From Acidobacteriota bacterium (GTDB lineage Bacteria > Acidobacteriota > Thermoanaerobaculia > Multivoradales > J023), in the NCBI GenBank assembly GCA_029263395.1, contig JAJCXO010000015.1, positions 1-34,026 of the forward strand: DNA of 34,026 nucleotides, given 5' to 3'. A program made the translations under genes and the position numbers. Within the stretch, counting starts at the first letter, position 1. Each line of letters opens with the position of its first letter. Positions 1 to 34,026 of this stretch are shown here, one piece after another. Under the pieces are notes generated by a model. It was not told the DNA's origin and made no database searches. It saw only the letters and a program-made list of their open reading frames with translations.

Positions 1-284
1 GGTCGATTTTCGACCCCGATACGGTAGCCAACCGTCTATTGAATCTTGTTATCTGAGATTGCTGGGGTAGGTGCGTCTGAGCTCTACCGAAAAACCGGAG
101 AATTTGGACGGCCCGGGCAATCGGAATCGACTCGAAGCGGCCTCTTGGTTTCGACTCTTCTTGATGGCCAGCAGAGGGCTTCAGACTACATCGAGGGAAT
201 CGTTAAAGGAGGGAATCGTTAAAGCACCGGAACCGGCCATCAACAACGCTGCTCTGCTCTCTTTCCGAGGTCGCTGGCACCTAT
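1..284. other. left-edge stretch with no convincing gene
   Basis: No frame here resembles a protein family. Bases 1-15 form a perfect small hairpin (GGTCGA, TTT, TCGACC). In frame 3, bases 3-56 could be the last 17 codons of a gene cut by the window edge (ending NRLLNLVI, then TGA), but that is too short to support. None of the three plus frames holds a Walker A (GxxGxGKS) segment that would complete the SMC-like ATPase beginning downstream. A 16-bp tandem duplication lies at 193-224. Confidence 0.4.
193..224. repeat. 16-bp tandem duplication
   Basis: Two identical adjacent copies of GAGGGAATCGTTAAAG. The unit is not a multiple of three, in contrast to the repeats inside the synthetase gene, which fits non-coding DNA. 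A related string (TTAAAGCAC followed by GAACC) recurs near 284-298, at the point where the reading frame of the SMC-like ATPase opens. Confidence 0.85.
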
Positions 285-353
285 TAAAGCACTGAACCTC
301 TGCGAAGCGGTTTAAACGAGCTCGGGCAAGAGGTTTCAGGTCTTGAGTCTGAT

Positions 354-2744
354 TTGGTCAAGCTTTGCAACGAGGCGAAGGCGTTCGGATCTCTTCCGGC
401 CGACCTCAGAGAACGGGCAGAAAAAGAACTCGCCACTGTCAGGCTGTTGGTGGAACAGCAGGTCAACGATCCGTTCGCGGCCATCCCGGTGTTGCGTGTA
501 GCCTTGGAATCTGAGAAGGGTGAGCTGGAGGACAAGACTGAAGCTGTCCGGTTTCTGACGGCCCAGGGCTCAAGCTGGGAGCGCCTCGAGGGTCAAATTG
601 AGGAGCTTGGGCAGACAATTCCCAAGCTTGAGACCCGTGTGGCTGAGTTCCAAAAAGAACTCAGCGCCTTTGAGCCGTCTCTTGAGAAGTTGTCGGCCGC
701 CGATAGCTGGCATAGCTCGCTCCTTGAAGCGCTAGAGGCCATCGTTTTAGAAACTGTGCGGTGGCGTCATGAGCTTGAGGATTGGCTCCAAGAATGGACC
801 GAGCTACCTCTCGAGAAGGAGGCTACCCGAGAGATCCGTATAGGGGCGGTCAAACATGCTCTGGAGGGTCTTGAGCGCGAGTACGCCGAGGCTCATAGCC
901 GACATGAATTGCTAACGAGGTGTTGTGAAGAGCTGCCCGTTTGGCAGCGGATTTACGCTGAGCGGAGCAAAGAGACTGAGCGGGTTGCGAAACTACGGCG
1001 GAAACTCGAGTCAGCCGAAGCGCTCAGCGAGATTCAGCGGGATTTGGAGAATCTAGTCGAGCGACGCGAACAGATTATTGAAGAGCAAGATGAGATGGGT
1101 AACGCTCTCGATCGCCTACGCCTATTGCTCGGAGCCGAAGGCGATCCAAAAGGCCGCGGCGAAGATAGCCTCGCTGCAGACGGTGCTACCGAGTTGTCGC
1201 AGTGCCCTCTTTGTGGCCATGACCATGATTCGCCGAATACCCTGAAGCTGGAGATTTCGAGAGTGGTGGAGTCTGCACCAAAGGCTCTGAGGTTCCGTTC
1301 CAGGAAGGTCGAGTCCATTCAGAAAGAGATTGCTACACACCATAGTCGGCTAAAAGAACAAGATCAGCTGGAGCAGGAAATAGCCAGGCGTGAGAAGCAA
1401 CAGAAACAACGGGCTGCTGTGCTCAAGGACGCAATCGAGCTGCTGGAGGAAGCTCTTCTGGAGTCGGTTACAGAAAGTGGGCTTGAGAGGCCCAATCTAG
1501 ACTCCTATCTCAAGGGTTGCCGCAAAGATGTAGAGCGTACCCTCGAAGAGAATCGCACGAAGGCCGGGGCCGCACGCCGGGAGGTTGAACTAGGGGCGAA
1601 ACTCAAAAGTGCCGGTCTGGCTTTGGTCCAGTTGTTTGAACGATCGGCTCAGATTGTCGCCAAGGATCTGACACCGATCGAATATTCAGTTCCACGCAAG
1701 TGGCTTGATCAGTTGACCGAACTTGAAGCCGCGATCAAGCAGGCGCAGCAAGTGGCGACAGAAAACCTTGCTAAGGCTGCTGCAAAAAAAAGCACGTTGA
1801 TGCAGGAACGCAGCGTTGCTCAAGACAGGCATGACACAACGAATCAAGAGCTCCGATCCTCGCAAGGAGACTTGGAGCAAGCATTGGAGAAATTCGAGAT
1901 TCTCGTCGAGAAGTGGAGGGTCCTCGGGGCGCCTGGGACCTCTCCTGACGAGCATGCCTTGACGTTAGCCCGTAGGAACCTCAGGAAACAAACGGCCGCT
2001 GTCGATCGTGCCGAAGCTGCCCTCGAGAAAGCATCACGTTTTCTTAGTGAAGCAGATAAGAGTGAGAAAGCCCACAAAGACATAGAAAGCCGTACTGAGC
2101 GACTTGCCGATAGTTCACGGAGGCGTGATGGGCTCCAAGCCTGGGTTGACGATCTCAAGACCGCGAGACAAATGCTCGAGGCCGAGCAGCGGAAATACAT
2201 TCAGGAAGAGATCGAACCCTTGAGCGGGCTGATCTCGGCGATCTTTCGGCGGGCTCAAAGCAATGAAGTTGTCGACCGCATCGAACATCGATTGCAGGGT
2301 GGAGATGACGGGGAACTCCTGAATTGGCGACCTCGGATTGGCCGACAGGAGCTTGCTGTTTCTCAGCTCAGCCTCGGTCAGCGGCAGGATCTTGCATTGG
2401 CTGTCTTTCTGGCACGCGCCCGAAGTCTAGGTGGTAGTTTTTTCCTCGATGAGCCTTTGATCCATCTCGACGATCTCAACCGCGTCGCTTTGCTCGACAC
2501 TTTTCGCGTCCTCGCCCTAGATGCGATGACTGCCGGTTCGGAAGGGCGAGAAATTTTGGAATTGCGGCTGGTGATCACTACCGCGAGCTCTACTTTGATG
2601 AGACATTTCCGAGAAAAATTTAGCCTCGTGCCCAGGAATCAAGACGTCCCACCGCTGAGAATCTACGAACTCTCGGGCAATCCGCGACGAGGAATCCAGA
2701 AGCGAGAGATCCAGGTTCCAGAAGCAGCAGGTGAAGTCTCCTGA
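354..2744 (+). CDS. Rad50/SMC-like ATPase lacking its N-terminal Walker A lobe
   Basis: The protein is about 796 residues if TTG at 354 is the start. The frame opens at 288, after TAA at 285-287, and protein-like sequence continues upstream of 354 (LNELGQEVSGLESDLVKLC), so the true 5' end is lost or displaced. Most of the protein is predicted coiled coil rich in Glu, Arg and Leu. Residues 284-287 form a CPLC zinc hook as in Rad50-type proteins. The C-terminal lobe carries an ABC signature (LSLGQ, 672-676), a Walker B motif with catalytic Glu (FFLDEP, 696-701) and a D-loop (HLDD). The matching N-terminal lobe with Walker A is absent from the window, so the protein should not bind ATP alone. 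It could be a pseudogene after a 5' deletion, or the window may lack a distant partner. A membrane-protein gene follows after 23 bp, suggesting one transcript. Family members act in DNA repair or phage defence; which applies here is unknown. Confidence 0.75.
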   Translation: MVKLCNEAKAFGSLPADLRERAEKELATVRLLVEQQVNDPFAAIPVLRVALESEKGELEDKTEAVRFLTAQGSSWERLEGQIEELGQTIPKLETRVAEFQKELSAFEPSLEKLSAADSWHSSLLEALEAIVLETVRWRHELEDWLQEWTELPLEKEATREIRIGAVKHALEGLEREYAEAHSRHELLTRCCEELPVWQRIYAERSKETERVAKLRRKLESAEALSEIQRDLENLVERREQIIEEQDEMGNALDRLRLLLGAEGDPKGRGEDSLAADGATELSQCPLCGHDHDSPNTLKLEISRVVESAPKALRFRSRKVESIQKEIATHHSRLKEQDQLEQEIARREKQQKQRAAVLKDAIELLEEALLESVTESGLERPNLDSYLKGCRKDVERTLEENRTKAGAARREVELGAKLKSAGLALVQLFERSAQIVAKDLTPIEYSVPRKWLDQLTELEAAIKQAQQVATENLAKAAAKKSTLMQERSVAQDRHDTTNQELRSSQGDLEQALEKFEILVEKWRVLGAPGTSPDEHALTLARRNLRKQTAAVDRAEAALEKASRFLSEADKSEKAHKDIESRTERLADSSRRRDGLQAWVDDLKTARQMLEAEQRKYIQEEIEPLSGLISAIFRRAQSNEVVDRIEHRLQGGDDGELLNWRPRIGRQELAVSQLSLGQRQDLALAVFLARARSLGGSFFLDEPLIHLDDLNRVALLDTFRVLALDAMTAGSEGREILELRLVITTASSTLMRHFREKFSLVPRNQDVPPLRIYELSGNPRRGIQKREIQVPEAAGEVS

Positions 2745-2767
2745 CACCAGCCGTATGGAGCCCGTTG

Positions 2768-3613
2768 ATGAGTGGTTCGAAAATTCAGGAGTCGCCGCCA
2801 GTAATTCTGACGCACGAGATTCAAGCGGACATCGACCTTGTTCGCCAGCGCCGGGACCACTTGCGGGCGGTCTACTTTCAACAGGAGAGCCGTGCGCAGG
2901 TGATCTTCAGCCTCGCTATCGTCTTAAGCGGGGCTTTGATTGGATCATTCGGCGGCAAAGTCAGTGAATTCGCCGACAAGGCTAGCTTGCCGTTATGGAT
3001 TCTCTTTGGGGTGACGTGTGCATTCCTCATGTCGGCGTTCATGCTGGCACTGGCTGTCGTTTCGCCGCTCGTTGGCCGGCACTTCTTCTCGCAGGACCAT
3101 CGCCTCGACCGGCTGTTGACTTGGCTTGGCTTCTTCTGTTCCTGCCGCGCCCAAGAGGATCGAGCAAAGCCGAGGGATGACAAGACCCTATCGGTTGTGG
3201 CCCGCAGACTAATCTCCCGCCAGAACGGCACTCTGGAGGCTGTCTCGAATCCCGTGTTCCGAGCGGAACTCTACAACCTCTGGGCACTGTGGTACGCGAC
3301 GGTCCGCAAGGCTGGGTTATTGCGGCTGGCGATCGTATGCCTGCTGCTGGGGCTCTTGACAGCCTTGCCGAGCTTTCTCATCGCCAAGGAGATGCTAACC
3401 GGGCCGAAGGTTGCTGGACCTGAGAGTCCCGATTCTTCGAACCCTTGGGGTTTTGGCCAAGTCGCGCAAGTGCTCTCCCGGCTCGATCACACCTGGCTTT
3501 CAGTCGATGGTGAAGGATGGCCTGTGATCCGACAAAAACAGCCTAATCCAGGTGGCTGGCCCAAGGAAGGCTGGCTCTCTATCGGCCTTCGAGCCGGGAC
3601 ACCGAAAAGGTGA
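2768..3613 (+). CDS. three-helix membrane protein paired with the SMC-like ATPase
   Basis: The protein is 281 residues. ATG at 2768 is preferred over TTG at 2765 because GGAG (2757-2760) sits 7 bp upstream. A charged N-terminal helix (about 1-45) is followed by two close membrane segments (around FSLAIVLSGALIGSF and LWILFGVTCAFLMSAFMLAL), a roughly 110-residue polar stretch, a third membrane segment (LLRLAIVCLLLGLLTALPSFL), and a soluble tail of about 70 residues rich in Trp, Gly and Pro. There is no signal peptide. The layout of helix, two membrane helices, linker and one membrane helix is reminiscent of the Pycsar-type (DUF5706) effector fold, but I see no diagnostic motif and no cyclase, so this is only a resemblance. 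It lies 23 bp after the SMC-like gene on the same strand and is probably co-transcribed with it. Confidence 0.7.
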   Translation: MSGSKIQESPPVILTHEIQADIDLVRQRRDHLRAVYFQQESRAQVIFSLAIVLSGALIGSFGGKVSEFADKASLPLWILFGVTCAFLMSAFMLALAVVSPLVGRHFFSQDHRLDRLLTWLGFFCSCRAQEDRAKPRDDKTLSVVARRLISRQNGTLEAVSNPVFRAELYNLWALWYATVRKAGLLRLAIVCLLLGLLTALPSFLIAKEMLTGPKVAGPESPDSSNPWGFGQVAQVLSRLDHTWLSVDGEGWPVIRQKQPNPGGWPKEGWLSIGLRAGTPKR

Positions 3614-3843
3614 GACTTGGCCGTGGGCTCCAGCATTCATGGAAAGGGTCAGCTGTTGTGCGACACCTGCGACGGTGTTTCACAGCGTTGAGGAGCGCGA
3701 TGGGGAGAAGATTTTTCCTGTCTTGTGGAGATGACCTGCCTCCCCTGGAGTGATGCTGGGCGCATACATAGTGGGGTAGGCTGGCAGCCGAAGGCTGGGG
3801 CTGCTGGACAGCCTGGATCCTGTCCAATCGAAGGAGGATACAA
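3614..3843. other. intergenic stretch with hairpins and an isolated strong Shine-Dalgarno
   Basis: No gene is visible. Two short perfect hairpins occur: CAGCC/GGCTG at 3785-3797 and GGACAG/CTGTCC at 3806-3825. Neither is followed by a T run, so a classical terminator is not supported. AAGGAGG at 3831-3837 is a near-perfect ribosome binding site 6 bp before ATG at 3844. Confidence 0.5.
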
Positions 3844-4023
3844 ATGACAGTGGCGCCGTACGCTCATCAGACGGCGGCTCCGGCCGGACCCATGGTGGTC
3901 GTTTCGTTGAGGACGTTTGGCTTCGCCCCAGTCCCTTGGCCTGGTAGAGCGCCTGGTCGGCGCGGTTCAGGAGAGCGTCCCCCGACGTTTCCTCCGGCCA
4001 CGCTGCCGCCACTCCGACGCTGA
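3844..4023 (+). CDS. short ORF behind a strong Shine-Dalgarno; possible 5' gene remnant
   Basis: This is a 59-codon frame starting at ATG 3844 with AAGGAGG 6 bp upstream, the best ribosome site in the left half of the window. The first codons read MTVAPYAHQTAAPAGPMVVV. From about codon 19 the frame runs antisense through the end of the decayed GGDEF gene and becomes Pro/Arg-rich, as expected for antisense reading. I infer that a real gene start was joined to unrelated DNA by a rearrangement. The product may not be functional. Confidence 0.25.
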   Translation: MTVAPYAHQTAAPAGPMVVVSLRTFGFAPVPWPGRAPGRRGSGERPPTFPPATLPPLRR

Positions 4024-4400
4024 GGGTAACGCGGTCGAAAGTCGGCGAGGCCGGATGCGGCATGGCTAGCTTCTCCAAGGCTTAGTGGAGAGCCTGCGCG
4101 ATCTTGACTGCCCCGGCTAGGGGCGTTCCCGGTGGGAGGAGCACGAGCTCTTCGCCGCCGTAACGGGCGGCGAGATCTCCGGGTCGACGGGTTTGTTCCA
4201 AGAAGACCTGGGCGACCTGTCGCAGGAGTCGTCGCCTTCGAGATGGCCGAAGTGGTCATTGTAGGCCTTGAAGTAGTCGATGTCGGCCAGAATCACGGCC
4301 AGCGAATCCCCAGACCGACGGGCCCGTCGCAACTCCTCCGCCAGGCGATCGTCCAGCCAGGCTGGGCTCGAGCTGAGATCGCGAGTCCATGGAAGAGGAT
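3897..4400 (-). pseudogene. decayed GGDEF (diguanylate cyclase) gene
   Basis: On the minus strand the order of a GGDEF domain is recognisable but split over frames. First comes the nucleotide and metal binding part (ADIDYFKAYNDHFGHLEGD, from about 4290 down). A frameshift near 4230 then shifts reading to another frame that holds the active-site loop (ARYGGEELVLL, GGEEL in place of GGDEF/GGEEF) and ends in an in-frame TAA. The rest of the domain is in a third frame (VTLSVGVAA, then NRADQALYQAKGLGR). Family members make cyclic di-GMP. Here the gene cannot give a complete domain. No N-terminal sensor is visible upstream of the domain, so only the catalytic part remains. No relation to the neighbours is apparent. 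Confidence 0.8.
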
Positions 4401-4514
4401 GCGGACATCGGGATCGCTAATGCAGGAGGCGAGTACTGTCATAGTCGGTCAATATCTACTTATGCGAAGAAAATTCTTGACAGAGGGTGGTTATGAAGCG
4501 TAGCCTTGTCCATC

Positions 4515-5423
4515 ATGACGACCTCTACCAACTATCGCCGCCGCCCTGGACGCCCCAAAGGCTGGAAGAAGAGCAACGCCAACGTCTCGAAGATGGTGCT
4601 TCAGCGAGCTGCTGATACGCGGGCAGTTCAAGCGTCGATCGAGGTGTTCAAGTCCCACATTGTGGCTGGGCTCGACACTCGGCTTGTGCCCGAATTGGGT
4701 GATGGCGAGATGCTGCCGGACTTCGGTTTGTCACTCGATCTCGTGGGTCGATCGGTTGCGAGCGCTTTCGGTCAGCTGCAAAAGGCAGATCGACGGTGTG
4801 GCACATTGCAGGTCCGATGCGCGGCGGTGCGTCGCCAGACGGAACAGCTGGCGCGACAAGAGGTTTATCCGCGGGTGGTGTCGGTCCGCAAGCTGATCGA
4901 CGCCCAACTCGGTAAGGCAGACGGGTTCGACGTCCATCGAATGCAAGGCAAAACGTTGCGCAAGGCTCGTCGCCTGCACGGCCAGTTACAGTTTTTGGTG
5001 TGGGCTCTCGAAGATGGCCACAGCGAGCTCCCGCGACCCCTGCTCGACGGTATGGCGGCGGATCGCGAGACCTGGCTGGGTGCGATCAAGCCAGGCTACG
5101 ACCGGCTGACGGAGCGGCTAGACGAGCTGACGGATCTGGAGCTGGGCGTGGAGGCGGCGCGGGACGAGAAACACGAAGCGTTGGCGGCCTTCGACGCGGC
5201 CTATGGTGAAGCCTTGCGCTGGCTGCAAGCGACCATGGCTTTTGCGGGTTGCAGCGGGACGTTCACTGCCAAATTGCGGGCCTACCATCAGCGCCGAACG
5301 CTGGCGCACCGGGCGCGCCAAGCGCGTGCGGCCCGGGCCGAAGGTCGACTGCAACAGACCTTACGCTCCGCCGCGTCCTCCGCTATCGGTTGGATCAGCG
5401 GCCGTCCGTCGTCCGCCGCTTGA
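4515..5423 (+). CDS. AT-hook / coiled-coil protein of unknown function
   Basis: The protein is 302 residues from ATG 4515; TTG at 4506 in the same frame is an alternative, and neither has a strong ribosome site. Residues 7-17 (YRRRPGRPKGW) contain an AT-hook core (PGRP flanked by basic residues), a minor-groove DNA-binding motif. The rest is alpha-helical with heptad-like Leu/Ala and many Arg, Gln and Glu residues, most clearly at about 85-125 and 190-230, and it has an Arg/Ala-rich C-terminal helix. There are no membrane segments and no catalytic motif I recognise. I infer a DNA-binding structural or regulatory protein; the family is unknown to me. Its last codons (GRPSSAA, stop) lie inside a 29-bp sequence repeated 461 bp downstream. 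Confidence 0.6.
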   Translation: MTTSTNYRRRPGRPKGWKKSNANVSKMVLQRAADTRAVQASIEVFKSHIVAGLDTRLVPELGDGEMLPDFGLSLDLVGRSVASAFGQLQKADRRCGTLQVRCAAVRRQTEQLARQEVYPRVVSVRKLIDAQLGKADGFDVHRMQGKTLRKARRLHGQLQFLVWALEDGHSELPRPLLDGMAADRETWLGAIKPGYDRLTERLDELTDLELGVEAARDEKHEALAAFDAAYGEALRWLQATMAFAGCSGTFTAKLRAYHQRRTLAHRARQARAARAEGRLQQTLRSAASSAIGWISGRPSSAA

Positions 5424-5426
5424 ACC
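5398..5426. repeat. 29-bp direct repeat, left copy (3' end of the AT-hook gene)
   Basis: These 29 bases are identical to 5859-5887. This copy encodes the last residues and stop of the AT-hook protein. Weaker similarity continues for about 10 bases on the right and perhaps 20 on the left. The two copies bracket the antitoxin gene and its promoter. Confidence 0.9.
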
Positions 5427-5430
5427 GGTT

Positions 5431-5718
5431 TCAAATACCAGCCGCGACGCTAGCGCGGATCGACGATAAATCATGTCGACTCACGCGACGTGCACGGTGC
5501 CGCAAGACTCCGAACCAAGAGGGCAAAGTCTCCACGCCTGCTGGCAAGGAGACAACCTCCGCAGTTGTTGTGTCGTTGGCCTGCCCGAGCTGTGTTGGTC
5601 CCGAGACGTAGCCTCGATAAAGCTCTTCGGTTACCTCTCGGACGGCTCGGCCTTCTAGGGCGCTCTTCGCTTTGACTTGGCGGTAGAGTTCGTCAGGTAT
5701 CTCGACAGTCGCTTTCAT
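5431..5718 (-). CDS. VapB-like ribbon-helix-helix antitoxin, without a toxin partner
   Basis: The protein is 95 residues from ATG 5718. The N-terminal part (MKATVEIPDELYRQVKAKSA, then LEGRAVREVTEELYRGYV) is the beta strand and two helices of a ribbon-helix-helix DNA-binding domain typical of VapB-type antitoxins. These repress their own operon and neutralise a PIN-domain RNase. The last 50 residues, rich in Arg and Ser, do not look like a usual toxin-binding tail. No VapC gene follows: the next DNA is the converging AT-hook gene, whose stop lies 8 bp away. The TGA stop at 5431-5433 falls just beyond the left 29-bp repeat. It may be an orphan or a remnant with a newly acquired tail. A longer upstream frame exists to 5934, but the conserved domain starts at 5718. 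Confidence 0.65.
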   Translation of the reverse strand: MKATVEIPDELYRQVKAKSALEGRAVREVTEELYRGYVSGPTQLGQANDTTTAEVVSLPAGVETLPSWFGVLRHRARRVSRHDLSSIRASVAAGI

Positions 5719-5724
5719 GCCTGT

Positions 5725-5753
5725 AGTAAACCGTATTCCTGTATATCTGTCAA
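5725..5753 (-). promoter_or_regulatory. sigma70-like promoter giving a probably leaderless antitoxin mRNA
   Basis: On the minus strand, TTGACA (5748-5753) is a perfect -35 box. After exactly 17 bp comes TTTACT (5725-5730), a fair -10 box. The antitoxin ATG begins only 6 bp past the -10 box, so transcription would start at or next to the A of ATG. No Shine-Dalgarno site is needed or seen. Confidence 0.55.
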
Positions 5754-5858
5754 AGAAAAGCCGGCGGCAGAGCTCCTCCGCTCCCGCCCACGCGCGCACC
5801 GAACCTTCACAGGCGAGCGCCTTCCCAGGTTCCATCCTCGAGGCGGTAGCGGCTCGTC

Positions 5859-5887
5859 GCGGCCGTCCGTCGTCCGCCGCTTGAACC
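5859..5887. repeat. 29-bp direct repeat, right copy
   Basis: Identical to 5398-5426. Here it is not part of a gene; it lies about 42 bp before the 42-bp repeat array. It may be the leftover 3' end of a second copy of the AT-hook gene or a product of insertion of the intervening segment. Confidence 0.9.
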
Positions 5888-5929
5888 CGTTGCAAGTGGC
5901 CTGGGCGGTCCGGCGTCGAGCGCAGCTGG

Positions 5930-6147
5930 GCCACCGGGTGGCCCAGGCGTTGCGGCGTCGAGAATTATTGGGCCACTAGGTGGCCCAGGCGTTTCTGGGT
6001 CGAGAATTACCCGGCCACCGGGTGGCCCAGGCGTTTCTGGGTCGAGAATTACCAGGCCACTGGGTGGCCCAGGCGTTTCTGGGTCGAGAATTACCAAGCC
6101 ACCGGGTGGCCTCGGCATTTTGGCGTCGAGAATTACCCGGCCACCGG
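5930..6147. repeat. array of five 42-bp repeats with an internal dyad
   Basis: Units begin at 5930, 5972, 6014, 6056 and 6098, with a broken sixth at 6140-6147. Each unit opens with GCCAC(C/T), contributing to a dyad such as GGCCACCGGGTGGCC with 7-bp arms around one base. Each then carries a GGCGTTTCTGG-like stretch and ends in TCGAGAATTA. Units 2-4 are nearly identical and the outer ones diverge. There are no spacers, so this is not CRISPR. Because 42 is divisible by 3, frames stay open on both strands and give collagen-like PETPGPPGG repeats, which I regard as non-coding. A 42-bp period equals four turns of B-DNA. Confidence 0.95.
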
Positions 6148-6632
6148 CTCCGAAAGAGTCCATGGACTGTGGAGACGCGTCCTATTCGGCCCCGAGCGTT
6201 ACTGCGCCGTTAGAGCAGTGTCCTGGACCCGTCTCGACGCGACTGTATTTTCAGAAGGCCGTGATGGGCGACCGTGACCCTTCGATCAGTTCCTGTGTCG
6301 TGTCGTGAAGCGAGCAGAGGCTGCTCGAGGCGGGGGCAGAGTGTCCTCATCGGGCTGGAGGCTTCTTGATTCAGAAATGGGAAGTCCGTGGCCGCTCTCG
6401 ATGCTCTGAATCTTGTTGAAAGCGTCGGTGGTGGCCGACGATGCCTTGGATCTTTTTTTGAAAAGCTCATAGTCCAGATCGATTGCCGCTCCTTCGCTAC
6501 CGGCCGACTCTGCTCCTCGATAAGATCCACCGCTCCCCATGTAGGAACGCATCGAATCGAGACGAGCCATCGGCCCGTCTTGCTCTGCCGTGCAAGGCGG
6601 GGCGAGGAGAAGTGACGGATGACAGGCGACGG
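6148..6632. other. leader region of the synthetase gene
   Basis: No convincing -35/-10 pair could be fixed for the synthetase. TTGAAA strings occur at about 6415 and 6467 but without good -10 partners. A minus-strand ORF (6286-6570) occupies much of it. In-frame alternative starts for the synthetase at 6483 (ATG) and 6612 (GTG) fall here. Confidence 0.4.
6286..6570 (-). CDS. small hypothetical protein divergent from the synthetase (uncertain)
   Basis: The frame is 94 codons from ATG 6570. The N-terminal half is Ser/Gly-rich with an acidic patch followed by a basic one (DLDYELFKKRSK), and a helical stretch follows (TTDAFNKIQSIESGHG). The C-terminal part is Pro/Ser/Arg-rich. I recognise no family. 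No clear Shine-Dalgarno site precedes the ATG. Its start is 63 bp from the preferred synthetase start, in divergent orientation. Lys codons and composition look more gene-like than most antisense frames here, but chance is quite possible. Confidence 0.25.
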   Translation of the reverse strand: MARLDSMRSYMGSGGSYRGAESAGSEGAAIDLDYELFKKRSKASSATTDAFNKIQSIESGHGLPISESRSLQPDEDTLPPPRAASARFTTRHRN

Positions 6633-9600
6633 ATGACTAGCCAACGCGGCCAAACCGGCAACCGCGGCCCAGACGCCCAGCCTATCGCCGTCGTCGGTCT
6701 GGCGGGCCGCTATCCGGAAGCTGACTGCGTTGACCGCTTCTGGCAGAACCTGGCGGCCGGGAAAGACTGCATCCGGGAGATTCCGCGCGACCGCTGGGAC
6801 TATCGCCAGCGGGCGGCGCTCGGCAAGCCGGAGCTACGCTGGGGCGGTTTTATCGATGACGTTGATGCCTTCGATTCTCTGTTTTTCAACATCTCGCCCC
6901 GCGAGGCGGCCCTCATGGACCCCCAGGAGCGAATCTTCCTGGAAGTGGTGTGGGAAGTTCTGGAAGACGCTGGCTATCTGCCGGAGACGCTGGTTGCCAA
7001 GGGGGAAGACCGCGATGTCGGCGTGTTTGTCGGTGCGGTCTGGGCCTTCTACCAGACCGTGGGAGCCGAGGAAGCCTTCAAGGGCCATGTTGTTGGGGCC
7101 AATTCCTATCTCTGGGCGGTGGCCAACCGGGTTTCCTACACGCTCAATCTCACTGGCCCTAGCCTCGCGATCGATACCGCCTGTTCCTCGAGCCTGACGG
7201 CCCTGCACATGGCCTGCGAGGCTATCCGCCAAGGTGAATGTCGCGCCGCTATCGCCGGTGGAGTGAATCTGGACTTGCATCCGAGCAAGCGCGTGGTCAC
7301 CGCCGGCGGGGGTTTCCTTTCCCCCGACGGCCGCTGTTTCACCTTTGGCAACAAGGCCAACGGCTATGTGGCCGGAGAAGGTGTGGGGGCAGTGTTGCTC
7401 AAGCCCCTCTCCGATGCGGAGCGCGACGGCGACCAAATCCACGGGGTGATCCTGAGCACCGCCGTCAACCACGGTGGCAAAACAAGCGGTTTCACCGTGC
7501 CGCGGGCTCGGGCACAAAAAGCGCTGATCACCAGGGCTCTCGACCAGGCCGGCATCGACGCCCGAACGGTAAGCTACGTGGAGGCCCACGGCACCGGCAC
7601 CAAGCTGGGCGATCCGATCGAGATCCAGGCGTTGAGCGAGGCCTTCCGCAACCAGACCCAGGACACTAGCTTCTGCGCCATCGGCTCGGTGAAATCCAAC
7701 GTCGGCCACCTGGAGGCGGCGGCGGGTATCGCCGGCCTGACCAAGGTCCTGTTGCAATTTCGCCACGGTCAGCTGGCGCCCTCGATCCACACCGAGGAGC
7801 TCAACGAGCTGATCGACTTCGAGCGCACCCCCTTCGTGGTGCAGCGCCGGGCTGGGCTCTGGAAACGACCGGTGATCGACGGCGTCGAGATGCCGCGGCG
7901 GGCCGGTCTGAGCTCCTTCGGAGCCGGTGGGGCCAACGCGCACCTGATCTTGGAGGAGTATCGCTGCGCGGATCCGCGAGAGGATGCCACGGTCTCCCAG
8001 CGGCGCGCCGTGGCACCGCAACGAGGCAGCGAGGTTTTTGTGCTCTCCGCCCGCAGCGAGGAGCGTCTCACGGCCTACGCCGAGAAGTTCGCCGGGGCCC
8101 TCTCGGCCGGCTGGCTCGACGCTCTCGAGCTTTGTGACATCAGCTACACCCTGCAGTTGGGCCGCACCGGCTGGCGACACCGCCTGGCGGTGGTGGCACA
8201 TTCGCATGAGCAGTTCCTGGTCGGTTTGCGCTTCTTTCTCGAAGGCCGCAGCAACGTCGAAGTGATGACCGGAGATATCAAGAACGCCTCTTCCTTTGCG
8301 AGTTTGATCGACGGCGACGACCGGGAAGAGATCGTGCGCGTCCTGGTGCGCGGAGGGAATCCTCATAAATTGGCCCGCCGGTGGTGTGACGGAATTTTGC
8401 CGGATTGGTATCAGGTTCGGGATCCCCGCAGCGGTCGCCGGGTCTCGCTTCCGACCTATCCTTTCGCTCTGGAAAAGCACTGGATCGGCACCGACGAGCC
8501 CATCCGCGGCGCTCAGACGGTGCAGGCGCTCCACACCTTCATCGACGCCAACGTGTCAACCTTCGGACGCCAGGCCTACCGCAAGGTTTTCGACGCCGAA
8601 CATTTCGTGTTCGGCGACCACGTCATCGGCGGCGAGCCGATGCTGCCGGAAGTCAGCTATCTGGAGATGGCGCGGGCCGCTGGTGAGCTGGCCTGCGGCC
8701 GTCCGGTAAGGCGGCTCGAGAACATCGTCAGGTCCAAACCCATCACCCTCGCCGAATGTGGCAAAGAGATTTTCATCGAGCTCGAGCTTGTGGCAGACCA
8801 TCTGCGCTTCGAGATTTGCGGCGCAGGATCGGCGGATGCGCGCGACGTCTACGCCCGCGGCGAGCTCTTCTTTGAAGCTTCGGCCGCGGAGTTGCCGGAT
8901 CCGCCGCGGCGGCAGCTTCACCAGACGGTTTATCCCCTCACCAAGGGCCAGCAGGGCATCTGGTTCCTCTGCCGCCTGGCGCCGGAAGCCTACGCCTACA
9001 ACATCCCCTTCGCCTTCCACGTCGGCCGGGGAACGGATCCCAGCAAGCTGCGGCGCGCCTTGCAAGTGCTCCAAGATCGCCATCCGGCTCTGCGGACCGT
9101 CTTCCGAGAGATCGACGGAGAACCCCGGCAATACGTCATGGAGCCAAGCGAGGTCAGCTTCCAAGAGGAGGATCTCTCCCACCTCGACGGCGACGCGGTG
9201 ATCGCGCACCTCCTGGGGACGACTCGGATTCCCTTTGATCTGGAGACGGGACCGCTGCTGCGGGTCTTCTTCTTCCATCGCGGCCGCCAGCGGCCGATTC
9301 TCCTGATCAACATCCATCACCTGGTCTTCGACGGTGTCTCTTACAACACGCTCATCGACGAGCTCCTCACCGTCTACGGAGCGGAGCTCGCCGGCCCAGA
9401 ACACTCCGGCCCAGAACACGGTCTGGCGCCGGTGGGGGAGAGCTTCGCCGCCTTTGAGGCCTGGCAGCGGCAGATGCTGGCCTCGCCGGCAGGCGAGAAG
9501 CTCCTCGCCTACTGGCGCGAGCAGCTAGCGCACGCCCCGCGGCAGCTCGATCTGCCCCTGGACTTGCCCCGCCCGGCGAGGCGGAGCTTCGCCGGCGCCA

Positions 9601-12600
9601 CCCTCGACGTGGAGCTCAATAGCAGCTTCGTCTTGCAGCTCCGGGGTCTGGCCCGAAGCTGCAAGACGAATCTCTTCAGCCTCTGCCTGGGGGCTTTTGG
9701 CCTTCTCTTGGCGCGTACCACCCGGCAGCCGGAGGTGGTGATCGCCACCGCGGCGACGGGGCGGCCGGACGAGCGCTGGCAGGGGGTCGTCGGCTATTTT
9801 GTCAACCTGTTGCCGGTCCGGATGAGCTTCGCGGGAAATCCGCCGCTGCGGAGCGCGATCAAAGCGGTGCAAAAGGCCGTTTTCGGGCTCCTGGAGCACG
9901 CCGATCTTCCCTTCCCGGCCCTCGTCGAAGCCTTGGGCATCCTGCCGGAAGCGGATCATTCCCCGCTCTGCCAGGCCAGTTTCATCTGGCAGAATCTGCG
10001 TGCCAATCTCAGCCGGGAGTATGGGCCAGGACGTGAGAACCACGCACTTTCCCTGGAACCGGTCGAAGGCGTTCACCAGGTCGGCGAGATCGAGCTCAGC
10101 TTGGAGATTTTCGATCTCCAGGACCACCTCCATCTGATCTTCAAATACGATCCCACCCTCTTCCATCGGGAGCGGATCTGTCGCCTGGCGGAACATTACG
10201 AGGTTTTGCTCGCGGGCTTCGCCGAGGGGCTAGAAACGGGGGTCCTCGATCTGGAATGGCTCTCCGGGGCGGCGCGGCATCAGCTGCTGACCCACAGCCA
10301 CGGCCCTCCCCTGGAGGGGTCGACGGTCAGTCTTCAAACGGCTTTTGCCGCCGCCGCCGCAACCTTTGCCGACGCCCCGGCCCTGCGCTTCGGAGACCAG
10401 GTCTTGACCTACACAGCGCTGGACCGGCGGACCAACCGCCTGGCGCGCCGTTTGCGGGAGATGGGAGTGGGTCCCGACGTGCGGGTCGGGATCCGCATGC
10501 AGCGCTCGATCGCAATGGCGGAGGCCGTGCTGGCGGTGCTCAAGGCCGGGGGCGCCTGGGTGCCGATGGATCCGGCCTACCCGGAAGAGCGCCTGCTAAG
10601 GATGGAGCAAGACGCCGCCCCCGGAGTGGTCCTCACCGAGGCTAGCCTCACCGGGCTTGGCCTCAGCGATGTTGGCCTCACGACAGACCTGTCTCAAGAA
10701 GACGCCGCTCTTGCAGAGGTGGCCTCGGCCCAGAACCTGCTCTTCGTGATCTACACCTCCGGCTCGACCGGCAGGCCGAAGGGTGTCGCCATGAGCCGCG
10801 GTGCCATCGCCAACTTGATCCGCTGGCAGATCGGTCTCGAGACCTTCCGGCCGAGACTACGCACCGTACAATTGGCGTCCCTGAGCTTCGACGTTTCGGT
10901 GCAAGAGCTCTTCGAAACCTGGTGCAGCGGCGGCGAGGTCGTGTTGGTGAGCGAAGAGCTGCGGCGCGACGCAAACGCCTTGCTGGGCTTCCTCCGCGAC
11001 CGCCGGATCCAGCGCATGCACCAGCCTTTTGTTGGCCTGCAGGCTCTGGCTGCGGCCTTTGAGGATGCTGCCGTTGAGGATGTGGCCGACGAGGGAAGGG
11101 GGATCGTTCCCACCTCTCTGAGGGAAGTTTACACAGCGGGCGAAGCGCTCCAGGCGAGCCAACCGCTGCGGAGCTTTTTCAAGGCCCTGCCAGACTGCTC
11201 GTTCCACAACCATTACGGGCCCACCGAAGCCCACGTGGTTACGGCCTTCGATCTGCCGCGGAATTCCGACGACTGGACGGCCCTACCCCCGATCGGTGCG
11301 CCCATCGCCAGGGCACGGATCGAGCTGCTTGATCCTCGGTTGCACCGGGTACCCATCGGGGTCTGCGGAGAGCTCTATATTGCCGGCGCCAATCTGGCTC
11401 GGGGCTATCTGGACCGTCCGGGGCTGACCGCGGCGCGTTTTGTGCCCGATCCCAACACCCATGGCGAGCGCTTCTACCGCACCGGAGATCTGGCACGTTG
11501 GCGGACGGACGGGCAGATCGAGTACCTGGGGCGCTGCGATCACCAGGTCAAGGTCCGGGGTTACCGCATTGAGCCGGGAGAGATCGAAGCCCTGCTGAGC
11601 GGCCAGGAGAACGTGCGAGATGCCGCGGTTGTCGTCCACGAGGTGTCCTCCGGGGACCGCCGGCTGACGGCTTTTGTCGTGTCGGCCGGTGCTGCGCCCG
11701 TCGGTTCCGAGCCGACCGGTGCCGCGCCAGGCGGTGCCGAGTCGGTCAGTGCCGAGTCAGGGGACAGCCGGGAGATCATCGACGATGTGTTGGCCGCATC
11801 GCTGCGCCGGATCTTGACGAGCCGTCTGCCGAGTTACATGGTTCCCTCGGCGATCGTCTTCTTGTCCCGCTTCCCGAGCCTGCCCAGCGGCAAGTTGAAC
11901 CGCCGGGCCCTCCAGGAGCGGGCCGTGGCCGGCGCTGCCGCGCCAGGTGGGTCGGGCCGGATCGCTCCTCGGACGACGGAGGAGGAGCTGTTGTGCGGGA
12001 TCTGGGCGGAAGGCTTAACTGCACCGGCGGCGTCGATCGGGGCGGAGAGCCATTTCTTCGAGCTCGGAGGCAACAGCCTGACGGCGACGCGGCTGTGTGC
12101 TCTGATCCGCAAGACCTTCGCCGTGGAAGTCCCTCTGGCGGAGATCTTCGCGCACCCCACCGTCGGAGCGTTGGCGATCCGGCTGGCAGCCTTCCAGATT
12201 GACAGCCCGGTCCTGGCGCCGCCGACTCGCGCCCGCCGCCCGGATCCGCTGCCACTGTCCTTCACCCAACCACTGTCCTTCAGTCAGCCACTGTCCTTCG
12301 CCCAAGAGCGTCTGTGGTTCCTGGATCGCTTGGAGGGGCCCGCGACAACCTACAGCATGCCCTACGCCTGGCGTCTCGAGGGAGCCGTGGAAGCTGGGGC
12401 TTTGAGCCGCGCTCTGCGGGCCCTGGTCGACCGTCATGAGAGCCTACGAACCCACTTCGCCGCCTCGGCCGGCGACTCCGCCCGGCAGATCATCGAGCCA
12501 CCGGCAGGATTCGGCTTGCGGGTGGTGGATCTCTCAGGCCTTCCCCTCGCCCCGGCCGAGGCGACGGCAACAGCCTTGGTGAACCGCGACACCGCCACTC

Positions 12601-15600
12601 CTTTCGAGCTCGATCGGGGACCTCTCTTCCGCGTCACCCTGCTGCGGCTCCGCGACGATCTGCATGTGCTGTCGCTCAACATGCATCACATCATTTCCGA
12701 CGGTTGGTCCCTCGGGGTGATCCAGACCGAGCTGCCGCTTTTGTACCGGGCATGCCGCGCTGGGGAAGATCCGTCCACGGTCCTGCCGCCGCTGCCGATC
12801 CAATACGCCGACTATGCCCTTTGGCAGCGGGATTGGCTGCGCGGCGAGGCCCTGGCAGGGCAACTGGCGTATTGGACTCGGCAGTTGGAGAGCTGCCCTC
12901 AATCCTTGGACCTGCCCACCCTCGGCCCGCGTCCGGTGATGCAGACCTTCCGCGGCCAGGTCCGGAGCTTTCGGGTCAACTCCGAGCTGACCCAGGCGCT
13001 GCGGCAGCTCGCGCTGCAGACCCGCGGCACCCTCTTCCTGGTGCTCGAGGCAGCCTTTGCCGAGCTCCTCGGACGTTTCAGTGGTGTCCGCGAAGTCAAC
13101 GTCGGCACCCCGGTGGCCAACCGCCGCTACGTCGAGCTGGAATCCTTGATCGGCTTTTTCGTCAATCCCCTCGTCCTGCGTAACACCTTGGATGGAGAGC
13201 TCACGGTGCGGCAACGGATCGCGCAGGTGCGCGAGACCGCTCTCGACGCCTTCGCCCACCAGGACCTGCCTTTCGAGAAGCTGATCGAAGCGCTGAACCC
13301 GGTGCGCGACACCAGCCGCTCAGCCCTCTTCCAGGTGATGTTCGCGTTGCAGGGCGAGTCCATGGACGAGTTCGAGCTGCCGGGCACCAGCTCCTCAGCC
13401 TGGGGGATCGACTATTCCATCGCCAACATCGCCAAGTTCGACCTCACGTTGAACCTGGCCGAGGCCGGCGACGACGGCCTCTCAGGCGACCTGATCTACA
13501 ACACGGACTTGTTCGATCCTGACCTGATCGAGCGCATGACCGCGTGTTTCGTCGAGCTGCTGCGAGGTTTTGCGGCGAGCTCACCAAAACAGAAGGCTCA
13601 CCAGCTTTCCATGCTGACCGCGGCGCAGGAGCGTGAGGTTTTGGAGGAGTTCAACGCTCCCGCCGCCCCGCTCGGGGACTCCGACCCGGTTCCTCAGCGC
13701 ATTCGCGATCAGGCCTCGCGGAGACCCGACGCGCTCGCCTTGAGGTCGGGCCGCAAATCACTCACCTTCCGGGAGCTCGACCGGCGCAGCAACCAGGTGG
13801 CGCATCACCTTGTCCGCCAGGGTGTGAGGCCCGGGGAACGGGTCGCCCTGGTCATGGATCGCAGCATCGAGCTGGTGACGGGCCTGCTGGGGGTCCTCAG
13901 AGCCGGGGCCGTGTACGTTCCTTTGGATCCGAAGTCACCCACCGAGCGCCTGCGCTTTATGGTGGAAGACGCCGACTGTAAGGTGCGGCTGACCAAGGCG
14001 GAGGTCGGCGGGATCCTAGCGTCGCCCTGGGCTAGCGTCCCGGCCCCGACGTTCGATGCACTGCCTTGCAAGACGCTGCCCGGCCATACGCTGCCAGGCA
14101 ATGCGCCGGGCGGCCATACGCTGCCCGGCAATGCGCCGGCTTATGTGATCTACACCTCGGGCTCGACCGGCAATCCCAAAGGGGTGGTGATTTCTCATCA
14201 GAGCTTGGCCGGCCTGGTGGCCTGGTACCTTCGCGAGTACGAAGTGCGAGAGGGCGATCACGCGACGCTGATCGCCGGCCCCGCCTTCGATGCGTCGGTC
14301 TTCGAGATCTGGCCCTGTCTTTGCGGCGGCGCTTCCCTGGAGGTGGTCGACGACGAGTTCTTGGTGCCCGAGCTGCTGGCGGAATTTTTCAACCGGAAGC
14401 GGCCCACCCACGCCTTCGTGCCGACGCCGCTGATGGAGCTGATGCTGAGAACGCAGTGTCTCGATCGCATCCGCACCCTGCGGTATCTGCAGATCGGCGG
14501 GGATCGGCTCATGAGCCGGCCCGCGGAGGCTCTCCCCTTTGCCATCGTCAACAACTATGGGCCAGCAGAGTGTACCGTGGTGTCCACGGTAAGCACGGTT
14601 TCGAGCGTGGCCCAGGTCTCGAGCGTGGCACAGGTCTCGAGCGTGGCCCAGGTCTCGAGCGCGGTCCAGGTCTCGAGCGCTGCCCAGGCGGCAGTCGCGG
14701 CAAACCCGCCGTCCATCGGTTGCCCCATTCCCGGTGCTCGGGTCTACAGCCTGGACGCGTACCTGAACCCGGTCCCGCCGTTGGTAGCAGGGGAGCTCTG
14801 TCTTGCTGGGACCGGTCTGTCTCAGGGTTACCTGCACCGCCGCGGTCTCAGCGCTGAAAAATTTGTCCCGAACCCCTTCGCCGCGGCGGTTGGGGAACGC
14901 CTGTATCGAACCGGCGATCTCGGCTACTGGCTGTCGAACGGCAAACTTGCTTTTCTGGGGCGCATCGATCATCAGGTGAAGCTGCGCGGTTTCCGCATCG
15001 AACTCGGGGAGATCGAGGCGCGCTTGGTGAGCCATGAGCAGGTGACGGGCGCCTGTGTCGTCGTTGTGACGATGGACAACCAGCCAGCGGGGAGTGACGG
15101 ACGCCTGGCGGCGGTTGTACGGTGCGCAGGTGAAGGATGTGCGGGCGAGAGAGTTGCGGGGGACAGTCCCGGGGCGAGTCATTTCATCGATTTTCTGTCG
15201 CACAACTTGCCCGACTACATGGTGCCGAGCGTCTGGCTTTTCGTCACCAGTCTGCCGCTTACGGCCAATGGCAAGATAGATCGCGAGGCCGTCCTGAAGT
15301 TGGCCCGCGAAGCCGCAGCGGTTGAGAAGGTGAGGGAGCATGTGGCCGAGAAGGTGACGGCCCCGCGCACCACCGAAGAAGAGCTGCTGGCGGAGATCTG
15401 GGCAGAGGTGTTGGGGAGAGACGCCTCCAAGATAGGTGTGGAGACGGATTTTTTTGCCTTGGGCGGCCATAGCCTGTCGGCGGTCCGCCTGACCGCACTG
15501 GTGCGCCAAACCTTCGACGTGGAGCTGCCGCTGCGCGAGGTCTTCGCAAGGCCCACGATCCGTGCCCTGGCCTCGTATCTGCCGAGCTTGCGGCATCAGG

Positions 15601-18600
15601 GCCCAACCTTGACTCCGCCGCAGCCGCGACCGATGACGATGCCGCGGCTGCTGCCGATTTCGTTCGCCCAGGAGCGACTCTGGATCCTCGATCGCCTTGA
15701 AGGTCCCTCCGCGACCTACAACATCCCGCACGCACTGCGCCTCGAAGGCAAGCTCAATGTCGCCGCCCTCGAGCGCGCCCTCGGCGAGATCGTGTCTCGT
15801 CATGAAAGTCTGCGCAGCCGCTTTGTTGTGCTGACGGACGAAAATTCCACGGTGACTCAGAAGATCGAGCCGCCGGCAGACTTCCCCCTGCCCTGGGTGG
15901 ATCTCTCCGGCCTGCCTGCCGCCGCTGCCGAGGACAGCGCGATGGCGCTGGTGCGGCGGGACGCCGTTGCCCCCTTCGACCTGGATCAGGGCCCCTTCCT
16001 GCGCGCCTCCCTGCTGGGTCTGCGCGGCGAGGTCCATGTGCTGGTCCTTAGCATGCATCACATCGTGTCCGACGGTTGGTCCTTCGGTGTGTTCAATCGC
16101 GAGCTGTCGGCCTTTTACAAGGCCTTTCGTGCGGGTGTTGATCCCTCCACCGTTGCGCCGCCGCTCGCGGTGCAGCCGCTTCTCGTTCAGTACCCCGACT
16201 ACGCACTCTGGCAGCGGGATTGGCTGCAAGGTGAGACCCTGGAGGGGCAGTTGGGGTATTGGGTCCGCAAGCTCAAAGGTGCGCCGGAATCCCTGGACCT
16301 GCCCCTGCGGGGTCCGCGCCCAGCAACCCGGACCTATCGCGGCACCATGGAGAGGTTCCGGCTAAGCCAGCAGCTGACGGAGGGTCTAAGGCGCTTGGCG
16401 GCAGCGACCCGCGGCACCCTCTTCCTGGTGCTGGAAGCGGCCTTCGCCGAGCTGCTGGGACGGTATAGCGGGGCCCGGGATGTCTGTGTGGGAACCCCGG
16501 TATCGAATCGACGGTTCGCGGAGCTGGAGCCGCTCATCGGTTGTTTCATCAACACCTTGGTGGTGCGTAACACGCTGAATCGCGGCACGGTACGGGAGCG
16601 CATCGACACGCTGCGGGGGACTGTCCTGGACGCCTTCGCCCATCAGGATGTGCCCTTCGAGCGCTTGGTGGAAGTCCTCAATCCGGTCCGGGACGCGAGC
16701 CGCTCTCCCATCTTTCAGGTCATGATGGTCTTGCAGAACGCCTCGATGCCGGCCTTGGAGCTCGAGGGTCTCACCGTCCAAGAGTTGCCCCAGCGCACCA
16801 CCACCGCCAAATTTGATCTCACCCTCTACCTGATGGAGGACGGCGACGGCCTGGCCGCCGGTATCGAATACAACGTCGATCTTTTCGACCTCTCTTTGAT
16901 TCGGCGGATGGCCCGGCAACTGCGCACCCTGCTGGAGAGCTTCACCGCACACTCTGATGGCGGCATTGGGGATCTGAGCTTGATGACCGTGGCGGAGCGT
17001 TTCCAGGTGCTCGGCGAGTGGAACGACACGGCCGTCCGTCGCCGCCCATGGCCGGGGCTTCACGCCGGCTTCGAGGAGCAGGCACGCCGGTCGCCGCGGG
17101 CCGTCGCTCTGGTTTATGCCGGGCAGCCAACAACCTACGGCGAGCTCAACTCCCGCGCCGATCAGCTGGCCGCCCACCTGCTGGCCGCCCACCTGCTGGA
17201 GAAGGGCATCGCGTGCGAGACGCGAGTTGCGATCCTCTTACCGCGCTCTCCCGCCCTGATCGCGGGGCTGCTTGGGATTCTCAAGACCGGAAGCACTTAC
17301 GTCCCGCTGGATCCCGCCTATCCCCGGGACCGCCTGGGATTCATGCTGGACGATGCTGACGTCGCTGTTCTGGTGACGAGCCGCGAAGCGCTCGCGGCGA
17401 GTGCTCTCGAGCCCACCTGTGCGGTTTTGTTCGAGGACGACCTCTTGGCGGAAGATCCGCCGCTTGCGGGATGGACCCAGCCTGCCGCGGCCGTTTCTCC
17501 CGCGGTAGTCGTCGATCCCCGCCAGCTGGCGTATCTGATCTACACCTCTGGATCCACCGGCCGGCCCAAAGCTGTTGCTATCGAGCACGGCTCCGCTACA
17601 GCTCTCCTCGACTGGGCACAGACGGTTTTTCAGGTCGACGACCTGCGGGGCGTGCCGGCCATCAGCTCGGTCTGCTTCGACCTCTCGGTGTTCGAAATTT
17701 TTCTCCCCTTGAGCGTCGGCGGAACGGTTTATCTCGCCGACGACGCCCTGGCGATCCAGGATCTCGAGGGGCGGGAACATTTGACCATGATCCAGACCGT
17801 ACCCTCGGTGGCCGCGGAGCTGGTCCGCGCCCAGGCGGTACCGCCTGGGATCAAGGTTTTTGTCCTGGCCGGCGAGCCCCTGCCGGGGGAGCTGGTTCAG
17901 GCGATGTATGCAATTCCCTCGGTGGAGAAGGTCTGCGACCTTTACGGAGCCAGTGAGGACACCACCCACTCCACCTACACCCTGCGGCGGGCCGGAGGCC
18001 CCCAGACGGTTGGCAGGCCGTTGCACAACCGGCGGCTCTTCCTGCTGGACGCCGGCCTCCGTCCGGTTCCCACGGCAGCGGTCGGCGAGGTTCACCTCGG
18101 CGGAGCAGGGCTGGCCCGTTGTTATCTGCACCGGCCCGGGCTGACCGCTGAGCGCTTCGTGCCCGACCCCTACTCGGGCGAACTGGGCGGGCCGGGCGAA
18201 CGTATCTACCGCACCGGCGATTTGGGCCGATTTTGTGACAACGGCGAGATCCAGATCCTCGGACGCCTCGACCACCAGGTGAAGATCCGCGGCTTCCGCA
18301 TCGAGATCGGGGAGATCGAGGCCCGGCTCTCCCGCCACCAGGGAGTTGAGGAAGCCTGCGTCGTGGTTGACGAGAGCAGCTCCGGCAAGCAGCTGATCGG
18401 CGTGATCCGAGCCGCTGCCGAAGGGCCCACAAAAGGGCCGCGAGTGGAACAACCGCAAGCGGAGGAGCTGCGAAGCTTTCTGGCGGGATCGTTGCCCAAC
18501 TACATGATCCCGACCGCGCTTCTGAGCTTCGCCGAGCTGCCCAAGAACCCGAACGGCAAGGTCGATCGCCGGACGTTACTGCGGCAGGCGCGGCAATTAC

Positions 18601-21600
18601 TACGGGCGCAGAATCAGGACGCCGCAGCGCAGCGCGAGGCCCCCCGCGACGCGGTCGAAGAGAGGCTCGCCGGGCTTTGGACGAGCCTCTTGAGGATCGA
18701 CACGATCGACGGCGACGGCGTCGGCGTTGGCATCCACGACAACTTCTTCGAGCTCGGAGGGCATTCGCTGCTCGCCTCGCGGTTGGCCTCTCGGATCTAC
18801 GCCGACTTCCACGTCAAGCTGCCGTTGCGGACGATCTTCGAACAGCCGACCGTTGCGGGTTTGGCCCGACGCCTCGCCGAGAGCCTACGGGAGATCCCCA
18901 CGGGGGGAGACACAGCGGAAGACACAGGGGGAGACACAGCCCCCCTCTTGCCGGAGCGCCCGGTGGTCTTGCCCTTGTCGTGGGCGCAATACCGCCTGTG
19001 GTTTCTCGACCGCTTCGAAGGTGGCGCGAGCTCGAGCCTCAACATACATTCCGCCTTGCGCTGGCGCGGCGCGCTCGAGCCCGAGGCGTTGTGCGCCGCG
19101 TTCAACCTTCTCCCGGCGCGCCATGAGATCCTCCGCACCACCTTTCCCGTGCGGGATGACGGCGAGCCCTGCCAGCGGATCGCTCCGCGGATCGAGATCG
19201 ACCTCCCGCTCATCGACCTCAGCCGCCTGCAAGCTCCGGATCGCGAGGCCCAACTCCGGCGACGGCAGATCGAGAACGGGCGGCATCTCTTTGATCTGCT
19301 TCAGGCGCCCCTGTTGCGGGTCGCCCTGCTCCGGCTCGAACCACCGGACAGCACAACACAAAATCACGTCGTGCTGCTCTGTGTCCACCACATCGTGAGC
19401 GATGGATGGTCGATGAGCTTGATGTTACGCGAGGTGCTGACGACTTACCTCGCCCGGGTCCGCGGCCTCGAGCCGTCCTTGCCGTCGCTGACCTTGCCGC
19501 CGCTACCACAACAATATGCCGACCATGCCATCGCCCAGCGCCTGCGCCTGGAAGGGGAGACCGGCCGGGTAGAGCTGGACTGGTGGCGCGAGACGTTGAA
19601 CGCGCCGCCGTCGGCGCTCGATCTGCCGACCGATTTCAAACGTCCGCCGGTGATGAGCCACCGCGGAGCGATGTGTCTGCACAGGCTCGATGCCGAGCTT
19701 TCGAGCGACCTGCTGCGGCTCGCTAGCGGCCGCGGCGCCACCCTTTTCATGGTTCTGCTGGCCGCCTTCAAGGTTGTTTTGTGGCGTCTGAGCGGTGCGC
19801 GCGACATCCTGGTGGGCACGCCGATCGCCGGGCGTCAGCAGGCTGAGGTCGAAAATCTGCTCGGCTGTTTTCTCAATACCCTAGTGCTGCGGACGCGTTT
19901 CGACTCGCGACCGGGCTTCGACTCGCGACAGGGTTTCGACGCGCCAACAAGTTTCGAAGACATCCTCGACCGGGTGCGGGAGAACGCCCTCGGCGCCTAC
20001 ACCCACCAAGAACTGCCTTTCGAGCGGATTCTCGAAGAGATCGCCCCGCAGCGCGACCTCTCCCGCACACCCCTCTTCCAGGTGTTCTTCAACATGCTCA
20101 ACCTGCCGCCGGTGGAGAGCCGCGAGCTGCTCCGAGACGCCGGGATTGAAGTCGAACTCTTGGACCCACCTGAAGTGGAATCCAAATTCGATTTGACGGT
20201 TTATCTCAGCGAGCGCGAAGACGGCGCGATCGACTTGCACTTGGTCTATCGCCGCGATCTTTTCGGTCGCGACCGGATGGCCGAGTTGGCGCGTCAATTC
20301 GAGCTGGTACTGCGTCAGATCGCAGACGATCCGGCGATTAGGATCGATCAGATCAGTCTGCTCAGCGAGCCGGCGCGGCGCGCCTTGGGAGATCTCCCGA
20401 GGGCGCAGAGCAACACCTTCGTCGGCAGCGTGCCGGAGCTTTTCCTGCGCCGGGCGAGCGAACATCCCGACAAGATCGCACTCCAAGATCCGCTCACAAC
20501 CCTCAGTTATGCCCGGGTGGCGCGAGCCAGCGGCGAGCTAGCGCGGCAGCTGCGCCGGCTCGGTGCAGGTCGTGGCGCAAGTCCTGGTGCAGGTCGTGGC
20601 ACAGGTCCTGGCGTGACGGTGGCGATTCTCGCCCGGCGCAACGTCGCCCTGGGCGTCGCCGTCCTCGGCGTGCTGCGTGCCGGCGCGGTCGTCTTGATCG
20701 TGGATCCCGACCTGCCCGCAGTTCGGCGTGAGGAGATCCTGCGTCTGGCACGACCCCGGGCGGTGGTAGAACTCGTCGGCGAGATCTGGCACCTTCGGCC
20801 GCTTTCCCGGTCGACCCAAGCGTCTTTCATGCGCACATCAGAGTCTTGCAGCACGTCAGAGTCTGGTAGCACATCAGAACCTGGCAACGCTGCGATCGAT
20901 CTCCCCCTCACGGCCGACGACGCTGCCGTTTTGACCTTCACGTCGGGCTCCACCGGTGTTCCCAAGGGCGTGATCGGACGCCACGGCGCGCTGACCCATT
21001 TTCTCCCCTGGCAGGCGGAGCATTTCGGGCACGGGCCAGACGAGAGAGTCAGCGTGCTCTCGGGGCTTTCCCACGATCCCTTGCAGCGCGATCTCTTCAC
21101 GCCTTTTTTCCTCGGCGGAGTTGCCGTCTTCCCCGATCCCGAGCAACGCCTCGAGCCCGGGTACCTTGCCGGCTGGATGGCACGGGAGCGCATCACCCTG
21201 AGCAATTTGACGCCCGCCCTCGGGCAGGTGATCCATGAGCATGCTGGCGCCGTGCATGTGGGCACCGTACATGCTGGCGCCAAGCTTCCCACGCTGCGCT
21301 GTCTCTTCCTGGTGGGGGAGGCCCTGACCCGCCGCGATGTGAAGGCCCTGCGCGCCCTCGCTCCCAACGCTTGTGTGGTCAATCTTTACGGCGCGACGGA
21401 AACACAGCGTGCGTTGAGTTATCACACGGCCGGTGATCACATGGCAGGTGAAGGATGTGACGATCAGCCCGAGATCCTGCTGCCCGAGATCCTGCCCCTG
21501 GGACGCGGCATGCGGGACGCCGAGCTGTTAATTCTGAGCGCAGCGGGCCAGCTCGCCGGTGTCGGCGAGCTGGGTGAGATCCACATCCGCAGCCCGCACC

Positions 21601-24600
21601 TGGCCCGCGGCTATCTCGACGATCCGGCGCTCACGGCGCAGCGTTTCGTCCCGTGCCGGCTTGCCCTCGAACCCGGCGAGCGGGTTTATCGCACCGGCGA
21701 TCTCGGCCGTTATCTCCCGAATGGTGAGGCCACCATTGTCGGCCGCGCTGACCGCCAGGTGCAGGTGCGCGGTTTCCGCGTCGAGCCCGGCGAGATCGAG
21801 GCACGGCTGGCAAGCCATGAGCTGGTGACGGGGGCGTGCGTTGTCATTGACTCGGCCGGCGACTCGGCCGGCGGCCCGGCCGGAGGTGGTGGACGGCTGT
21901 TCGCGGCGGTGAAATCCACCCAGGAGAAGCCGACATCAACCCAGTTGAGAGATTTTCTGGCGCGGAGCTTGCCGGAATACATGGTGCCGAGCGCCTACCT
22001 CTTCGTGGACCACCTGCCGATCGCGGTCGGCGGCAAGATCGACCGTCGGGCGGTCCTGGAGCTGGCCCGAGGCTCCGCGTCGACGGACGCCGAAAGTCTG
22101 ACGATCCCGCGCACCCCCGAAGAAGAGCTGCTCCGCGGACTCTGGGCCGAGGTGCTCGATCTGGAAGCTTCGCGGGTGGACGTCGAGTCCGATTTCTTCG
22201 CGTCCGGCGGCCACAGCCTGACGGCGACGCGGCTGGCCGCCCTGGTGCGGCAGACCTTCGGCGTCGAGCTGCCGCTGAAAGAAATTTTTGCCCGGCGCAC
22301 CCTCGCCGCGTTGGCGGCCTGCTTGCCGGGCCTGCGCGGCCAAAGGCAGGTTTTGGATCCACCGCGGCCCGCCGAGCGCTCGACGCCGCCGCCACTTTCC
22401 TTCGCGCAGGAGCGGCTCTGGATCCTCGATCGCCTGGAAGGCGCCAGCGCGGTTTACAACATGCCGGGGGCGTTTCGCCTCACCGGAAACCTCAGCATCG
22501 CGGCGCTCGAGCGGGCTTTCGGCGAGATCGTTCGCCGCCATCAAATTCTGCGCACCCGCTTCGTCGAGATCGACGGAGAGGCGCGCCAGGTTCTCGACGA
22601 TCCCGAGTTTTGCCTCAGCGTCCAGGATCTGTCCGCATTGACGGCGGCCTCGGCCGCGGCCGAGGCGCGCGGGTTGTCCGAAGACGACGCGGTCTTGCCC
22701 TTCGCGTTGGAGCGCGGTCGGCTGTTTCGCGCCCGCTTGCTGCGCCTCGGCGAGGACAACCATCTCGTTTTGGTGAACATGCACCACATCGTCTCTGACG
22801 GCTGGTCGATGGGAATTCTGCGCCGCGAGCTGCAGGTGCTCTACAAAGGTCTTCTCGAGCCGACAGCTCTGGAGCCGACAGCTCTCGAGCCGACAGCTCT
22901 GGAGCCGTGCGCCGCCAAGCCCCTCGCGGAACCCCCCTTGCAATACGCGGATTTTGCGATCTGGCAACGCGGCTGGTTGCAAGGCGAGGCCTTACGCTCA
23001 CAACGGGACTTTTGGGTGCGTCAACTGGACGGCGGGCCACAATCCTTGGACCTGCCGACCCGCGGTCCCCGGCCTTCAATGCAGACGTTTGGCGGCGAGC
23101 GCCTGCGCCTGCGTCTCGACCCGGAGCTGGCGGGAGCGCTCCGACGTTTGGCGCTGCACACCCGGTCCACCCTCTTTGTGGTGCTCGAAGCGGCCTTTGC
23201 CGAGCTGTTGGGCCGTTACGGCGGAGCCCGTGAGGTCCACGTCGGCACCCCGGTAGCCAACCGTCGTCACGTCGAGCTGGAATCGCTGATCGGCTTTTTC
23301 GCCAATACCCTCGTCCTGCGCCATCGGTTGGGAACCCAGGCAACGGTTCGGGAACGGCTGGCCGAGACCCGCGACACTGCCCTCGACGCCTTCGCCCATC
23401 AGGACTTACCCTTCGAAAAGCTGGTCGAAGCGCTGAATCCGGTGCGCGACCCCAGCCGCTCGCCGATCTTCCAGGTGATGTTTGCACTGCAAACCGCCTC
23501 CAAGGACGGCTTCGCGCTACCGGGCCTCACCGTCACCCCCTGGCGTCAAGAGTCTGTCGCCGCCAGATTCGACCTCACCCTGAGCCTCATCGAGCTCGAG
23601 GACAAGACCGAGCATCAAATCTCTGGCGAGCTGGTTTACAACACCGACTTGTTCGATCGAGGCCTGATCGAGCGGCTGTCCGCGTCCTACGTGCAGCTGC
23701 TGCGCGGCTTCGTCGAGCGGCCGGAGCAGAAGCCGCACCAGCTTTCGATCCTGACCGCAGCGCAAGAGCGAGAGGTTTTGGCTTTCAACGAGATCGCCGG
23801 GGCGCTCGAGCCAGCCGAGCCTGTCCATTGTCAGGTTCACGAGCAGGCCGTGCAGCGGCCGGACGCGATCGCCGTGGCGTCGAGCCGGGAGATGCTGACC
23901 TATGGCGAGCTCGACCGGCGCAGCGACGAGATGGCGTGCGACCTCCTCCACCCGGGAGTGGCCCGATGGGAGGGCCCGGCCGGCCCGGAAGTTGTTGGAG
24001 TCTTTCTGGAGCGTTCCCCGAACCTGATCGTGGCCCTGCTGGCGATCCTCAAAAGCGGCGCCGCCTATCTTCCTCTCGATCCGGAATACCCCGAGGAGCG
24101 CCTGAGATTCATGTTGCAAGACAGCGCCTGCTCGTCGGTGCTGACAACCTCCTCGCTTGCCGGCCGTATTCCCCAGGGACTCGACGGCTGTCGGCGAATC
24201 CTGCTCGACGCCAACACGGGCGCCGAGGAATCAGAGACCGAGACATGGAAGACCGCGACGAGCGAGACCGAGACGCTGTTCCGGCCGTCGAGCGGCCGCT
24301 CTCGGCATCAAGCGGCCTATGTCATTTATACCTCGGGCTCCACTGGCCGGCCCAAAGGGGTTGTGGTTGCCCACGGCGGTCTGAGCAACCTGGTCGGGGC
24401 CCAGAGAGCTCGCATGGAGCTGGACCGGGAGAGCCGGATCCTGCAGCTCGCTTCGCTGAATTTCGACGCCTCCATCTCGGAGTTCTTCATGGCCCTGTGC
24501 GCCGGGGCCGGCCTGCATCTGATGCCCCGAGACCGGTTGCTGCCGGGACTCGCGCTCACTCGGCTCTGCGACGAACGTGGGATCACCCATCTCACGATGA

Positions 24601-27600
24601 CCCCCACCGCCCTGGCGGTGATGCCGGCGGAGAGTCTCGCCTCGGTCTCGACCTTGCTGGTCGCCGGCGAAGCCTGCCCGCGGGATCTAGCGGCCAGATG
24701 GGCCACCGGGCGTCGTTTGCACAATGCCTACGGCCCGACGGAAAACACCGTCTGCGCCACGATGAGCGAACCTCTCGATCCCGGGCTCGCGGACTCTCCC
24801 ACAATCGGTACCGTGATCGCCAATGTCCGGGCCCACGTCACCGATCGCTGCTTACAGCCGCTCCCTCAGGGGGTTCCCGGAGAGCTTGTCATCGGCGGCG
24901 TCGGCGTCACCCGAGGGTACCTGAATCGTCCGGCGCTGACCGCGGCGCGTTTTGTTCCCGATCCTTTCAGCGGCGAGCCCGGAGCACGCTTGTACCACAG
25001 CGGCGATTCGACGAGTTGGACCGCCGAAGGCTGCTTGAACTTCTTGGGGCGCCTCGACCATCAGGTCAAAGTGCGTGGATTTCGCATCGAGCCGGGGGAG
25101 ATCGAGGCGCGGTTGATCAGCCATGAGCAGGTGGCGGACGCCTGCGTCGTTGTGGTGTCCGCGGCGGGCGACGGCCGTCTGGCAGCGGCGGTGAGTGCCT
25201 CGGGGGAACGGCCGGCCGCGGCGGATTTGAGAGACTTTCTGCTGCGCACCTTGCCCGAACACATGGTGCCGAGCGTCTGGGTTTTCGTCGACAGCTTGCC
25301 GATCACGGTCAACGGCAAGACCGACCGCCGGGCCGTCCTCGAGAGGGTCCTTGAAGACCTGGCGGCGGAGGCTGAGAACGCCACCCCTGGGGAGGCCCCG
25401 CGCGATGCTCTGGAAGAAATCCTCGTCGGCCTCTGGGGGAGTCTTTTGCAGCGGGGCGAGGTCGGCATTCACGACAATTTCTTCGAACTCGGCGGGCATT
25501 CGCTGCTCGCCACTCAGGTGATCTCCCGGATCCGCGATGACTTTCGGGTGGAGTTGCCGGTGCGTGCGGTCTTCGAAGAGCCGACGGTCGCCGGCCTGGC
25601 ACGGTGCCTCGGCGAGAGCTTGCGGCCGACGATTTCGGAGGAGATTATGGCGCCAGGTCCCCTGGCGCTGGAGCGTCCGTCGATCTTGCCCCTGTCGTGG
25701 GCACAATACCGTCTGTGGTTTCTCGACCGCTTCGAAGACGGCGCGGCATCGAGTCTCAACATTCGTCTCGCCTTGCGCTGGCGCGGCGCGCTCGAGCCCG
25801 AGGTTTTGCGCGCCGCCTTCAACCTGCTCTTGGCGCGCCATGAGATCCTGCGCACCACCTTCCCGGCCCGAGACGGCGGCGAGCCCTTCCAGAGGATCGC
25901 TCCGCGGCTGGAAATCGATCTCCCGATCATTGACCTCAGCCGCCTCGAAGCCCCGGATCGCGAGGCTCAGGTCCGGCGCCGGCAAATCGAAAGCGGACAG
26001 CATCTTTTTGATCTGCTCCGGGCGCCCCTGCTGCGGGTCGCATTGCTCCGGCTCGGAGAGCAACATCATGTCTTGCTGCAATGTGTCCACCACATCGTCA
26101 GCGATGGCTGGTCGATGAGCTTGATGTTGCGCGAGGTCCTGACGGCTTACCTCGCCCTGATCCGCGGCCCCGAGTTGTCCTTGCCGCCGCTACCTCAGCA
26201 ATATGCCGACCATGCAATCGCCCAGCGCTTGCGCCTGGACGGAGAAGGGGGCCGGGTAGAGCTCGACTGGTGGCGCGAGACGCTGAAGGCGCCGCCGTCG
26301 GCGCTCGATCTGCCCACCGATTTCAAACGCCCGCCGGTCGCGAGTCACCGCGGAGCATCGTGCCTGCACCTGCTCGACGCCGAGCTTTCGAGCGACCTGC
26401 GGCGGCTCGCTCGTGGACGCAGCGCCACCCTCTTCATGGTTCTGCTCGCCGCCTTCAAGATCGTTCTCTCCCGTCTGAGCGGCGAGCGCGACATCCTGGT
26501 GGGCACGCCGATCGCCGGGCGTCAGCGGACCGAAGTCGAGCATCTGCTCGGCTGCTTCCTCAACACCCTGGTGCTGCGGACCCGTCTCGACTCGCAACCG
26601 GGCTTCGACTCGCAACCGGGCTTCAACTCGCGACCAGGCTTCGAAGACATCCTCGAGCGGGTGCGGGAAACTGCCTTGGGAGCGTACGCTCACCAGGAAT
26701 TGCCCTTCGAGCGGATCCTCGAAGCGCTCGCGCCGGAGCGTGACCTCTCCCGCACGCCCCTCTTCCAGGTGTTCTTCAACATGCTCAATCTGCCTCCGGT
26801 GGACAGCGCCGCGCTCCTTCAGGACGCGGGGTTTGAAATCGAAGCCCTGGATCTTCCCGGTGTGGAATCCAAATTCGATCTGACGGTTTATGCCGCTGAC
26901 CGCGAAGCGGGAACAATCGCCCTGAATCTGGTGTATCGCCGCGATCTTTTCGACCGCAAGCGGATCGCCGAGCTGGCGCGTCAATTCGAGCGGGTGCTGC
27001 GTCAGGTCGCAGCCGATCCGGAAATCCCAATCGATCAGATCAGCCTGCTCAGCGAGCCGGCGCGCCGAGCCTTGGATCTCCCGAGCCCGCAGAGCAACGC
27101 CTTCGTGGGCAGCGTGCCGGAGCTTTTCCTGCGCCGGGCGAGGGAACATCCCGACAGAATTGCGCTTTGCGATCCGCAGGTGACTTGGAGCTACGCTGGG
27201 ACGGCGCGAGAGAGCGCCGAGCTGGCGCGACGTTTGCGTAGGCACGGTGTCGGGCACGGCCTCGGGCACGGCCTCGGGCACAGTGGCGAGCACGGCGTCG
27301 GGCACCGCCCAGTGGTGGTGGCAATACTCGCCCGGCGCACCGCGGCCCTGGGCATCGCCGTCCTCGGCGTGCTGCGCGCCGGCGCGGTGGTCACAATTCT
27401 CGATCCCGACCTGCCCGCGGCTCGTCTCGATGAGATCTTGCGTGTGGCGCAGCCCCACGCCATGGTCAAAATCGACGGCAACACCTTCGAGGTATCTTCC
27501 ACCAAAGCCTCACGCCTTTTGGCGCTTCATCGCCAAGGAACAAGCGAGCCTTTGCCACGAGGGGTTGAAACCCCTCGCTCAGTGATGAAGTCCCTTCCGG

Positions 27601-29990
27601 GACTTGGGAGTTTCTGCGGGGGAGCATCGACTCAGAGGGACCAGTCACTCGTGACGACAGCCAAGCTTGTTCCTAGGAAAGCCTCAGAAGCCTGCGCGGC
27701 TCCGATCGATCTCCCCCTCGGCGCTGACGACCCCGCCATCCTGACCTTTACCTCCGGCTCCACCGGCGTTCCCAAAGGTGTGATCGGACGCCACGGTCCT
27801 CTGACGCATTTTCTCTCTTGGCAGGCGGAACGTTTTCAACACGGCGGGAGCGACCGGGTCAGCGTGCTCTCGGGGCTTGCGCACGATCCTCTGCAGCGCG
27901 ACCTCTTCACACCGCTTTGCCTGGGTGCGGCCGCCGTGTTTCCCGATCCCGAGCAGCGCCTCGAACCGGGATATGCCACCGCTTGGCTGGCGAGCCAGCG
28001 CATCTCTCTCAGCCATCTGACGCCGGCCCTCGCCCAGGTGATCACCGAGCATGCGCAGGCTCTCCTGCCCGCCCTGCGCTGCGTCTTCCTGGTGGGGGAG
28101 GCCTTGACCCGGCGGGATGTCGAGGCCTTGCTGGCTCTCGCTCCGCGGGCCCAGATCGTCAACCTCTATGGTTCGACTGAGACCCAGCGCGCGGTGAGCT
28201 TTCACACCGCATCTCGGACACCCGAGGCACAGCCCGAGACGCGTCCCGAGATCCTCCCTCTGGGCCGCGGCATGTTGGGCGTCGATCTCCTGATTCTCAA
28301 TCCAGCGGGCGAGCTCGCTGGCATCGGCGAAGTGGGTGAGATCCATGTGCGCAGCCCACACCTCTCGGTCGGCTACCTGGGCGATCCGGCGCTGACGGCG
28401 CAGCGTTTCGTCCCTTGCAGGCTATCCCTCGAGCCGAGCGAGCGGGTCTATCGCAGCGGCGATCTCGGGCGCTACCTGCCAGACGGTGAGGTCGCCTTTG
28501 CTGGGCGTGTAGACCGCCAGGTTCAAATCCGCGGTTTCCGCGTCGAGCCTGGAGAGATCGAAGCGGTCCTGGCCCGCCACCCCCGAGTCGAGCAGGTTGC
28601 GGTGCTCGCGCAAGGTCACCGCCTGATCGCGTTTCTGACCCTCGAGGCTGTCGCCGCCGAGGGTCCAGATCAGGGTCCAGATCAGGGTCCGGATCAGGTC
28701 CCGGATCAGGATCTTCGTGCTTGGCTCGGTGAGCGTCTGCCCGCCTACATGGTGCCGGCTGCCTTCCACGTCTTGGACGCTCTGCCGCTCACCGCAACGG
28801 CGAAGGTTGATCGCCAGGCCCTGCTGGAGCTCAACCTCGAGACCTCCGACGATCCGACCGGCGGCACGACCTCTGAGCCACCGCAAGGTCCCATCGAGCA
28901 ACGGCTCGCCGAGATCTGGAGCGACGTATTGGAGCTTCCTCAGGTCGGCCGCCATGGCAATTTTTTCGCCCTCGGCGGGCATTCCTTGCTCGCGGTGAGC
29001 TTGGTCGCCCGCATCAATCGAGCGTTTGGGGTGCGTTTACCGCTCGCGACACTCTTCGCACATCCCTCCCTCAGCGCCTTGGCGTCACAGATCGACCCTG
29101 CCCTCGGCAACCAGAGAGGCCCGCAAGCCACCTCGCCGGTTCAGGTCTTGCGTCCCGGCGCCGCCGCCAGCGCCCCACCCTTCTTTTGTGTCCATCCGGC
29201 CGGCGGAATGCTCTTCGGCTACAACGATCTGGCGCGTCGGCTCGATCTTCCCGGGGCCTTCTACGGCATCCAGGATCCAGGCCTCGAGGACCCCGAACAA
29301 ACCGGTTCGGACATCGAAGCGATGGCCGAACAAACCGAATCAACCATCGAAGCGATGGCCGCGCGTTACATCGATGCCCTTCGTCAGGTGCAGCCCACTG
29401 GGCCCTATCATCTGGGGGGGTGGTCGATGGGAGCGATGATCGCCTATGAAATGGCCTGCCAGCTGCGCTCCGCGGGGGAAGACATCAATGTTTTGGCCTT
29501 GATCGACGGCGGTCCCGCACGGCTGGCGTGGGCTCGGAAAGAAAGGGCGGCTCACGGCGAGAAGGCGGGCGAAGAGATCGGCGCCGTCGCGTTGCTGCGG
29601 GAGCTTGGACTGCCGGCGGCAGAGCAAGAACAGTGGAGCAAGCTGCCGGAAGATCAATTGCAGCAACGGATCTGGCGACACGCCATCGAGCACAAGGTTT
29701 TGCCGCCGGATTTTGATCTCGAAACGATGCGGCAGGCGTTCCGTCTCCAACGGTCGCATCTCGAAACCCTGCTGGCCTACTCTCCGCGCCCCAGCGACCT
29801 GTCAATCCACCTTTTCGTCGCCCAGACGCGTGCGCCCGGTTTACCCGACGACCTGGGCTGGTCGCAGCTCGTCGCTAGGGTCGTCGCGGTCGAGGTGCCG
29901 GGAGATCATCAACAAATGATGCGCGAGCCAGAGGTGCGAGTGTTGGCAGTGGAGTTGCGGAAGGTTTTGGTGCCCAGCTCCTCGGATTAG
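6633..29990 (+). CDS. giant hybrid KS/half-DH - six-module NRPS with thioesterase
   Basis: The protein has 7,785 residues (about 0.85 MDa at 110 Da per residue). Order: KS, KS-flanking subdomain, N-terminal half of a DH, then six condensation-adenylation-carrier modules and a type I thioesterase. All six C domains keep HHxxxDG, all six carrier domains keep the phosphopantetheine Ser (GGHS or GGNS), and the TE keeps Ser, Asp and His. No AT, ACP, KR, epimerase or methyltransferase is present, so the KS would need acyl groups supplied in trans. ATG 6633 is preferred, about 15 codons before the KS begins, with a weak AGG 6 bp upstream; GTG 6612 and ATG 6483 are in-frame alternatives. It likely makes a hexapeptide with or without a polyketide cap (inference from pocket residues). 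A phosphopantetheinyl transferase and upstream PKS partners must lie elsewhere. Unusual features are many in-frame tandem repeats and a MITE-like insertion in the sixth A domain. The MFS exporter at 31002-32282 is the only nearby gene with a plausible link. Confidence 0.95.
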   Translation: MTSQRGQTGNRGPDAQPIAVVGLAGRYPEADCVDRFWQNLAAGKDCIREIPRDRWDYRQRAALGKPELRWGGFIDDVDAFDSLFFNISPREAALMDPQERIFLEVVWEVLEDAGYLPETLVAKGEDRDVGVFVGAVWAFYQTVGAEEAFKGHVVGANSYLWAVANRVSYTLNLTGPSLAIDTACSSSLTALHMACEAIRQGECRAAIAGGVNLDLHPSKRVVTAGGGFLSPDGRCFTFGNKANGYVAGEGVGAVLLKPLSDAERDGDQIHGVILSTAVNHGGKTSGFTVPRARAQKALITRALDQAGIDARTVSYVEAHGTGTKLGDPIEIQALSEAFRNQTQDTSFCAIGSVKSNVGHLEAAAGIAGLTKVLLQFRHGQLAPSIHTEELNELIDFERTPFVVQRRAGLWKRPVIDGVEMPRRAGLSSFGAGGANAHLILEEYRCADPREDATVSQRRAVAPQRGSEVFVLSARSEERLTAYAEKFAGALSAGWLDALELCDISYTLQLGRTGWRHRLAVVAHSHEQFLVGLRFFLEGRSNVEVMTGDIKNASSFASLIDGDDREEIVRVLVRGGNPHKLARRWCDGILPDWYQVRDPRSGRRVSLPTYPFALEKHWIGTDEPIRGAQTVQALHTFIDANVSTFGRQAYRKVFDAEHFVFGDHVIGGEPMLPEVSYLEMARAAGELACGRPVRRLENIVRSKPITLAECGKEIFIELELVADHLRFEICGAGSADARDVYARGELFFEASAAELPDPPRRQLHQTVYPLTKGQQGIWFLCRLAPEAYAYNIPFAFHVGRGTDPSKLRRALQVLQDRHPALRTVFREIDGEPRQYVMEPSEVSFQEEDLSHLDGDAVIAHLLGTTRIPFDLETGPLLRVFFFHRGRQRPILLINIHHLVFDGVSYNTLIDELLTVYGAELAGPEHSGPEHGLAPVGESFAAFEAWQRQMLASPAGEKLLAYWREQLAHAPRQLDLPLDLPRPARRSFAGATLDVELNSSFVLQLRGLARSCKTNLFSLCLGAFGLLLARTTRQPEVVIATAATGRPDERWQGVVGYFVNLLPVRMSFAGNPPLRSAIKAVQKAVFGLLEHADLPFPALVEALGILPEADHSPLCQASFIWQNLRANLSREYGPGRENHALSLEPVEGVHQVGEIELSLEIFDLQDHLHLIFKYDPTLFHRERICRLAEHYEVLLAGFAEGLETGVLDLEWLSGAARHQLLTHSHGPPLEGSTVSLQTAFAAAAATFADAPALRFGDQVLTYTALDRRTNRLARRLREMGVGPDVRVGIRMQRSIAMAEAVLAVLKAGGAWVPMDPAYPEERLLRMEQDAAPGVVLTEASLTGLGLSDVGLTTDLSQEDAALAEVASAQNLLFVIYTSGSTGRPKGVAMSRGAIANLIRWQIGLETFRPRLRTVQLASLSFDVSVQELFETWCSGGEVVLVSEELRRDANALLGFLRDRRIQRMHQPFVGLQALAAAFEDAAVEDVADEGRGIVPTSLREVYTAGEALQASQPLRSFFKALPDCSFHNHYGPTEAHVVTAFDLPRNSDDWTALPPIGAPIARARIELLDPRLHRVPIGVCGELYIAGANLARGYLDRPGLTAARFVPDPNTHGERFYRTGDLARWRTDGQIEYLGRCDHQVKVRGYRIEPGEIEALLSGQENVRDAAVVVHEVSSGDRRLTAFVVSAGAAPVGSEPTGAAPGGAESVSAESGDSREIIDDVLAASLRRILTSRLPSYMVPSAIVFLSRFPSLPSGKLNRRALQERAVAGAAAPGGSGRIAPRTTEEELLCGIWAEGLTAPAASIGAESHFFELGGNSLTATRLCALIRKTFAVEVPLAEIFAHPTVGALAIRLAAFQIDSPVLAPPTRARRPDPLPLSFTQPLSFSQPLSFAQERLWFLDRLEGPATTYSMPYAWRLEGAVEAGALSRALRALVDRHESLRTHFAASAGDSARQIIEPPAGFGLRVVDLSGLPLAPAEATATALVNRDTATPFELDRGPLFRVTLLRLRDDLHVLSLNMHHIISDGWSLGVIQTELPLLYRACRAGEDPSTVLPPLPIQYADYALWQRDWLRGEALAGQLAYWTRQLESCPQSLDLPTLGPRPVMQTFRGQVRSFRVNSELTQALRQLALQTRGTLFLVLEAAFAELLGRFSGVREVNVGTPVANRRYVELESLIGFFVNPLVLRNTLDGELTVRQRIAQVRETALDAFAHQDLPFEKLIEALNPVRDTSRSALFQVMFALQGESMDEFELPGTSSSAWGIDYSIANIAKFDLTLNLAEAGDDGLSGDLIYNTDLFDPDLIERMTACFVELLRGFAASSPKQKAHQLSMLTAAQEREVLEEFNAPAAPLGDSDPVPQRIRDQASRRPDALALRSGRKSLTFRELDRRSNQVAHHLVRQGVRPGERVALVMDRSIELVTGLLGVLRAGAVYVPLDPKSPTERLRFMVEDADCKVRLTKAEVGGILASPWASVPAPTFDALPCKTLPGHTLPGNAPGGHTLPGNAPAYVIYTSGSTGNPKGVVISHQSLAGLVAWYLREYEVREGDHATLIAGPAFDASVFEIWPCLCGGASLEVVDDEFLVPELLAEFFNRKRPTHAFVPTPLMELMLRTQCLDRIRTLRYLQIGGDRLMSRPAEALPFAIVNNYGPAECTVVSTVSTVSSVAQVSSVAQVSSVAQVSSAVQVSSAAQAAVAANPPSIGCPIPGARVYSLDAYLNPVPPLVAGELCLAGTGLSQGYLHRRGLSAEKFVPNPFAAAVGERLYRTGDLGYWLSNGKLAFLGRIDHQVKLRGFRIELGEIEARLVSHEQVTGACVVVVTMDNQPAGSDGRLAAVVRCAGEGCAGERVAGDSPGASHFIDFLSHNLPDYMVPSVWLFVTSLPLTANGKIDREAVLKLAREAAAVEKVREHVAEKVTAPRTTEEELLAEIWAEVLGRDASKIGVETDFFALGGHSLSAVRLTALVRQTFDVELPLREVFARPTIRALASYLPSLRHQGPTLTPPQPRPMTMPRLLPISFAQERLWILDRLEGPSATYNIPHALRLEGKLNVAALERALGEIVSRHESLRSRFVVLTDENSTVTQKIEPPADFPLPWVDLSGLPAAAAEDSAMALVRRDAVAPFDLDQGPFLRASLLGLRGEVHVLVLSMHHIVSDGWSFGVFNRELSAFYKAFRAGVDPSTVAPPLAVQPLLVQYPDYALWQRDWLQGETLEGQLGYWVRKLKGAPESLDLPLRGPRPATRTYRGTMERFRLSQQLTEGLRRLAAATRGTLFLVLEAAFAELLGRYSGARDVCVGTPVSNRRFAELEPLIGCFINTLVVRNTLNRGTVRERIDTLRGTVLDAFAHQDVPFERLVEVLNPVRDASRSPIFQVMMVLQNASMPALELEGLTVQELPQRTTTAKFDLTLYLMEDGDGLAAGIEYNVDLFDLSLIRRMARQLRTLLESFTAHSDGGIGDLSLMTVAERFQVLGEWNDTAVRRRPWPGLHAGFEEQARRSPRAVALVYAGQPTTYGELNSRADQLAAHLLAAHLLEKGIACETRVAILLPRSPALIAGLLGILKTGSTYVPLDPAYPRDRLGFMLDDADVAVLVTSREALAASALEPTCAVLFEDDLLAEDPPLAGWTQPAAAVSPAVVVDPRQLAYLIYTSGSTGRPKAVAIEHGSATALLDWAQTVFQVDDLRGVPAISSVCFDLSVFEIFLPLSVGGTVYLADDALAIQDLEGREHLTMIQTVPSVAAELVRAQAVPPGIKVFVLAGEPLPGELVQAMYAIPSVEKVCDLYGASEDTTHSTYTLRRAGGPQTVGRPLHNRRLFLLDAGLRPVPTAAVGEVHLGGAGLARCYLHRPGLTAERFVPDPYSGELGGPGERIYRTGDLGRFCDNGEIQILGRLDHQVKIRGFRIEIGEIEARLSRHQGVEEACVVVDESSSGKQLIGVIRAAAEGPTKGPRVEQPQAEELRSFLAGSLPNYMIPTALLSFAELPKNPNGKVDRRTLLRQARQLLRAQNQDAAAQREAPRDAVEERLAGLWTSLLRIDTIDGDGVGVGIHDNFFELGGHSLLASRLASRIYADFHVKLPLRTIFEQPTVAGLARRLAESLREIPTGGDTAEDTGGDTAPLLPERPVVLPLSWAQYRLWFLDRFEGGASSSLNIHSALRWRGALEPEALCAAFNLLPARHEILRTTFPVRDDGEPCQRIAPRIEIDLPLIDLSRLQAPDREAQLRRRQIENGRHLFDLLQAPLLRVALLRLEPPDSTTQNHVVLLCVHHIVSDGWSMSLMLREVLTTYLARVRGLEPSLPSLTLPPLPQQYADHAIAQRLRLEGETGRVELDWWRETLNAPPSALDLPTDFKRPPVMSHRGAMCLHRLDAELSSDLLRLASGRGATLFMVLLAAFKVVLWRLSGARDILVGTPIAGRQQAEVENLLGCFLNTLVLRTRFDSRPGFDSRQGFDAPTSFEDILDRVRENALGAYTHQELPFERILEEIAPQRDLSRTPLFQVFFNMLNLPPVESRELLRDAGIEVELLDPPEVESKFDLTVYLSEREDGAIDLHLVYRRDLFGRDRMAELARQFELVLRQIADDPAIRIDQISLLSEPARRALGDLPRAQSNTFVGSVPELFLRRASEHPDKIALQDPLTTLSYARVARASGELARQLRRLGAGRGASPGAGRGTGPGVTVAILARRNVALGVAVLGVLRAGAVVLIVDPDLPAVRREEILRLARPRAVVELVGEIWHLRPLSRSTQASFMRTSESCSTSESGSTSEPGNAAIDLPLTADDAAVLTFTSGSTGVPKGVIGRHGALTHFLPWQAEHFGHGPDERVSVLSGLSHDPLQRDLFTPFFLGGVAVFPDPEQRLEPGYLAGWMARERITLSNLTPALGQVIHEHAGAVHVGTVHAGAKLPTLRCLFLVGEALTRRDVKALRALAPNACVVNLYGATETQRALSYHTAGDHMAGEGCDDQPEILLPEILPLGRGMRDAELLILSAAGQLAGVGELGEIHIRSPHLARGYLDDPALTAQRFVPCRLALEPGERVYRTGDLGRYLPNGEATIVGRADRQVQVRGFRVEPGEIEARLASHELVTGACVVIDSAGDSAGGPAGGGGRLFAAVKSTQEKPTSTQLRDFLARSLPEYMVPSAYLFVDHLPIAVGGKIDRRAVLELARGSASTDAESLTIPRTPEEELLRGLWAEVLDLEASRVDVESDFFASGGHSLTATRLAALVRQTFGVELPLKEIFARRTLAALAACLPGLRGQRQVLDPPRPAERSTPPPLSFAQERLWILDRLEGASAVYNMPGAFRLTGNLSIAALERAFGEIVRRHQILRTRFVEIDGEARQVLDDPEFCLSVQDLSALTAASAAAEARGLSEDDAVLPFALERGRLFRARLLRLGEDNHLVLVNMHHIVSDGWSMGILRRELQVLYKGLLEPTALEPTALEPTALEPCAAKPLAEPPLQYADFAIWQRGWLQGEALRSQRDFWVRQLDGGPQSLDLPTRGPRPSMQTFGGERLRLRLDPELAGALRRLALHTRSTLFVVLEAAFAELLGRYGGAREVHVGTPVANRRHVELESLIGFFANTLVLRHRLGTQATVRERLAETRDTALDAFAHQDLPFEKLVEALNPVRDPSRSPIFQVMFALQTASKDGFALPGLTVTPWRQESVAARFDLTLSLIELEDKTEHQISGELVYNTDLFDRGLIERLSASYVQLLRGFVERPEQKPHQLSILTAAQEREVLAFNEIAGALEPAEPVHCQVHEQAVQRPDAIAVASSREMLTYGELDRRSDEMACDLLHPGVARWEGPAGPEVVGVFLERSPNLIVALLAILKSGAAYLPLDPEYPEERLRFMLQDSACSSVLTTSSLAGRIPQGLDGCRRILLDANTGAEESETETWKTATSETETLFRPSSGRSRHQAAYVIYTSGSTGRPKGVVVAHGGLSNLVGAQRARMELDRESRILQLASLNFDASISEFFMALCAGAGLHLMPRDRLLPGLALTRLCDERGITHLTMTPTALAVMPAESLASVSTLLVAGEACPRDLAARWATGRRLHNAYGPTENTVCATMSEPLDPGLADSPTIGTVIANVRAHVTDRCLQPLPQGVPGELVIGGVGVTRGYLNRPALTAARFVPDPFSGEPGARLYHSGDSTSWTAEGCLNFLGRLDHQVKVRGFRIEPGEIEARLISHEQVADACVVVVSAAGDGRLAAAVSASGERPAAADLRDFLLRTLPEHMVPSVWVFVDSLPITVNGKTDRRAVLERVLEDLAAEAENATPGEAPRDALEEILVGLWGSLLQRGEVGIHDNFFELGGHSLLATQVISRIRDDFRVELPVRAVFEEPTVAGLARCLGESLRPTISEEIMAPGPLALERPSILPLSWAQYRLWFLDRFEDGAASSLNIRLALRWRGALEPEVLRAAFNLLLARHEILRTTFPARDGGEPFQRIAPRLEIDLPIIDLSRLEAPDREAQVRRRQIESGQHLFDLLRAPLLRVALLRLGEQHHVLLQCVHHIVSDGWSMSLMLREVLTAYLALIRGPELSLPPLPQQYADHAIAQRLRLDGEGGRVELDWWRETLKAPPSALDLPTDFKRPPVASHRGASCLHLLDAELSSDLRRLARGRSATLFMVLLAAFKIVLSRLSGERDILVGTPIAGRQRTEVEHLLGCFLNTLVLRTRLDSQPGFDSQPGFNSRPGFEDILERVRETALGAYAHQELPFERILEALAPERDLSRTPLFQVFFNMLNLPPVDSAALLQDAGFEIEALDLPGVESKFDLTVYAADREAGTIALNLVYRRDLFDRKRIAELARQFERVLRQVAADPEIPIDQISLLSEPARRALDLPSPQSNAFVGSVPELFLRRAREHPDRIALCDPQVTWSYAGTARESAELARRLRRHGVGHGLGHGLGHSGEHGVGHRPVVVAILARRTAALGIAVLGVLRAGAVVTILDPDLPAARLDEILRVAQPHAMVKIDGNTFEVSSTKASRLLALHRQGTSEPLPRGVETPRSVMKSLPGLGSFCGGASTQRDQSLVTTAKLVPRKASEACAAPIDLPLGADDPAILTFTSGSTGVPKGVIGRHGPLTHFLSWQAERFQHGGSDRVSVLSGLAHDPLQRDLFTPLCLGAAAVFPDPEQRLEPGYATAWLASQRISLSHLTPALAQVITEHAQALLPALRCVFLVGEALTRRDVEALLALAPRAQIVNLYGSTETQRAVSFHTASRTPEAQPETRPEILPLGRGMLGVDLLILNPAGELAGIGEVGEIHVRSPHLSVGYLGDPALTAQRFVPCRLSLEPSERVYRSGDLGRYLPDGEVAFAGRVDRQVQIRGFRVEPGEIEAVLARHPRVEQVAVLAQGHRLIAFLTLEAVAAEGPDQGPDQGPDQVPDQDLRAWLGERLPAYMVPAAFHVLDALPLTATAKVDRQALLELNLETSDDPTGGTTSEPPQGPIEQRLAEIWSDVLELPQVGRHGNFFALGGHSLLAVSLVARINRAFGVRLPLATLFAHPSLSALASQIDPALGNQRGPQATSPVQVLRPGAAASAPPFFCVHPAGGMLFGYNDLARRLDLPGAFYGIQDPGLEDPEQTGSDIEAMAEQTESTIEAMAARYIDALRQVQPTGPYHLGGWSMGAMIAYEMACQLRSAGEDINVLALIDGGPARLAWARKERAAHGEKAGEEIGAVALLRELGLPAAEQEQWSKLPEDQLQQRIWRHAIEHKVLPPDFDLETMRQAFRLQRSHLETLLAYSPRPSDLSIHLFVAQTRAPGLPDDLGWSQLVARVVAVEVPGDHQQMMREPEVRVLAVELRKVLVPSSSD
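6681..8930 (+). other. KS - flanking subdomain - half-DH region
   Basis: The ketosynthase spans about 6681-7961, with catalytic Cys184 (DTACSSS), His319 (EAHGTGT) and His359 (NVGHLE), all intact. The VNHGGKTSGFTVP stretch is typical of trans-AT ketosynthases. A flanking subdomain follows (about 8031-8480, closing with LPTYPFALEKHW) in the place where trans-AT systems lack an AT. Then comes about 115 residues (8529-8880) matching only the first hot-dog of a PKS dehydratase: the catalytic motif HVIGGEPMLP (His663) fits HxxxGxxxxP. The second hot-dog with its Asp/Gln (DxxxQ) motif is missing. The sequence passes straight into the C1 domain with no ACP. Confidence 0.8.
9391..9420 (+). repeat. 15-bp x2 in-frame repeat (C1)
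   Basis: Two copies coding GPEHS/GPEHG lie in the C1 domain, past HHLVFDG and the following helix, in a loop before the FxxWQ stretch. Confidence 0.85.
11683..11760 (+). repeat. degenerate Gly/Ala/Glu-rich in-frame repeat (A1)
   Basis: Four diverged units of the kind GAAPVGSEP/TGAAPGGAES lie in the C-terminal subdomain of A1, between its beta strands and the YMVP motif. Confidence 0.65.
12252..12305 (+). repeat. 18-bp x3 repeat of the C2-domain start motif
   Basis: Units at 12252, 12270 and 12288 code PLSFTQ, PLSFSQ and PLSFAQ. The last belongs to the conserved SFAQERLWFLD motif of C2, so the first six residues of a core motif have been copied twice upstream. Confidence 0.95.
14082..14141 (+). 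repeat. 30-bp x2 in-frame repeat (A2)
   Basis: Two copies at 14082-14111 and 14112-14141 code GHTLPGNAPG/GHTLPGNAPA just before the ATP-binding YTSGSTG loop. A partial copy precedes them. Confidence 0.9.
14598..14687 (+). repeat. 18-bp x5 in-frame repeat beside the A2 pocket
   Basis: Five units coding VSSVAQ (twice varied to VSSAVQ and VSSAAQ) begin a few codons after the YGPAECTVV stretch that carries the last variable pocket residues. Confidence 0.95.
15651..18880 (+). other. NRPS module 3 (C-A-PCP), alanine-like pocket
   Basis: C3 (SFAQERLWILDRLEG, HHIVSDG) is LCL-like. A3 (about 17040-18570) gives pocket residues D-L-F-Q-V-A-L-T-H-K. Cyanobacterial alanine-activating domains carry DLFNNALTYK as I recall (7 of 10 shared), so Ala or another small residue is likely. 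A3 has LYGASED in place of the usual YGPTE motif, as seen in that A-domain group. PCP3 has its Ser codon at 18765-18767 (ELGGHSL). Confidence 0.65.
17166..17195 (+). repeat. 15-bp x2 in-frame repeat (A3)
   Basis: Two identical copies code LAAHL in the N-terminal helix of A3, lengthening the helix before the VAILLPRS strand. Confidence 0.9.
18900..18941 (+). repeat. GGDTAEDT in-frame repeat (PCP3-C4 linker)
   Basis: Three short units built on GGAGACACAG or GGAAGACACAG code TGGDTAEDTGGDTA in the linker between PCP3 and C4. Confidence 0.75.
19899..19952 (+). repeat. 18-bp x3 in-frame repeat (C4)
   Basis: Units code FDSRPG, FDSRQG and FDAPTS after FLNTLVLRTR in C4. The same loop in C6 (26586-26639) carries a related three-unit repeat. 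Confidence 0.9.
20562..20609 (+). repeat. 24-bp x2 in-frame repeat (A4)
   Basis: Two copies code GAGRGASP/GAGRGTGP in the N-terminal part of A4, before the VAILARR strand. The same loop in A6 holds a different repeat. Confidence 0.9.
20832..20885 (+). repeat. 18-bp x3 in-frame repeat (A4)
   Basis: Units code RTSESC, STSESG and STSEPG between the A2 and A3 motifs of A4, in the same region where A6 holds the MITE-like insertion. Confidence 0.9.
21240..21284 (+). repeat. 15-bp x3 in-frame repeat (A4)
   Basis: Units code HAGAV, HVGTV and HAGAK between LTPALGQVI and the LRCLFLVGEAL motif. A6 lacks this insertion. Confidence 0.85.
21849..21884 (+). repeat. 12-bp x3 in-frame repeat (A4)
   Basis: Two identical units (GACTCGGCCGGC, coding DSAG) and a diverged third (GPAG) lie in the C-terminal subdomain of A4. 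Confidence 0.9.
22392..25620 (+). other. NRPS module 5 (C-A-PCP), tyrosine-like pocket
   Basis: C5 (SFAQERLWILDRLEG, HHIVSDG) has an N-half close to C3 and a C-half close to C2. A5 (about 23820-25340) has pocket residues D-A-S-T-L-A-A-V-C-K. The recalled code for Tyr or its beta-hydroxy form is DASTVAAVCK (9 of 10), so a tyrosine-type residue is a good prediction. Its A7 motif reads YHSGDSTSW where the others read YRTGDL or YRSGDL; the ribose-binding Asp is kept. PCP5 has ELGGHSL (Ser codon 25500-25502). Confidence 0.7.
22854..22913 (+). repeat. 15-bp x4 in-frame repeat (C5)
   Basis: Three full units coding LEPTA and a fourth ending LEPCA lie after the HHIVSDG helix in C5, in a loop before the LQYADFAIWQ motif. 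Confidence 0.95.
26586..26639 (+). repeat. 18-bp x3 in-frame repeat (C6)
   Basis: Units code LDSQPG, FDSQPG and FNSRPG at the same C-domain loop as 19899-19952 in C4. Confidence 0.95.
27246..27305 (+). repeat. 12-bp x5 in-frame repeat (A6)
   Basis: Units of the form GGCCTCGGGCAC code GxGH-type tetrapeptides, giving a His/Gly-rich loop. It occupies the same position as the unrelated 24-bp repeat of A4 (20562-20609). Confidence 0.95.
27504..27686 (+). mobile_element. MITE/REP-like hairpin element inserted in frame in A6
   Basis: Perfect 9-bp direct repeats AAAGCCTCA lie at 27504-27512 and 27678-27686, 174 bp apart (58 codons, so the frame is kept). Inside them are 10-bp inverted repeats AGGAACAAGC (27536-27545) and GCTTGTTCCT (27665-27674). 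Between these are three hairpins: CGAGGGGTT/AACCCCTCG (27558-27577), AAGTCCC/GGGACTT (27588-27605) and GTCAC/GTGAC (27644-27655). The paralogous A4 domain lacks this sequence. The encoded stretch (such as LPRGVETPRSVMKSLPGLGS) resembles no A-domain segment. I infer a small non-autonomous element that landed in an inter-motif loop and is translated; the family is not identified. Confidence 0.7.
28662..28709 (+). repeat. 12-bp x4 in-frame repeat (A6)
   Basis: Units code GPDQ, GPDQ, GPDQ and VPDQ in the C-terminal subdomain of A6, before LRAWLGERLPAYMVP. Confidence 0.95.
29140..29987 (+). other. type I thioesterase domain
   Basis: This alpha/beta-hydrolase domain ends the synthetase. The nucleophile Ser lies in GGWSMGA (codon 29424-29426), the Asp in LIDGG (29505-29507) and the His in PGDHQQM (29907-29909). 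It would release the peptide from PCP6 by hydrolysis or cyclisation; the sequence does not tell which. Just before the active-site strand it carries a 33-bp tandem duplication (29295-29360) that adds 11 residues. Confidence 0.85.
29295..29360 (+). repeat. 33-bp x2 in-frame repeat (TE)
   Basis: The two copies code EQTGSDIEAMA and EQTESTIEAMA, a helix duplication ahead of the TE active-site segment. Confidence 0.95.
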
Positions 29991-30056
29991 TCGCGGTCCG
30001 CTGATTTGCTGCTCGCGAGAAGCACAGCGGGTTGACCGGTACATCTTCAGCAGACT

Positions 30057-30218
30057 AGTGCCCCGTTTGACTAATCCGTTTCACTATTCTCGGTCTTTCT
30101 CGCGCCTGACTGCGTAAGGCCTCCTCTAAAGAGCCCCACTATTCCTGCGTCGGCAAGCCTTGTCAGCCACAAGAAATCCTCGAGAAGATTCGGAACGTTC
30201 TAATCAAACAGGGCACTA
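30057..30218. mobile_element. short inverted-repeat element flanked by TA (IS630/Tc1-type MITE?)
   Basis: The left end reads TAGTGCCCCGTTTGACTA and the right end, read in reverse, TAGTGCCCTGTTTGATTA. These terminal inverted repeats differ at two transitions, and weaker pairing continues inward for about 10 bases. Each outer end is a TA, as expected for TA-targeting IS630/Tc1-mariner elements. The 162 bp holds no ORF. It lies 66 bp after the synthetase stop and fills most of the gap to the toxin-antitoxin genes. Confidence 0.7.
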
Positions 30219-30335
30219 GCCGACAGACCAGCCGGACAATCGCCGCAAGCTGAACTATTACAGCATCCCGGTTCGATCTTTCGGCGGGCCCACAACTTTC
30301 CGAGCGATCTCGCGGAACGATTCTGGATGGTTCGC

Positions 30336-30680
30336 TTAGATCGTCGCGTCACTGATCTCTACAAGAGCTTCGCCCTGCTGAACGAGAGTCAATGCCTTTT
30401 CCAGAGTCTTGCCGAAGAGAACTTTGAGATACGCATTGCTTGTGTTACCGGCGGTGATCCAGATGATCTGAGGCGGTGTGCCCCGGTGATCGACGAGCGA
30501 AACGAAATCGCGGTCCTTGGTCATGAGAATCGCATTCGCCGCGCGTGCCGCCGCAAAGATTTCGTGATCCTTGGCGTCTCGCAGTCCCAGCCGACGGGCT
30601 GAGAAGGCCTCGACATCGAAGTGATCGCTGAGCCAAGGTGCGAGATGTGGTGAAAGTTGCGCGTCGATCCAGAGGATCAT
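30336..30680 (-). CDS. DUF5615 PIN-like toxin
   Basis: The protein is 114 residues from ATG 30680. MILWIDAQLSPHLAPWL opens a PIN-like fold with its first acidic residue. DAKDHEIF and MTKDRDFVSL carry further acidic residues, and IIWITAGNTSNAYLKVLF ends the core with the usual Asn/Thr turn of DUF5615. Such proteins are thought to be nuclease toxins partnered with DUF433 antitoxins. Its ATG overlaps the TGA of the DUF433 gene (ATGA), so the two are translationally coupled with the antitoxin first. A longer frame reaches 30728, but homology begins at 30680. Confidence 0.85.
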   Translation of the reverse strand: MILWIDAQLSPHLAPWLSDHFDVEAFSARRLGLRDAKDHEIFAAARAANAILMTKDRDFVSLVDHRGTPPQIIWITAGNTSNAYLKVLFGKTLEKALTLVQQGEALVEISDATI

Positions 30681-30901
30681 GCTGCCAAAACGGGATGGTC
30701 GATGCGTTGTCTGGCAAAACGGAGACAAGCAGCAATATCCTCACGAGTGAGATCGGGCAACTCTTCCAAGACTTCCTTGTAGCCGAGGCCGTTCGCCAAC
30801 AGATCCAGAACGTCAACGACGCGGATCCGCATGCCTCGAACACAGGGGTGGCCACCGCACTGCTCGGGGTCGACGGTGATTCTCTCAGCAAGTTGGGGCA
30901 T
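30677..30901 (-). CDS. DUF433 antitoxin
   Basis: The protein is 74 residues from ATG 30901, with AAAGGAG at 30907-30913, 5 bp upstream. ITVDPEQCGGHPCVRGMRI is the characteristic DUF433 opening, and VVDVLDLLANGLGYKEVLEE followed by LPDLTREDIAACLRFA is its helix-turn-helix-like part. It is expected to neutralise the DUF5615 protein and repress the pair. Confidence 0.9.
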   Translation of the reverse strand: MPQLAERITVDPEQCGGHPCVRGMRIRVVDVLDLLANGLGYKEVLEELPDLTREDIAACLRFARQRIDHPVLAA

Positions 30902-30906
30902 CGAAA

Positions 30907-30927
30907 CTCCTTTCGTTGGTGATTATA
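30907..30927 (-). promoter_or_regulatory. -10 box and ribosome site of the DUF433-DUF5615 pair
   Basis: On the minus strand, TATAAT (30922-30927) is a consensus -10 box, followed 8 bp later by AAAGGAG (30907-30913) and the DUF433 ATG. No good -35 box is found at 16-18 bp, so an activator or a different promoter layout is possible. The mRNA leader would be short. Confidence 0.5.
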
Positions 30928-31001
30928 TCCAGACCGCCGAGACGTCCGTTCCGCGTAACGAGTCGGGTAGCCCCTTCAAGCCCAGCGCGGGTGATGATCG
31001 T

Positions 31002-32282
31002 CTATGAAATGGTGGTCGCGGCGGGTGTCTCGATTTCATGGAGCGCTCTTCTGCCGGACGCACCAAGGACAAACAGCAAAGCCAAACCGCCGAACAACAG
31101 AAAAAGCAAGCCGAGCCCTCGTGCCTCCGGAGGTACCTCGGCGCCACCCCACAGGCTCGGCGCAAAGCGACCGCTGAAATAGTCCCCTAGCGGCCCGCTG
31201 AGCAGGTAGGCCACTGGCACGGTCGCCGTTGCGATCGTCCGGCGGATCGCAAAAATTCTGCCGTGATAGCTCCGCTCGGTCTGCGTTTGCCAAATCACCA
31301 CGTTCATGCCGCTGATGATGAGAAACAGCGTCATGTACACAAAGAGGCAACACGTCGCAAGGACCACCCCAGGCGCGATGCCCATTACGATCAGCATCGC
31401 CGCTTGCAGCGCCAAGAGGGAGAGAATCCAAGGAATTTTGCGCTGCGGCACCCCCCAGAAGCTGATAGCCAAGCCGCCGAGTACCATCCCGCCGCTGCCG
31501 ATACCCATCACCAAGCCGAGCTCCTGCGCCGTCGCCATGCTGAGCACAAAAGGGGTCATGATGACTTGCAAAACGGCGGCGATGAAATTCACCGAGGCAA
31601 AAAGAATCAATAAAGTCCACAGCCCAGACCGTTCCCAGATATAGCGGAAACCTTCCCACACTTCGCCGGCCAGGGTCTTCCGGCGAGGCCCGTCCTTTGT
31701 CACGACGTCCCGGAACCGGAGTCGCCAAAGGATCAACACGGCGAAAAAATAGGTTGCGGTATCGATCGCCAGGATCTTCGAGATCTCCAACCGCGTCAGC
31801 ATGAATCCTGCCAAGATCGGGGCGCCGATTTCAGACAACGAACGCCCGAGCTCCACTAGTCCATTGGCTTTTCCGAGACGCTCCGTTGGCACGAGAAAGG
31901 CGATCAGCGCGGTGAAGGTCGCCCATTGCGCCGTCCGAAAAACGGCCACCACGGCGAGCATGAGACAGATCACCACCAAGCCTGGCTCCTTCACCACAAA
32001 CAGCAGCGTGAGCACCCCGATGCCGGCAAATGCCCCGAGGTTGCTGAGCAGCAAGACCTGGCGACGGTCATATCGGTCGATCAACGAACCGATCAAGGGT
32101 GCGCTGAGCACCGCCGGCAGGCTCGCCGAAAACAGTATGAAGCTCAGCTTGGTGGTGGATCCGGTCTGTTGATAGACCCACACACCAACCGCGAAGCTGG
32201 TCAGCGCGGTGCCGAAGCTAGAGACGAATTGACCGAACCAGAGCAGCAGAAAATGACGGTAGCGGAGTCGGTTTGCTTCCAC
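31002..32282 (-). CDS. MFS exporter, EntS-like
   Basis: The protein is 426 residues from GTG 32282; an in-frame TGA lies four codons upstream, so no longer start is possible. There are about 12 hydrophobic helices. The loop after helix 2 has the MFS motif A form GSLIDRYDRRQ. A central hydrophilic stretch (RFRDVVTKDGPRRKTLAGEV) separates the two halves. It resembles the drug and siderophore exporter group (EntS, MFS_3) often found beside peptide synthetases. Its closeness to the synthetase suggests export of the peptide, but it is on the opposite strand with a toxin-antitoxin pair in between. The DUF433 and DUF5615 genes follow on the same strand after 100 bp. Confidence 0.85.
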   Translation of the reverse strand: MEANRLRYRHFLLLWFGQFVSSFGTALTSFAVGVWVYQQTGSTTKLSFILFSASLPAVLSAPLIGSLIDRYDRRQVLLLSNLGAFAGIGVLTLLFVVKEPGLVVICLMLAVVAVFRTAQWATFTALIAFLVPTERLGKANGLVELGRSLSEIGAPILAGFMLTRLEISKILAIDTATYFFAVLILWRLRFRDVVTKDGPRRKTLAGEVWEGFRYIWERSGLWTLLILFASVNFIAAVLQVIMTPFVLSMATAQELGLVMGIGSGGMVLGGLAISFWGVPQRKIPWILSLLALQAAMLIVMGIAPGVVLATCCLFVYMTLFLIISGMNVVIWQTQTERSYHGRIFAIRRTIATATVPVAYLLSGPLGDYFSGRFAPSLWGGAEVPPEARGLGLLFLLFGGLALLFVLGASGRRALHEIETPAATTIS

Positions 32283-32359
32283 GGGTTTTCATCCGCCGGC
32301 TTTAACTGCGTGTAGCCAGCACACTGAGGCGCACACCTCGACAGCAGAGAGGCGCTACC

Positions 32360-32572
32360 TTGGGCCGTGGCGATGCTCTGAGTATGTTCAGACAGGGGGC
32401 GTCGGTGGACGAGGTACGGCAGCAACTCGACATTGATGACGCAGCCCTAGAGGCGGCGATCGGCGACTACGCCGCCGAGCTGCTGGCTGCCAAGCGCAAC
32501 GAAGCCAGCTCTCCAGGTGGCAGTTCTCCAGGTGGCAGGCGGCATAAGTTGAGGATGTCTTGGCGCGGTTGA
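32360..32572 (+). CDS. small helical protein of unknown function
   Basis: The protein is 70 residues from TTG 32360, chosen because GAGAGG (32347-32352) lies 7 bp upstream; ATG 32384 is an alternative without a ribosome site. FRQGASVDEVRQQLDIDDAA looks like a helix-turn-helix of the short recognition type, followed by a helix and a Ser/Pro/Gly tail. The tail contains a 15-bp duplication (coding SSPGG twice, about 32508-32537). I do not recognise a family. It is 54 bp before the hfq-like gene on the same strand and divergent from the MFS gene. Confidence 0.45.
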   Translation: MGRGDALSMFRQGASVDEVRQQLDIDDAALEAAIGDYAAELLAAKRNEASSPGGSSPGGRRHKLRMSWRG

Positions 32573-32625
32573 CGCAGTTAGTAGAGACCGACCACAAACA
32601 ACCGACGCTTAGGGAGGGACAGGCG

Positions 32626-32931
32626 ATGCCAGGACCAGGACAACGCCCCATCAACATTCAGGACAGCTTCCTATTCCAGAGTCTCAAGGAGGCTCGTCCG
32701 CTTGACGTGCTACTGACAACGGGAAAAGCGCTGAACGGCGGCAAGATGAAGCGATTCGACCGCTATGCCATCGTCCTGGGCTTTGGGGTCAAGGAGGTTC
32801 TCGTCTACAAGCACGCGATCGCCATGATCACCGATGTCGAGGGTGCGGAGGCGCGCGATTCCCGCCCGCCTGCTGTGCGCCGTCCCCCGGAGGGTGCTCC
32901 GCGACGGACGGCGACCCAATGGGCGCGATGA
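32626..32931 (+). CDS. hfq: Hfq-like RNA chaperone
   Basis: The protein is 101 residues from ATG 32626, with AGGGAGG (32611-32617) 8 bp upstream. Residues about 9-65 follow the Hfq Sm fold: NIQDSFLFQSL, Sm1 with TTGKALNGGKMKRFDRYAIVL (G-x-x-L-x-G then FD), and Sm2 with VYKHAIAMI, keeping the YKHA signature that lines the RNA-binding pore. Hfq hexamers pair small RNAs with mRNAs. The last 33 residues form an Arg/Pro-rich tail (RRPPEGAPRRTATQWAR) that could add RNA binding. The usual miaA/hflX neighbours are absent; instead a series of tiny Cys-rich proteins follows, the first overlapping by ATGA. Confidence 0.8.
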   Translation: MPGPGQRPINIQDSFLFQSLKEARPLDVLLTTGKALNGGKMKRFDRYAIVLGFGVKEVLVYKHAIAMITDVEGAEARDSRPPAVRRPPEGAPRRTATQWAR

Positions 32932-33128
32932 AGAAGTGTCCTAGCGCAAGGGTGCTGCTCGACTTCGCCAGGGGTGACCAGCCTGCCGATGTGGCCGCAA
33001 ACATCAAACGCTGTCGTCAGTGTGGGCGTCTCGTGAAGGACATCACTGGCTTCCAAGGACTCGCCCGCGATGGTCGAGGAGTCGGTCGCAGACGACCCTC
33101 CACCGGCCAGGAGGCACCATTGCGGTGA
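32928..33128 (+). CDS. small Cys-rich protein, zf-HC2-like
   Basis: The protein is 66 residues from ATG 32928, whose ATGA overlaps the hfq stop; ATG 32919 is an alternative. KKCPSARVLLDFARGD followed by NIKRCRQCGRLVKDI has the spacing of anti-sigma-type zinc fingers (CP, helix, then CxxC), but Asn-Ile replaces the usual His before CxxC. There is no membrane helix. The C-terminal 20 residues are basic and Ser/Arg-rich. It resembles the first half of the next protein, so the two are probably diverged duplicates. Confidence 0.6.
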   Translation: MKKCPSARVLLDFARGDQPADVAANIKRCRQCGRLVKDITGFQGLARDGRGVGRRRPSTGQEAPLR

Positions 33129-33583
33129 CGGACTGTCCCGACATCGAAATCCTGGTAGCCCTGGCCAAAGGAGCGCTCGACGACTCTGCTATGGCCTCCG
33201 AGATTGCCGCCCATGCCGGCGAGTGCTCCGAGTGCATGGGATTCATCGATGATGTGCTCGCCGGTTCCGACCTAGCACCCAAACCCGGAGTCACACCACC
33301 GGCTGATGAACTTCTCACCATCGACCGCGATGCACTACGGCTGCGAACGGCCAGTGCTCACATGACGCCAACGCTTCTGGCTGCCTTCTGCGACGGCACC
33401 CTCACCGGTACTTCCGAAGAACTCGTCATGGAACACCTTGCAATCTGCAAGACGTGCGCGGACGCCATGCTCGACCTGACAGACCGAGCCAACCCCGAAG
33501 CAAGCTGGGCAGATTTCGTGAAGGAGCATGGCGCAGAGTTGGGATTCGAGTCTGCCGCAGGAGGATCGGATGAGACGCTGTAG
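33125..33583 (+). CDS. double zf-HC2-like zinc-finger protein
   Basis: The protein is 152 residues from GTG 33125, with AGGAGG (33109-33114) 10 bp upstream; GTGA overlaps the previous stop. It has two units: DCPDIEILVALAKGAL with HAGECSEC, and LLAAFCDGTL with HLAICKTC. Each follows the C-x-H-x3-C-x2-C pattern of anti-sigma-factor zinc fingers. No membrane segment or sigma factor is nearby, so a soluble regulator or scaffold is more likely than a classical membrane anti-sigma protein. An acidic tail ends it. Confidence 0.65.
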   Translation: MTDCPDIEILVALAKGALDDSAMASEIAAHAGECSECMGFIDDVLAGSDLAPKPGVTPPADELLTIDRDALRLRTASAHMTPTLLAAFCDGTLTGTSEELVMEHLAICKTCADAMLDLTDRANPEASWADFVKEHGAELGFESAAGGSDETL

Positions 33584-33755
33584 CGAATGTGGATCAGAGA
33601 TCAAGACCAGCTACGCATGGTCGCTCGATGATGAGCCGGTCTGTAGCGCCTGTATGCGCGCCGCGGTCCCAGAATTCCTCTGGTGCCTTGTTGAGGCGGT
33701 TGAGCGGATCATGGAGCCGGTCTACCGCGCACACTCCGAGGCGATGCGCAACTGA
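33570..33755 (+). CDS. small zinc-ribbon protein
   Basis: The protein is 61 residues from ATG 33570, with AGGAGG (33559-33564) 5 bp upstream; it overlaps the previous gene by 14 bp. RRCSECGSEI and PVCSACMRAA place two CxxC pairs 17 residues apart, as in a zinc ribbon. An amphipathic helix (FLWCLVEAVERIMEPVY) follows. The function is unknown; it is the last gene of the hfq-led run. Confidence 0.6.
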   Translation: MRRCSECGSEIKTSYAWSLDDEPVCSACMRAAVPEFLWCLVEAVERIMEPVYRAHSEAMRN

Positions 33756-33814
33756 GTGGCTGAAGTCCCGTTGGCACGGCAGCCCAACGACCGCCTCGGG
33801 CTGAAGTGCTGCAC

Positions 33815-34026
33815 CTACCGTGACGACGACCAGCGGGAGAGATCGCCGGTCTCGAAACCGTCGCCGAAGATGCCCCACTCGACATCGGAATTGATCTGGA
33901 CCACGATCCGCGACATTGGCGGGTTGATTGCGGTCACAGCAAAGTGAATCCGCCCGGCAGGTGGCGGCGGTTGCGGACCGATGTAGTCGAGGGTGGCCTG
34001 ACACAGCGCCCCTATCTGTGGCGACG
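33815..34026 (-). CDS. 3' end of a gene with a DGFExGDxSxW tail (partial)
   Basis: On the minus strand an open frame enters from the right edge and ends at TAG 33815-33817. The 70 visible residues contain IHFAVTAINPP, IVVQINSDVEW and the terminal IFGDGFETGDLSRWSSSR. Tails of this DGFExGDxSxW form end many secreted or surface proteins in some Gram-negative phyla, as I recall. It converges with the zinc-ribbon gene. Frames on the plus strand (33756-33947) and in another minus frame overlap it but lack such a motif. Confidence 0.65.
   Translation of the reverse strand, partial: SPQIGALCQATLDYIGPQPPPPAGRIHFAVTAINPPMSRIVVQINSDVEWGIFGDGFETGDLSRWSSSR

Follow-up and report, generated by a model that had tools for sequence, protein, structure and literature searches.

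The palindromic elements of Rickettsia (RPEs) reportedly go back to work by Ogata et al. in 2000 and 2002. In the passages of the literature cited here, RPEs are described as palindromic repeats of about 105-150 bp which are located in intergenic DNA and also, in frame, within conserved protein genes (PMC2229807, PMC10969869). Nearly half of them are said to lie in ORFs (PMC10969869), and for gmk the cited passage states that a product carrying an RPE is active with a changed substrate affinity (PMC2229807). The QMITE2 elements of Coxiella burnetii, according to the excerpt used, comprise 150-190 bp with TIRs and with direct repeats of 7-9 bp (7-11 bp according to the abstract) that differ per copy, occur also as small REP-like versions, have strong secondary structure, occupy mostly 3' UTRs and intergenic DNA and contain a GTAG REP (PMC5896051). 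REP palindromes of the GTAG and CGTC types are presented, in the part of the source cited, as short high-copy hairpins that are sometimes intragenic, coding for 20-82 residues, and the CGTC type as being without a dedicated transposase (PMC3733652). MITEs in cyanobacterial megasynthase genes are attributed to Fewer et al. (cited in PMC4766695), while a passage on Anabaena sp. 90 describes MITEs that turn ORFs into pseudogenes and defines type II MITEs as those without a partner (PMC3542288). Among the matches listed in the open-licence literature, no title on a palindromic element inside an adenylation (A) domain was found.

The stretch of DNA analysed here (the window) is the entire contig C15, with a length of 34,026 b, of the acidobacterial draft genome G000 (10.68 Mb, 291 contigs, 96% complete). 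G001, a relative within the same genus, was the source of the orthologous NRPS for comparison. The window holds an NRPS ORF of 7,835 codons (6483-29990) comprising KS/DH, six modules and a TE. Pfam assigned three Condensation and three AMP-binding domains to each half of this ORF, together with ketoacyl-synthase, PKS_DH_N and Thioesterase, and at E<=1e-5 no family outside the usual NRPS domains was found in it. An earlier note on this DNA, made from the letters alone, had described a MITE-like hairpin element inside the sixth A domain, and the element is indeed located in the sixth of the six AMP-binding domains (A6). The motifs of the A domain are named A2 and A3 here, and the stretch LTFTSGSTGVPKGV is directly read in the sequence after the insert. 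The features are collected in Table 1.

Table 1. Features of the NRPS gene and of the inserted element (positions in the window).
Feature	Position	Strand	Basis
NRPS ORF holding the element	6483..29990	+	ORF call and Pfam
Sixth adenylation domain A6 (query and modelled stretch)	27120..28682	+	Pfam, structure model
Left 9-bp direct repeat AAAGCCTCA (target-site duplication, perhaps partly element)	27504..27512	+	Present once at the empty site in G001
Inserted palindromic element, 165 bp, 55 codons	27513..27677	+	Ends set by the empty site; 44 matching stretches including itself in G000
Left-end hairpin CGCC-TTTT-GGCG	27513..27524	+	Folding; left module at 29 places
Left inverted-repeat arm CCAAGGAACAAGC	27533..27545	+	CCAAGGAACAAG at 16 places
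Core hairpin 1, CGAGGGGTT-GA-AACCCCTCG	27558..27577	+	Repeat search, covariation
Core hairpin 2, AAGTCCC-TTCC-GGGACTT	27588..27605	+	Folding, covariation
Right inverted-repeat arm GCTTGTTCCTAGG	27665..27677	+	Right-end module CTTGTTCCTTGGAA at 21 places
Right 9-bp direct repeat AAAGCCTCA	27678..27686	+	Exact repeat; empty-site match

The two direct repeats are exact and spaced by 174 bp, resulting in a net gain of 174 bp or 58 codons. Assuming equal base frequencies, an exact 9-bp repeat would arise by chance with a probability of about 0.0017 over 21x21 end placements. The 9-bp flanks, the three hairpins and the in-frame 174-bp period claimed in the earlier note were all recovered; position 27504 is codon position 1 of the NRPS ORF, frame 0 is open while frames 1 and 2 carry stops, and the frame stays open past the insert through the end of the TE. 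The inverted repeats had been given as 10 bp. They are present inside the direct repeats as stated, but are longer, with 13 nt at 92% complementarity. Since the right arm adjoins the right direct repeat and the left arm begins 20 bp inside the left end, they are strictly terminal on the right side only, and the element ends are no mirror images. Compared to dinucleotide shuffles, the fold of the element reached a z of -2.74 as RNA (2 of 200 shuffles as good) and of -2.43 as DNA (3 of 200).

Only the host frame is open through the 165 bp, which contain no transposase gene of their own. An open frame was retained in 641 of 2000 shuffles, and therefore an open frame over 55 codons often arises by chance and does not show selection for the frame. 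The exact border between element and duplication is ambiguous, because a copy on contig C102 likewise has TCA before CGCC and AAA past its right end: the split may lie anywhere from 165 bp with a 9-bp duplication up to 171 bp with a 3-bp duplication (GCC). The net gain is 174 bp whichever split holds.

The element belongs to a dispersed family. A search of G000 with the 183-bp stretch 27504-27686, as the earlier note had proposed in similar form, gave 44 matching stretches including the query itself (E<=0.001), hence 43 others, whereas the note had named the lack of any second copy as evidence against its reading. The best of these, on C102, showed 85% identity over 172 bp (query 6-177), amounts to 163 bp from CGCC on (locus L002), lies outside any ORF of 100 codons and contains two stops in the homologous frame. 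Six further copies showed 90-94% over 82-112 bases, while the remaining matches were weaker, some comprising left module and core at 74-78% and others just one of these two. With added searches the family amounts to 57 stretches at 53 sites on 46 contigs of G000. In motif searches, the inverted-repeat motif CCAAGGAACAAG occurs at 16 exact places including the window copy (reversed control 0), of which one, on C211, looks like a chance match; the left module at 29 places including the window copy at <=3 mismatches (reversed control 0); and the right-end module CTTGTTCCTTGGAA at 21 places, again including the window copy, at <=1 mismatch (control 0). Among 148 genomes of the class including G000 itself, each scored on no more than 5 candidates, the family was matched at E<=1e-5 in three (G000, G001 and G018), and the matches of G001 (10) and of G018 were all partial. 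Rfam gave no match for 27000-28200 up to E 1.

Viewed at 17 of the 29 left ends and 14 of the 21 right ends (forward-strand loci), the copies are mosaic: a left module, in most cases behind a CTAGATCCCATCCAGC-like stretch, is combined with variable hairpin modules, with a core of two hairpins and with the right end CTTGTTCCTTGGAA. The CTAGATCCCATCCAGC-like module precedes most of the other copies viewed and is missing from the window copy. No clear direct repeats were seen by eye at the other copies viewed, except for a possible case in the tandem second copy at C90, where GGCGATCA before CGCC and GGCGACCA three bases past the right end match in 7 of 8 positions, which is suggestive of a similar target duplication.

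Both core hairpins covary across the copies. In an alignment of 34 places selected from the matches of two genomes (26 of G000 and 8 of G001, G018 being excluded), 90.9% of the cells in the core helices were paired, and 6 of the 14 pairs showed changes in both partners, amounting to 17 cells. The second hairpin is altered in L022, L032, L040, L048 and L050. In no shuffle out of 500 was any of the five measures reached, and slid controls were lower on each, although related sequences can beat shuffles without structure, so that it is the pair-type counts that carry weight.

Other repeats were observed beside some of the copies. Next to the C102 copy, L002 501-2670 (query 767-958) holds a different repeat of about 190 bp, for which G001 showed over 20 matches, most of them at 76-80%; therefore several dispersed repeat families are present in the genus. 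Beside the C5 copy, short palindromic units of the GTTAAGCGAATCATTCGCTTAAC type stand in tandem (L004, about 1680-1800). The C8 copy has about 70 bp of a second repeat (GGCGAGTTC...GGATGGGATTT) on either side (L003, 1400-1800), as if one repeat had been inserted into another.

The insertion site can be compared with its empty counterpart. With A6 as query, contig C88 of G001 showed the orthologous NRPS in two pieces, query 1-131 and 187-519, whose places on the contig overlap by 9 bases. In a blastn comparison of the window with this contig, the match stops at 27512 (s18502) and restarts at 27678 (s18510), both 9-bp copies falling on the same 9 bases. The aligned G001 DNA reads CCACAAAAGCCTCAGAGGCC, with one AAAGCCTCA and no element, and the codon alignment comprises a single gap of 58 aa at the site, where G001 reads ...VSAT directly followed by KASEAC... 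The absence from A4 of G000, claimed before, was borne out by DNA alignment, with a short tandem repeat in the same loop instead. Twelve A domains were aligned: A6 and its orthologue in G001, the A4 domains of G000 and G001, and eight from G001, G002, G005, G011, G018 and G019. The insert is absent from all 11 domains other than A6, so that the conservation in unrelated A domains which the earlier note had named as evidence against its reading was not encountered. The eight more distant domains have shorter residues of their own in the loop before A3. Because of the empty site in G001 and the absence from the other A domains, the insertion is most simply read as a gain in the G000 lineage. The L002 locus, whose flanks lie 112 bp apart in G001 compared to 536 bp holding the element in G000 (71-72% identity), may be a second empty site and is taken as supporting only. 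The L004 locus, examined as another possible one, gave no clear answer.

Apart from the element, in-frame tandem repeats are abundant in the NRPS ORF, many with periods that are multiples of 3 (for example 14597-14688 with an 18-bp unit in 5.1 copies, 26587-26644, 27241-27305 and 28660-28710). A 42-bp tandem repeat of 5.2 copies with 88% matches lies immediately upstream of the ORF (5929-6147). Over the part covered by the G001 contig, the NRPS of G000 showed 18 extra stretches of at least 5 residues besides the 58-residue insert and only 3 missing ones. Therefore, it seems that the gene is either gaining length in G000 or losing it in G001.

A partner for the family was sought in the 291-contig assembly by Y1_Tnp and CCAAGGAACAAG searches, and no autonomous element or partner transposase with these ends was found; nor was a larger element framed by the 16 exact CCAAGGAACAAG positions seen by eye. 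A RAYT/REP partner was set aside, since none of the 18 Y1_Tnp loci of G000 has the element nearby, apart from one weak match (E 0.05) beside a fragment. Of the six Y1_Tnp loci at which hairpins were viewed, L093 carries its own, different inverted pair: CCCAGGGTT hairpins next to GTAG, at 1288-1308 and 2005-2025, flank the Y1_Tnp (RAYT-like) gene, and this locus looks like the REPtron of a separate REP family. Concerning the classification, the element is short and without its own transposase, occurs in many copies and shows a target-site duplication at the window copy (true length 3-9 bp), all as in MITEs, whereas no IS or transposase partner with matching ends was found at the CCAAGGAACAAG positions or the Y1_Tnp loci. 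Because no transposase sharing its ends was found, the label "MITE" rests on resemblance. RAYT-linked REPs are marked by a GTAG-tagged 20-40-bp hairpin flanking a RAYT gene, and the element was not seen in such a position at the Y1_Tnp loci, the one weak match aside. The in-frame position of a palindromic repeat in a conserved protein gene, combined with its absence from the orthologue, corresponds to RPEs.

Altogether, we consider it highly probable that a copy of a non-autonomous, hairpin-rich repeat inserted into the pre-A3 loop of A6 after the split from G001, with a 9-bp direct repeat and an open frame. On this reading the family is MITE-like, its REP-like hairpin modules being enclosed by inverted repeats of the CCAAGGAACAAG type. 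Insertion of one copy would have produced the direct repeat and the net 58 codons, and the inverted repeats, the copy number and the direct repeat point to mobilisation in trans, presumably by a transposase acting on the CCAAGGAACAAG arms. Alternatively, the sequence could have been captured when a staggered break was repaired, or through template switching, with the 9-bp repeat composed of a filled-in overhang and microhomology. This is in line with the mosaic structure, the variable ends and the lack of obvious direct repeats at other copies, with TCA and AAA being shared with the C102 copy and with no transposase having turned up at the CCAAGGAACAAG positions or the 18 Y1_Tnp loci. Yet the unit has an inverted repeat close to or at each of its ends, and its end motifs and core occur in high copy number, as expected of a moving element, and we regard capture as rather unlikely. 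Some elements are known to excise precisely, and an ancestral insertion could thus have been lost from G001; this would, however, also have to account for the absence from both A4 domains and eight further A domains and for the partial state of all 10 family matches in G001, and is very improbable. A misassembly is likewise very improbable: dispersed repeats can misjoin in a draft of 291 contigs, but both flanks are adjacent on a single contig of G001, and the best other whole-element copy is just 85% identical, no identical full copy for a misjoin having been found. Finally, the segment could be a functional part native to this type of A domain, as a sub-domain or loop, with the likeness to repeats being secondary. 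Inserted domains are known in some A domains (in the description of 5wmm, a methylation domain interrupts the A domain), the pre-A3 loop varies in length and eight A domains have their own residues there. Since the segment is absent from the orthologue and 11 other aligned A domains, its DNA matches 43 other stretches of G000 in whole or in part and Pfam shows the usual NRPS domains only at E<=1e-5, we give this explanation almost no weight.

For the insertion of a mobile repeat as preferred above, the consequence for the enzyme has to be considered. Since the frame is open, the default product should be an NRPS with a 58-residue extra loop, and this loop would be translated and tolerated. An AlphaFold2 model of A6 based on 12 sequences was of modest quality (mean pLDDT 62, pTM 0.67), while structure comparison matched its fold to NRPS A domains. 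Residues 132-198, comprising the insert and its right flank, form the longest stretch with pLDDT below 50 (block means 25-46) and sit between the strands 122-127 and 205-212. The modelled position fits a disordered loop before motif A3, outside the A-domain core. Tandem-repeat expansions were observed in the same loop of A2 (14073-14139), A4 (20833-20886) and A5 (24234-24275), and because of these the pre-A3 loop seems tolerant of inserts. The dN/dS between G000 and G001 came to 0.19 over the 364 codons of A6 that follow the insert and to 0.18-0.27 in nine other stretches. The 119 codons of A6 preceding the insert gave 0.33, the highest value of the stretches measured. There is no general relaxation of A6 around the insert, in values in which a recent loss would not yet register. 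A Pfam scan of ten ORFs that cover other copies (7 of G000, 1 of G001 and 2 of G018) gave no domain spanning the copy, so that no second copy inside a conserved domain was found among them. Seven were without any domain, and in the three with domains (ECF sigma, lactonase and amidohydrolase) the best-scoring domain stretches fall after the copy.

It could also be that the insertion inactivates module 6 and that pseudogenisation is in progress. A 58-residue insert can impair a catalytic domain, and the cited passages mention MITEs in mcyD of Anabaena (cited in PMC4766695) and mcy clusters inactivated by MITEs (cited in PMC3542288). Against this, the frame is open to the end of the TE, no damage is seen by eye in the A-domain motifs that follow the insert, the dN/dS after the insert resembles that of other domains (a young inactivation would not yet show) and the insert has a predicted loop position. 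Inactivation is therefore rated as rather unlikely. A further idea is that the element has been domesticated as a functional new 58-residue loop altering substrate handling or domain contacts, and that mobile palindromes, together with in-frame tandem repeats, continually feed the evolution of NRPS loops in this group of acidobacteria; we consider this improbable.

The locus provides an unusually clean natural experiment, since two genomes of one genus differ in whether the same A domain carries the mobile-element loop, and the empty site is known to the base. Protein-coding palindromes, best known from Rickettsia, are thereby extended to the Acidobacteriota and to a catalytic domain of an NRPS. 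The locus also marks an A-domain loop into which long segments can be taken up; provided that the domain is active, this would be of use in NRPS engineering. The repeat family, being without an Rfam match in the region searched, has a starting point here.

Compared to the described systems, as far as the cited passages portray them, the Coxiella QMITE2 is closest in build to the acidobacterial element, but the window copy lies inside an A domain and no GTAG tag was seen at its core. With REP palindromes it shares short hairpins, high copy number and an occasional intragenic position, while the acidobacterial unit is longer, with inverted repeats around two core hairpins, and is not found at the 18 Y1_Tnp loci of G000, one weak match aside. 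The cyanobacterial MITEs resemble it as small non-autonomous elements within PKS/NRPS or other ORFs; those of PMC3542288 disrupt ORFs, whereas the frame is kept in the acidobacterial NRPS. The RPEs share the in-frame palindromic repeat within a conserved protein gene, although they belong to another phylum and are likened by description and not by sequence, and nearly half of them are said to be in ORFs, compared to no second in-domain copy here among the 10 ORFs scanned. The earlier note had called a palindromic element in an A domain unusual. This holds for the host domain, but not for the kind, since in-frame palindromic elements in protein genes are already known from Rickettsia and REPs can be intragenic. 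New here are the repeat family (within the searches made), the phylum, the host domain and the base-exact empty site.
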